Below are positions 1-64,000 of a stretch of DNA of 64,000 bases, piece after piece. Below the pieces are notes generated by a model. It worked only from the letters and a program-made list of their open reading frames with translations. It did not search any database and was not told the DNA's origin. The stretch covers positions 15,330,291 through 15,394,290 of the forward strand of contig OZ020515.1 in assembly GCA_963971425.1 (NCBI GenBank), written 5' to 3'. The translations under genes and the position numbers were made by a program. The DNA is from Bryoerythrophyllum caledonicum (lineage: Eukaryota; Streptophyta; Bryopsida; Pottiales; Pottiaceae). Positions within the stretch are counted from its first letter, which is position 1, and every line of letters begins with the position of its first letter.

Positions 1-177
1 AGAAGACCCATGTCCATCAACAACCCCTCTTCGAATAATGGGCCAATACCAACAAACCTTCATCTTCTATCTCCATCGGTTTTTTCCGTCCTCAATCACT
101 TTCCCTACATAGAAAGGTACACCGCCTTCTATTTCTGCTCAATCAACACTCAACGCTACAACTATAATATTTCAATC

Positions 178-1550
178 TATGCGGTCTAAGTTTATGAAAT
201 TTTGTGAGAACGTTACTTAGTGAGCTTTAATTTAGATCCTATGGTTAGATGTAGAAATAAAAATCTAAATTTCCCTCTTTACTCATTGAACTTGAACGAG
301 CAATTTTGAAGTGTTTTTGGTGTGAAAATGCCTTGGGCCTTTATGGGTCAATATCATGATCAACATGATGATATAAAATTTAGACCTTGTATAGTGCAAA
401 AAATTTACACCAAGTGAAGTCAAAGTCTATTGATCCACTCATAACAGGGATGGATATAAACCATTTCTTCTACTTCAAACACTATAATCTTATAATCCAT
501 GCGGTCAAAGTTTATGAAATTTTTGTTTGTAAGTTACTTAACCCCTAAATTACCAAGAGTCCCCTTGGGAGACTCTTTAAGGTTTGGGCAAGTTCCTACT
601 ATGTCAATAATAACATTCTTTTTTGAAACATTGTTTTGTAGATGGACACTACTAAAATCTTTGTATAAATCCAATTTTTTCCTTGATCCAACATTAAATG
701 AAAAAGTTATAGGGTTTTGCAGTTCATATGGGGAGAGCAGGCATGTGAGGCAGCTCCAAAAACTTGTGATAGGACACTCAATCAAATGTGAGATTTTAAA
801 TACTAGTAAGTAATATTATCACCTTTGATGTTTTCAAAGAAAAATACTTGTCTTTTAAATGTGTAAAAATGTTTTACTTCAGTTAAAATGTTTTTTTACA
901 CTAAAGGCAAGAATCTTTTTTGGACATCTTCAAAGAAGGTAATACTCTCTACATGTATGGAAAATCTCAATGTCAATAGAGACTTCTAGCAAAATTTTGG
1001 AGCTGCTCGGAGTCTCCATTTTTAACTGTGATTGGTACTATCTTTCAAACCATGAATCCAAAAAAACTAATAAAAATATCTCCATGGAGTTCTTATTAGG
1101 GACAATCTAGTATAAGAGTTTTAAAAAAAAAGGTTTTTAAAAAAAAATTAAGAATCTACCCAAAACCCAGAACGTATCTTCCACGTACACTTTGGCTCTT
1201 AGGGTTTAATGATGATGTTGTATTCATGTACACAAATATTTAGAGGTACAAAAGGGGTGTAGCATAATTGAAACATTTGTGGAAGGGATAGAGGTTCATA
1301 ATTTACCAAGTTGTGTTTTATTTTCTTGGGATGTAACCATGTCTTAGAATGAGAATCCGTATGTATTATGGTGAAAGAGAAGGTTTCACCACATCATTTG
1401 ATAGAAAAAACAAAATGAAAATAATATAAAGATCTCTAAGTATTATGTGGAGAAGAAAAAGTTTTTTGGGTGCCTTGCTTTACAATGCGTGATCAAGTGG
1501 GGAAATGATTGACTTGGGTTAATGTAGAAATTTTCAGTACAGACAACAAA
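178..1550. repeat. Diverged copy of the TTAA palindromic repeat family
   Basis: AT-rich, non-coding. Several blocks recur elsewhere in the window: the 'gcggtcaaagtttatgaaat' block near 500 resembles 4180-4200 and 5695-5720, the block near 970 ('aatctcaatgtcaatag') resembles the arm near 61290-61310, and TTAACCCCTAAA at 538-549 matches the core motif at 4924, 60617 and 61344. It reads as a decayed, rearranged copy of the palindromic family that is best preserved at 60617-62273. Short open frames here have no protein character. Bases 1-177 show nothing recognisable. Confidence 0.55.
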
Positions 1551-1759
1551 TGTAAATTAAAATTATGAGAAGAAATAATATTACTTGTTATTATTGACAC
1601 CATTGAAACTTGTTACAACCGCTAATACAAGAAAGGATTTCTAATTCCAAATGTAGGTCATTCTACCAACAACACAAAATAGAAGATTGATCGGGAATCA
1701 ATTTCAAAAATGAATAAAAAGTAATTTCTCACCTCAAAATACGTTGCACGTATTTGCGG

Positions 1760-2754
1760 CAAAAGCACCGGTATTTGATGCCGCTTATCATGAAATCACC
1801 ATTCCTCCAGACATGCTCTTCAACTCTTTCCTACTTGCGGAACCTGCATAAAATGTATATGGTGCTTTGATGAAACTATATGATGAAAACTCCCAATTAT
1901 CTTTATATTATATATAGCACAATAATTTAATATAATATGTAAAAAGTTTAAACAATTGGAAAACAAAGTAAAAATTTCAAAGTCCACTAAAACTGGACTA
2001 TTCAACTTGAGGGAGAGGGTTTCCACGTGCATATAAGGTTTCCGTACAAACCTAAATGGTTACTTTTGTTCCCACTTTCAAAGGTGAGCTCCCCTGGAAT
2101 CGCAACATCCAAACCAAGTGTCTTCATTAGTTCATTTGTTAATTTCGGTAAGCATTGTGTGTGGTGTGTAGATTGGACTCTGGAGGAGGCAAGTGGAGCT
2201 TCAAGGCAAATCACGTGAGCTTGGTAAGCATCTCAAACTTTGTTTCATAGCACTAGAATCAAAACTAGGAAACTAAAAGTATAGGTCAATACAATAGAAG
2301 GAGGTGAAGCAGTAGCAATCATAGAGCACACAATAATACACCAATTTCAATATGTTTAGACTCTCAAATTCATTAGAAGTTCAGTATTTACACACGATAG
2401 AAGCCATTCACTACTGAGTGCAGCCCGCAGAATAGTACTGAAATGTTGGATTCAAATCCACTGAGAACTAAAATGGTGAGGTAGCCCGTAGTGTGACACT
2501 AACTCTGTGACTGCAACTTTACACAACAGCCTAGAAAGCTAAACCCTAACAGCCATACAGAAAAACCCGCCAACCTAACTCAATCCAAACCCTAGCCGCC
2601 GCAACCAAAACCTCAAACCCTAGCCGCCGCACCGAACAACCTAAATCCTAGACGCCACAACCAACAACCAAAACCCTAGTGGCTGCATTTCCATAGAGTA
2701 CTAAACGATTCCGTGGAGTTTGCAAGACGCCTAATGTAGAAACTGTAGAGCAGA
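1760..2754. other. Non-coding stretch with AAACCCTAGCCGCCGC-like short repeats
   Basis: No supportable gene. Between about 2530 and 2690 the motif AAACCCTAGCCGCCGC and variants recur at least four times. AAACCCTA is the plant telo-box core and is common in 5' regions of plant genes, but no open frame of gene character follows on either strand. It may be a dead promoter or a repeat leader. Confidence 0.4.
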
Positions 2755-3848
2755 GGTGTGCGCGCGCACACCCCCCACAACTGCTCTTCCATCCTTCATC
2801 TCCCAAAACGTAGATCTGCACAATCACCATTTCTCTACCACAAAATGTTAGATTTTATCCCCAGATCCCACACCTCAAAATCCCCTTCTCAACCCTATCC
2901 CTGTACTCCAATGCTCACCTCCTCTTCCCCGATTAGTAGCACAGTTGTATAGACGAACGATACTGCGCTACTGGAACAATGCTGCTGCGATACTGCGCTA
3001 GTGCAATAGTACTGCGATACTGCGCTAGTACAATAATACTGCGATACTGCGCACGATACTGTGCACGATGCTGCGGGAGACTGCGCTTGATGCTGCGCGA
3101 GACTGTACATGTTACAGAGAGCAGTACTACTGCGGTATTGCGCATGATGTTGCGATACTCGTGCGCCCTACTGCGAGCTACTCCCTGCTCCCTGACGCAA
3201 GATGTCCATCCGCGCGTGGCACGGTGAACAACGACTTGGGTCGTTGGTAAAGATTCACGGCCTTCTTCGCTAGACACGATGCCGAAGTCGGTAGTCGGTG
3301 GACACGATGCTAAAGTCGCCAGTCCAGTGCGAGTGGACACAAGTCCGTCACGAGTGAACACAGGTCCAGCGCACGAACACAGTCCAGGACGGACACAATG
3401 CCAAAGCCGCCAGTCGGTGGAGTACAAGGATGTGGCGCACACGATGCCGCTACGCACGGACACGATGTTGAAGTCAACAGTTGGAGTAGTCCTACAATGT
3501 GCGTGGACACCGTTGTGTACTGGACTCAAGCGCGGACACGATGTTGAAGTTCACAGTCCTCACAAGCCCCCTCTACAGCCACCGCCGTCTCCCTGCGTCC
3601 AGCGACCGCCACTCACAAGCCCCCTCTACAGCCCTCACAACCCTCCTCCATTTCCCTCCCTCACACCCTCTCTCTCACACCCCCATCCATTCCATTCCCT
3701 CACAGCTCCTCTCTCCTCGCCCTCCACTCTCACAACCCTTTTGCGCCCACACCTTCATTGTCCCCCTCTCAAAACCCTGGGCTCACACACACCCTCTGTC
3801 ACACTCACAGCCTCCCTCACAACTGCCAAAGGTGTGCGCGCGCACACC
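2755..3848. repeat. GC-rich repeat island bounded by an 18-bp palindrome at each end
   Basis: The perfect palindrome GGTGTGCGCGCGCACACC occurs at 2755-2772 and again at 3831-3848, exactly bounding a GC-rich block in AT-rich surroundings. Inside, 2975-3120 is a degenerate array of 'atactgcgc' units. 3275-3550 repeats 'ggacacgatg..aagtc' units, and 3560-3800 is C/T-rich with 'cctcac' units. The open frames on both strands are low-complexity products of the repeats and are not counted as genes. Nothing identifies a transposase or RNA. The identical end palindromes suggest a discrete inserted unit, but no convincing target duplication was found. Confidence 0.5.
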
Positions 3849-4014
3849 CCTCGTAGGACCTTCAAAATTGCCAAGATTGATATCCGTCATTGATACCCTG
3901 AATATCAAAACCCTAATATGAAACCCTAAATTGATGCCCTTTTAGATACCTTAGTTGATAACCGGATGTTGGTACCGTGGCCAACATACCCTTGAGGTGA
4001 TACCATTGCCATTG

Positions 4015-5871
4015 ATACCCTAAGTAACTTAGCCAATGAATGATGTAGAGAATATCTCAACCTAAACATGTTAAAAATGCTTGTTTTACTGCAATTAGCA
4101 AGGAAGAAGAAATAAACTATTTTTTGTAGTTTTAACCGTAGGATCTCAATTATGACTTATTAAGTAACATTCTCACAAAATTCCATAAAGTTTGACCGCA
4201 CGGATTGAAAGATTATAATGTTTGAAGTAGTGGAAAGGGTCATTTTCTTCCTTGCATTTATTGGATCAGCAGACTTTGACATCGATTGGTGTCTAATTTT
4301 TTCACTATAAAAAATCTCAATTAATTACCATAATGTTAAGCATGATGTTAGTTCCTTGTTCACCAATTTTTAGAGGTAGAGAAGGAGTGTAGCATATTCA
4401 AAAAAATTGTGCAATGAGTGGTGGTTCAGAAATTGTCAATTCACGTTAGATGTTTTGGTGAACTTGATATTGTCTTAAATAAGAATTGGAATGGTCACTA
4501 AGAAGGTTTACAACACATAATGTTGTAGAAAAAATCAAAAGTAATTGATACAAAGATCTCAAAGTTTTATGTGAAAAGGTAGACAATTTTTTGGTACATT
4601 GGCCGAAAATGTGTGACAACGTGTGAAAATGATTGACTCTAATTAAAATGCTATTTCACTAGAGACAAGGGATTTTTTTGTATAGTATGAAAGGAAAGAA
4701 TATATTTTGCTATTGTTGAAAATCTCAAAATTGGTATAGTGTTCTAGCAAAGGTTTATAGAGTTGCCCGACGTGCCGGCTTTCTCCGTTTGAACTTGAAA
4801 ACCCTATAACGTTTGAATGAAATGTCGGAATTACAAAAAAAAAAATGGACACCCACAAAACTATTGATTGGGTTCATTCACAATAAATTTAAAAGAGATA
4901 ATGTTATGTATTGACATGGGAGTTTAACCCCTAAAGGACCAAGAGTCCAGACATGACAATTTGAAAGTTTGGTTATGCTCCTATAGTAACAATTTATAAC
5001 ATTTTGCTATTAAGAAAATATTGTAGATTGGCATTACTAATACTTCAATGGGAGAACAATTTTTTCTTGAATCCGACTTTTCATGAAAAAGTTATAGGGT
5101 TTGAAATATTATTTGGCGAGATCGAGCACGTAGGGCACCTTCAAAATATTTTGCTATAACACTCTATTGAATGTGAGAATTTTAATACTAGCAAGTAATA
5201 TTTTTTCCTTTCATATTATACTAAAACTTATTATCTTTAGTGAAAAATAGCATATTAGTCTACGTCAAACAATCTCACACATTGTAACACATTGTCGGGG
5301 AAGGTCCCAAAAAACTTCTACCTTTGCTCATAAAACTTAGAGGTCTTTGTATTATTTTGCCTTTATTTATTCCACATCAATATGTGGTGTGAACCTTCCT
5401 ATTGACCATTTGGATTGTCAATCTAAAACATCTTAAGTTTACCAAAAAATAAAACATTAATTGGAAATTTATGAACCTTCACTCCTTGCATAGTTGTTTT
5501 GAATATGCTACTGTCTTCTTCTACATCTAAAAATTCGTGTGTAAGGAACTAACATGATGCTTAACATGATGGTATTGGATTTAGATATTGTGTAGTGCAA
5601 TAATTTGACACCAAGTGAAGTCAAAGTCTATTGATTTGATAAATGCAGGAAAGAAATTGAACTATTTTCTTTGACTTCAAACACTATAATCTTTTGATCG
5701 GTGCGGTTAAACTTTATAAAATTTTATCAGCCTTTTACTTAAGAAGTTCGAATTAAGATCTTACGGTAAAAACTAGAGATAAAAAGTTTTTGTTTCCTTC
5801 TCTTTACATTGCACTAGAATCATTTAGTTCTAAAGTGTTTTTGATGTGAAACTATCACGGTACCTTAGGGA
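4015..5871. repeat. Palindromic (foldback) TTAA-family repeat, diverged copy
   Basis: The left part (about 4015-4920) and right part (about 5200-5871) are diverged inverted copies of each other. For example, 'gcggattgaaagattataatg'-type sequence near 4198 pairs with 'cactataatcttttgatcgg' near 5685, and 'tgtagcat' near 4390 pairs with the matching block near 5515. The right end reads CCTTAGGGA followed by TTAA (5872-5875), like the intact copy's CCTTTAGGGG plus TTAA. The centre starts with TTAACCCCTAAAGGACC at 4924. There is no coding potential. It is probably a non-autonomous foldback transposon of the same family as 60617-62273. Confidence 0.6.
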
Positions 5872-5990
5872 TTAAGCATGACATCTGTTATTTGTTCTTA
5901 CATTTTTTCAAATACAAGAAGGATGTTTAATGTTTGAGATTATGTAGCAAATCAAGTAAGTAGCAAGTAGTACAACCCATAGGCAATGTT

Positions 5991-7126
5991 GTGATTTGTA
6001 TGCAACACCCTGTGGGTACATCTCATGGCTTGAACTATGTTTCAGCAAACCTTCCACTTCCACTTGTATTCTTGGATCAATGGAGTGAAGCACGCCAGCC
6101 TTCTAAAGTTGATTCACTAGAGAGATCTCCATCAGAGCTGGCAAGAGTAGTGGGCTCTTACTTGCCCCGGGGTTGGGGCTTAGTGGCATGTAACATATCT
6201 ACGACCATTCCCACGATCCTTCACGGAGATTTCTAGGGATCTGAGATCTTCATCATTGACGATTGTACAGACACAGTTTCATTCTTGTACAATGAGTTGT
6301 CCGATAATTTCCGGGGACAACTGCTCATCACGATTGGCAGAACAAGTAGTGGTCGCAATATTGTACAGGAGATTGAATGGGGGGTCGATGGAGTTAGGAA
6401 TGAAAACGACAATGAAGGTGGAGGTGGTTTACAAGAGAGACTGCCACGTTCAGGTACCACTGAAGATCCCTCATCTCGTTGTAGTTCAAGTTTTGGGAGT
6501 TTAGACACCGATGAAGATGAAGTGAATCAGTCTCCCCCAAGAGAGAGGATTCCATCTACGCAACTTTCAGTGGGAGATACTTTAGGGGAGACGTCTACGA
6601 CACCTGCAGAGAGGATGCAAGATATCGGGGAAGTGGATGTTGGTTTGGCGGCAGTGGCGGGAGGGGAATGTACGTTTGAGGGTCCTAGGCTTAAGATAGA
6701 GGAAGAAGAACTGGACTCAACGGAATTCTTTTTGGTGCAGAGGAGGATTCTACAACCTTTGATGCCTTCTCAATCAAAGCCAGTATCGGAGACACCGTAG
6801 GGGTTTGGAGGTACTCATAGTGATACTAGACCAATTTACCTTCTCTTCCAAGATCTAGCGTATCAGATGACATCATTGCATTTCAGGGGGCTTTCTCATC
6901 ACGGCGAGACATGTCATTTAATACGAAGGATGGCTTTTACTACAATGATGATTGCATAAGACATACGCGGAAGGGTGTTCCTGGAAATTACCAATATGTT
7001 GAGTGTGCGTCCATTCGTCTTGGAGATACGGAAGATCGTCCAGTGCAGGATCGTGAATTGTCTACTATGGTAGGCAGCGCTATAGGACACGTAGAGGGAG
7101 TCGTGTCGCTAGATGATGGGCTTTGA
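5991..7126 (+). pseudogene. Unrecognised coding relic in three open segments
   Basis: Three open stretches lie close together: 5991-6236 and 6285-6800 in one frame, separated by a TAG at 6234-6236, then 6830-7126 in another frame. The first two join in phase across the stop. The second is a hydrophilic, Ser/Glu/Asp-rich, probably disordered 170-residue stretch (DTDEDE, EEEELDS). The third contains TKDGFYYNDDC and GNYQYVECASI. No splice sites clearly unite them and no known domain was recognised. It could be a decayed gene, an unrecognised retroelement piece, or exons of a gene with poor signals. Function unknown. Confidence 0.3.
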
Positions 7127-8160
7127 GCCGTATATAGTATAGGACTCAAAGCTATATAGTATAGTAGACCATGCACGTTGTTTAGAAGGCAGTTAGGTTA
7201 GTATAATGTAGTTTAAGATGTGTCTATCTTTTGAGCGGGTGATGTACAATTATATCTTTGGTGGTGAATATGATATATTTGATTTTAGTATTATGTGCAG
7301 TACCGTTGAATCGCTTGAATATGTGTGCTTTTGCGTATTTAAAATAGTGGTATACTTCATACTTTCTCAGGGAACTAAATTTATATTTGTGTATCTCTTA
7401 TACATTGTATTTGTAGTGCGGTATCCTAAAATTCTATACAAACTAGTACACAAATATAATCTCTTTTGGTAAGTGATTGTAATTTTCTAGTAGGAATTGC
7501 AAATTAGATTAGAAACCATGTATTCTATAAATAATTATAGAAAATGGAATAAATGTATTACTTATGTGAACCTGAAGAAATATATTTTTAACAGAACAGA
7601 GACCTAAATATTTTGACAAAATTTTTATTTAAGATTTTTTATTTATTTTTGGTTTTTTGTAAGTTTCGACAAAAACTTGCAGATTTTGACAAACAATCAG
7701 TGCACTTGGCCAAGTGCATAATTGCTTAATTGTGTGTTTATTGTTGATTTTAGGTTTTGCGTTGGAGTAAGATTTGGTTTAAACCAAAGTTCTAAATTGA
7801 TCACCCTAGTTTCAAATGTGCCAATTTATCCAACTTTATACACAAGAAAATTTACAAAAACATAAAAGACCACATTCAAATTTGATGCAACTATATTGAA
7901 AAATTGCCTGCAAGTTAGGCATAATTGTATTGAAATCTTTGAATTTTAAAATGTCAAGACATTTGTTGTATTGTTGTATCAAAGAACCCTCAAGGAATGA
8001 GATGCATGTGTGTAGGTGAATTCTATTGAAAAAATCTAGGGTTTTGAAGTTAGTGTAGAATATGAGCATGCAAAAATGTGTAAGATATGTTGAGAAGATC
8101 TTTCTTACTATCAAATATGAAAAGATATTAAGAATTGTTTGATTGTTGATTAAGCCCACT
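7127..8160. other. AT-rich intergenic region upstream of the NHX gene
   Basis: No open frame of gene character on either strand. It contains poly-A/T tracts and presumably the promoter and 5' leader of the antiporter gene that starts at 8161, but no individual promoter element stands out. Confidence 0.5.
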
Positions 8161-11100
8161 ATGAATTTGAATACAAGTGTACTATTGTCACAATCCAATT
8201 TAGAAGTAGAAGCATCAAATGTTCCAAGTTTATCATTTTTACTTCAGATTATTGTATTGGGTTGTACATTTTTAATTGGCCACACAATGCGACAAAAAAA
8301 CGTTCTTATTATTAATGAAGCAGGGGTTGCTCTTCTCTTGGGTAAGATAATGACTTTTAATATCAAAAAAACTATCAATCAAAATCTCATTTAAAATTGC
8401 ATATTGTAAATTAGAATATTTAGATTTTGTAATATGTTTAAGATTCAAGATACATACACCAATTAAAACTTCACTCAAATATTTCATCAAATTTTTGTGG
8501 CCAAGATTACTACATCCCCCATTTTTGTAGAATTTGTTCGTTTCTATTTTTTTTTTAAAACATCATTTAAATGACATGGGATCAAACCATAATATATGGT
8601 AGAAAAGTCTGCAGGTGTTGTTGTTGGTTTGATGATAAGATTCATCGGAGTGCAAGGATTTGGGTAAGTTGAGTAGCGGTTATATCTGATGATATGCTCA
8701 ATTAGTTTAGTTATACATATAGATAATAAAAGTCTAAGTTTGATAATTATATACTTGTAATCCTACCAATATCTTTTTATAGAATATCATAATTTCAACT
8801 AAATGGCCTTATAATTGTTTAGGAGTTGGATTGATTTTAATAACAAATTCTTCTTCTATGTATTATTGCCTCCAATAATATTATATCCTATGTTTGGTTA
8901 AAAAAATGAAGATTTTATATAATATATATTATAGATATAAATTTTGTTTTGATTGTTTTTTCTTTAACAAAAGATATAATAACACTGAATCGGGATGGAG
9001 TTTAAAACCGGTAAGAGCTTCATTTTAAAATATCTAATTTTCAAGGTTTATAAAATATATTTATAAAATAACATTAATTGGTTATGTGTGACATATATAT
9101 TTTTTATATTAAAAAATTATCAAAAAACTATGAATATATACTGATATTTCATATATGATTATTAAATCTATGCATAACAATTCCTATATTAAAATATGAT
9201 AGACTTTTGAATTTTCAGAGTCATTTTTTTGCAAATTTTGGAGCAATATGTACATTTGCTTTCTTAGGAACTTTGATGTCAACGTTTGTTGTTGGCACTT
9301 TACTGTGAGATTCAATGTCTTGAAATAATATGTACTTTTAAATGTGTTAAAGCAAGGTAAAAGAAATCAAAAGTTATTTGTGCAAATGCTTAGAATTTGA
9401 ATGAAGAACTTTACTTTTTTTCATTTTGATTAATTAGTATCAACTTCAACAAATAAAAATCTAAAACAAGCTTGAAGGGAAAATTGACTCCTAATATCTA
9501 TGGTGTTTCAATTGAATAACTTTTAGACTATCAAATTTAAGTATTTATTAGTCTGATTTTTTGTTTGTAAAATATTTTTTTAATTCATATTTTAACAAGA
9601 CTTCTTTTTATAACACCAATAAGTTATTCTTTATATAGTAAATATTTTTATTGAATAAATACTAAAATAATTAATTAAAATCCATGGTATCAATATCAAT
9701 CTTTGGTTGTCTTGCAATAATTAGATTTTCTTGAATTGTTTTTTTCTTGTGATAGGATATAAGAGAGTAGAATCTTTTTTTGACTATCTATAATTTTTAA
9801 CAATTTTTTTGACTTCATGTTTCCTTTTCTTCCCGTATATTCACAACTAATCTCATACTAACAAGCCTAAAAAATGTTTTTTTATGCCAGATGGATATTT
9901 GGATTCTTGGGTTGGACATATACAATGCCCTTTCTTATATCTCTTACATTTGGTGCTCTTATTTCTGCAACTGACCCTGTCACTGTACTTGCAATATTCA
10001 ATGTAATTAGTCTTTTATGTACCATCAATACATGACAATTCTATCACATATATATACATAGATGCATCTTGAAATTATTATTTTACTTTATTTGCAAATT
10101 TGTATTGAGAAGATTCTACAGTTTTTGGAATCTAGGAACTTCAAATAGATGCTGACCTATATGCTTATGTCTTTGGCGAGTCTGTATTGAATGATGCAGT
10201 AAGTTTTTTGAAAGTTATTGATATGGTTATATGACGTGTACAATTAGCTCCCTTTACTTCAACCTATTTGTTAAAACATCCCTCCGTCTTTCACACTCAA
10301 CCCCCTCTACAAAAACCATGTTTGTTTTTATTATAACAGTCAACTCCCTTTACAACAATCCACGCCAATTGTTATAAGTGAATTGGTTGTTGTAGCGGAT
10401 GCTCTTGTAAAGGGAATTGAGTTAACTCTTCTACTTTTTTTCCTTTTGTAAATGATATACTATACGTATGAATGTTCAAAATGTTCACATGATATTGGTA
10501 TTTCCTTTGCTTAGAAGACTTCAAAAAAGAAATTTCTCTAAAGCTTCTTAGTTCTATTTTAAAATAAGGCAAACTACTATGTAAAAAAGTTTTATTGTAC
10601 AAAACTTGATTTTGTGCTATTTATGTTGGATTGTTGATATCATAAAATTTACTATTAGAATTCTAAGCTTGAATATTAAAATAACCATTTTGATGCAGGT
10701 AGCTATTGTTACTTATAGGTATACAATCTTGCAAAAATAACATTTACATGTGTAGATACATATGACATATGTTTATGACTTTATTGTCTGCATTTTCAAT
10801 AGCACTAAAAGAATGTAGACTTAAAACATCATAACATATTGATTTCTGAATGGTTTGTTTTGAAATTATCATGCAGGACATTATTATCATTTGTTGGAGT
10901 TTCAATTACTAGCCAAAGAGTCCTTGATGCATTTTTGTATTTCATAGGGATTTTTGTTGGTTCTCTTCTTATAGGTTAAGAATCTCCTTTAACTACAAGG
11001 ATGAAGATATTAGTTAAACGTGAATTAAAAATGCATTTTAGATTATAATTTGTCTTATTACATCTATTCATTTAATCGGAATTACTTATGATGTTATTTT

Positions 11101-14100
11101 ATTTATACAATATAGGTATCTTGGCAGCAATTACTAGTGCATTGCTTTTCAAATATGGACATTTACAAGAAGAAAAGTAAGTTTTGTATTGTTATCAAAA
11201 ATAACTTTTAGGATATTTTGGCATTCTTCTTTTTACAATAGCATGGTTTGTTAAATTACCATAATGTAAAGACTTGTTTGTTTTTCCCCTAAGAAACTTT
11301 ACTAGACTATATTAAAATCATTTCAAAATAAGTATATGTGTATAAAATGTTTAGAATATTTTTTCAAAACTAACGGTATTATTTACAAATTATAGCTTTT
11401 TTTATTAACCGAAACTTAGTTTATTATCATTTTAATGCCATATTCACCAAACTTAAAATCTAATTATAGAAAATCAATATGAAGGAAATTTGACATTCCT
11501 TATTGCAATGTGAAATAAAATTTTCTGTACATGTGAATCTCAACATTAATATTAATAACTAAACCACATCTTATACTATGTAGTATATGTAGCCCATTGA
11601 TATATTCAAGCAATAATGAACATATTTTGGTAATTAAAGGAAAACCTAATAAAACTACTTTTCATATATTTATATGAATATATACATTTTTTTCTCTACA
11701 TGAGCCATGTCATATAATCATATAATACATATTTCATCTTATTTAAATGTTGTAAATTTTTTTATCAGTATAAGTCTATAAATATAATAAACATTAAAAT
11801 TTATTTTATAGGCTAACAACATTGGAAGCATGTTTGGTGGTTTTATTTCCATATGCGTCATACATGCTTGCTGATAGTCTTGAATTATCTGGGATTGTCG
11901 CGATTCTATTTGCTGGCATTGTAAGATTATAAATAAATAAAAACTCATTAGAACAACATTTCACAATGTTTTAAACATAAACTATGTACTTTGTTGTATT
12001 TCTAAAAGGCATTTATCTATCTCTATTAATGACGTGTGTTTTCAAATAAAAGTTGACATAAATTTTAATAGAATAGTTATGAAAAAGCTTATTAGTTAAA
12101 ACTTTGTAACGTCAAAGAAGCTTGAAATAAATTATATAGTCTTTTGCAAAAATTGTAATTTGTACACTAAAACACAATCAATTCATGATGGTCCTTTCAA
12201 AGAAACTAGAGGGATTATTCTCTTTTACATAGGTGATACTGAACTTTAACCATAAATTTCCTATGAAATGAAGTGACAAATTTTTTTGTCATTACAAAAG
12301 CAAAATGATCATTTTTCATCATTTTAAAGCTTCAAAACTTCAATTGATCAATACAACAACCTTCAATCTTTGTTCAAGCAGTCTTCAATTATCGAACAAT
12401 TCAATAATACAACACTAAGAATGCTTTATGATGTTGAAAGATTGAAATGCTAAATTTGTACTTAAAATATAATTTCAAAAGGATGCAAATGACATTGCTT
12501 GACAATAACATTGGCGTCATAATAATTTTCACACTTATGCTTACATGATGATTGTAATAGGCAATGAAATATTACACTGCACCAAACTTATCACCTGAAG
12601 CTGTACAAGTAACAACGAATTTTTTTCAAATGCTTGCTAAACTTTCAGAAACATTTGTGTAATAAGATTTAATTGCATTTTAATATGGCATACTTGATGT
12701 TTTATAGTTTATTTCTTCATACAAGTCATCTATTTATATTGTTTTTATATAATATTGTTGTAACTTAACAAACCTCTTCTACATTTTACTTTTTCTGGTA
12801 TTCTAATCAACATCAATGTAAAACGCTTTTTGTGCAGATTTATTTACATGGGTGTTGCTTTGTTTCTTGAGGAGCAAAGTTGGCATAGTTTTGGATTCAC
12901 TTTCTTCACAGTTGTATCCTCAAAGGGTGTAACTTTATATTAAAAATATATGTCAAATATGATTCTATGTTGATTTAATGACATTTTTAAAAGGATATGG
13001 ATGGAAAATTGAATGTATTAAAAATGTTGAAATGTTAACCATATTTTCAAAATCCAATTTATTGATTGTAAATTGAAACTTAAAGGCTTATAAATTTTAA
13101 AGTATAATCACAAATTTTGCAACATAATGATTTCACTTTGTTAGCTACTTAAGATGAAAGTTTCTTCATGCTTATGTATTTTCTTAAAAAAATAAAAATA
13201 AAATAATAGATTTTGATTTTGATAAACGTATATGTCCTATGTTACACTATGAAAAATAAAATTAAACCTTAATATAAGTTATAAAATCTTCAAAAAGATA
13301 AGTTGCTTAATAGCAAGGTATGTCAATGCTTGATTTTAATTCAAACATAATAATAATTAATGCTTTATCTAAAATTCATATATTAATTCTATTTTATATA
13401 CATCAATCATGCTAATTATGTCGTGATCTTCATGTTAGTAAATTTTTAACTATAATTCAAAAAAGTTAATTACTTAATGATTATCCAAAAATAATGACAT
13501 GTTGTTTAAATCAAAATATGAAATAGAAATTTAATCATTATCATTTGGATGTTCAAGAATAGCAAATGTCTATCCGTGTTCTTGGTTGATAAACCTAAGG
13601 CGGCCAATTTCAAGAAAAATTCCCTTAAGATTTCAACATGCTTTATGGTTTAGTGGTATGATATTTTTAATCGTGAAATACAAAAAAAATGTATTTGTAT
13701 ACATGCTATTAATGCTAAGATTGATTATGTATAGTCATTTTATACTTCTCGATTATACTTATAATATCAAGTACTGATTATTTAGGATTGAGAGGAGCTA
13801 TGGCTTTTGCATTAGCACTTCAATCGGTAGCTGATCTTCCAAATGGATATGGTCGGATATATCTTACATCAACTCTTTTTACTATATTTTTTACAGTGAG
13901 TTTTATTTAGTTCAAGATATTTAAATTCTTTTTCCAACATTTGAAACATTCTATTTGAATTAATGATTTAAAAAAACATTTAAAGAAGAATAATTTTTAA
14001 TTTTTTTTATTGCATTTAACCAAAAAATTTATATAAAATATTGCAGGTTTTACTTATAGGTGGTTTGACTCCTCAATTACTTAAATATCTTGACATTGAA

Positions 14101-14691
14101 AGTCATGTTGTTAAAGATGATACCACTACACAATTAATTGAAAATGAAGAGGTTTTTGACATCCAAAAATGTTTTGTATTCATTTTTACAATAAAAAGAT
14201 TTTTTTAAAATTTAAAAGTTAAATAAATATTATCATGATATCCTTAAGCGTGTAATATCTTCATTGTTTTAGCATAATGAAGACTTAGAGCTGGATAACC
14301 TTCATAATAATGAATCAAAATTAGCAAACATGGCTCAAAAACAAAAGATAATGTTTCAAAAAAAAATGCGACAACTTCAAGAAACGTATCGATTCTATAT
14401 CCAAATCAAATAATTAACTATTTGAATTATAATACATATGATATTCATTATAAATGGTTAAAAAAAATTTATATGACAAGATACATTTGAGTTTTTTAAA
14501 ATTAAAATTTAGGATGCTAATTTATTTATATCTTAAAAGTCATGAAAATTTATAATCATCATAGGACATCATTTGCTACTTTGGATAAAAAATACATCAA
14601 ACCGTTTCTAGCATCAAATGTTCACGATGAAATGGAAACAAATGAATCCAAAGGAGTCATTATGTTAGGTCAATATGGCATGTTTTCTTAA
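8161..14691 (+). CDS. Endosomal-type Na+(K+)/H+ antiporter, NHX5/NHX6-like, 18 exons
   Basis: Cation/proton antiporter (CPA1) of the endosomal NHX/NHE6-7-9 type, exchanging Na+ or K+ for H+ in Golgi/endosome membranes to set lumen pH. Exons by phase and GT-AG signals: 8161-8341, 8615-8663, 8823-8891, 8974-9010, 9219-9304, 9891-10002, 10136-10198, 10699-10718, 10877-10974, 11116-11176, 11812-11920, 12561-12658, 12838-12926, 13563-13655, 13786-13895, 14047-14151, 14273-14385, 14565-14691. They join without a stop into 539 aa, close to the usual length of about 530. Visible motifs: amiloride-type [10 protein letters not shown] (exon 3), [13 protein letters not shown] (exon 6), ion-site FGESVLNDA (exon 7), SETFVFIYMG (exons 12-13) and [14 protein letters not shown] (exon 15), then a charged cytosolic tail. 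Start is the first ATG in the open frame. The exon 3/4 junction is the least certain. Exon 8 is only 20 nt. It appears intact and functional. Confidence 0.9.
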
Positions 14692-17540
14692 TACTTATGT
14701 AATTTATGATGTGATCAATTTAATGTTAATTTTTTAAAATGGGAACCTTATTGAATAATATTGTAATGGTATAATTGTTTTGATAAACCTATTTAATCTT
14801 TGAAGAGTTTATTAACATTACATCAAAAAACCATCAATACAAATCATATATATTTTTGAGAGTTTTTTTAATTTCAATATAACAAAGGCTCTACTTTAAA
14901 TCCAATTGATATAATGGAAAATTTTAGATATTTCATAATCAATAATTATATAGATTCAATAAATTAAAATGAATTGAATTTACACTTGAATTAAACGTAT
15001 ATATGTGATAAATTTTATAAAACAGTCTTTTAACGTGTGTACATAAATTTCATATACGCATAAGATCTAATTCTATTTAACTTATAACTTTTTCAGATAA
15101 AAATATTATGACATAAACAATGCGGAGAATAAAAATATAGCCAATAAAGTATTTATATGTGCAAAAATTCAAGTAAATGCATATCCAAATCCGAAAATGG
15201 AACTTTGAAAACTTAGTGACAATTAAAAATTTCAATGTATTACAATAATTATTAAAAATAAGAGAACTTCATATAAAAATTATATAACTTAATAGAATTT
15301 CACTAAATTTTATTATAACAAGAGTTGCATCAAGAATAATACATAGATAGATCATAGATGTGTTTTTTTCATCTTTTAATTCATCCTAAATAATTCTAAT
15401 ATTTTAGTCCAATTTCATGTTAAAATATTTAAACTTCTTTAAGCATGATTTAAAATTTACTCATTAGATATTACAAAATATTTAATTTTTATATAAGATG
15501 CATGTTTTTAAAGAACCTATAGATGATATGTGGATTAGTTTTTTGATATTATATTAAAATACACATTGATTTGATTAAGATAGAATAGTAGTATTGTATT
15601 TGAACCTGATAATTGAAGAATCATATCCTTCAAATATGAATTCCTAATATGATAAGTGTATCAAAATTTTCTTACTAAAATATTCATATTAATATTTATC
15701 TTCAACTTTCAAAATATAAATTAGAGTGTGAAATACTCTAAGATAGAAATATGTACTTACATTAAAATCCTATGCTTCTTTTAACATCCATTGCCATGGA
15801 AATTTTATGTACATAGTACTAGGTGATCTTTCAGATTTTTAAGGAATAATTCAATAGAATTTGAAACCAATACTTCATGAAAAGACTGTATCAGACTTAA
15901 AATTATTGAATATTGAATGGTTTTTCTTCTTAGAGTTTTTCCATGGATTCTTCTATATCATCATCAAATGCTTGAAATTGAGTTAGTGCATTTGCTCTTC
16001 TATCACATCAAATCATTTCAATCAAATAAGTGATTAATTTAAAATTTTCTTTAACTTCCTCAAGATTTTTTTCACATAGATTTTCTTCAAAATCTATTTC
16101 TCCTTGAATAATATGAATTTTTGAAGAACCTCAGTTCTTTGTTAATTAATTTAGATGCTTCAATTGTTAAAAACAAATATTTATCAACTTAGAAGGTAAT
16201 GTGTAATTTATGTACATAAATGGTTTTGTATGAGACAAAAGAAGGGATGGAAGGATGCGCTTGTAAAGATATTTGTTGTGGAAAAGCAAGCGCACAAAAT
16301 TCCAATAGAAGTAGAAGATTGGAACATCAATTACATTGTTGATATTGTTGTAGAACACTTCATCAAATGATTTCATGTTGTTTGCTAAGATGCAATTGTA
16401 AGCTAGAAAGGACAAAATCAAAAAAATTGTTTTGGACTTCTTTCAAAGTCTACACAAGAAATGCATATATTCACCATTTCCTATTTGGCAACAGAGGCCA
16501 AGCTTTGCACAAAAATTTACATAATTATCAAATGATTCAATGTGAAGGTATATATAAAGTTTTTTCATAAATTGATTCATGTTTGAGTAGAGGCTTGAAA
16601 AATATGAAAATACAAAGACTTTGATTATTTGGAGAGGAATGTCGTAAAATATTTCAAGAAAAAATGCTTCTAGAGGACTTTACAAGTTTAGACCCGGGGA
16701 TTGCTATTTGCATGCCTAATTTTGCGAGCTAAGAGCTGTAAGCCTAGGATTGCAAGCCTAGAAATTAAAAAGTTGTGTACTTTTGCAAAAAAATAAAAGT
16801 AAAAGAGAGGTATAAAGTAAGTGAAAATATACATTTTGGAAAAAAGTGATATGAAAAAACAAAGCGTAAAGTAAAAGTACAAAGGAAACGGCCTGTAGCC
16901 GTGGAAATTGGTGAAAAGATAGTGTTTATATTAACATAGCCCTTTATGAATAGGGCTTTGGAAATATATATGGAGGTGACCTTGAGTGCTGAAATGGCTA
17001 AGGTACCCTATTGCGCGAGTTTAGGGACGTTGATTGAAAACGCACTAGTAAACCAAAGGCAACGTCATTGGTTTAAAATTATTGTACCATGTTTCACATA
17101 AATCATTAAAGTGAAGTGATTTAACATAAAGTTTCTCCACACATGTGATAGATGGCCTAGACCAGATATTTTTCCTCACACATTTGTCTCAGATATACTA
17201 GAGCAGTGGGATGAACTTTTATGTAGAATGCTAAGCTTTATTGTTCTAAGCTACCTTGTTTCAAACTCATTGGAGCATTTCTTTAGAGGTTAGACGGAGT
17301 TAGTTTAGCTCTAGTTGAGGTCATACTGTGGGACTTAGAACTTGTAGTCTTTCAACTACCGTACTTTAGACTCGGCAGCTTCGGCAAAAAATAATTCCAA
17401 ATAATAATGTCGGATTTAAAAAAAATTACGCTATCAATTTGCCGGAAAACCATGAAATAAATTTAGATGAATGACGAAATATCTTGAAATCCAACGCATG
17501 AACCGAAATCAAATATATTAAAAATGTTCAGAGTGATCTA
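14692..17540. other. Empty AT-rich intergenic DNA
   Basis: Very AT-rich, with no exon-like open frames and no tRNA-like or structured sequence that I can support. It holds the presumed 3' end of the NHX transcript. The longest open frames (16167-16421 minus, 16367-16570 plus) are low-complexity and unconvincing. Confidence 0.5.
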
Positions 17541-17813
17541 ATGAAGTCCACTAGTTCCTCACGAGCCCCTTGCATACTAAATAATAGGCATCCATCATGG
17601 AGCACAAGGCTGACAGTGACCAGATTAATCCCTCACGAGTCCCTTGCCTGCACAAGTCAAACCCATTGTTAGCACGAGGCAAGCGTGGCACTGACCACAT
17701 AAAGCTGTCCGTTGTGGAGTTCCTGGACGGGCTCACGCTGTGGCCATCGTGTAGGAGCTCCTGAGCTTGGGTTGAGGAGGCAATGGGTAATTGGAATGCA
17801 GTCTAGTGAGTAG

Positions 17814-18230
17814 GTGAATCAGGATAGAATTAGCTGGAAGCAGAAGTGCCGGATGGTAGTCGTAGCGGAGGAAGGGCCGTTGATAGAGGCAGATCAGGAC
17901 GAGCAAGCTGCCAAGGTGGAGTACGATTGGCAGCAGGAGTGGTACTCCATGTACTTGGCCTCTGGTATGCCGAAAGCTGCGCCGCTGAGGTTGACAGTCT
18001 ACGACAAGAACTAGGTGTTGTTTTACGATGGCAATGGCGACCTCAATTGCTTCGAGGATCGCTGCCCTCACAGGTGCACATACTACTCTGTCCTTCTCAA
18101 TCTTCTTTTTGGTAATGATCTGATCCGAGATCATTCTTATGACTGACTCGCCAAGTTGTCGGAAGGGCAGGTAATCGATGGTCACCTCGAGTGCATCGCC
18201 TCGCTGTGGCAGCTGAAGACCGAGTACAAC
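17814..18230 (+). pseudogene. Rieske-type oxygenase fragment (pheophorbide a oxygenase/TIC55 family)
   Basis: One frame reads YDWQQEWYSMYLASGMPKAA, then LRLTVYDK, a stop, VLFYDGNGDLNCFEDRCPHR, an intervening segment, then LAKLSEGQVIDGHLEC. This is the N-terminal Rieske region of the plant PAO/PTC52/TIC55 oxygenases, chloroplast enzymes of chlorophyll breakdown and related steps. The first cluster-ligand pair, CPHR, is present. The second, normally C-x-YHGW, reads CIASLW, so its His is missing. The frame is broken by TAG at about 18012 and by 18072-18150, which begins with GTGCAC right after CPH-AG and may be an unspliced intron or an insertion. The downstream oxygenase domain is absent. Non-functional. 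Confidence 0.65.
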
Positions 18231-18775
18231 GTCATCTTCCAGGCGAGTACAACCTCATCTTCCTCACTGCGAATTTAGTGGTGGAGAATCTTTCCAAGTA
18301 GTCCTTACTTCTTCCTCGGTGTCGTAGGGTTGGAGGTCGCATCGTAACGCCGTAACGCCGGTAAGGCCGTTGTTGTTGTAAGATCCGCTGCACCTGCACA
18401 TTCCCAAGCAGTTCTGTGAGTTGCCTTTGTTTCCTTTTCCTGCTGACTTCCCTACGTCGTTTGTCTGTAGGGTTCGTGAAGTCGCAACCAGTTCGTGAAG
18501 TACCTGCAGGCTCCTCCTTAATGGTTGTTCTCCATTCCTCCAGCATTCATTCTTTGGTTTTCTGCTCTTGGTCTCTTTTCTTGCACATTTTGCTGAGTGT
18601 TTTGTTTGTCGTTTGCCTGCAGGGTTCTGGTTGAAAAGGACTAGGATATTAGTGTTGGTAAGAACTACAAATCTAACATTCTTCATATTGAATAGAACAT
18701 AACATTCTTCATTTTGCATTTCAACATTTGAGATCTAAAATCAATTTTTTTCCCTAGGTACTTGTAGGAAGGAAC
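18231..18775. other. No recognisable gene
   Basis: Overlapping open frames occur on both strands, but none has a known motif or codon character. It may be eroded sequence of the oxygenase relic or 3' flank of the transposase pseudogene next to it. Confidence 0.35.
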
Positions 18776-19590
18776 TTACCTTTTTCTGGCGTGATCTTTC
18801 ATGGTTGAAACAATAGATCTTTTGTTTTCTGTTGTGACATTGGCAACAAGAGTCAAGTTTTTCTCCATTATAGCTTGAACACTCTCGTCTGGATCTGTTT
18901 CATCCTCTTTTTCCTTGGATTCCTGTTCTGTATCCAACACTTTTTTGAACAAAGAGTTCTTCATATGCTCCTCCATTGCTGATGTCTGAAATGCGTTTTG
19001 GAATGCTTGATCTAAGCCACACATGGACCACCCTTTCTTTTTCATGGTTGGTTTGTTGATGTATTGCCATGCATGATATAACCAGCTGCAGATCAAAGGC
19101 TTCAACACCGACATCTTTGTATCCAACTTCACATCATGTAGTTCCTTCTCATCAATCTGCTTGCCAATGTTCTCGCTTGTATATTGGTCAAATTGTTGTC
19201 TGAAACCATGCTTGAATGGACGCTGTAAGATGACATCTGCAGGTTGTAAAACGCTTGTACAATTTCCGGGAACAAAGATGAGTAGGATCTCTCCATGTGT
19301 CTCCTTCAACCAAGAGATAAATTCCTTCGAGATATGGACACTCCAGCAGTCTAAAATCCAAATCAACTTTGATTCTGCATCTAACCCCATCTCTTGCACT
19401 TGTTTTCTTCTGTAGGGCTATAGAATTTCTTCAACAAATTGTTTGCAAGTTGTTAAGTTGCTCCAATGATTGCTAGAGAATGTCAAGTTCCAACCAGCTT
19501 CTTCATACACTTGGCGACCAGCATTTCGAGGAGGAAGACATCTCTTTGTAGATCCTGTAAATACGATTTGAAGAAGTAACAAGTCTCATG
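18776..19590 (-). pseudogene. Pogo/jerky-type DDE transposase, 5'-truncated pseudogene
   Basis: On the minus strand the frame reads LLLLQIVFTGSTKRCLPP, then AGWNLTFSSNHWSNL, a stop near 19420, then KLIWILDCWSVHISKEF, LLIFVPGNCTSVLQPAD and LQRPFKHGFRQQF. This is the C-terminal half of a DDE superfamily endonuclease of the Tc1/mariner-pogo group. The second catalytic Asp (ILDCWSVH) and third (QPAD) are present. The first Asp and the N-terminal DNA-binding domain are missing. The last 207 codons (18776-19399) remain open and end in a charged tail. It is a dead transposon relic. Terminal repeats were not identified. Confidence 0.75.
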
Positions 19591-19759
19591 TTGCTGAAGA
19601 GGATAATGAAGCAGTGATCTAGTGTAAATAGTCTTTAAAGAAAAAGAAAAAGAAAAAGTGGTTGGAGGTACTTCTCCATGCACATGCCACATGACAAATC
19701 TAGCCACCATGAATTTAATTTTAGGGCGGCATGTCAGGTGCAAAGCGGCGAGTTGAATG

Positions 19760-21250
19760 CTTGTGATAAACTAAAAAAATTCAAAAAACGGCTGTAAGCA
19801 GCCAATCTGGCACTACTGTGAGAGGTCGTGGGCTGCGCCATAAAAAAAGCCAATCTTGTCGGGGAAAAGGAAAGAAAAAACAAAAAAAAATAAAAAATGG
19901 CCAGGCCGAATCTCTGGCGAGACTGAGCTGGGAGACTCTCTGTTTTTTGGGGGAGAGGGTTGTTTTTTTTTCGTGTGTGCACGGGTTGTGCCGCGAGGGT
20001 GTGGCGATCGGGTAGGGGGCTCGTGCTGGGAGTTGGAGGCTGGCTGCTGTGTGTGCAGGCGAGGAGTCTGTGCGCGTTCGAGCAAGTGGGCGAGCGATTG
20101 AGGCGAACCGCTGCGCCCGCGGGGTCGTGTCGGCGAGCGAGCTTGGAGGGTGGAGCGCGAGTTTTTTTTTTTTGTGCTTGTGAAGGGTTGGTGTCGGTTG
20201 TGGCGAGACGGAAGCGGTCGTGAGCTGAGGGATTGGTGAGGAAGTGAATGGGGGAGGTCAAGGTGCGGCCAGGTGTTTGTGAACACCGTGGAGAGGGCGA
20301 GGTCGTGTGTAAACCAACGGTGTCTGTGCGGGGAGGCCAAGTGCCTGCGCGCGCGAGGTTGTGCTTAATCGCGTTTAGATTTAGATTTTGATCTTTTGAT
20401 TTTAAAATTTTTTTTGGTTGTGGGTGTGAGTGGATCCTGTCGGGACGAGGTGCGGCAGCAAAGTGCGAGGGCGCGGAGTCTGTGCGTGTGCGAGCAGGCG
20501 GAGCGAGTGCTTGCGATTGTGGCGATCATCGTGGGCTTAGGATTGATGAGCGAGAGACGTGGAGTCACGAGTGCGAGGACGAGGTTTGAGCTGGAGGAAG
20601 TGTCTGTGAAGGGTTTTGTGTCTGGTCGGTGAAAAAGCGTCGGAAAGTGGGCGTTCAATGCTGGGGTGTGTTCGTGAACACACTTCGTGCCGGGTTTTGG
20701 GCTGGAAGGCCCCAACAGTCGGAGAGAGTGCGCGAGGGCCGGACGCGGAGGTTCGGTAAAGGAGTTGGGAAGACTTTGTTTTGGGATGGGTGAGCTGGTT
20801 TTCTTTTTAGGGAGCACGGAGGCCAAGGATCGGAGGAAGGAAAGCCCCGATAGGCCTGGGAGGCGAGAGTGAAGCACCGGACCTGTGTGGAGAGCGGAAT
20901 TCCAGTAGGGGTACTGAGTGTGTGCGACGAAGTGTGAAGAGCTGAGTTCGTGTGGGTGTTTCTTTTGGTGAGGTTTTCCTGATCTTGGTGAAATACTCGG
21001 CAGTGTCGCGTCAAGGGATTCTCACCCTCTTGAACTGGTAAGCTAGAGGCGGACGAAGACCTGCAAGACCATTCCTGCCGCCCTTGATGCTTCGTGGAAG
21101 TGATCGGTCCAGCTGTGATCAGTTGTGATCAGGAGGTCGACGGCGAAGCAAGCGTGCAGATCGGCAACAGTGCCGACATATTAAGGGAGTGCTTCCTGGA
21201 CATTGAGCTCCACGTGAACATTCACTTGCATGTCATAGAAATAGACGTTG
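19760..21250. other. GC-rich block of unknown nature
   Basis: Markedly G/C-rich and G-rich on the plus strand compared with both flanks. Long overlapping open frames on both strands (for example 19734-20340 minus and 20365-21014 minus) reflect the scarcity of stops in such sequence. They are Ser/Pro/His/Arg-rich with no domain. The phrase 'gagtctgtgcg' plus following 'gagca' recurs at about 20068 and 20477, suggesting an internal diverged duplication. It could be a retroelement leader or LTR, or a non-coding transcript. I do not annotate a protein. Confidence 0.4.
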
Positions 21251-21818
21251 AATTGTGTTGTTAATTTCAGGATTCTTAAAACAGTGCGGAAACGCTGGTG
21301 AGTTTTTACCAGATTTAGGTATTAGACCACATAGCTTCCACCAGAACTAAACTGGTTCACAGCCCATTGATTCTATTTTGCATGCATAAGTTCGTCTTTT
21401 GGATCATAATGATGTGTTGAGATCGTGGGTGCATGAGCAATGCTTGTGATGGTGGTTTCTATGTCCTCAGCCTGCTGATCTTGGTTCTAAAAGGTTTATT
21501 CAAGTTGGAAATGAGCTGCTGGTCAGTTTAAGAGGAAATTTTTTTGGATTCGGAGTCCCGAATCAAAAGATAAGGGCTGCTGAAGTTGCGCCGTAAACTA
21601 GGACCTGGATCAGGCCTGATCAGCTGACCTGAACCGGAAAAAATAAATAAATAATAAATAAAATAAAATAAAGAAAAAATAATAATAATCATAATAATCA
21701 CATAATAGATAATTAAATAAATACTTATGCCTATTTAATTTATCCAAAGTTAAGTATTTAATTCAAAGGTTAATCGAGTCCACTTAACTGGGTTAAAATA
21801 ATAGTACTAATAAATTCT

Positions 21819-21820
<2 letters not shown>

Positions 21821-21853
<33 letters not shown>
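21821..21853. repeat. (AT)n microsatellite
   Basis: Uninterrupted run of about 16 AT dinucleotides. It lies in an AT-rich zone (21630-21860) that also has AAATAAATA-type repeats. Confidence 0.95.
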
Positions 21854-21855
<2 letters not shown>

Positions 21856-22293
21856 ATCCAAATCCAGTAAAATTAGAAGTACAGATAAACACATGGTGTG
21901 GTTTAAATTGTGTAACAATAGGGCCGTCTGGGTTTAAAAATTAACTCTCTTAGGGGGTGAATTTTGGGCTTACAGTAACCATGCTGCCATACTTTGATGA
22001 GAGTCTGAAATAGAAAGTATAGCATGTCCTGAAATTAGAGGCGTCACTACTAGTATCCTAAGCACACCGTATTCAAGAAAGGAATTGATTTATTTAAGCA
22101 AGAACATTGGGAAATTCCAAAAACAAACTTATAGTGCGTGTGCTTTTGTTTAAACTTGTAGCCAACTCAGCCGCACTCCTGAAACCTTAAACCCCGGGTT
22201 TGGAATCCATATTGAATGCATCAATTATTGTAGCGACAAACTCTGGTAGTGTGAGAAGCACTCTATTTTTGCCCCTGGGTCTCTTCTGGTATG

Positions 22294-23128
22294 CTACATC
22301 TTAATGAAGTAGTCCGAGTACTGAACAGTTGCTCGAGTATATAGTTTGAGCTCTTTAAGAGACCATTTCTCATCACTTAGGAACCTCTGGAAGAAGACCA
22401 ACCATTTCAGTTAATTTCAAAGTAGCCTTGCCAACAAATCAAGCAAAATAGGCAAACAATTGAGAAACCCTACCGACAATCCCCCATGAATGAGTAACAA
22501 ACGACATACATGGCACACGTTTGGTGGACACCATAATTGGAAAAACGATTGAATTTTGGCAATTTATTTTAACAACATGCTCAATAATCCCGAAATGGTT
22601 GTATAGTACGACCTCGCTAGAACTAACCTCAACGCTTGGCACGGACGTATCCTTGTCAACCTTGAACATGCCCTCTAAATCTGAAGATGACTCCTCCCAC
22701 GGCGACGATGGATCCTTTGGAACTGAAAGATCACACGCAATTTATTAAGTACGTCTGAACTCCAAGCGTGTTCTCCAACTAATTTACAGTAGTTTCATGA
22801 GAGTTTTAGTACCTATTCTGTGTAACGCTATACTTCCGCACAGATCTTAAGAAGTACCCATAGCATTGAAGGTGCCCTCTGGATCTTTGGACTAGAATTG
22901 CTATAGTAAAAACTCAGTCTCTGAAAACTCACAATACGTTTAATGTCATCTTCGAGAATACATAACAATTTTTCTCCAAGTAGATGCCTAGAATTACATC
23001 ATAATATGAGTACCTGCTGTTTGAAATGGTGCAAATGGACAAGGTTCAATGGAAGTAGGTCTCACGTCAATCTCGAAGTCCTCTTTGTTAGAATACGATC
23101 TTCCTTGTGCTAGTTCATAATCATCCAT
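22294..23128 (-). CDS. Possible small three-exon gene, about 100 aa, unknown function
   Basis: Three minus-strand segments join with matching phase and GT-AG signals: 23128-23014 (from ATG, MDDYELAQGRSYSNKEDFEI...), 22722-22628 (PKDPSSPWEESSSDLEGMF...) and 22386-22294 (RFLSDEKWSLKELKLYTRAT..., ending in TAG). The result is about 100 residues, acidic, without a signal peptide or membrane segment, and not recognised as any known family. Phases are 1 then 0, which supports real exons. A perfect hairpin (23140-23211) lies 11 bases upstream of the start codon, in what would be the 5' leader. It could also be a relic of a larger gene. Moderate to low certainty. Confidence 0.4.
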
Positions 23129-23139
23129 TGTCTATAGAC

Positions 23140-23211
23140 AATGCAGCATTATTGTTATTCTACCTTTATGTTAAGGTTTATGTTAAGGTAGAATAACAAT
23201 AATGCTGCATT
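23140..23211. other. Perfect inverted repeat, 27-bp arms, 18-nt loop
   Basis: The left arm 23140-23166 (starts AATGCAGCATTATTG) is perfectly complementary to 23185-23211 (ends CAATAATGCTGCATT). The loop at 23167-23184 contains a repeated 'tatgttaagg'. It may be a very small MITE, a small-RNA precursor or a leader structure for the gene on the minus strand. Confidence 0.85.
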
Positions 23212-24846
23212 TGTAATAATGCGTGATGGTTTTGTCCGAGTTCCTCTATTCCTGTCGCTGCGTACGCTCCCTCCCACGCACCTCTTCCCTGCTACCTCCC
23301 ACGTACCTCGTCCTTGAAAACATCGTCACATAGTAATTGAGGTGCTTGATTACCACTTTGCCGAAGTTAGGTCCACTTTTCCCAAGTGGATCCAAGTGAC
23401 AGACATAGTATACGCATCTAGTTTGAATTGGTTTTCATGTGCCTTTGAGCCTAAAAATAATGAAGTTATTTTCCACACCCCCCATTGAGGTATAGGATCG
23501 CGCACCTGATAATGGATTTTGTGGTAGTAGCTGTGGAGAAATCAGTGCCTGAGATAGCCCGGGTAAAAAGAATGTTGAGGATCAGGACGCCAATATCTTC
23601 AAACACCTGTTGCCTTCAAATCGTCCCTTTATCGCACATTCTTCCTTTGCTTCCCACGCTTCTTTTGCCTGAAACGCAACAAAGTCGTCAGTCATTAAGA
23701 AAAAATTGGTCGTTCTGCTCATGATCAGAACATCTTCACGTATGCCTGCGGTTGATATTCCGCCCTGTAACAGTTCCTAAACTTCAGAATGCATCGTCGT
23801 TCTCTAGATTTGTGGCTTCTATACCCACGGCGTTGTGCCCAGATGAAACATTCGTAACAAAAAGCGCAGGGCAAAACGTGCATTGCGACGCGATGGCCCC
23901 TGATTCCCCATGAATTTTGGAGCGTTCACACAGCCGTGATATGGCGGCTGAACTCTGTGGTTGCCCACAGTCGCAAAATTGAATGGGTGGCATGCAGAAT
24001 TAAGAGAATTACCACTAGTTAAACTAGTAGGTAAATTGCAGATTTAGTGACTGGCACTGTCAGAATATCTATGGTAAGGATCACTTACACGTGGAGTGTT
24101 CTAGCTCCTTGACAGGGATATCCCATCATTATATTCACATACTCATCCGGTCACACAACATACTAGATCGTATATTAGGTACATAAGTTGGCCAAGGCTC
24201 CCAAAACTTTATTTTTGAAGACATTGCAATAAAAATTCTAGATTAGCCTAAAAGACCATAAGCCTACTTAGAGTTCTGCATAGCACACAAGTATTCCAAA
24301 AACTCCAATGAAGAAACGACCAAAATCATGGTGTTTCTTAAACCTATAAAGATGGTATGTTTTCTATCATTAGAAGTGAGTTGGAATTGAGGATTTGAAA
24401 TTTTTTATGATATAGGCCATCCATAGCATCCTTTCAATGTGCATCAAAAATTTCACGATCATATGTGCCGATATTCATTTACAAAGCGGTATATTTGTAC
24501 AAATCACGCCGTTTGTGACAAGTATGTACCGGACTACAAATATACCTCCATTGATCAAACCATCCAGCAACCTCAGAAGTTTTTAGCATTCGTGTAATGG
24601 AATGCAAATAGGGATCAACATTCCGTACAAAAAAATTCGAAATCAAATGTACATTGCACTTGGTGTACCAAAGAATGTTCGTGACTCCTTTGAAATCAGT
24701 TTGTGACATGTTTTTTATACCAGTGTAGCTTGCTTCTACCCTGCTCTTGGTTCCGGGTTTCTAGAAGAGGTGGGTTCTGTGCCTAATTTTTTGGTCCTCT
24801 GAAGTCATTTGAAAGCTCTACAGCACTCCATGATATTTTTCTTTTT
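23212..24846. other. No confident gene; one unassigned minus-strand frame
   Basis: Nothing recognised. The minus-strand frame 24709-24479 has varied composition (FKGVTNILWYTKCNVHLISN, then ITRMLKTSEVAGWFDQWRYI), so it may be a fragment of a coding element. No family was recognised and no splice partner was found. Confidence 0.3.
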
Positions 24847-24875
24847 CCAAAGTGCATGTGTTCTTCTCATTTCAG

Positions 24876-25505
24876 GTGGAGAGTCATTGGAGCTCTAACA
24901 AAGTTTCAGAGATGACCTTGGAGAAACTCCAGATGGTAGCAACATGTTCCACTACCTTCAACCACAAGATTAAGTTTCTTCAGTGGTGGAACTCATCCAT
25001 GCCATCACGTGAAGCTAGGCATTTTCCTCCAAAGCCTGTTTCAGAGGCCCATCTCGGTCCATTCCTGACTAAGTGCGTTTGGTATGTCGGGGTATGTTTA
25101 TCTACAATCGTAACAATTATCTTCAGTATTCATCAGTATTACATCCGAAATTTATTGCGAATTGAAATTTCTATCATCCGTTGCAATCTTGTAGATTGAA
25201 GATGCTGCTATTGAGTTCTTTGACATGGTCGTGAAGAAAGATAAAATCCTAACTATCAATATGAACGTATGATAACTATCAATATGAACGTATCGCTGCA
25301 ACCGGAGCATTTAATTGCATATGTGGAAGGGTGGAGAAGGAAGATTTGGGATCATGGTTTCGGGCCTACTTTTAAAGGAGCGAATCATTTCAAAAAATCT
25401 GACATCTTCAAAACTTTAGAGAGTTCAGGACAGGTTGTGCGAAGAGTAATTTTCCGGTATGATTTTCTAAACGATTTTGTTGTAATTTCCATTAAAGCAA
25501 ATTGA
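24876..25505 (+). pseudogene. Possible exons or relic of an unknown protein
   Basis: After a good acceptor (ctcatttcag, 24866-24875) there is an open segment beginning VESHWSSNKVSEMTLEKLQM and running to about 25090. After a second acceptor (cttgtag, about 25195) comes IEDAAIEFFDMVVKKDKILT. A frame from 25285 follows, including LQPEHLIAYVEGWRRKIWDH. A 23-bp unit (aactatcaatatgaacgta and flanking bases) is tandemly duplicated at about 25252-25296, which would disturb the coding frame. No family was recognised. This could be a low-quality gene or a decayed one. Confidence 0.3.
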
Positions 25506-26260
25506 CATCTCTAAACCAACACGCCGTCCTGAAACATGCCCAATGCACATCAGATATCGGTACCTTCCTTGCTTCTGATACTTCATCACCAATACGAGAG
25601 TACCTTTGGCACTTAGTCGGACCCTTATCGGATCCAAGAGGCATATGATGGAATGCCCAAGCTATATCAGTATTCAATATCAACGTAGCTCCAAAGTCCA
25701 CTAAACAAGCAGCCGTCTCATGAGAAGAAGTAAATACTGACATGGTCGAGCATGCCTATCTTACTCATGCTACCTAGGACCGAGATGAATCTAGTGGGTA
25801 CCAAAAACTGGGGTAGGAAGAGCAGATTGTGAGAGCCTTCTCAGATCCAAGAGGATTGCCAAGAATTCGTCGAGCTACCCCTTATTCTAAAAAGGATTCA
25901 TACGAACAAAATTTTGCTCTATCTGAAGCGACACAACACATCCAGCAACCTCATCAAAACGTGATCATGTTGAGCGATATCTTGCATCAGTAACACAACA
26001 CCCGAAAATGATAACCCTGGATCACGTGTATCCAACCTCGTCCCGAAACAAGCCCAATAAACATCGGAAATCGCCTTGAATTTGAGAGTATCGTAGGCAC
26101 TCTAGCAGACCCTTCTCGGCTCCAAGAGGCATCTGATGGAAAGCCCAAGGTACACAAATATTTGGTACTGTACGATAGGTCGCGCCAAAGTTGACCATTT
26201 AAGCCATGTAAATAGACACTGCGATGCCACTGAACACCACGCCTGTAAACATCATCTTCC
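25490..26260 (-). repeat. Two diverged copies of a coding-like segment
   Basis: The minus-strand frame 25743-25492 contains VDFGATLILNTDIAWAFHHM followed by PLGSDKG. About 0.5 kb away (around 26215-26090, minus) a second copy reads VNFGATYRTVPNICVPWAFH, then QMPLGAEKG. Both are followed by similar sequence leading to a 'tgggcttgttt' motif. They are diverged tandem copies of one segment, broken by stops. The parent protein was not recognised. Confidence 0.4.
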
Positions 26261-26520
26261 TAAACTCTCAGAGGGAAACTTGAAAATAGTGTACTCGCAC
26301 CAACTGCGGACTCCCTGGGACGAGCTTGGCTCCAGCAGCATACACTTCTCTCCACCTTAAAGGAGGGACAGTTTGCTCATGTAGAAGGCGCCCTCTCCCA
26401 AGTTATGTGACAAGAGCCATCGGAGTCGTAAGGTTTATACTGCAACAAGCGGTTCCAGCAGCCCATGGCGCGCCATTGAAAGACATCGATTGGGGCACAA
26501 ATAGCACTCGATACAGATAG

Positions 26521-26915
26521 CAGGCACGAGCATTGCAACAACATAGTAGCTAGGTCTTTAAATTTTCACGAACGATGACGAAAGACAATGAGGGTCGATA
26601 CCTCTCTCGAAGCCGAGATGGATTCAAGGCGTTGCCAGAACTACCCTTCAAACTGCTCCAAGTTTTTCTGTACAGGTAGTCGGTACGAGCATAGCAACAT
26701 CATAAAAGCGAGACTTTCCACGCACGATGACGAAGGTGTTGACTGTTGATACCTCTCTTGGATCCGAGATGGATTCAAGGCGCTACCAAAACCACCCTAC
26801 GAATTGCTCCATCTTGACGAGCTATGTTTCTTTGTGCAGACAGTAGGCACAAGCATACCAACAACATTGAAGCCAGATCTTCAACTTTCCACGAACAATG
26901 ACTAAGGTCTGGAGC
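26521..26915. repeat. Degenerate tandem repeat, period about 160 bp
   Basis: Two full units and one partial unit start near 26522, 26682 and 26846. Each opens with 'ggyacragcat..caac' and continues through 'tttccacg.acgatgac' and 'gatggattcaaggcg'. Non-coding. Confidence 0.6.
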
Positions 26916-26923
26916 TTTGATAT

Positions 26924-27031
26924 AGCTCGTGTACACTAGATACTATATGCAGCTCGTGTGCATAAGATACTCAACACAGCTCGTTTACACAAGATACCCC
27001 ATCCAGCTCGTATACACACGATACTCTAAAA
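26924..27031. repeat. 27-bp tandem repeat, four copies
   Basis: AGCTCG recurs at 26924, 26951, 26978 and 27005, exactly 27 bp apart. Each is followed by a 'tgtacacaagatac'-like stretch. As the period is a multiple of three, it could encode a 9-residue repeat, but stops prevent a long frame. Confidence 0.85.
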
Positions 27032-27301
27032 ACCTGCACCCCGATTTTAACTGCACAAAACTCTAGGCTAGCGGCGCATGCTTGCGGCTTCTTCTTGAGG
27101 CCCCTTGACACTAAACAACTCGCGGGGCAAAAGAAAATATCAACAACGCAGTTGATACTTACCTTTGATCGTTTGCTCGTCCTCTCTATCCCCTGAATTG
27201 ACGCATCGTCCGCTTTGTTGTCCTTCTCCCACCGCGACCGACTTCACATGCTTCTCATTGCGCCTTCTTTATCCTCGCCAACCTACAAGGAACTCATGTC
27301 G

Positions 27302-27365
27302 CTCACTGCCGCACTCGCTCACTGCCGCTCTCGCTCACTGCCGCTCTCGTTCATTGCCGCTTTCG
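27302..27365. repeat. 16-bp tandem repeat, four copies
   Basis: CTCACTGCCGCTCTCG and close variants occur four times head to tail. The plus-strand open frames over it (27165-27469) are products of the repeat. Confidence 0.9.
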
Positions 27366-27770
27366 CAAACTCTCGCAAAAGCCTAGCAAACCCTCACCGC
27401 AGTTGCCTTGCAAAGAAAGTACTCTGGGTACCCTCGAGTCGGGTATGGGATCCTTGCTCTCAGGTTTAGGATTCCGTCTTTTCAATCAGAGTCCTTAGTT
27501 TCAGAGTAGGATACGAGTATCACGTACTACGGCCCTAAAGGAAATTACTTAATCAAAGTGCATTCGGAATTGGGTACAGGATATGGTCATAGCTTCGGTA
27601 GTTCTTATGATCTGCCACTATATTTTGGATCACGTTAATGTTGAAAAGCCCCCGCTGTTTACGTAATTAAGTTTTTAATTTTTAAAGCAAAAATTTGATC
27701 ACTTCATATTTATTAATTAGTAATTATGAATAATTGTTCATAAAAACCAATTACGTAATTGTTATATGTA

Positions 27771-28060
27771 TTATAATTCATACCCTAAATTGACATCAAT
27801 ATTGCTAATCAAAGAACAACAAAATTCCAAAACAAGAATTGATTTGCGGACGCTTAGACCTGCTATTTGTGGTCTTCTCATGTGATTGTCTATTGCACTC
27901 TCCAAGAATGACTCTCCATCATCATTCGCACTATCTGCAGCAATATCTCCATCTTCTATGATTGATCCGCCAACAAAATGCAACACTTTCTGTATTTCTC
28001 CAGGTGATGTCTCTCCTATTTTGGATGTAACTATCTTTTGTTTCATTCTAGATCTTCTAA
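27771..28060 (-). other. Unassigned open frame, possible exon
   Basis: The minus-strand frame has natural-looking composition (KIGETSPGEIQKVLHFVGGS, then an acidic DSANDDGESFLES and HMRRPQIAGLSV). No family was recognised and no partner exon could be joined with confidence. It may be an exon of a decayed or unrecognised gene. Confidence 0.3.
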
Positions 28061-29057
28061 GAGCCTTGGCAGTGGAGAAGTATAAGGTCTGACGCTTTTT
28101 CCTTGTCTTACTACTACTGACGCAAGTATGATCTACACAATCGTTTCCTATTTGTATAAAGTTGCTAAAGCAAGTCTACACACATATACTGCCTTCACAA
28201 TGGCACCACTTTCTTCAGACTGATTGGAACGTCGTTCAGGTGAGCAATCTTATAGAACGAAAGACCAACCTAATCCAACTACAATTGATAACCGTAGTGA
28301 GATTAATAGACGGAGCTGCATTCAATTCAAAATTGGCGAAGTGGGACAATGACCGTTCAAAAACCTTGTGTTAGCAATTATATATTGTTATTAGTATACT
28401 CACAATAGCTGTTGGATTTGAATGAACTTGATAGTCTGTATTTATGTAGATTGATTGAGCTTGGTGGTCTCTGAATTTGAGGTGCGTCTTTTTTATGAAC
28501 CAAAATAGTAATAAAAAAACTTTCCCCTTGACTTTGGAGACCACCAAGTTTACCATGCTTAACATAAATAGACAACCAAACTAGTTCATATTCAATAGTT
28601 ATTGAGAGTAAACTAATAGCAATGTAAATATTCAAAGATGAGTATCAAATTGGCAATGTCAGTGTGTTTTTACGTTTTCCATATTGTCTTCAAGAAGCAG
28701 ATATTCTTGGAAGCACGTCATGTGCTTGATTATAGTTTATAATTATCTTAGACATGGTGTTTCATGGAAAATGGGAATTGGCGTGCCATTTAAATGTGGT
28801 CAGTACCACTCTACTATTTCAAGTGTGATTTAATTGTTGGCGGCTATAACTAAATACCTCACTAATTTGTATCTAATTGGATCTAGTTTCAACTGATTCC
28901 CGGGCATGTGCTCCTTGCTAGAGAATATGGATTGTCTCCATGAATGAATAACCTCTATTTGTCGTTCATATTCATTCTAAGTTTTCGTGTATGCAAGTAC
29001 TTAATCTTTTGTGCCTCTCCTGCACTCCCTCTTTGATTTGGATTTCATTTTGTCCTT
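28061..29057. other. No recognisable feature
   Basis: AT-rich, with no gene-like open frame and no obvious repeat apart from a dispersed 'accaccaag' pair near 28466/28542 in inverted orientation. It is the probable 5' flank of the MULE relic. Confidence 0.4.
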
Positions 29058-29084
29058 GTGAGGTTGCAATTTGTTAAGAATACA

Positions 29085-32000
29085 ATGGCCTTCATTTGTG
29101 CTGATTTGCATTCTATGCCATTTACCTTTCCATTGGGTGAAGATGGTCATGCCATGGTCACTCCTACAACTCTAAGTCTGAGGTTTCAATTTCGTGAAGA
29201 GTCACTCTATGTCAAAGAAGAGGTTTTTGACATTGCAACGGGAATAGTCTCGCATGCTATTGGTCAATTGTCGAGTAGGAACGATGTGGGGACATTCTGG
29301 TTGCTTAAACCCGAAAAGTATCGAGCATACGGAGTCTCTGAGTCGATTTTAGCTGCTTTCACTGAATTTCTTACTCCTCGAGAGTTGTCCACTATTAGCA
29401 TTGAGACCCCAGTGCTTACCAAAGTCAAAGTAGAGCCAGGTCTTGAGACCATCCATGAGCTGAGTGATGATTTGGACAGTGAAGACGTCCAACTTTCAAT
29501 GTTAGAACCAAAGTGCACAGAGTAGAGGGCGCTATCTCCATAAATTATACGCCAAAAGTCGTCTCATCCTATCAGTCCGTCACGCTCTAGCGAGCCGTCA
29601 AAAACTCCACCAAGTTACTCTGTCAGTATAGTTCAGTCCTTAATGAAAGTTAGTGCACGTAAGAGGTCAAAAAACGTCTTGTCTTGAATTGATTTCAATG
29701 CTATTAGACTACAACATGTTGAATTTCTTCCGCCTGATTACAATGGAGACATTGTATTTGAATTTCCTCCGTTAGGAATCCATGGCCAGCAAACTGCAGC
29801 CAAGCAGCCTTGAGGCATGGACAAACGATATAATGGCCATGCTTGGTCTCGCACTGTCACGTCCAATATTCAGAACGAACTGAAACTTACATTCCATACC
29901 TCTTCATGTTTTGGCCACCTTCGTTGTGACAATGTCGACTATGAGTATCTATCTCAAGACCATAGAACCGCTGGTGTGAATGAGACTGAGTGGGATGGAA
30001 TATCTGACAAAGTGTTTGAAGTTGGGTCCAGTCCTCCTACCGGTTCTACACTAGTTTGCAAAATATGTAATGTCCCACCTACATGTATTGCAGTTTACCC
30101 TGCAAAGATATACTATGTGTCTGCAACACCACACATGACGAGAGCATGTGTGCATTTAGGATCTCACGACCATCCTGTCAAGACTGGTGATTACCGTGAC
30201 TTCATTGAGCAGACAGAGAGCTTGATTGGAGAGCAGGTGGAATGGACTCCATCAGCAACTCGTTCCGCCATTGTGCTTGAAACGGCGAAGGAAGTACTTG
30301 GCCCACTCCTTTTGGCTAGAGAAGGTGAGGAACAAAAGACCTTGGAGCTCTCGGAGTTGCTGCCAATCTTTGATCAGTACAAGCATCTAACCTCTCCAAA
30401 TCTTTGTAATTCTGTCTCTACTTTTAGGCATCTCCGACTTTATGGAATCATGGACAACATTACCAAGCTTCGAGGCTCGAGCAACTTGAACTTTGTTAAC
30501 GAGAATATGTTTCCGGGGCAAGGATCAGACATGGACATGGTCTTCGTCTTCAAGATGTCCAAGGTCGGGCTGGCAGCGGAGTTGACTTGGTGAAGCAAAT
30601 GCAGAGTAGGGGTGACCTTGAGAACGCCTGGATAATGTTTGACCATGTCAAACGTGTCAGATCCTAGACTACCCTGGCTTGCCACGTGTACGACTCCACT
30701 TATTGTCGGGTCATGACAATCGCAGTATGTGACATGCAATCGGAGGACGTTGCAGGCCAATCAGTAGTATGGAAGAATTGGAATGTTGTCATGGCGCGCC
30801 ACGGTGTGCTTAAAGTCAATTTCAAGGGATTCATAGCCGACACCGCCCAGGCTAATTGGAACGTTGTTTGCATCATCTATGGAAGCGGAGACGCAAGTGA
30901 GAAAATGATGGATAGAGAAAGGACTTGCCTTTTCCACTGGACACAGTCTCTGGAAAAATATACCAAGGTTGACATCCACTAGGACCTCCAAGCTCAACAC
31001 CAAAAACTCTACCAGCAATACAAGGATCTCAAGTCCATGGCAGAGGCCAATACTAAGTATCTTGCAATTTGAACATGGTGGATGTCATCCGATGGTGCAT
31101 CTGAACAAAGCCTTCCTCGACTTGATTTTTGGCTCGCCTTTTGGCACTTTCGTTTCCGGCAGTGGGATGGCTTCATGCAGCTAGTAATTCCTCTACCTTC
31201 ATCTACATATTTTTGATAATCTACTTCGCCTCCAAACATTACATAATTTCTCTGATGAGGCTAATTTCACACCATTTTACAATTGCAGGATCTCACTCAA
31301 GACAAACTTGCAGAAATGCCATCCTGTAACCTTGCAGAATCGATCCATAATAAGTGGAAACAACAATCCGGCGATCGAGGAGCGACCTGTATGTGGCGAT
31401 CGTGGACGATTTTGTTCGAGGCTTCATGTAGTGCGTAGCATACTACCAATTCCTCAAAGGAGAGCGCCCTCGTACTGGTCCTTCAAAGGAAGAACTGAAG
31501 CTCAGAAGTGCTCAAAGGTTATCGGCTCGAACTAGAAACTCGAAACCACTCCACGAAGCGTTCTTGAAGATGTCTGGCGCCGAAGTGTTGTGCACTAGAA
31601 CTCCTCACGTTGAAGGGGAAGAGGTATTTGTTTCTCTTAAACGAAAGTCAGATACCACTTCTGGTTCTTAATATGAGTCTCACAGGCCTGACAAGATTGG
31701 CATGTCAAGACCGCGCATCCAAACTACATCAACACGCAATGACAATGACCGCAACCTTCCACCAACTCATTCTCCTACACCTTCTGATCGGGAGGAGCCG
31801 CTCCTTGAACCACACCAACCTACTCATCAAATCAATCGCCACCACGTCACTGTTGTGGAAGAGAGTGCATGCGACCCTTCCGAATGGCACATCGCACGCC
31901 TTGCAAAGACATCCGCCAAAGCGTGCTTTGCTCAACAAGCCATCACCAAGAAGAAGTACGTCGCTCGGATTGTGCAAGACGGGAAGAGCACTACTGCTTC

Positions 32001-32731
32001 AACCTACATTGGCATGATGGACAACTACAAAAAGAATAGGAAGGAGTCTATGCAATTCTTCTTCTGCAATGACGACATTGAAAGATGTGTGAAGGGCACT
32101 CGTTGAAAGTCGGTGATGTCAAGACCAAAGGTTCTAGAGGTATAGCCAGTTAAGTTGGAGACCAATTTATCTCGCAAAGAGATCCTCTCCTTGGAGAATG
32201 TAGGCTTTAGACTACCCCAACGGAAGGAGATTTTTCCAGTCATCCTCTGTCAGGACCAACCATTATTTGTCGACTTATCAGCTTACACGACTCCAGCATA
32301 TCCAGACGAATTCCCACCCGTAGATCACAGAAGAATATTTGGTGCAACAAAAAGGCCCCGTCTACCAAGCATGCCAACAATTGTGCGTCGGCCCTATCAT
32401 TGAAAGGAAATGTACACAAGTTATGCATGCTTCCTGCCCCTCCCTTGGATGCATCGTCTCAATGGATTCGGGCACACCTTCAAAGGTCCAGCAGTATTAC
32501 TTGACGATTTCGCAGCTACCTGCATGCACCTGCCTAAATTTCAAGGAGATGGCGACAAAAACAATTGGAAAGCGTGGTCAGTGGGCCAATTATAAGCACC
32601 TCTATTATGTATTTACAGTCATTTGTGGTTTGGATTCAGAGTCTGATACATTCATGCATGCAGCTAGTTTTAGCTTCAATGAAGTGAAGCAAGTCCTAGA
32701 GAGTGGATTGTTGAACCACCTACACTGGTAG
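29085..32731 (+). pseudogene. MULE (Mutator-like) transposase pseudogene
   Basis: A chain of plus-strand frames with stops and frameshifts follows the order of a large plant MULE-type transposase. First comes an N-terminal region (29085-29525). Next is a Zn-binding, FLYWCH-like region in 29817-30593 (SSCFGHLRCDNVDYEYLSQD; LVCKICNVPPTC; HLGSHDHPVK). The DDE core is spread over about 30600-31070, with VYDSTYCRVMTIAVCDMQSE and FKGFIADTAQANWNVV giving the first two acidic positions. A tail at 31330-32106 ends FFFCNDDIERCVKGTR. Last is a SWIM-like end at 32486-32731 (CTCLNFKEM ... YKHLYYVFTVICGL) in which one zinc Cys is replaced. About ten disruptions make it inactive. The terminal inverted repeats were not located. 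Confidence 0.75.
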
Positions 32732-33870
32732 ATTTTACAGTTTCTACAAAGAAACCCTTGTAATAAGCACTTGATTTATTTATTCAGTAGTGAGACTAAA
32801 AGGGCCACTACTTGTTTTTTTTGCAGTATCGCCTTTCTTTTGTTTTTCAAAGTATCAATCAAAATACTCCTCATAATCTTACTACCTTAACTCCACTATG
32901 AGTGCATCGCTTTAACAGAATCTAAAAGACAACACATTGCCTTTCACAAAATCTTCCAAAGTAGTTGCAGTTTTACTCATTTTACCAACTTACCCCATGA
33001 TAAAGCACATCTTGAAAACGAATTTTCAACAATTACTGTGGAGAAATATTCCACGATTATAGGTCCCAAATCTTACCATAAATAGTAAAATATTTTGGAA
33101 ATTTTTATTTTTTAAATCTTCATCTAAGTCTGAACTATTTTTTTAATCTAAAATATCCAAATCTTACTGCTCACCGCTCACACGATAGCCTCATCCGGTG
33201 ATAGGCTTAGTTAAGCCTAGACCTTGTGGTTTAAACCTCTCTCGACCTTCTCATTAGTTAGAAATTGTGGTATGTATAGTGGTATCTAGAGATAGGCATA
33301 TTGTTATACTTGTAATTCTCAAGGATTCTCTGTGGGAATGAATACCTTAGTGTATCTTTTGTGTTAAGATGTGAATTCTTACCAACACGAACTACGGCAG
33401 TTGTGATTGCTACATATCGAGAGAGCAGATATGGCATTGTATCAAGGCTAATTGTGGGATTTAAGAATTGTGGTATTGCATTGCAATGGAAATAATATTT
33501 TTCAGCTACATGCTCAATGAGGATTTGTTGACTCGTGGGTATTATTGCATCGGGACCGTGCGTGCAAATAGAAAGGAATTTGCTACATCACTCAATTATA
33601 GCAACAAGAAGCCATGCGAAATGCTTCACATCATGGTACAAAATGATTGAAAATTGGCCAGCATTTACTTGACGAACTGCTAGGGCGTCCTTATGTTGGC
33701 AACAAAGGCGGATCATGCCAAACCAGGCCGATATGTGAATTGACAAGTAGGGCAGACCATTATTAAGGTAGAGACATCATCTATGCAAACTTTGAATTTC
33801 TTCTATCCTGGATCATATAGTTGCTTCTCCAAAGCATTTTAAATTAAATGATCAGTGGTACCAAGGTTGT
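32732..33870. other. AT-rich, no supportable gene
   Basis: No frame of gene character. The phrase 'tggtatctagagatagg' near 33290 loosely resembles a tRNA-primer site of an LTR element, but no LTR or pol sequence accompanies it. Confidence 0.35.
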
Positions 33871-33879
33871 TTCGGCGTC

Positions 33880-34690
33880 CGTCCGTCCGATAGAGGCTCC
33901 TATCCATCCGATAAGGGTCAACGCTGGTTTGACCATCACTAGAGGTAAATCAATTTACCCACTGCCACGAAGGTACCTACGTGGCTGACACGTCGACTAC
34001 AGGGTTGCGTGCATTCGAACAAGGGCTTGGCGCGTACACCAAAAAAACAAAAAACAAAATTATTATTAATATTTTTTGTACGTGCCCAACCCCTGTAAAC
34101 ATGCGTCCGATCTTTTGGATCAGGCGCATACAAACAAGGGTTGGGCACGTAGGTCAAAAATATATTTATACATATATATTTTTTGGTGTACGCGCCGAAC
34201 CCTTGTTCGTATGCGCCCAACCCTTGTTTGTATGCACCTGATCCAAAAGGTCGGACGCATGCTTACAGGGGTTGGGCACGTATCAAAATTTTATTTTATT
34301 TTTTGTGGGACGAACGCGCCCGACCTCTTTAGGTATGCGCGCGGTTCTATTTGATACGCGCGCAACTTTTTTAGGTATGCACGCGGCCCTTCTGGGCACG
34401 CACCCAGTCCTTTAGGTACGCGCTTGGCCTTTTTAGGTACGCGGCCAATCGTGATTGGTACGTGCGCAGTCCAAAGGTGTGCGCCCGATCCTATGATGTG
34501 ACGTGGAAAGCGGTCTAACATGTGAGCACACGTGTTTTACTAGGGAGTAAGTTGTAATTTGATTTAGGGTTTATGAGTTTTTATTACATGCAACTGTTCC
34601 CCAGAAAGTGTTGTCCGCCGTATCCGTCCGTCCAACCGTCCGTCCGTTCGCTGTCTTTGGGCCCATGTCCGTCTATGTAGACAACCCTGA
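33880..34690. repeat. Hairpin-forming repeat with GTCCGTCCG ends and short internal repeats
   Basis: Bases 34080-34149 and 34209-34282 are inverted copies (cgtgcccaacccctg pairs with caggggttgggcacg), giving a stem of roughly 70 bp around a 60-nt centre. Single CCCAACCCTTG-type units also recur. 34300-34480 repeats 'ttaggtayrcgcgc' about six times. GTCCGTCCGTCCG-type microsatellite occurs at both edges (33885 and 34617). The coding frames here are artefacts of the repeats. It is probably a MITE-like or satellite insertion. Confidence 0.65.
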
Positions 34691-37053
34691 GTGGTACAAT
34701 ATCAATTCCATGGTTGAAATTTGTTGGAGCTTGGCCAATTGGCTTGCTTTAATACAATCCACTCAACACAAGTTACATTAATTTGGCTTGACTAAGCTTC
34801 TAGACTACATATGACTCAAACCCATTTTATCTCTTGTAGTTGCATCATGGTGGAATAAATTCCGAGTCTAATAACTCTAACTCAACATTTATCACCTACA
34901 CTTAGGTAGAGACATTGGCCATGGAAATTTTGTACTCGGCAAAGATGCAAGGAGTGGAAGTGAACAACCAACTCTACACGCTTTTACAATTGTGTCATTG
35001 ACACCAAGAAATAGTGGCAATGGTTGTCCTTTTTTGCGTGGATGTAGCTTTCACTAATGCCTTCATATTGTATGCGGGAGTATGTGCGCAAAAGAACCGC
35101 ATGGTATTGCCACATATAGCCTATAGGGTTATTGCATGTTGTGGCATTTAGCCTCATGGAGATTTTTTAGCCAGCACCTACAAAATACCATGGCCATACA
35201 ACAACAAATCAAGAGAGGAAGGAGACAACATCAAGACAGGGTGATGTTCCTCTTCTAGAGAATTTGGTTGGAATTTGTGTGCGACGCCACCACCGCAAAC
35301 ATATAGTGGTCCTTGAATTGTTACATTGATCAACTAGTGGCCCAAACCATCACTACCTAGGGAGTACTCGTGGGCGGCGCAAGTATACGCAATGCACCGT
35401 GTGCACCCAAAAATTCATTGTATTGAATGTAAGTGGGTAGTTGTGTGTAGAAGACGATGTTTTGTAATGTGATATCGGATCGCAACAAGGCAAATTGATC
35501 CGTCACATTGTTGTTGGGCCTAGAATCTATTACGGTGATGGACATGTCTAGTCTCTAGTTGCAGTCAACCCACACCGTGATGCAGGAGGTCACCTAGTAG
35601 GTCAAGTGGTCAGTGCGCTTCGTACACTTGGAGTTGAACCGCGATGAACGGAATTTCTGTAGGTGGCACAACCTCGCGGGAACGTGACGTTGGAGAAAGT
35701 GGAGCACAAACTCAGGTGTGGGCATGGATATGTGGTGGAACACTTGAAATCTTTCTCAAAGAAGGATTGGCAATGGTGAACAACAAGGAGACGGTTGTGT
35801 ATCTATCTGTTTGTTTGTTTGTTTTGCTCTTGGAATCGCCTCTATTTATATTTGTTTTAAGTCCAAATTTACACTATCCTAAACCCTAAACCCTAAACCT
35901 AAACCCTAAACCCAAGACAAATTCTACTTAGAAATCATTCAAGCACATCATCTTCAAGAGCGATTTTGTGACTCAAGATTAGTTATGCCACCTATAATCA
36001 TTCCCCTCCTCAACATACACACAATGGAATGCAATCCCAAAAAATACATTCGCACAATATAAAAAAATCACCCCCTTCTCCTCGCACAATATACATTATC
36101 CACGCCCATTCTAGACTCACTAATCTCATCTTTCAACATCTAACAATCATACTTTTCATCCCCCGTCACATGCTCTATCCAACTTACTAAGTTCATTCAC
36201 CTTCCGAAAGAGACAAAAAATTTGGATCACTAGGAAGCGCCTTTGACTACAAATGGATTGGAAACGGTATTGCACACCCCCACAATATAGAAGAAACACA
36301 ACAACCAATACATTGGGCAAGACTTGCAGCCAAAAATGATCCAAAATCCACCTCAACGCTTATCATTACACCAGACAATAACTAGTAACAAAACACTAAC
36401 CCCACTTAGGTCCATTCCCAGACTTTCACATCATAATCCTATTCGAGGCAGACTGCATAACATATGAAGAACCCACCTTACTACCCAAATTACTAAAAAA
36501 ACCTAGGTTTGAACCATCTACCATTCAAATACTATGCATACACCATCAAAATAATAAAATTGGCACTTTAGAACAACTTGCCATACTTACTTCTATAACA
36601 AATAGCCTCAACATAAGTGGAATATACACAAACATTGCTCCACCTACACCCCCTTCAACCCCAGTGAATCGTAACAAAAAATGGTCCCATCTTAAATATG
36701 CAAACACAACACAATTCTTTGATATACCAAATTGTATTTTCAAGAATTTGTAGTCTTTGTGCTACTTAACATTGAATAATGTTTTTGCAGCACGAACAAA
36801 GTTATCTTACCTACATCCATTTTATTGAATGTTTTAACAAATACAATATAGCTTTTGGGTTTATTTTAGAAACTACACCACAAGCAACCATTTTTTGGCT
36901 CCGTGGACTCTAAAGAGTTGAAGAGCCATAGTGTAGATAAAATTAAGACATGAAGATAATGAATGTGAAGACTTGTAATACACTTGTTATAGGAGATGTG
37001 GATCATATGTAGACTAGGTTTCAGTCTCAATAATGAAAAGATTGTAAAATTCT
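34691..37053. other. No supportable gene; possible old retroelement remains
   Basis: No conserved motif in any frame. The last 60 bases before 37054 (tctcaataatgaaaagattg) resemble a transcript end of an LTR element, so this may be the remains of an older insertion. The only distinct feature is the telomere-like tract at 35879-35913. Confidence 0.35.
35879..35913 (-). repeat. Short interstitial telomere-like tract (CCCTAAA/TTTAGGG)
   Basis: Five near-perfect units of CCTAAAC/CCCTAAA, one of them one base short, form the plant-type telomere repeat inside the chromosome. It may also be a telo-box cluster. Confidence 0.85.
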
Positions 37054-37057
37054 AGTG

Positions 37058-37424
37058 TGTCAGGATCGGCGCATGGAGGTGTTTGTATAGATGGTATTTG
37101 GGTAGAAACCATCTAGAGAGTTGTGGAGTTACCGGAGAGCCCAAGACTTAGCGTTAATGGGAGATTAGGGTTAGGTTTAGTGCCGCGTGGCGGCTAGGGC
37201 AACGGTGGTGTCTTTCGACACCTCATCTCGGGACTTGGAACCCGGGTGACCTCCACGTGTGGTTGAGGGAGACTCATCTTTCTCAAGTTGAGTCTCCCAC
37301 GTGATGAGGTGAAGGTGTGTGCGTGTTGTACATCGTTAGCCTCATCCATATCATGTTTTCACTCTTGAAGAGTGGCATGGACTCGAATTATTGTGATTTG
37401 TGAGTGTTTATCACTTATTTGTTA
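37058..37424 (+). repeat. 5' terminal repeat, segment B (first 367 bp of the LTR)
   Basis: Same length as 48820-49186, with three substitutions by eye (near 37105, 37330 and 37386). It begins TGTCAGGATCGG, directly after the AGTG flank. It contains a perfect 10-bp stem (GGGAGACTCA at 37267-37276 with TGAGTCTCCC at 37289-37298). At 37425 it stops matching the 3' LTR, whose continuation (segment A) is instead found at 48587. Confidence 0.85.
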
Positions 37425-38159
37425 CTTGAGAAAGATCACTACTAGGATATGAGTGTATTCCTAGTGGTTTAGACACACTTAGAACCTCAAAATATTGTGT
37501 TTGAGGTGTTTTTGGAGTCTTGGTGTAGTGCTGATCCGTTGTTGCTAAATCCCAAGCTTGCTTAACTAGATGAATGAATCTCATTAGCTAAGATAAGGGT
37601 GATGGCGATTCTAAGCCAACCACTGTGGATGAAGGTCCGATGACGAGATCTTTTCTGTGAGGATCCGGAAAGGTCGTTACAGAGGACGTCGGGGGACTGA
37701 AGTTGGTGGGATTGTCTGGAGCTTTGTTTTGCTCGAGCATGTCGCTCGCTCATTGTCTGCATTCAATCGTTGTAACCTGGCGTGGGTGAACCAGCACTAC
37801 CAGGAGGTGTGCTATTGGAATGCGCTCTGAGCGTCGCATTCAACGTCGACCGAGTCTTTGAGCGTCGCGCGGTTGTAGTTGAGAAACAGAAGTTGCAAGT
37901 GTGCCGGTGTTTGTGCGCACAACCTGAGTGAGTTGCTGGAGAAGGAGCAGGTGTTTTCAGCTTGCTGCGACAACCAGTCGGGAGTCTTGATTCAGGCGTG
38001 TTGGAGCGCATCAGCAAGCTGGTGAGCAAGCGGGCGTTTCTCGAGAACGTGTCCACGCTCCGCGCGGTGACCGCCCCGGTGAGGAAGTTGCAGCAGGGAA
38101 GAGATGATGGAGATCAAGACTTGGGCCTCTGTCGACGAGAAGGTGTGAAGGTAGAGTCT

Positions 38160-38435
38160 CGGAGTGCTGTGTCGTATGTGGAGAGCCTGGAGGATGCGGA
38201 CGCTAAGGCGATCACTGCCGCAGCCGAGAAGGAGGATAGCGTCACGTTCTACGTGACCGACGACAAGGAAGTGGCTGCGAAGTTTGGTCTGGGAGAGAAG
38301 ACGCCGTCGTTCGTGTTGCTGAAGAAGAAACCCTCGTGCAGAATGCCGAAGATTCGAAGATGCAGGTGACGAGGTGGTTTGGATCAGATTCGGCACTTAC
38401 AAAGCTACAGATCTATTTTGTTGACTTCCCGTAAC
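38160..38435 (+). pseudogene. Protein disulfide isomerase-like (thioredoxin-fold) fragment
   Basis: The frame starting near 38160 reads VSYVESLEDADAKAITAAAE, then KEDSVTFYVTDDKEVAAKFG, then KTPSFVLLKKK. After a -1/+2 shift near 38330 it continues EETLVQNAEDSKMQV. This pattern (a 'fxxSLxdxd...fy.t.d..vA..fgl....P.lVLlKKe' series) resembles the redox-inactive b domain of plant PDI-like proteins. It lacks the CxxC domains, is frameshifted and sits in the retroelement leader. That suggests a host exon captured by the element or by an earlier one. Family assignment by eye only. Confidence 0.5.
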
Positions 38436-40000
38436 TACATTGTTCTATCGAGTAGAGGCTGTTCACCTTGGAGTCGATGCGGTTATGAGTACGACCGGGC
38501 GTAACCAGTAACCCTACTTCCCAATTTTCAAGAGTCGCCGAGACGTGCGGTGCTTCACCAGTGGCTGGCAAGGGCGTAGAAGATTGGTGGTCGTTGACGA
38601 CGGCACTTTTGGTATCCTCCGCCCACTGAAGCTCACAGGAGTGCGAACACGACCTGCACCAAACTCCGTATGACGAGTACCGAACTCACTGCACACCGAA
38701 CTTCCAGTGACGAACACCGAACTCACTGGACACCGAAATTCCAGTGAGGCAGTCGGGCAGCACCCATTTCGGGGCAAACTGTGAGTTTGTTATAGTGAGC
38801 TGGGGATGTGGTGTTAGAGTGGGAACTTAAGTGCCGAAGTTCCACAGAGTGTTGTCGGCATAGAATGAGAATTGCAACGCCGGAGGCACCGTGTGAAGAA
38901 AGGATTCAGGGAGGTCAACTTTGACGCATATTTCTGGACCCGGCATGCGTTCCTCACGGCGTCGGGGCAGTCAGCTCGAGGACGGAGTTGCGAAGGGTGC
39001 CTCCCGAAGTTGTCCAGTCCCTGTGTGTGCCACAGTTATACTACTAGTTGTGTTGGATGAGTAGCACTTTGTATTGAATGTTACCGACACATGATCTTCT
39101 TGCTGTTGGAGCCACCTAGAGGAGCAAGTGCGCATGAGAGCTTAATCACGGATCAATGTGTTTGCGGTGTTCTTTCGTGCTTGTGGAGCATACCAACAAT
39201 AGTTGTGGTAGAATAAAAAGGCGTCGCGACGGTTTGGAGGAGCTGCGGGAAGCAGTCAGGCAAACCTATTAGCGGAAGTCAAGCGCTGTGTGAAGTGTTT
39301 CAAGAGAGAAGCACGGTCGGGTGCCGGAGGATGTTGCCTGTGGTGGTTGCCTTCAAGCTGGAGAAGTGGAGGAGGGCCGGACGTCGACAAGAAGCGACGG
39401 CTGTGCTGCATGCCGTGGACACTGAGGGCGTAGCTTGAAGGAGGATCTCCAATATTGCTGCGGCGTGGGGGAACGGTCTCAAAGAGAGTTCTTCGTTCAC
39501 CGCAATTGGAGTCCAGAGGGCTATGGAGGTGAGTTCCCTCTTCAATTGTGCGTGCATTCCATGGATGTGAGTGTGTTCACTTATGGTGTCTTGTGAAATT
39601 TTCGTGGTGCTTTTGGTGATGCGGAAGCGCTGCCACAATTTTGTTGGAATTGCATATTGCAATTGTGTCAAGGTTGTTCACTTTTCTCCATATGGGAATG
39701 ACACATGCTTGAGCACATGTTAGCTTGTGCACATTTTAGTGCAAGAGTTGCCCGTTTCAAGTGATTTTGATCATTTAGAATTTTAGGGTGTTATCCTAGA
39801 ACTTAATTAGTTCTAGAGAAAGGCCTGCCTCTTGTACGAGGCATTATAAGGCATATATTAAAATTAGGGTTTCCTTTAGGAGTAGCTCGTGGTAGCTATT
39901 CGGAGGCCCAGGACTATTTCAACAAGGTAACGTATCTTGCGTTGGGAGGGGGTAGTCGGGTGCTTGGGGGAGTGACAAGTTTGTATGTTGCATTTTGTTA

Positions 40001-40271
40001 GTAAGTGGTGAAAGTGCGGGAGAGCGGGTGCCATAGTCACCTTCTTCTTGCTCTTCGTCATTCTTGTAAGAGGTGAAGGTGTGGGATAGTGGGTACCATT
40101 GTTGCCCACTTCTTACCCTTGCCAATTTGCTTGTGAGAGTGATTGGAAGAGTTGTGGGATATTCGGTGCCATAGTCACCTTTTTCTTGCACTTTGCCACC
40201 TTTGGGGAGTGACTAGTAGAGGTATGGGATGGTGAGTGACATTGTCGCTTTCCTCTTGTACTTCGGCTAGG
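40001..40271. repeat. Tandem repeat, period about 68 bp, four diverged units
   Basis: Units start near 40001, 40066, 40133 and 40202. Each has 'gtgggatagtgggtgccat' variants followed by 'gtcaccttcttcttgc' variants. They lie just upstream of the first retroelement ORF, the position where packaging or promoter elements often sit. Confidence 0.7.
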
Positions 40272-40495
40272 AATTTGGATTATGGGGATCATGTATGGCT
40301 AGACTTGGGGTTGTTCTCATCAAATTGTTGTGCACACTGTTGATGTGTTGCATCACGTGAGCTAAGTGTGGCATATGATAGTGAACAAGAAGTGAAATTC
40401 TAGCATTCCCCTAATCTAGCATTCCCCTAACATTCATTGTGAGCCCACTTAATACAACCACGTAAAAAGAGTGGGTTGCATTGAGCCTATGGGAC

Positions 40496-41137
40496 ATGGA
40501 TAGTGGAGGTAAGAAGAAGGAATCAAAAGAGTCTAGTGCATCCACGGTAGAGATTAGCACTGAGACCCTTAGTCAATTGATTACTTGCCTCCAAGATTTG
40601 CAAGTTAAATCTTCATCTTCCCAGGCAAGTTCTAGTGGTAGGGATTTTGAGTTATCTCCCATAGCCAAGTCTCGAACCGGGACTCAAGACTTGCGAAAGC
40701 CAGACACGAAGGTGCTAAGCGAAGAGTCCATGAAGTATTGGACTTCACTTGGTGGGGTGCGCAAAGTACGAGCGCTTCGGACCAAGGAGGGTGTTCGAGC
40801 TCCTCTTTGTCGTGCACGAGGCCAAGTTGAAGCCGTGGATCTTGTGGTTGGAGAGAAGGCCGTTGTCCTAAAGAACGTTGGGTCAAGATATACTGTGGAG
40901 GTGGTGGATTTCCGCCGAGGGAACCAATTGCCCACGTTCTCCCTCATCTTCACCGAGTTTGAGAGTGAAGGCTTCGTGTTTCATACTACGTGGCAGTGGG
41001 AAGTGGGTACGTGGCGAGAGCGGGCCAGCAGTGTGTGGGACACACTCACCTTGGAGCTACTCGATTGGGAAGTACCACCCACTATCTACGCTCCAGAGAA
41101 GAAGGGCACTCATGAAGCATGGCGCTTCTTTGATTGA
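40496..41137 (+). CDS. Retroelement leader ORF (Gag N-terminal or accessory protein), about 213 aa
   Basis: ATG at 40496 opens a frame of MDSGGKKKESKESSAS..., a Lys/Ser-rich start, a possible amphipathic helix (LSQLITCLQDLQVKS) and a more globular second half (VEAVDLVVGEKAVVLKNVGS; FHTTWQWEVGTWRERASSVW). No known domain was recognised. It ends TGA at 41135-41137, overlapping by four bases the start of the next open frame, which is in the -1 frame. No canonical slippery heptamer is present at the overlap. It could be the N-terminus of Gag joined by a frameshift mutation, or a separate accessory ORF. Confidence 0.6.
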   Translation: MDSGGKKKESKESSASTVEISTETLSQLITCLQDLQVKSSSSQASSSGRDFELSPIAKSRTGTQDLRKPDTKVLSEESMKYWTSLGGVRKVRALRTKEGVRAPLCRARGQVEAVDLVVGEKAVVLKNVGSRYTVEVVDFRRGNQLPTFSLIFTEFESEGFVFHTTWQWEVGTWRERASSVWDTLTLELLDWEVPPTIYAPEKKGTHEAWRFFD

Positions 41138-41802
41138 GCCAACCAATTCTCAATCTGGAGACGTGGAAGGGGCCCGGTTTCACTCGGAGAAACACCCCAT
41201 TTGCGGTAGGCGTTCGTGAACGAGTGGTGGAGGAAGTTACCACTCAATCGAAGGAAGAGGAGGATATGGTCCAACCGGTATTAGAAGAACGGGAGTTTGT
41301 GGTAGAATCTTTGGTACGTAGTGCAAGTTCCCCACCAAGAAAGCCTTTGCAATCAATTTTTGATTGGGAGGAGATGGCTTCACCATATGGAGGAAGAGGA
41401 GAACGGGGGGTGCGACGATTTTCGGGTGCCACGGACACTATCGAAGCGGATGACTTCAAGAGGGAGTTCACTATGTGGTGTGAACTCCAGAAGTCTTGCA
41501 ACCCCAACTTCAACCCTTACATGGTGTGGAGGGCGTTATTTGGATGTCTGGAGGGAGCCCCGTTAGCGGATTATGGAGAATTCGAGGCGGCTCATCTCAC
41601 GGAGATATTGGCATGGAGGGATTTCTATGCACCAAATTACGCGGATGTATTCGGCGGAGCGCCGAGTGTTCCATCACGTGTGGGAAAGGGGAAGCAGGAG
41701 GAGGGCACGAGTAGTGCCGAGGACTTGAGCCAACCGATGGAAACGGTGGCTATTCCACCTCCGTTGAACCCTACGGCCGTATTCTTCACACAGATCCGTT
41801 GA
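41134..41802 (+). CDS. Gag, N-terminal part (capsid-like region)
   Basis: Open from 41134, with no ATG until 41266. It is helical and charged, with DDFKREFTMWCELQKSC and HLTEILAWRDFYAPNYADVF, consistent with a Gag capsid-type region. It ends at TGA 41800-41802, but the same frame continues at once (DYQGQWADKMKALRSFARGG) into the next ORF, so the stop lies inside Gag. A single C-to-T change of CGA at a CpG site would produce it. It is therefore probably an inactivating mutation and not a true end. Confidence 0.7.
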   Translation: MSQPILNLETWKGPGFTRRNTPFAVGVRERVVEEVTTQSKEEEDMVQPVLEEREFVVESLVRSASSPPRKPLQSIFDWEEMASPYGGRGERGVRRFSGATDTIEADDFKREFTMWCELQKSCNPNFNPYMVWRALFGCLEGAPLADYGEFEAAHLTEILAWRDFYAPNYADVFGGAPSVPSRVGKGKQEEGTSSAEDLSQPMETVAIPPPLNPTAVFFTQIR

Positions 41803-44676
41803 GACTATCAAGGTCAATGGGCGGATAAGATGAAGGCATTGAGGTCTTTTGCGCGAGGAGGAGATGAGTCCTTGCGAGAAGCTCATGCGAGATTGCGGAG
41901 ACTGATTTCTGCTACTCACGGAGTCACGGAGCAGCAAGCGGTGCAGCACTGGTACAGCATCTTAGAGAAGGAGGTGAAGACATTAGTTCGCAATGAGGCA
42001 TTGCGATTGGGTGAGCCACCGACTTTGAGACTTGTGTTTGAGACTTCGGAGAGAATTGAGATCAATTTATTGGAGAAGAAAGCGGCCATGGGATTTCTCA
42101 AACGTGAAGAGAAGATTCCTGAAAAGGTCAAGGTGGCCAAGGCTTCGGTTCCCTCCTATGCCACCGACACTGAAGCATTATGCTTTAGTTGTGGCAAATC
42201 GGGGCATTTGAGGAAGGATTGCAAGGAAAGCAAGTCCTCTACCCCTCAAATTGGTGGCTACTGCTCTGGTTGTGGTGCCAAGGGGCATTCCGAGGCTAAG
42301 TGTTGGAAGCTTCACCCCGAATTGAAGCCTTCTGGAGGCAAGAGAGCCAAGGCAGGCAACAAGGAGAAGGAGTCCAAGTCTTCGGGAGGAGACAAGAAAG
42401 GTTGGAAGGCCAAATTCGCGGAGTTGGAGGCCAAGATGGCGGCCATGAGCGCGAATGCTGCTTCAGTGAGTGAAAAGCCTCAAGTCACTCCTAGTTTTCA
42501 TGCTGGGGGCGGGTTTAGCCCCGAAGACGACGAATTCGGGGACTATATGCTAAGTGGCATGGCACTTGCTATCACGGATGGCTCACGGGAGGCTTATGCC
42601 CTTACACGGAGTCAAACACCGGTGACCAAGGAGGTTTCACGTGGAGCAAGTCCAACCTTGGATCCTCAACATGGGAAGGACAACCGGCAAGCTCGATTGC
42701 CCGAGTCTTTCACGTTGGAGGAGATGGTGCCAACATCTTCCATGGTGCCTCCAACGCGTCGGGGGGTGCCAACTACTCGCCCTAGCGTTGGGATTGTAGA
42801 GCCATCTAGTACGGTGGTGAGAGAAGCGGCAAACGTGCTTTGTAAGGCTTCACTATTTTCTGCTAAATTGATGTCACAAGAGGGCTTCAATGCAGCGGCG
42901 GTCTTCAAGATGGCGGCTCAAATGTGTGAGTCCGGTGACTCCACGGGCGTCAATGCGTTGAAGACGGAAGTGATTGAAGGAGAGGTGGATAAGAGTCAAG
43001 AAGACAACGTGGAGGGGCTGCTTTCAGCAGCCATGCGTGTCAAGACCATGGCCGCCAGACCTGCAATCGAGAGGTCATCCATTACACCTGGTGTGGTGGT
43101 GGTTGACAACTTCCAGGGGATTTTCCAACTTGTTGGGCCCAAGGGGAGGGTATTTGTGCCTCGACGAGTGCTTTTGGATTCAGGAGCTCAACCATTGATG
43201 CTGGGAGCATCTGCCCGTGAGGGGTTGGGTTTGACTGGGGACACTTTGGAGAAGTATCCATGGACAATTAGCACTTCCATGGGGGGTACGGAGCATGCTA
43301 CAGGCATCACAAAGGAGGAGTTGATTTTACGACTCAACGAAGATGATGTCGAGGATGCAAGCTTTATGAAGGTGAAAGCTATAGTATCGGAGGCCAAGTC
43401 ATACGATGTCTTGGTAGACTCGGCGGTGCTATACCCCATGGGGTTCACCTTGGATTTCTGGGAGGAAACCGCAAGTTATAGACCAGGATGGCAAGCAGGA
43501 GATGGGCAGAAGGCTCAGCTGCCAGCTCGTTTTATTCGAGTTCTGACTGGCAATCTTGCAGACGTGTTTGCCTTCTCAGGAGGTATGGATGTGGAACCAT
43601 CATGGTTTCACAAGGGTTGTGATACTTTCTCGATGGATACTCCTACACTTCACGAGATGGATGCCCAAGTGGGTGACACAAGTGGTGGAGATACAGAGAC
43701 GTATCAACCTGGCATAGAAGCAGCGTGGAGGACCACGACTCAACTTCAGAAGGATGCGGCACAGGTCATTGAAGATGCTTGGCAGCATTCGATACTCCCA
43801 CAACCGGAAGATGATTCTCGAGTGGACCAAGACTTGGGCCCACGTCTAGACAGTTCCACCATTCAGTGGAAGGTACCAGAGGATGGTATTGTGTTGTTGG
43901 AGTTGTTCGGAGGGATTGGAAGTGGCTTGGCGGCAGTGCTGCAAGCAGGGATGAAGGTCAAACGCTACATCTACGTAGATGTTGATGAGGCAACAAGGCA
44001 CGTGGCTAAGCGGCATTCACGGCGATTGAGGACCCAATTTCCAAACTTGTTGGCCACTAGTGCCATCAAGACTTCGTTTTCTACTCTTGTTGGTGATATT
44101 GCTTTGCTTTCAGCAGAGGATATTCAACGTGTTGGCCATGTGGACCTTGTCATCGCGGGATGGCCATGTCAAGGATTGTCAATGGCTGGACATCAAAACG
44201 GGTTGAAAGACACTCGTTCTTCGCGGTTTCATAATATGATTCGGGTATTGTCTTTGCTTCAAACCTCTCAGAAGCGACCACCAGGTTACATTGTGGAGAA
44301 TGTACCAGTGATGAGTAGCTCGAGGTCGAGGACATTAGAGGGCATGCACCGCATACACCAGACTCTGGGTATGCCCGTATTGTTGGATGCAGCTGCGGTG
44401 GGATCGCGAGCACATCGCCCGCGATTATGGTGGACGAATTTAGCACCTCAAGAGTTGTTACAGTCCGCTGTGGGTCGAATTAAACGGCCGGATGTCTATG
44501 TGAGTGATATTTTGGATCCTCACAGGGCACCGCGGCGCGTTTATCATGACGACCAAGCACCTTTGGCGGTCGTCAACCGTAAAGGAGAACCACGTAGGGC
44601 ACTGCCCACGTTGGTTAGTTTTGCTCGGTCGTATGCCTTTAAGGATAACGGCCCGGGTCTTGTGTGGGATTCCTAG
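41803..44676 (+). CDS. Gag nucleocapsid - aspartic protease - DNA cytosine-5 methyltransferase
   Basis: Same frame as the preceding Gag part, first ATG 41830. Numbering from that ATG: zinc knuckles C118-FS-C121-GKSG-H126-LRKD-C131 and C145-SG-C148-GAKG-H153-SEAK-C158. A linker with EKESKSSGG and an A/M-rich helix follows. The protease active site is LLDSGAQP (D450, S451, G452). A C5-methyltransferase fills about 685-948: motif I VLLELFGGIGSG (688-699), motif II YVDVDEATRH, motif IV AGWPCQGLSM with catalytic C780, motif VI VENVPVM (E823, N824), and motif VIII SRAHRPRLWWTN (R863, R865). It ends at TAG 44674-44676, before motifs IX-X, which continue in frame. Motif order is not circularly permuted, so it is not DRM-like. 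It would methylate DNA cytosines if expressed whole. Confidence 0.9.
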   Translation, partial: DYQGQWADKMKALRSFARGGDESLREAHARLRRLISATHGVTEQQAVQHWYSILEKEVKTLVRNEALRLGEPPTLRLVFETSERIEINLLEKKAAMGFLKREEKIPEKVKVAKASVPSYATDTEALCFSCGKSGHLRKDCKESKSSTPQIGGYCSGCGAKGHSEAKCWKLHPELKPSGGKRAKAGNKEKESKSSGGDKKGWKAKFAELEAKMAAMSANAASVSEKPQVTPSFHAGGGFSPEDDEFGDYMLSGMALAITDGSREAYALTRSQTPVTKEVSRGASPTLDPQHGKDNRQARLPESFTLEEMVPTSSMVPPTRRGVPTTRPSVGIVEPSSTVVREAANVLCKASLFSAKLMSQEGFNAAAVFKMAAQMCESGDSTGVNALKTEVIEGEVDKSQEDNVEGLLSAAMRVKTMAARPAIERSSITPGVVVVDNFQGIFQLVGPKGRVFVPRRVLLDSGAQPLMLGASAREGLGLTGDTLEKYPWTISTSMGGTEHATGITKEELILRLNEDDVEDASFMKVKAIVSEAKSYDVLVDSAVLYPMGFTLDFWEETASYRPGWQAGDGQKAQLPARFIRVLTGNLADVFAFSGGMDVEPSWFHKGCDTFSMDTPTLHEMDAQVGDTSGGDTETYQPGIEAAWRTTTQLQKDAAQVIEDAWQHSILPQPEDDSRVDQDLGPRLDSSTIQWKVPEDGIVLLELFGGIGSGLAAVLQAGMKVKRYIYVDVDEATRHVAKRHSRRLRTQFPNLLATSAIKTSFSTLVGDIALLSAEDIQRVGHVDLVIAGWPCQGLSMAGHQNGLKDTRSSRFHNMIRVLSLLQTSQKRPPGYIVENVPVMSSSRSRTLEGMHRIHQTLGMPVLLDAAAVGSRAHRPRLWWTNLAPQELLQSAVGRIKRPDVYVSDILDPHRAPRRVYHDDQAPLAVVNRKGEPRRALPTLVSFARSYAFKDNGPGLVWDS

Positions 44677-45231
44677 TCTCAAGAGATGGTGGAGCCTAAT
44701 GCGGATGAACGGGAGAGAGCCATGGGATTTTCCACGGGCACTACCGATGTGCCCGGGATCTCGGAGCAACAACGGCGATTTTTACTTGGACAAGCGATGG
44801 ACTTAAATTGCTTGACGTGGATCGTTTCGTTGCTAGTGGCAGAACAGAAGCGGTTGGCTTCTAGTTTTACTGGTTACATGGGGTCTTATGAGTTGCGGGC
44901 GGCCGGAGAACCATTTGTCTCTATCAAGGTGACAGGCAAAGTGGTTGGGGGCGAGAAGGCCTTGACACCTCACCCATGGAACATGAGGGGCTCCGCGAAT
45001 CTTTTCGCGACACTGAAGACTGAGGATCATCTTCATGGAGTGAAAGATGGAAGCCGAAGTAGGGGATTGGCCCACCAAACGAAGGATTTGGAGGAGACTG
45101 TGGAGAATATGTTCGTGGGAGAACACACAGCTCAGCAAAGGGAGACAATTGGCAAACTAAGCCAATTGGAAGGACTTGGAGGCTTGGTAGATGTGGAGGG
45201 AGAAGAGTCTCCTTCGCATGGCATCCAATAG
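44677..45231 (+). CDS. Methyltransferase C-terminus and linker (in-frame continuation)
   Basis: In phase with the preceding ORF across TAG 44674. From ATG 44686 it reads NADERERAMGFSTGTTDVPG and RRFLLGQAMDLNCLTWIVSL. These are the C-terminal part of the target-recognition region and motif X (the usual xxGNxV reads LLGQAM). They complete the fold of the enzyme whose first nine-tenths lie upstream. About 120 hydrophilic linker residues follow (including LEETVENMF and IGKLSQLEGLGG). It ends at TAG 45229-45231 in the context CAA TAG CAA CCA, followed in frame by the RT ORF. That context matches the CAR-YYA readthrough signal known from tobamoviruses. Confidence 0.8.
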   Translation, partial: SQEMVEPNADERERAMGFSTGTTDVPGISEQQRRFLLGQAMDLNCLTWIVSLLVAEQKRLASSFTGYMGSYELRAAGEPFVSIKVTGKVVGGEKALTPHPWNMRGSANLFATLKTEDHLHGVKDGSRSRGLAHQTKDLEETVENMFVGEHTAQQRETIGKLSQLEGLGGLVDVEGEESPSHGIQ

Positions 45232-45237
45232 CAACCA
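45229..45237 (+). promoter_or_regulatory. Candidate leaky stop: TAG CAA CCA
   Basis: The stop between the methyltransferase part and the RT part reads CAA TAG CAA CCA. UAG followed by CAR-YYA is the established plant/tobamovirus stop-codon readthrough signal. The frame is open on both sides, so suppression would yield a Gag-PR-MTase-Pol fusion. The other two in-frame stops lack this context. Confidence 0.55.
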
Positions 45238-45276
45238 AGGAAGGAGAATCTTGCTCCAAAGGAACCGAAGGAGGCG

Positions 45277-48200
45277 ATGACCAAGGATACTTGGAAACCG
45301 ATGGTAGGCCTGGCGGATGGAGCAGTTGAGAAAGAGGAACATGAGTTCCTCAGGGAGTACTTAGATTGTTTTGCCTTTAGTCTTGAAGATCTTGGAGTAT
45401 TGAAGGGGCAAGAAGTACATATCAATTTGACGGACAAAGCAACAATATACCGGAAGCCGTACAAGTATAGCGACGTTGAACGGAGGATGATATGTACTCG
45501 TACGGAGGAGTTAGTGGCTGCGGGGCTAGTGCAGTTGGCTCCACCGGATTGCGAGTATGCATCGGCGACGGTTATGCCATCCAAGAAAGATATCTACGGT
45601 AATTGGACCGAGAAGAGGATGTGCGGGGACTATAGGAGGATTAACAAATTCACCAAGTCGGATCGTTATGCGATGCCAACGCCGGAGGAGAACTTTGAGG
45701 CTATTGGTCACGCCAAGGTATTTAGTACGTTGGACTTGCGCTCTGGATACCACCAGATTGGACTGAGAGACGAAGACAAGGAGAAGACCGCGTTCTGGGG
45801 CATTGACAAAGATGGAAAGGACCGGTTGTTCCAATGGAAATTCTTACCATTTGGATTGAAGAATGCTCCTGCCGAATTCCAGAGGGTTATGGACCGAGTA
45901 TTCTCGGGCTTGGATTTCGTGAGATGCTACATTGACGACATCGTTGTCTTTAGCACGAATCGAAGGCAACATAGGCTACACTTGATGGAAGTGTTTGCTA
46001 GATTGAGGCTCCACGGTTTGAAGTTGCATCCTGATAAGTGCAAATTCTACTTTGACCGCATCGAGTACTTAGGCCACATGATATATCCAAGTGGATTGGG
46101 TGTGGTAGCTAGTAAAATTGAAGTAGTGATGTCTATTCCTAGACCAAAGGATATTAGTAGGCTACGTGCATTCTTGGGGTTGTGTAATTACTATACAAAG
46201 TTTGTGAAGACTTTCAATGCTATTGCCAAGCCATTAACCATGTTGACAAGGAATGATCAACCTTGGATATGGGGAGATGAGCAAGAGGTAGCCTTTCAAG
46301 AGTTGAAGGACCGCTTGGCATCGGCACCTATATTTCGAAGGCCAATAGCCGGAAGGACATACCAGCTACACACAGATTGGAGCGCATTGGGAATTGGTGC
46401 GGTGTTGACGCAAATGGATGACAACGGGAAGGAGTTTGTCATTGCGTACGCCAGCTGGTCCAACAATAATGCGGAGGCCCAGTATAGCTCGTATGAAGGG
46501 GAGTGTTTGACTGCCATATGGGCAATTGCTCATTTTCGATGTTACCTTTATGGTAACGAGTTCTTGTTAGTCACGGATCATCAACTTTTAAAGTGGTTGA
46601 TGGAGTCTGACAAACTAACAGGCAAGCTAGCGCGGTGGGCCTTGATGTTGATGGAATACGACTTCAAGGTGGTGCACAGAGCGGGATTGGTGAATATGGA
46701 TGCCGACAGCCTTAGCCGCAATCCAATTCCAAACCAAGCGGATGCTACGGGCGCTAGGTGGCACGGGGAGGATGAAGCCGATCCGTTGCCAGGTTGGCAT
46801 TGTTCGGCCTTTCTAAGTGTATTGGCAATGCGTGGAGATGACACCGGAGCTTCTACTGTGGCCACGGTAGATGAGGATGGCGGTGAAGAATCTGGGGGCG
46901 CCAAAGACATCTTTGAAGACACGAACGTGATGCATTTTCTGAAGAATGGAGAAATGGTGCCTACGTGGTCCGCTAAGGAGAGAGATCGGGTCTCACAACG
47001 AGCCAAACGGTTCGTGTGGGAGAGGACTCACCTTTTGAGGGTGTGGCCGGATAGCACGCGGAAGGTTGTTCCAACTCCATTGGAGAGAGTGAAGCTCATC
47101 AAGGACACGCATGAAGACCTTGGGCACTTTGGAGTGCGGAGGACTTATAGCTTGCTTCAGCTTCACTATTGGTGGCGAGGAATGCAAACTCAAGTTCAAG
47201 CCTTGGTAGCCCGGTGTATGGTTTGTGATCGGGTACAAGCGTCTTTTAACGCTCCGATGCCACAATTGCAACCATTGCCAATTATGGGCTTGGGATATAG
47301 GTGGAGCTTAGATTTTGCTGGTCCATTGCCAATGACACCTCGACACAATAAGTATGTGTTGGTGATGATCGAGCACTTCTCGAAATGGATAGAATTGGTA
47401 GCGTTGCCTGACAAGTTTAGTGAGGGGGCCGCTTACTCTTTCGTTGATCGTGTGTTGAGTCGCTTTGGAGCTCCAGCGGAAGTTCTCACAGACCAAGGAA
47501 GGGAATTCTTGGGTGAGTTTCAAACGTTGTGCGAGCAAGCGATGATAGATCACCGCACTACTTCGAGGGATCATCCCGAAGCGGATGGATTGGCGGAGCG
47601 CATGGTGCAAACCGTCAAGAGGGGGCTTCGGAAGTATAGTTTGAAGAAGGGACATCATCAAGATTGGGACTTGCAATTACCGTGGATAGCCATGGGCTAC
47701 CGGTTTAGCAAGCAAGCATCTTTGGCGTCCTTTTCTCCTTACTTCTTGTTGTTTGGAAGGCAACCGGTGTTACCGAAGGCCATTCAGGCAGATGCTGACA
47801 CCGTGTTGGCTAACATGGACAATCCAGATACGTGGGCTCAAATGTGTGAGCAACGTGCGGATTTGTTCAAACGGGTGATGCCTATGGCATTGGAGAATCT
47901 TTCCATTGCTCAACATCGGGATACATTGCGTTATGCTACAATACGGGGAGGAGGCTACCGACCGCAAGTGCGACGGTTTACTCCTGGAGACTATGTGTAT
48001 TTACAGCAAGCAGCACCCACCACCTTGGATGTGACAGCGGGACGGGTGATCTTGCGAGTTCGTGAAGTGAAGAACTCAGGAGTGTTACTGTTGGAGGGTC
48101 GTGATGGTAAAATATGGAAGGATCATACGCGCAATTGCGCTCCTTGCCATTTACCATACATTGATGGAACGGTAAACCCTGGTACTTCTCACATCTCTTC

Positions 48201-48357
48201 TGGATTGCGATGTCAATTGTGTGGTAGTGCCAAACGGGCAGCCACAATGGTCATTTGTGACTTGGGTTCTACGGGGTGGCATCTAGAATGTCTAACCCCA
48301 CCTCTTCTAGAGGTACCAGTGGGTCAATGGTCATGTCCAAATTGTTTAGCACATTAA
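45277..48357 (+). CDS. Pol: reverse transcriptase - RNase H - integrase - PHD-like finger
   Basis: 1026 codons, intact, in the same frame as Gag; the frame is already open from 45232. RT: MCGDYRRINKFTKSDRYAMP, STLDLRSGYHQIGL, LPFGLKNAPAEFQ and catalytic YIDD (218-221). RNase H: D367 (HTDWS), E407/E409, D434 (VTDHQ) and D477 (ADSLSR). Integrase: zinc ligands H612, H617, C647, C650; catalytic D679 (WSLDFAGPL), D739 (LTDQGREF) and E774 (LAERMV). A chromodomain would be usual in many plant gypsy elements. Here the C-terminus (about 979-1023) reads C979-x2-C982, C994-D, H1002-x2-C1005, then a PPLLEVPVGQWSCPNC end. That is a PHD-type finger with the fourth ligand (normally Cys near 997) replaced by Gly. 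It replicates and inserts the element, and the finger may read histone tails to guide insertion (inference). Confidence 0.95.
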   Translation: MTKDTWKPMVGLADGAVEKEEHEFLREYLDCFAFSLEDLGVLKGQEVHINLTDKATIYRKPYKYSDVERRMICTRTEELVAAGLVQLAPPDCEYASATVMPSKKDIYGNWTEKRMCGDYRRINKFTKSDRYAMPTPEENFEAIGHAKVFSTLDLRSGYHQIGLRDEDKEKTAFWGIDKDGKDRLFQWKFLPFGLKNAPAEFQRVMDRVFSGLDFVRCYIDDIVVFSTNRRQHRLHLMEVFARLRLHGLKLHPDKCKFYFDRIEYLGHMIYPSGLGVVASKIEVVMSIPRPKDISRLRAFLGLCNYYTKFVKTFNAIAKPLTMLTRNDQPWIWGDEQEVAFQELKDRLASAPIFRRPIAGRTYQLHTDWSALGIGAVLTQMDDNGKEFVIAYASWSNNNAEAQYSSYEGECLTAIWAIAHFRCYLYGNEFLLVTDHQLLKWLMESDKLTGKLARWALMLMEYDFKVVHRAGLVNMDADSLSRNPIPNQADATGARWHGEDEADPLPGWHCSAFLSVLAMRGDDTGASTVATVDEDGGEESGGAKDIFEDTNVMHFLKNGEMVPTWSAKERDRVSQRAKRFVWERTHLLRVWPDSTRKVVPTPLERVKLIKDTHEDLGHFGVRRTYSLLQLHYWWRGMQTQVQALVARCMVCDRVQASFNAPMPQLQPLPIMGLGYRWSLDFAGPLPMTPRHNKYVLVMIEHFSKWIELVALPDKFSEGAAYSFVDRVLSRFGAPAEVLTDQGREFLGEFQTLCEQAMIDHRTTSRDHPEADGLAERMVQTVKRGLRKYSLKKGHHQDWDLQLPWIAMGYRFSKQASLASFSPYFLLFGRQPVLPKAIQADADTVLANMDNPDTWAQMCEQRADLFKRVMPMALENLSIAQHRDTLRYATIRGGGYRPQVRRFTPGDYVYLQQAAPTTLDVTAGRVILRVREVKNSGVLLLEGRDGKIWKDHTRNCAPCHLPYIDGTVNPGTSHISSGLRCQLCGSAKRAATMVICDLGSTGWHLECLTPPLLEVPVGQWSCPNCLAH

Positions 48358-48586
48358 GAGTCTACGTAGATAAGGTCTAGCCATTAAAAGTGTTAGAGGC
48401 GATTAACGATGGGGCTCTCATTGCACCCGGCCTATCCTTTGTCTACACGGTCTATTAGTGTCTTTTCTATAGGTCACCTTGATTTTTCTGGACTTGAGAG
48501 GTTTTCATGCTCGGTCGTTCATACACTTTACGTTAATTGTGTGGTTCGCTGGTGTGCAAGGGGCTTCAGCACAGGCGAAGGGGGCG
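48358..48586. other. 3' untranslated part of the retroelement with purine-rich tract
   Basis: Non-coding. It ends in the purine-rich gaagggggcgagtaaagggg (48577-48596), a plausible polypurine tract for plus-strand priming. It overlaps the start of segment A at 48587. Confidence 0.5.
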
Positions 48587-48817
48587 AGTAAAGGGGTCCT
48601 TGCAGACCAATTACTAAATGTTATGGTCTGGGTATTTATTTCTTTTTCCCTAGCCTAGGTTGTTGGAGGTTGATAGTTTCTTTTGTGAACTATTGTTTTC
48701 GTTGTTTACGGAGGCAACGGTGATAGTATAGTCACCATTGCTCCGAGTTTGCCTCTAATTGTGCGCTCTCACCTGTTGGCACGATGTTATCTTTGCACGA
48801 TGTATTTGTGCACGACA
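48587..48817 (+). repeat. Segment A: displaced 3' part of an LTR (231 bp)
   Basis: Identical by eye to 49186-49416, the last 231 bp of the complete 3' LTR. It ends GACA, followed by CC and then TGTC of the next LTR, an LTR-end to LTR-start junction like that of a two-LTR circle. It begins exactly at the LTR position where the 5' copy (37424) breaks off. Confidence 0.85.
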
Positions 48818-48819
48818 CC

Positions 48820-49416
48820 TGTCAGGATCGGCGCATGGAGGTGTTTGTATAGATGGTATTTGGATAGAAACCATCTAGAGAGTTGTGGAGTTACCGGAGA
48901 GCCCAAGACTTAGCGTTAATGGGAGATTAGGGTTAGGTTTAGTGCCGCGTGGCGGCTAGGGCAACGGTGGTGTCTTTCGACACCTCATCTCGGGACTTGG
49001 AACCCGGGTGACCTCCACGTGTGGTTGAGGGAGACTCATCTTTCTCAAGTTGAGTCTCCCACGTGATGAGGTGAAGGTGTGTGCGTGTTGCACATCGTTA
49101 GCCTCATCCATATCATGTTTTCACTCTTGAAGAGTGGCATGGACTCGACTTATTGTGATTTGTGAGTGTTTATCACTTATTTGTTAGTAAAGGGGTCCTT
49201 GCAGACCAATTACTAAATGTTATGGTCTGGGTATTTATTTCTTTTTCCCTAGCCTAGGTTGTTGGAGGTTGATAGTTTCTTTTGTGAACTATTGTTTTCG
49301 TTGTTTACGGAGGCAACGGTGATAGTATAGTCACCATTGCTCCGAGTTTGCCTCTAATTGTGCGCTCTCACCTGTTGGCACGATGTTATCTTTGCACGAT
49401 GTATTTGTGCACGACA
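48820..49416 (+). repeat. Complete 3' LTR, 597 bp (segments B + A)
   Basis: It runs from TGTCAGGATCGG to GTGCACGACA, with 5'-TGTC...GACA-3' inverted ends. It is followed by AGTG, the same four bases that precede 37058. The first 367 bp match 37058-37424, and the last 231 bp (sharing one base) match 48587-48817. Confidence 0.85.
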
Positions 49417-49420
49417 AGTG

Positions 49421-50542
49421 CATAAAGTTGTCCTAAAATTTGATTGTTGGCACTTCATAATAGAAATATACCACAATAAATGTTTCCAATCAAATAGAAT
49501 CCAACTAAAATTTCTAAAAGCTTCATCTTATGAAAATGTTCATACAAAAATAATTTCATGAGAAAATCATTTATGCATCCAAAAATAGCCTTTCATTGTC
49601 AAAAAATGGCCTAGTGTCTATAAAGAAAAAGGAGTCTAAGACTTGACCCACTTGCACTCAAGTGCTTGGCAAAGTTCCACAATATCTTGAATTGATTTGA
49701 TTTTCTTACAATAAATTCAAGACTTAGATTGAAATTTGATCAAACAATTTTCATAAAAATTTATCTTTAGATGAAAGGAAAATAACTCGTCAAGAGTTTT
49801 GGTCATCGAAAGAGTAAAAAAAATGACATGTTGCCCCTGTAGATATTCAAAGCCATGGAGAAGCAATGAATTTTATTCCTTCTTCAAGTAGAATTCATCC
49901 AACGTTGATTGTGAACTAAAAACCAAATGTATTCATAGATGGTAAAATAATCTTTGAAAGTGAAGGTGTATGAGACATAGAATTTCATTTTTTCATAAGA
50001 CAGATGCACAATGGAGTCTTCAATGAAGGTGGGAGACTACTTCATATTTAAGGAGATTCAACAAAAACAAGTACAAAACATATAAAAAGTGTAGCATAGC
50101 ATATATTTAATTATATGTGATTAGATGCATATTCTATAAAATAAATTCAAATTTTTTGCAAGTGTAGCCTAGCATGTATTTCAATTGTTGCAAAGGTCTA
50201 AGACAAGCCTTCCATATAGAAACAAAAGACAAGAGAATTATGAGCTGAATGGGGAACCACAAATTTTACAAGGAATTTGTTGGAACCGCACATATCGTTT
50301 AGTTTGGCACCACAAATTTTACAAGGAATTTGCGGCTACCGCACGTATCGCTGAGTTTCAACACCTCCCTGCCGAAGCAACTAATTTTCCAAATCTCTGT
50401 GATTCAAACACAACGGATATCACCTTGGTATCACACGGTTATCACCTATGCATTACACGGGTACCGCCATGACATTGCATGAGTATCACCTAGACAAATC
50501 CCTAAAACTTTCGAAAATTTTTGGACATTCCTCATTGTGAAT
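49421..50542. other. AT-rich intergenic DNA without a recognised gene
   Basis: No open frame of gene character. A short direct repeat is present near 50260-50340, where 'caaattttacaaggaatttg' occurs twice about 60 bases apart. Confidence 0.45.
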
Positions 50543-50544
50543 TA

Positions 50545-51073
50545 GGGCCGCTTCACACTTGGTGGCCAAGTCGAGTGGCCGTCGATTTCCAGCAATGAGA
50601 TTGCTAGAATGGCCAAAGTCCAGACTTTGGGCCTTCACACCTGTACCAAAACTCCAAAGGCCGTCGTCCTACATGGCAGCACTTTTGGGTTGTTTTGGCT
50701 CCAAAGCGACAGCCTCTCGAGCAAAACTTAGGTCGCCCATTTAAGTCAACCCAAACTACAATCGAGAGTCCATCGAATTTTTTTGTAAAATATTCAAAAA
50801 CTGACAAGATCTAGACCGTTAGAATGAAGGAGGTTGATTTTTTTTGGGCTGATTTTTTTGGCTGATTGTTCTTGGCTGATTTTGTTTTGCGTAATGATGT
50901 GGGGTTTGGACTTTGGACTTGGGCTTTGGGGCTTCACACCGCGACCAGTGGCCAAACCTTCAATCTACATTATTTAATATACTTTTTTGGCAAAAAAGTT
51001 TGGCCTCGAGCCATAGGTTGGCCACTCATTTGGACGGACGGTCAGTCGACTTGGGCATAGTGTGAAGCGGCCC
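50545..51073. mobile_element. MITE, 529 bp, terminal inverted repeats GGGCCGCTTCACACT
   Basis: The left end GGGCCGCTTCACACT (50545-50559) is the exact reverse complement of the right end (51059-51073). Similarity continues inward through CCAAGTCGA-type sequence. TA lies immediately outside both ends (50543-50544 and 51074-51075), a likely TA target duplication. It has no coding capacity. Two internal 'ggccttcacacc'-like motifs (about 50630 and 50930) echo the ends. It lies about 0.8 kb upstream of the B-box gene start. Confidence 0.8.
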
Positions 51074-51847
51074 TAAACCATGACCATCGCGTGGTGGTAC
51101 CGCCATGCATGTGGATACGCATCCAAATACGATCGAGTATGGGTGGAATCGGATAAAATACAAGCGATCATGATGACAGGGCACACGACCTTCATGTCCA
51201 CACACAAACGGGACATAATGCGCGGTCCTGCTGACGCGCACACGACGCGGGGCCCGCCGCGAGCCCATCGCATCTTTTATTGCGACGCCTGAGGGCCGCT
51301 CGTCCCTCCCTTCCCGGCACGCCCTCGCAGTCGGGACTCTCCCCATGCATTCTCCTTCACACATTGCACAGCGTTGTCGCATCCGCCCTTACGATTCACG
51401 ATTTGCCTCCATCCCAGATTTTCTCTGTTTTTTCTGAGTTTTTCGGGCCTTTTCTGGGCTTTTTCTTTGGCTTCTCGAGCCTCCTGTGCACCTGTGGCTG
51501 TGGTTGCACGGAAGCGCAGCCAGGGGCAGTATATGAGGTGTCGGGCTGGGGCGTGCGCGGATTTTCTGTGAGGTTTGCATTTGGCGATGTGGGTGAGAAG
51601 GCGTGTAGGGTTGATGAATTGAGAGGATGGCAAGTGGTGGCCATGTCTTCGGAGCCTGATCTCTGGCATGTTAGCTAGCGAGGGTTGTCGGGATGGGCTG
51701 TATGTAGAGACAGCGTGCATGGATCTCTTTGCGGGGCCAGGGGTTGTAGAGATGGCCATGTGGGGGTATGTAGGATCACCATCACTATAAGGCAGAGGTG
51801 GTGCCGGAGAGCAGGGTTGAGAGAAGAAGCGTAGCAAGGGTTTCAAG

Positions 51848-54328
51848 ATGAGGCCGTTGTGTGATGTGTGTGAGGCGGCTCCCGCTCGACTGTTTTGCGC
51901 GGCGGATGAGGCTGCGCTTTGCATGAAATGTGATGAGAAGGTATGTCGATCATCACACCATGGCACTTGTGTCCAGTCGGGTTTTTCTTCCTCTGCGAAT
52001 CGTAGGAATACTCTCATCAGCGGTTAATTCTTCTTCCCCATCTGACATACTTGCATCTCTTCTCTTCGACGGCTACTTGCTTCATTTTCATTGGCCTTTT
52101 CCATCTCGATGGACCGCCATCCCTATCATCGGTTCTGGAATGTGACGAAATTTCTATGTTCGATCAAATATGCCGTCAGACTTGAAGCTGGATGTTCTCG
52201 TATGAAGGGGTTGCCACGTGGCACTGTAGAGACTTTTAGGGACTATCATGTTCCGATGCTGTTTGTCGTATCCGATCTTATCATGTATTTTATTTGATGA
52301 GACGATGATAGATCGCATATCATGTGTATTTGGCACATAGAACATGTCTCAATTTATGGGTACGCATGTCGAATTGTCGATATGGGGTATGGAACCTGAG
52401 ATGTGAAGACTCACCAGTGCATCTGCGTGGATGAATAGGTTCACAGTTGCAACAAGCTAGCCAACAGGCATGTGCGACTCGAGCTGACAGAATCCAGAGC
52501 CGTGCCCCGTTGCGATATTTGTGAGAATGCCCCAGGTACATCAGATCAACCTCCTTGTGTATCTACTAATTCCTCCTCGTACTTGAGTTTCATGTACGTG
52601 CCTCACCTTGGATCATTCTTTTGGTGCAGCGTTTTTTTTCTGTGGAGTTGATGGGACGTCCTTGTGCCTTCAGTGCGACATGGATGTTCATGTTGGAGGG
52701 AAGAAGGCACACGAGCGGTACCTCATGATGGGACAGAGAGTGGAGGCAAGCGTTCAATCTTACTCACAAAAGAGATTCAACCTTTCCGCATCTAATCATA
52801 GCAACGTTGGCTTCTAGGTTTTGGATAGTATCTCCAAGAACAATTTTAGGGGGATCTTTTGTTTTCAGAAAAAAAGATCTTAGCTCATGAGTTTCATCTT
52901 CGTTTTGTGATTTTTTGTTGAGTTACACAGCCGTTTGTTTGGCCTTGTACGGGTTTTGGATTTCCTTGCTTAGGGAGGAAAACGAAATGCTCGCCTTTTT
53001 TCTCGACCACCTGCTTGATATCTTCGGGAATACTCATGGATATTCATGAGTTATGTCCCAAGCATCACATGGGTAGGCGGATGATTTTTCTTGTTCTGTG
53101 CTCCAGGCTAGTGTTGTTCCATGAGGCTCATTCTAATGACCGTTCCACGAACTGCAGCTTCCGCTCAGAAAGCCCAGATTCGAAGACACTGCAGACGCTG
53201 ACAAGCAACAGGCAGACCAGACCAACAACCCGACCAACGACAAGAATGGGGTGCTCCATGACCAGCACCATCACCACCATTACCACCACCATCACCACCA
53301 TCACCACCACGATGAGGAGGTTCGGGCAGGGTTGCCTGCGTCGAAACCCAGCTGTGATCAAGATGACAGCAATGCTCCAGCTACTGCTGTTGCGGCCGGC
53401 GACGAGGAGTCGTTGTTGCTGGACGACTGCCAGCACCAAAACCAGTCTGGGATGATCGACCTCAACTCCCGGCCGAAGCACTTGCTGAGCCAAGCTTCGG
53501 CGAGCCAAGCTTCGGTGCCTGATAAGGTGGGTGCCACAATCTTCGTTTTCCTTTCTGTAGGAGCATACTAGTCCTGAGAGGGACCTGTGACCGTCTCCCA
53601 TCCTGGAAATGCACTTGTGTCCAACTCCGTAGAGCATCCCCAGCCATGCAACTCCCATCCCCAAATCTGCAAAAGGGGACCTTGAATTTTACAAGCATGG
53701 AAAATTCAGGGTCTGCTGTTTTGCATATCTGGGAATGGGGAGTTTAATGGATGGGAATGGTGGAAATGCAATTAGTTCGAACTCCAATTACCTTAGGCTT
53801 GAGTATGCGATGGAACATTACCAAATTGGTGGATTGGTTGGTGATGTGCGTACAAGAATGGATGAATATTCCAAAAGTATGATAAGAATGAATCTGAGCT
53901 GCTCACTCTAAGGTCACTGTGTGGATATTTTTGTTGTATGAAAATCATTCTCGTAGCGCTCATACTAACCGGAATAGTGCCCTCTACCGTATGCGTTGGT
54001 TGGTTTCTTCTGCTAAACTGTGATTTTCACCCACTCGGTGCTATTTCAGGGCTGACCTCAAGTCTCGACCTGAACACATGCTGCGTCAGTCTTCTCTGCT
54101 TGACAAGGTTCGCCTTGCCAAGAGTCCTGAACCATCCCATATCCATGCGCATGAAGGATTACCTTTCTCTGTGTAGTTAGTGGTTTGCTTTACGTGTCGC
54201 TACACAGCCTTTTGATGATTCCCTTTTTCCCCTTTCTGGTTGTTGTGATGCAGATGAGTGATGAGCCCCTGGCAAGCAGCGACGATGAGGACGTCGGTGT
54301 AGTTCCAGAGCTGCCTTTCAAGGCCTAG
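51848..54328 (+). CDS. Double B-box zinc-finger protein (BBX18/BBX19-like), 6 exons
   Basis: Plant transcriptional regulator of the two-B-box, CCT-less group, typically acting in light and clock signalling through protein-protein contacts. Exons: 51848-51940, 52439-52535, 52630-52745, 53158-53526, about 54063-54107, 54254-54328; about 264 aa. B-box 1: [24 protein letters not shown] completed by [16 protein letters not shown] from exon 2. B-box 2: [20 protein letters not shown], then [20 protein letters not shown]. Exon 4 has a His run (53265-53310) and [12 protein letters not shown], a motif seen in BBX18/19-type proteins. The last exon encodes [20 protein letters not shown], then PFKA and TAG. 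The exon 3 donor best fits GTGGAG|GCAAGC, a GC-AG intron; reading straight on gives a stop at 52815. The exon 5 start is uncertain: TCTCGA after AAG keeps phase, while an upstream CAG site does not. Confidence 0.8.
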
Positions 54329-55300
54329 TCATGAGTCTACGGAGAAGTTTGGGAAACAGGAGATGGGCACATGGAAACCGCCTTCAAGAATGTTGACCCT
54401 TGAACGGCCAAGTAGACCAAGAGAACCTGGGAGAATCTCCGAGAGTATTAGATTAGGCAGAATGTCGTCTACACAGTGGGTACATTTCAGCACGACCCCA
54501 CTTCACGAAAGTCACTGTAGCTTGTTAATGCTTGCATGGATTGGAAAGATCTGTTGAAAAGTTAACAAGGAGCTCGAAATGCATTTAGAGGACATGAGGG
54601 ACAATGGCCAATTGCGGAAAGAGTTAGAAGAGTAGGCCAAAATTGACCCTGCGAGGGTCTTGTGGGCTTCAAGGGTTGAGGTGTAATGTTGGATTGTTCT
54701 AGAGGCTTTCCTAGAAATCATTGTCCTTTTATCAGGCTTTGACACAATATACAATGATTGCCATAATTGAATACAAAATAGCTTAGTCTACCTTTAGCCA
54801 TTTGTATTTTATAATTTATTGCAGTTATCGCCAAATCAATTGATGGCTCAAGTAAACATGGAAGTAAATGATATGGGGCAACGGTTCGTAGCACCAAAGT
54901 AACTAGGTGGCAGTAATTTTTTAAAGGATGAGAAGGGGATGGAGCCATCTCCAAACCTACGTTTAGAAAAAAGGAAGGAGGTAGGTTGTGGGTGGAAATG
55001 GGGGGAAAGTGCTTGTCTCCCCCCTTTCCAATTATGTATGATAGGTAGGTGGCGTCCATGTGTCTCATGTGTTCCATGTGTCCCTTGTGTCCACTAAATA
55101 TGGTTTATAATTTAAAATCTACTAGTTGAGGTGGCATGTGCATATATGGGAGATGCCACATTCTTCCAAAATTCTCCAAATAATGAATTATATACTGAAA
55201 ATCCCAAATAAGGATAGATTTTTTTGATTTTTAAAAATAAACTCTAATTTAGCCATCACTACATTAAAAAAAACCGCTAATGTGGGGTCAGATCTGTGCT
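54329..55300. other. Region downstream of the B-box gene, no recognised gene
   Basis: Short frames only, none with known motifs. It presumably includes the 3' untranslated end of the B-box transcript. Confidence 0.4.
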
Positions 55301-55744
55301 ATAAAAATTGGATAGGGTGTTGACAGGGGAGTTGTGATGGAGCTGTCAGTACCCTATCCCGTACAATCTTCATCCACGTTCAGCTTAAAGTTTAGGATTG
55401 TAGAATATCACATATTAGGATTCCTTGTTCACACACTATAACTTTAGGATTCTAAATTGAGGCTGTGCGGTTTATAATTTGAGGTTTTCATTATAATGCT
55501 CACTACCTTCATGTTAAATTTTAGTAAATGCAAAGTACTTCAAACTCGCTCTAAATATTTAAACCTACTTTTTAATAAAAGATAAATTAATAATCTATTA
55601 ATAAAATATTCCATTTTATTTTGAATACATATTTTTCATTCAGTAGGTTTTTAAGTTTGAATAATAAAATCCATGTTCTTATAATTAATTTATTTCACTT
55701 CAATTTTTTGGACACATTCTCATATACCAAAATTTAAATAGAAC

Positions 55745-56300
55745 TATTTATACTCTTACACGATTTTCGTTCAATTTTTTTTTTTTTTTCCCTTTGTCAT
55801 TTTTTTTTTTTTTTCCCTCCATTCACTTTGCTATAAAATTAAAATATAACTATTTATACTTTGACACGTATTTCGTTCAATCTTTTTTTTCTTTTACTCT
55901 TTTTCCTTTTATTTTTATTTTTTCCCTCCATTCACTTTGTTTTAAAATTTAAAGCAAACTAATTATATTCCTACACGTATTTCGTTCAATCTTTTTTTTC
56001 ATTTTTTCTTTTTCCTTTTATTTATCTTTTTTCCCTCTATTCACTTTGTTTTAAAATTTAAAGCAGACTAATTATACTCCTACACGTATTTCGTTCAATC
56101 TTTTTTTTCATTTTTTCATTTTCCTTTTATTTTTCTTTTTTCCCTCCATTCACTTTGCTTATAAATTTTAAGCAAACTATTTATACTCCTACACGTATTT
56201 CGTTCAATCTACATTTTTTATTTTTTTTCCATTTATTTTTTTTTTCCCTCCATTAGCTTTGCTTATAAGTTTTAAGCAAACTATTTATACTCCTAAATCT
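55745..56300. repeat. T-rich tandem repeat, period about 110 bp, five units
   Basis: The phrase 'cacgtatttcgttcaat' recurs near 55765 (variant), 55865, 55976, 56086 and 56195. Each is followed by a long T-rich tract and 'ttccctccattcactttg'. Non-coding minisatellite with diverged units. Confidence 0.85.
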
Positions 56301-57306
56301 TCAATAAGTGTGGATAGGGTACTGTCTTTGCATTGTGAGAATCCATTTATGCCTGCTTCAGCCAATGGTCGTAGACTGCGACCATTATACTGAGATAGGG
56401 TACTGACAGAAGAATATGTAAAATCGCGCTCTTCCATGTCATGCATATTTTCTGTCGAGGTGTTTCAGGATTTCAATATGGAACAATTATGTGCCAAACA
56501 AGATCCTCCAAAGCCCCCCTTCTCTTGTAAGTACTGTAGGCAAAAAACAAACGCACAAGTCCGATTAATTGACGGATAGGGTACTGATCAAGAAAAATGA
56601 AGCCAAAAAAAAAGCTGTGATGCCACAAATGCGGCATCACAACACTAGAGTGGGAATGAGATGTACCAATGAGTGCTGAAGCAGAAAGAACGTCCGTGTT
56701 GTCCATATTCACGCTCTAAGAAAACAACCACTCCGCCTGTATTCAAAACAAAAACCGAGAAACTTTTGCTGTCAATACCCTATCCCAATAAACGGTATTT
56801 GAAACCCCAAAAGTACAACGCTGCAAGACAAGAACGCCCTGCTAAGATATGACACAACGACGAGAGACAGGACTTCTCGGCATGAGCACGCTTTCATTGC
56901 AATCTGCCCCACGTCTAACATATCGAAGCTCTAGGTTCTGAGGTGGCAATGAGTTGTTTATGATAATCTCCGCGTACTCATCACAATCGTCCGAAGTGAT
57001 CAGAAGAGGAGCAATCCGATAAGAAGGTGCAAGCGGAGAAGCCCGTCACGCCCGCGCTCGTCGTGTGCAGCCCGACACAAACTCACCAAGTCGCCAAGTC
57101 GCTACAAACTCGAAGCTAGGATTTAGAGATCTAGGTTTGAATCATCACCTTGTATAGTTCACGATCTCGGGCAGTGCACCTGATCTGACACTACCGCACC
57201 AAACACCACGCCCACGCCCACGCCCACGAACACCACGTACAGAGCTCTACAGCATTGCAAAAAACAACGATCAGATCACCTACATCTCCAGATCACCTAA
57301 CTTTCG

Positions 57307-57493
57307 CACCCAACACCCACCCATACACGTAAACAACTCGCACCCAACACCCACCCATACACGTAAACAACTCGCACCCAACACCCACCCATACACGTAA
57401 ACAACTCGCACCCAACACCCACCCATACACGTAAACAACTCGCACTCAACACCCACCCATACACGTAAACAACTCGCACCCAACACCCACATT
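57307..57493. repeat. 34-bp tandem repeat, about 5.4 copies
   Basis: The unit is cacccaacacccacccatac followed by acgtaaacaactcg, nearly identical in all copies. The minus-strand frames through it (repeating CLRVWVGVGCELFTCMGG) are products of the repeat. A small cgccca repeat is at 57205-57228. Confidence 0.95.
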
Positions 57494-57639
57494 CCTTCCA
57501 CCAACACCGAGCAACAGCCACCCTCACCAAGCAGTAGCAGCGAGAGGGCGATCGCGAAAGAATGAGGGAGGGAGGGTGAACGAAGAGGGAGGGTTTGGGT
57601 TCAGGCCCTGTCAATACCCTATCCATAGGTTCGGGAAAA

Positions 57640-58200
57640 CCTAGGTTCGGGATCTACGGGGCAACGGTGAGAGGGATTCATCCTCGTCCACTTCATCCCC
57701 AAGGTAGGTGCTGCGAACGCTTACGCAATGATGTGGCTACTAAATTACAAGTCTAGCAATGCAAAGTAATTTTAGGTAGATATAGATTAAAGTATATTAG
57801 CTCTAAAATTTAGTTATGCTCACACTTGAATTACGCAATGAATGCTACAAATTTGACATGCACTACACTAAACACTGAATATAGCGTAGAGGGATTATTG
57901 ATGTAGATCCCCCACACTAATTTCCATCAAAGCATGTGCATGCCAAGTTCTAATTGGGTATTTGTTCTCAAGCAAGTGTGTGTCAATCAACAATTGCATG
58001 TAAATTTTCAATTAGTGTAGAAAATTTCAAATAGTTTAGTCTACACTATATTCACGGAACGGTGTAGTGATTTTCTGGGTTTGATTTTTTGGATGGGCAA
58101 GTTCTTGGCCTTCACATTAATAATTGTGTCCTTATTTAGTACACATCATGTATGTAAGTTGAGAAAAATGGTTTCATTGAGGTCTCTGTTGCTCATAGAA
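57640..58200. other. No recognised gene
   Basis: AT-rich flank of the Tc1 relic. No confident terminal repeat was found. Confidence 0.35.
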
Positions 58201-58208
58201 AGCAGATA

Positions 58209-59130
58209 GAAGAAGCTACTTTAGAGGAGTTGATGAGGGGTGCAAGTAATAGAAATGTTGCTAGAGACTTACAAGTATCCCAAAGTTAGGTTTCACAATT
58301 TTGTAAGCAACATTTGAGTGAGTTGAGTGATGTGAATCGCACTTTTGGTGGTAGGCCACAGTTGTACAATGCAGTTGATCGTAGGGCTTGTGTGAGAGAA
58401 ATCACTATAGGTGGCTTAGAAACTACACATAATGTTGGAAATTACTTGAGAGGAGCATCATGAGTGATAGTATTGTGAGGAGATTGTTACAAAAAGTAGG
58501 TTTGAAATGTAAAGTGAAGCAAAAAAAACCAAAGCTCACACTTCTTGACATTAAGGGTCGATTAGAATTTGCTAGACGTCATTGCCATTGGACTGATGAT
58601 GATTGGGATTGTGTAGTATTCTATGATGAAACAAAAATCAACCGATTTTGCTCTAATGGTCACGGTTGGTGTTGGTTTTGTGATGGACAAAGTAGAAGTG
58701 CTGGAATAGTGCAACAAATTGTCAAGTTTGGAGGTGGGGGAGTGATGATGTGGGGTTGCATGATGTGTAGGATTGAGGGAAGAATGGATCAGTACATGCA
58801 TATAGGAATTTTCGAGCAAGAATTGATCTATGTACTGCATGCATACAATTTAGATCCTACCAATTTTATTTTTCAATAGGATAATGACCCGAAACATACA
58901 TCCAAGAGTGTGTGCCGTTGGCTGATTTCGCAAGAATTCACTCTTTTGAAGTGGCCGGCGCAATCTCGAGACTAAAATCTAATCGAACACTTGTGGGCAA
59001 TTTTAAAACGTCAACTGAACCAATATGAGAGACCTCCCAAAGGAATGTTAGAATTGAGGGAGCGTGTTAGGATTGTTGGGCTTCAATTACTCCCAGTGAG
59101 TGTAAGAACTTGTATAGAAGCATGCCTAAG
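58209..59130 (+). pseudogene. Tc1/mariner-type transposase pseudogene
   Basis: The N-terminal helix-turn-helix part (LEELMRGASNRNVARDLQVS) is in one frame. The catalytic part is in another: FYDETKINRF (first Asp), KFGGGGVMMWGCM, DNDPKHTSKS (second Asp) and NLIEHLWAILKRQL (third acidic residue region). This is the signature series of Tc1-like DDE transposases. Breaks: stop after QVSQS, a frameshift before 58460, TAG at 58877-58879 just before DNDPKH, and a stop within the usual SPDLNPIEHLW stretch. Inactive relic. Confidence 0.85.
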
Positions 59131-59850
59131 CACATTGTTGTTGTTATAGCTGCCAAGGGTTGGTGGACATATTTTTAACTTTGTTCCAGCTAATGTGAGA
59201 AAAACTGAGTTTTGGACTAAACTTCACTTTACTTTTTTTCTGTACATGCATACTTGTGTGTAATAGACCTCAATCCCCATGGAAGTATGACTGATTGCAA
59301 TGGTAATCCTAAGCAATTTATGGTTTCATTTTTGGTGCATCCAATTTCCTTTCATTGTTTGTTGAATTTCAATATGTTGTGTTTGGACTCAGTTTTGGCA
59401 CTCACTATAACTTTGAAAGGGCACCTTTTTCATTTCCAAGTTCCTGAGTGCTTCCGGCTGACTCAGGGCTTGTGGAAGTTTCTCATAGGTTTTTGAATAA
59501 TGAAGCTCACATATCTTTTTCCTCATTAAGTTCATGTGTGTCAAGAGAGAAAACTACAACTTCAATTTTACTTGATGTGGGCTATCAAGCCCACGTTGAA
59601 TATAGTTATAATTTCGAATAATGTAAATGTATTTACAGTCTCAAACAATCTGAGTCTTGAAGGTGCATAGATATTGAGTTTTGAAGATGCATAGATATTC
59701 ATTACCATATGCCACTTTCGGTACTTCCTTGCCGAATTCTTCAATATTCCAAATTACAACGGTTTGGACACAATGGGTATCACCTAGGTATTACTTATGT
59801 ATCGACTAGGTACTACATGCCCAATGCGCCCGGCTAATATCCTGCCTACA
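59131..59850. other. No recognised gene
   Basis: AT-rich, non-coding. 59600-59830 contains 'gggtatcacctaggtatta', similar in style to 'gtatcaccttggtatcacac' near 50418, perhaps a shared dispersed repeat. Confidence 0.35.
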
Positions 59851-59859
59851 CCTCACGTT

Positions 59860-60616
59860 CATGTAGGATCTCAATTAAGACTTATTAAATAACGTCCTTA
59901 AAATTTCTCAGAAAACTTTGACTACACGGATTGAAATATTATAGTGTTTGAAGTAGAGAAAATCATTCATTATCTTCCTTGCATTGAGTGGATCAACAAA
60001 CTTTGACTTCACCTGGGTGTGAAAATCTTGCACTGCTCAAGGTCTAAATTCATTACCATTGTGTTAATCATGATGTTATTTTATTGTGCACAAATTTTTA
60101 GAGGTAGAGAAGGGTTGTAGTATGTTCAAGAAAAACTGTGTAAGGAGTGGAGGTTCAAAAATTGCCAATTCATGTTTTATTTTACTGTGAACTGAATATG
60201 TTATGGGATGAGAATCCAAATTGTCAATAAGAAGTTTTCCACCACATCTTGTAGTAGAAAAAATAAAGTGTACTACATATGAAGGTCTTTAAGTTTTATG
60301 AAGAAAAGAGGAATCTTTTTTGGTACCTTGCCCGACAAAGTGTGACAATGTATGAATATGTTTGACTTGGGTTAGTGTGCTATTTTTCACTAAAGACAAG
60401 AAATGTTTTTTGACAATATGATAGGAAATAATAATATTTGCTATCATTGAAAATCTCACATTTGATAGAGTGTTCAAGCAAAAGTATCGTAGTTGCTTGA
60501 CGTGCCCGCTTTCTCCATTTGAAATTCAAAACCCTGTAACTTTTTCAATAAATGTTGGATTTAGGAAAATTGTACTCACATGAAGCATTTGTTAATGTCC
60601 ATCTACAATAGAAATA
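59860..60616. repeat. Single arm of the TTAA palindromic family
   Basis: Closely follows the order of blocks in 4130-4920 and 60700-61240: 'cggattgaaatattatagtg', 'tagaggtagagaagggt' and 'gtgtgacaatgt' in turn. It ends where the intact copy begins at TTAA 60617. Confidence 0.6.
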
Positions 60617-62273
60617 TTAACCCCTAAAGGAGTCCACTTTCGCTCTAAAACCAGTCCAAAACTGCCACTGCCAAAAAAAGACATGAAAATCACATTTTAA
60701 AGTGAATTTTGGATTTTCAACCGTAAGATCTTAAAATAGACTTCCATATAAACATGCTATTAAATTTTGGTTGTAATCCACCGCACGGATTGATAGATTT
60801 TAGTGTATAAAGTCAAAACAATGGTTCATTTTCTTCCCTGCGTTGAGTAGATCAGCTGACTTTGACTTCACTTTGTATCAAATTTTTGCATTGTACAAGG
60901 TCTAAATCTTTTACCATTGTCTTAAGCATGATGTTATTTCCCAACAGACCAATTTTTAGAGGTAAAAAAGGGGTGTAGCATATTCAAAACAAGTGTGCAA
61001 GGAGTGGAGGTTCAAAAATTGCCATTTCACATTTTTTTTTTGGTGAACTACGTATGTATTTAAATGATAATCCAAACGGTCAATAAGAAGGTTTTCACCA
61101 CATATTGTTGTTGAAAAAATAAAAAGTGAAAAATATGAAGATCTCTAGGTTTTATGTAGAAAAGATGAAGTTTTTTCCCCCGTTGCCCGACAATGTGTGA
61201 AAATGTTTGACTTGGAATAAAATGCCTTTTTATACTAAAGATAAGATTTTTTTTTAAATTTCCAAAAAAGGAAATATTCTTTATATGTGAAATACCTCAA
61301 TGTCAATAGAAACTTTGTCAAAAAATTTGGAGGCTCGAACCTTTAACCCCTAAAGGACCAAACGTCCCCCCGGGGTCATTTTGGATTTTGGGCATGTACC
61401 TACAATTCGAAAAAAATCCTTTTTAATTGAATTTTTTTTTCAAGATAGGATCTGATAAGAGCTTCGTGGAGATATATTTTTATTCTTTTTTGGATTTGTG
61501 GTTTGAAAGTTAGTACCACTTAAAGCCAAAAGTGGGACTTCGGGCACCTCCAAAAATTTTGACAAAAGTTTCTATTGACATTGAGATTTTTCACACATAT
61601 AAAGAATATTTCCCTATTTAGAAATTTTGAAGAAAAAATCTCGTCTTTACTGTAAAAAGGCATTTTATTCCAAGTCAAACATTTTCACACATTGTCGGGC
61701 AACGGGGGAAAAAACTTCATCTTTTCTACATAAAACCTAGAGATCTTCATATTTTTCACTTTTTATTTTTTCAACAACAATATGTGGTGAAAACCTTCTT
61801 ATTTACTGTTTGGATTATCATTTAAATACATACGTAGTTCACAAAAAAATAAAATGTGAAATGACAATTTTTGAACCTCCACTCCTTGCACACTTGTTTT
61901 GAATATGCTACACCCCTTTTTTACCTCTAAAAATTGGTCTGTTGGGAAATAACATCATGCTTAAGACAATGGTAAAAGATTTAGACCTTGTACAATGCAA
62001 AAATTTGATACAAAGTGAAGTCAAAGTCAGCTGATCTACTCAACGCAGGGAAGAAAATGAACCATTGTTTTGACTTTATACACTAAAATCTATCAATCCG
62101 TGCGATGGATTACAACCAAAATTTGATAGCATGTTTATATGGAAGTCTATTTTAAGATCTTACGGTTGAAAATCCAAAATTGACTTTAAAATGTGGTTTT
62201 CATGTCTCTTTTTGACAATGACGGTTTTGGACTGGTTTTAGAGTGAAATAGGTCGTGGTCCTTTAGGGGTTAA
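60617..62273. mobile_element. Intact palindromic (foldback) element with TTAA target duplication
   Basis: 60621-62269 is flanked by TTAA on both sides (60617-60620, 62270-62273). It starts CCCCTAAAGGA and ends with a matching TCCTTTAGGGG. Arms of about 0.7 kb (60621 to about 61333 and about 61549 to 62269) are near-perfect inverted copies, for example 'gtagcatattcaaaacaagt' at 60976 against 'acttgttttgaatatgctac' at 61892. The 0.2-kb centre starts with another TTAACCCCTAAAGGACC (61344). TTAA targets and CCC-type ends recall piggyBac elements. It has no coding capacity. Confidence 0.8.
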
Positions 62274-62365
62274 AAGACTGCATGCATAGAAGATGGAATG
62301 AGGAACCACCTCCATGTTTCAAGAGAGCTCCCCATACCTAGTCATGTTCCCAAAACCTATATCTA

Positions 62366-62489
62366 GACCCACTAAATGCCAAGAGCTTGTAGGACCACAT
62401 GACGTCCCATGCAACAAACCTTATGGAGACCCACTAAGTGCCAAGAGCTTGTAGGACCACATGACGTCCTATGCGACAAACCCTATGGA
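62366..62489. repeat. 62-bp tandem duplication
   Basis: gacccactaaatgccaagag and the following 42 bases occur twice head to tail (62366-62427, 62428-62489), with a few substitutions. Confidence 0.9.
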
Positions 62490-62854
62490 TATTAAATAGA
62501 AGTTCTTCAACCCCCTCCCTTTTGGATTCCCTCTAGAATGGAAAAGGTCATTGGCATGGTCGAAAAGGATCTACCGTCATAGTGCACCTCTCATACATCA
62601 ACACATTGCATTCTCACAGTGCTCGCCACCATGCTCAATATAATCCACATCTCAAATAAGTACTGTTCCCAGATCAGACTTGCAATCTCCAAGCTGAGCT
62701 ACTTCACACTTCCCAGTAGCTCAAACTGTAGACTCCAGACTTTAAGCACATGCACATGTGTGCGGATGAGCCTCCGTTGGGGCCCCGACGATTGGTGATG
62801 AGCCCCACTAAACAAAAGGTAAAATTGGATAAAAATTTAAAAGTATAAATTGGT

Positions 62855-62995
62855 TCCCAGTATAAACGTATTGGGAACTCTTTGGGAACATGGGGAATGT
62901 GTTGGGAACGGATGGGAACATTTGGGAACACGACGCGGGACTCTGGGGAACAACATGGAACTCATCGGGAACGCAATGGGAACGTTGTGGTAATA
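62855..62995. repeat. Short degenerate tgggaac repeat
   Basis: 'tgggaac' or close variants occurs about ten times with irregular spacing. The minus-strand frames (FPMFPK-type) are artefacts. Confidence 0.75.
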
Positions 62996-63162
62996 ATATG
63001 GTTAAAAAGGTGAAGAAGAATAGGGTTACCAAATGGTTTGGTTAAGGACCACATCAGATTTTACCGTGAAACTGGTGTGGGTATGAGGAGAGCCCAATCC
63101 GGACTTTTAGGGACCATATCTGGGAGATGAAGCCCTATATGGTCGTCATGTGCGTCTGCTTT

Positions 63163-63398
63163 TTAACCCTTAAATGTCAGAAGGTGCCACTCGTGGCCAT
63201 TGTATTCTACATGTATAGTACCATATTTGAATGTAAGATAAGGTTCATATATTGAAATGACCTCCAAATGAACAATGTTAGTTGAAGAATCTTGAATGCA
63301 AAGGTGTTAGTCTTGCTAAACTTTAATTCATTTTCTATATTTCTCAATGTAAAATACTTGCCTATATATATGGTTCTTGATTGACGTTTAAGGGTTAA
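63163..63398. mobile_element. piggyBac-style MITE, 228 bp
   Basis: TTAA (63163-63166), then CCCTTAAATGTCA. The other end is TGACGTTTAAGGG (63382-63394), then TTAA (63395-63398). The 13-bp ends match at 12 positions in inverted orientation. Non-coding. Confidence 0.8.
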
Positions 63399-63817
63399 CC
63401 TTTAAAGGACAAGGCTCACAACGACCATGGACGGAATGTACCCGCTGCCTTGATGACGGACACGAGCATCTATAAACCTCGTAGATTTTGCCCATGGCCT
63501 TGACGTTGAAGGGTATAACGTCAGAAGGTGCCATTAGTGGCCACAGTATTTTACATATAAGATTGAGATATTGAAATCACCTCCAAATGAAAGATGTTAC
63601 TTGATAAACTTTGATACATTTTCTGTATTTTATAGAGTGAAATACATTTCTGTAGGATACTAAAATGAGTTTAGCAAGACTTACACCTTTGGATTGAAGG
63701 TTATTCAACTAACATCTTTGATTTTGAGATCATTTCAATATTTAAACATTATAATACAACACCATACATGTAGAACATTGTAGCCACCATTGGCATCTTC
63801 TGACCTTTAAGGATTAA
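63395..63817. mobile_element. Second, diverged MITE of the same family, sharing the middle TTAA
   Basis: It begins at the TTAA that closes the previous element and ends at TTAA 63814-63817, preceded by 'tctgacctttaagga'. Internally, 'gtcagaaggtgcca' near 63525 and its inverted counterpart 'tggcatcttctgac' near 63790 match the first element's end. 'ttagcaagacttacacctttg' blocks also recur inverted. It looks like a palindromic derivative, about 0.4 kb. 63818-64000 shows nothing recognisable. Confidence 0.55.
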
Positions 63818-64000
63818 CCTTTTGGTGGCTAGGGAATTTTCCCACAATCTCAAGATTTGCGTTGAATTTTTCTTTGAGTTGATTGTAAGAAAAATAAAAT
63901 GTCTCATTTTACTATCTAACCTTACAATTTACAAAGTTGAGCCCATGATCTAGATTTTAGACTTTGGAGAAAATTTGCAGAACATCCAATGGTTGATGAT

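Follow-up and report, generated by a model that had tools for sequence, protein, structure and literature searches.

The window, a stretch of 64,000 nt, contains a Ty3/gypsy-like element on the forward strand at 37058-49416, which holds a Dnmt3-type C5 cytosine methyltransferase (MTase) (Table 1). A Pfam scan of this copy revealed the order Gag-protease-RT-RNase H-integrase, with a Ty3-type RT, a DDE integrase and the MTase as an insertion. The MTase shares its register with Gag (PF00098), a weak protease match (PF13650), RT, RNase H and integrase. In relatives P0021, P0050 and P0055, the protease domain carries a precomputed PF13650 or PF13975 match. A PHD finger follows the integrase, which adds a domain to those of the preliminary description; a PDB search matched it to many different PHD proteins. 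The DDE integrase core was found in place of the tyrosine recombinase of DIRS/PAT elements, and the five frames scanned of the window element gave no Pfam match to a tyrosine recombinase. Three in-frame stops, at 41800, 44674 and 45229, interrupt 41134-48357. The first two are premature and the third is a conserved feature of the family. Of the 20 fetched copies, nine share the 1041-codon ORF2 frame of the window, and L031 has one of 1047 codons. As a whole, the locus is probably best explained as one decayed member of a high-copy Ty3/gypsy-like retrotransposon family, probably of a moss. The plastid accD on contig C894 of this assembly has 96% identity to a cluster labelled Timmiella anomala, a moss; of five contig starts read, three have CCCTAAA repeats and two consist of N.

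Table 1. Features of the element in the window.
Feature	Position	Strand	Basis or remark
Target-site duplication AGTG, left	37054-37057	.	AGTG abuts both element ends
Repeat A1, 367 nt, left end, starts TGTC	37058-37424	+	99.2% identical to A2 (48820-49186)
Putative self-primer ATCTTTCTCAAGT, in hairpin inside A1	37276-37288	+	13-nt perfect complement of 37424-37436
Putative primer-binding site ACTTGAGAAAGAT, A1/internal border	37424-37436	+	Pairs with 37276-37288
Gag region, two zinc-knuckle-like motifs, ends approximate	41374-42300	+	PF00098 at 42181-42228; start codon read from sequence
Premature stop TGA in Gag region, window copy	41800-41802	+	Reading frames
Aspartyl protease region (LLDSGAQPL), ends approximate	43150-43480	+	PF13650, E = 0.011, below Pfam cut-off
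Dnmt3-type C5 cytosine methyltransferase domain	43861-44880	+	Pfam, motifs, structure match
Premature stop TAG in MTase, window copy	44674-44676	+	Reading frames
Conserved readthrough-type stop TAG CAA CCA (UAG CAR YYA), MTase/RT border	45229-45237	+	Junction comparison across copies
ORF2	45232-48357	+	Pfam; 1041-codon frame
RT in ORF2	45607-46083	+	Pfam
RNase H in ORF2	46354-46659	+	Pfam
Integrase H2C2 and core in ORF2	47083-47577	+	Pfam
PHD finger in ORF2	48211-48345	+	Pfam
Purine-rich tract GGCGAAGGGGGCG, putative polypurine tract, just 5′ of B1	48574-48586	+	L016 and L024 identical; L031 G-rich
Repeat B1, 231 nt, ends GACA	48587-48817	+	Identical to B2
Repeat A2, starts TGTC, 2 nt after B1	48820-49186	+	Repeat comparison
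Repeat B2, right end, ends GACA	49186-49416	+	Repeat comparison
Target-site duplication AGTG, right	49417-49420	.	Abuts element end

In the preliminary description, a C5-MTase was placed after the protease and before the RT of a Ty3/gypsy element, and a DNA_methylase profile search was named as a check. This search bore out the assignment: residues 750-866 of the frame 41830-44676 matched PF00145 (E = 3e-13, 50.3 bits, cut-off 22). The normal motif order also held. Motifs I (LELFGGIGSG, from 43897), IV (GWPCQG), VI (ENV) and VIII (RLWWTN) lie before the premature stop, and IX (ERERAMGF) and X (LLGQAMDLN) after it, in canonical, unrearranged order; the numbering follows the C5-MTase literature. 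In DRM methyltransferases, motifs VI-X precede I-IV, and the order in the window copy rules out DRM membership. Among solved structures, the MTase was nearest to DNMT3A/B. On the strength of motif order and nearest structures, the enzyme is evidently of Dnmt3 type.

PCQ and ENV were present in all 19 located copies. In an alignment of 24 relatives, drawn from land plants, green algae and other sources, 28 columns were invariant, including the motif-IV cysteine and the motif-VI glutamate. Both findings argue against an MTase that merely accompanies Gag in a structural or nucleic-acid-binding capacity and needs no catalysis, or that is kept for RNA methylation; we consider this very unlikely, although RNA methylation was proposed for SymbioLINE-Dnmt (PMC5890265). 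A selection test on fetched copies indicated purifying selection on the MTase comparable to that on Gag and protease, in copies picked for long open frames, with dS near saturation and pairs of unmeasurable dS excluded from the mean. The sample comprised 18 of 20 copies for ORF1 (without L020 and L032) and 10 of 20 for ORF2.

Among 1865 first-look candidates there were at least 147 close MTase copies; all 147 scored places matched the window MTase at 83-100% identity. In the searched part, 95 were stop-free and 52 had a stop. The MTase and RT frames were both kept around the same junction in 19 of 20 copies fetched, the exception being L020, which carries a deletion at this point. Because of these matches and shared junctions, the presence of the MTase in the element is evidently neither chance nor a one-off. 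The top of the PF00145 search (C14/L014) was a bacterial-looking full-length MTase near a transposase-like frame, and was excluded from the element counts. The CpG observed/expected ratio was 0.77 in the coding part of the element and 0.69 elsewhere in the window, which points in neither direction. The singleton C-to-T rate per site was higher at CG and CHG than at CHH in subfamily A and showed no clear difference in A′, in alignments of doubtful quality.

According to the preliminary description, the MTase is in frame with Gag, protease, RT and integrase. The common register was upheld, but the frame is broken by the three stops, and the conserved one splits MTase from RT. The window stop has the tobacco-mosaic-virus readthrough context, and TAG followed by CARYYA was found at 54 of 57 junctions. 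The UAG CAR YYA type is known from plant viruses, and an in-frame stop is bypassed for a downstream product in SIRE1, Tca2, MuLV and a candidate case, rice RIRE2 (PMC2194720, PMC2754532). In those retroelements the stop lies between Gag and Pol or between Pol and Env, whereas here it splits Gag-protease-MTase from RT-integrase. The stop at 45229 is probably leaky; CARYYA gives the context and not the efficiency of readthrough. As read from the frames, the one upstream of UAG runs from Gag through protease and closes with the MTase. Since a conserved readthrough-type UAG lies upstream of RT, the MTase belongs on the Gag side, and a single Pol frame is an incomplete description.

A fixed accident at 45229, with ORF2 made through internal initiation, from a spliced RNA or from a transcript of its own, seems most improbable. 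TAG and CARYYA persist even though the 120 nt on each side of the junction share only ~41-50% identity (aligned columns) between distant subfamilies, and the junction comparison across copies revealed no conserved start codon for ORF2. An accident would fit relatives P0054, P0057 and P0060, whose single unbroken frame has no stop at the MTase/RT border, and copy L021, in which CAG occupies the stop codon position and the frame is open through the junction. It would also fit Marchantia models P0011 and P0047, which reach RT without the junction region, possibly through true introns.

For Klebsormidium, a gypsy element that combines a Dnmt3 enzyme with split repeats of the type seen here is already in print (PMC5890265), and the moss element is a further variant. 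That element, KnitGypsy-Dnmt3 of Klebsormidium nitens (de Mendoza et al. 2018, PMC5890265), shares the Ty3/gypsy protein domains, a Dnmt3-type MTase within the element, DIRS-like A-coding-B-A-B repeats and purifying selection on the MTase. The moss element thus has both marks of the KnitGypsy-Dnmt3 kind, a Dnmt3-type MTase in a gypsy polyprotein and A-coding-B-A-B repeats. Compared by description, the element here differs in its probable moss host, the Gag-side MTase before a readthrough-type UAG and the integrase PHD finger, and 4-bp target duplications and a putative self-primer are described for it. PMC5890265 puts the KnitGypsy-Dnmt3 DNMT in the Pol ORF, and neither a stop of this kind nor a target duplication is mentioned for that element in the main text. 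No protein named K. nitens was among the protein-database matches of the MTase family. The dinoflagellate elements SymbioDIRS-Dnmt3 and SymbioLINE-Dnmt likewise have an MTase inside a retroelement, with split repeats in the DIRS type, but are tyrosine-recombinase or LINE elements, in contrast to the DDE-integrase gypsy-like element here (PMC5890265). PAT/DIRS elements share the A1-B1-A2-B2 layout, and DIRS elements have a putative methyltransferase domain (PMC4157794); they use a tyrosine recombinase, whereas we found a DDE integrase and 4-bp duplications.

The published cases that we found of gypsy elements with their own DNA MTase are from algae only. The earlier view of a land-plant copy as a notable extension agrees with PMC5890265 and PMC6338049, but is tempered by the MTase proteins of Marchantia, Calypogeia and Sphagnum already in databases. 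Database relatives come from these liverworts (Marchantia, Calypogeia), Sphagnum, Closterium and the green algae Chromochloris and Haematococcus (e.g., P0003, P0004, P0028, P0060, P0041 and P0043); they belong to the same MTase family, and many have Gag or Pol domains. The MTase tree held 53 rows with a match of at least ~290 model positions; shorter or split matches were dropped, and the two Sphagnum proteins, with split matches, were not placed. Liverwort proteins fell in the window's own clade. Chlorophyte-type elements, in which the MTase follows RNase H and precedes integrase, formed their own clade (100/99). Haematococcus gene model P0042, which is outside the tree, has the MTase after the protease. 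The single frame of Closterium P0060 gave no PHD match. The RT and integrase trees comprised 11 and 12 rows, respectively, and an MTase-less control is absent from both. Viral contigs contained 51 loci with 21-46% identical MTases, which were set aside.

Cytosine methylation of DNA is the likely role of the MTase in the element cycle. The enzyme is probably a standing part of the family, made at the Gag level, packaged and methylating the element's own cDNA. Because the readthrough-type stop puts it at the level of the coat protein, we lean slightly toward cDNA in the particle as its main target. Most ribosomes would halt at UAG and yield Gag-protease-MTase, and a minority would read through and yield the full fusion. 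The MTase would be built into the virus-like particle and would methylate the double-stranded cDNA ahead of insertion by the integrase. The new copy would then arrive pre-methylated, probably at CG, going by the SymbioDIRS enzymes that were assayed; the SymbioDIRS MTase showed CG de novo activity in yeast (PMC5890265). Pre-methylation may protect the cDNA against attack by the host, or may allow entry to silent chromatin without harm to the host. Self-methylation may serve for hiding or for keeping a chromatin state. Several points weigh against packaged self-methylation: KnitGypsy-Dnmt3, the nearest relative in print, showed no activity in yeast, in a test judged inconclusive (PMC5890265); the window copy is broken, as are the copies with a stop in the searched part; the three relatives named above lack the junction stop; the selection test has the limits given with it; and the MTase could act on genomic DNA after release from the polyprotein, or on RNA.

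It is unlikely that the MTase works chiefly in trans, methylating host or element chromatin such as promoters or rival elements once the particle has opened, instead of the element's own cDNA. With 147 scored places in one genome, 95 of them stop-free in the searched part, MTase gene dosage could be high. The PHD finger at the integrase end suggests that the element may handle chromatin, and host-wide effects were discussed for Symbiodinium (PMC5890265). However, the Gag-side position predicts packaging and not a free nuclear enzyme, and K. nitens, with fewer such elements, has a land-plant-like methylome (PMC5890265). The readthrough-type stop offers a concrete and cheap prediction of why the MTase is kept, and mosses and Marchantia are laboratory plants in which its role is testable. 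The silencing of transposons through cytosine methylation is central to plant genomics; here, in contrast, the methylating enzyme is encoded by an abundant transposon and maintained under selection.

The element ends in A-coding-B-A-B split direct repeats with TGTC...GACA termini and 4-bp target duplications. A reading as ordinary 367-nt LTRs at both ends was abandoned once the B-A-B arrangement was seen. Two identical direct LTRs are not found at the ends: the left end has A only and the right end B-A-B, so the element is gypsy-like by its proteins and not by its ends. The same 3′ arrangement occurred in 15 of 20 copies from three subfamilies, and A1 equals A2 and B1 equals B2 in L016. Flush 4-bp duplications were present in all four A-coding-B-A-B copies examined, and 4-bp duplications in all seven copies examined of both forms, the second being A-coding-B (L021, L025 and L033). 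To our knowledge, DIRS elements make no target duplication. The shared arrangement and flush duplications indicate that the permuted unit itself was inserted, and the integrated copies look circularly permuted. It is therefore rather unlikely that A-coding-B-A-B arose from rearranged ordinary LTR copies and A-coding-B from B1-B2 recombination, with no unusual replication, although such recombination would yield exactly the form of L021, L025 and L033 with target duplications kept.

A tentative alternative is that an ordinary gypsy-type cDNA with a B-A LTR unit is circularised, methylated by the Gag-packaged Dnmt3 enzyme and inserted by the DDE integrase from a GACA-NN-TGTC circle junction. Self-priming would start directly after A, and the plus strand from the G-rich tract directly before B; the cDNA ends would be joined into a circle, and the integrase would cut the internal GACA-NN-TGTC junction. 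Both integrated forms fit the opening of two-unit and one-unit circles at this junction. Against such circles, two-unit circles cut at random should also give an A-B-A-coding-B form, which was not seen among the copies, and A-coding-B is also explicable by B1-B2 recombination. Integration from a circle junction was put forward in 1984 for a retrovirus, a model that was subsequently given up (PMC11054761). The permuted ends together with a DDE integrase reopen the question of retroelement insertion from circular DNA; if circles are indeed used, this would be a case of retroelement integration from a circle junction.

A standard tRNA-iMet primer site next to A1 was not found in the window or in L127; the best sites had 3 of 12 mismatches at position 1751 from A1 (window) and 2 at 1786 (L127). 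In Tf1-like self-primed elements, the 5′ part of the element's own RNA pairs with a primer-binding site that follows the 5′ repeat; here, the putative pairing spans 13 nt. A perfect pairing of this length was reached by none of 500 shuffles. Subfamily B has a covarying pair, and two compensatory changes distinguish subfamilies. The hairpin that holds the putative self-primer had a predicted energy of -20.5 kcal/mol (z -4.9).

A Pfam scan of the window copy revealed a DNA_methylase match (E=3e-13) and a CCHC knuckle in the frame at 41830-44676. The frame at 45277-48357 matched RT, two RNase H models, the integrase zinc-binding domain, the integrase core and a PHD finger. The closest solved PHDs to this finger were of many kinds. 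The cytosine-5 methyltransferase (MTase) that the preliminary description had placed between protease (PR) and RT, with an HMM search of the translated region as its check, was thus borne out at good coordinates, with its motifs in canonical order. That description had also put all domains in one frame; the frames from Gag to PHD do share a single register, but they are interrupted by in-frame stops at 41800, 44674 and 45229. The MTase is a real, abundant and selected feature of the element, which is a variant of the kind represented by KnitGypsy-Dnmt3 of Klebsormidium nitens.

Features of the window copy
Feature	Position	Strand	Remark
Repeat A1	37058-37424		
MTase domain	43861-44880	+	motifs I, IV, VI, VIII, IX and X, canonical order
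Repeat B1	48587-48817		
Repeat A2	48820-49186		
Repeat B2	49186-49416		

The 437-Mb assembly, in which the window sits in a 40-Mb contig, was searched with the window's MTase as query. Further copies, for which a genome check had been suggested earlier, were found: each of the 147 places scored, out of 1865 initial candidates, was 83-100% identical to the query. The matched part was stop-free in 95 of them and contained at least one stop in 52. A PF00145 family search scored 123 places, including a divergent subfamily B and one bacterial-looking MTase; both copy counts are lower bounds. Twenty copies, picked for long frames, were fetched for analysis. Between subfamilies A and A', the MTase had mean dN 0.071 and mean dS 1.70, a ratio of ~0.04 (63 pairs). 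The ratio was 0.04 for Gag and 0.09 for PR, 0.02 for RT and integrase (20 pairs each), and 0.15-0.39, above that of the MTase, for the linkers and the tail after it. These values are rough, dS being near saturation and pairs with unmeasurable dS being excluded; the ranking is nevertheless clear, and on these substitution patterns the MTase is kept by selection and the linkers are not.

In the fetched copies, the Gag-PR-MTase frame of ~1360 codons closed with TAG, and the RT-to-PHD frame followed in register (1041 codons where intact, 1047 in copy L031). The junction was present in 19 of the 20 copies, L020 having a deletion there. The junction codon was TAG in 18 of these 19, and the next six bases were CAACCA, or CAATCA in subfamily B, in all 19. 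In L021, a natural copy, the sense codon CAG replaces the readthrough-type stop and leaves a single frame of 1710 codons. As a sample less tied to long frames, we read 301-base pieces at the expected junction of 40 further PF00145-search places, 20 of A/A' type (mostly next best) and 20 within the profile range of subfamily B. Three (L086, L107, L124) showed no homology at that place. The other 37 all had TAG, followed by CARYYA in 35; L096 and L097 differed in the last codon. L122, of subfamily C, had TAG CAACTA, with a further stop soon downstream. When all junctions were pooled with that of the window, TAG was found in 56 of 57, TAG plus CARYYA in 54, and the hexamer regardless of the preceding codon in 55. 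As controls, CARYYA followed 1 of 169 other in-frame stops of the fetched copies (counted without screening for frameshifts); among the window's TAGs it followed 3 of 921 on the + strand, a count that includes the junction, and 2 of 852 on the - strand. Identity over the 120 bases on each side of the junction was ~41-50% between distant subfamilies (aligned columns only); A and A' were closer there (87 and 101 of 120). An extract of PMC2754532 calls CAR YYA after UAG essential to TMV readthrough and gives 32% readthrough for the TMV construct in tobacco. No conserved ATG was observed near the start of the second frame, the first M being residue 16 in the window copy, 24 in L024, 82 in L016 and 117 in L031. 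On the simplest reading, readthrough would yield the RT-integrase part, and the MTase would be produced at the level of Gag.

Two protein searches revealed MTase relatives in Marchantia, Calypogeia, Sphagnum, Closterium, Chromochloris, Haematococcus and others, many of which also bear Gag, protease, RT or integrase domains. In an MTase tree of 53 rows, the window's family, liverwort proteins and subfamily B formed a group of 36 (support 95/83). Of its 28 database proteins, 23 end 54-139 residues beyond the MTase (exceptions: P0001, P0011, P0023, P0047, P0053), as a shared stop would predict; these end points may in part reflect contig ends or gene models. A second group held 8 rows (support 100/99). 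Its MTase lies between RNase H and integrase in P0036, P0040, P0041 and P0056; RT precedes it in P0032, integrase follows it without RT between in P0034 and P0039, and P0031 has no visible context. RT (11 rows) and integrase (12 rows) trees likewise separated the two placements. P0042, a Haematococcus gene model not placed in the tree, runs against a neat split, having its MTase after the protease; in P0043 of the same species it comes after RNase H. P0054, P0057 and P0060 are single unbroken frames with the MTase ahead of RT.

The 3' side of the 20 fetched copies read B-A-B in 15, B alone in three (L021, L025, L033) and neither in two (L022, L026); in the three subfamily B copies the fetched piece stopped shortly after the second B began, and of these L031 was extended to the full repeat. 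Both ends were read in seven copies, of which the window copy, L016, L024 and L031 were A-coding-B-A-B and L021, L025 and L033 were A-coding-B. All seven started with TGTC, ended with GACA and had a 4-bp flanking duplication (AGTG, CCTC, AGGA and GTGC in the former class; CCGT, AGCT and AACT in the latter). The A-coding-B-A-B layout is common to the window's element and KnitGypsy-Dnmt3, for which a figure legend gives the same repeats (PMC5890265). A1 and A2 were identical in L016 and L024, so these insertions look recent; in the window copy, 3 of 367 positions differed between A1 and A2 and none of 231 between B1 and B2.

At the A1/internal border, ACTTGAGAAAGAT is perfectly complementary over 13 bases to a site at A position 219. 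In subfamily B the corresponding pair, ACTTGACAAAGAC and its complement, differs from it by two compensatory changes. Pairing of this length arose in 0, 0, 0 and 1 of 500 shuffles of A. The putative self-primer site sits within a strong hairpin, and a G-rich tract lies directly 5' of B1. Both the self-primer and the tract agree with a reading in which the reverse-transcribed LTR unit would be B-A and the integrated ends would fall at the B|A junction inside it. The element would then be circularly permuted between reverse transcription and the integrated form, its ends presumably being joined before integration. No A-B-A-coding-B form occurred among the copies seen, which counts against random opening of two-unit circles.

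In the literature searched by title and abstract, no MTase-bearing retroelement was found reported from a land plant; every supplement and most subscription papers were outside reach, and an earlier report may exist. PMC12344493, in extract, gives streptophytes and dinoflagellates as hosts of such elements, and the main text of PMC6317226, a reference survey on LTR elements of plants, has neither the word methyltransferase nor PHD. To judge from these searches, three points are new: the spread in land plants, the placing of the MTase on the Gag side of a conserved readthrough-type stop, and the dissection of the ends.

CCCTAAA repeats were found at three of the five contig starts read, the other two being N. 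The assembly has three plastid rbcL places, and contigs C894, C590 and C821 (L142, L141, L140) hold two different rbcL-accD regions. The accD beside rbcL of C894 shared 96% identity with a 236-member cluster that carries the name Timmiella anomala, a moss of Pottiales; the next matches, Sphagnum and liverworts among them, reached 86% or less. Because the second plastid (C821) differs, the sample may come from two plants, the second probably being mixed into the assembly; we infer that the chromosomes are those of the moss. A bacterial-looking stretch within a chromosome-size contig (L014, G000:C14:16013000-16020000), with a full-length bacterial-type C5 MTase, a transposase-like frame and a masked-base run, is likely misassembled contamination or a transfer. 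In the window, a frame at 18776-19417 (-) resembles a transposase fragment of the DDE superfamily (pogo/jerky type). The two window ends (4114-5726 and 59899-62273) have in common several diverged repeats of ~400-730 bp, some inverted and some direct, which are probably another repeat family. Positions 8001-16000 are strongly AT-rich (22-27% GC, versus ~50% in the retroelement).
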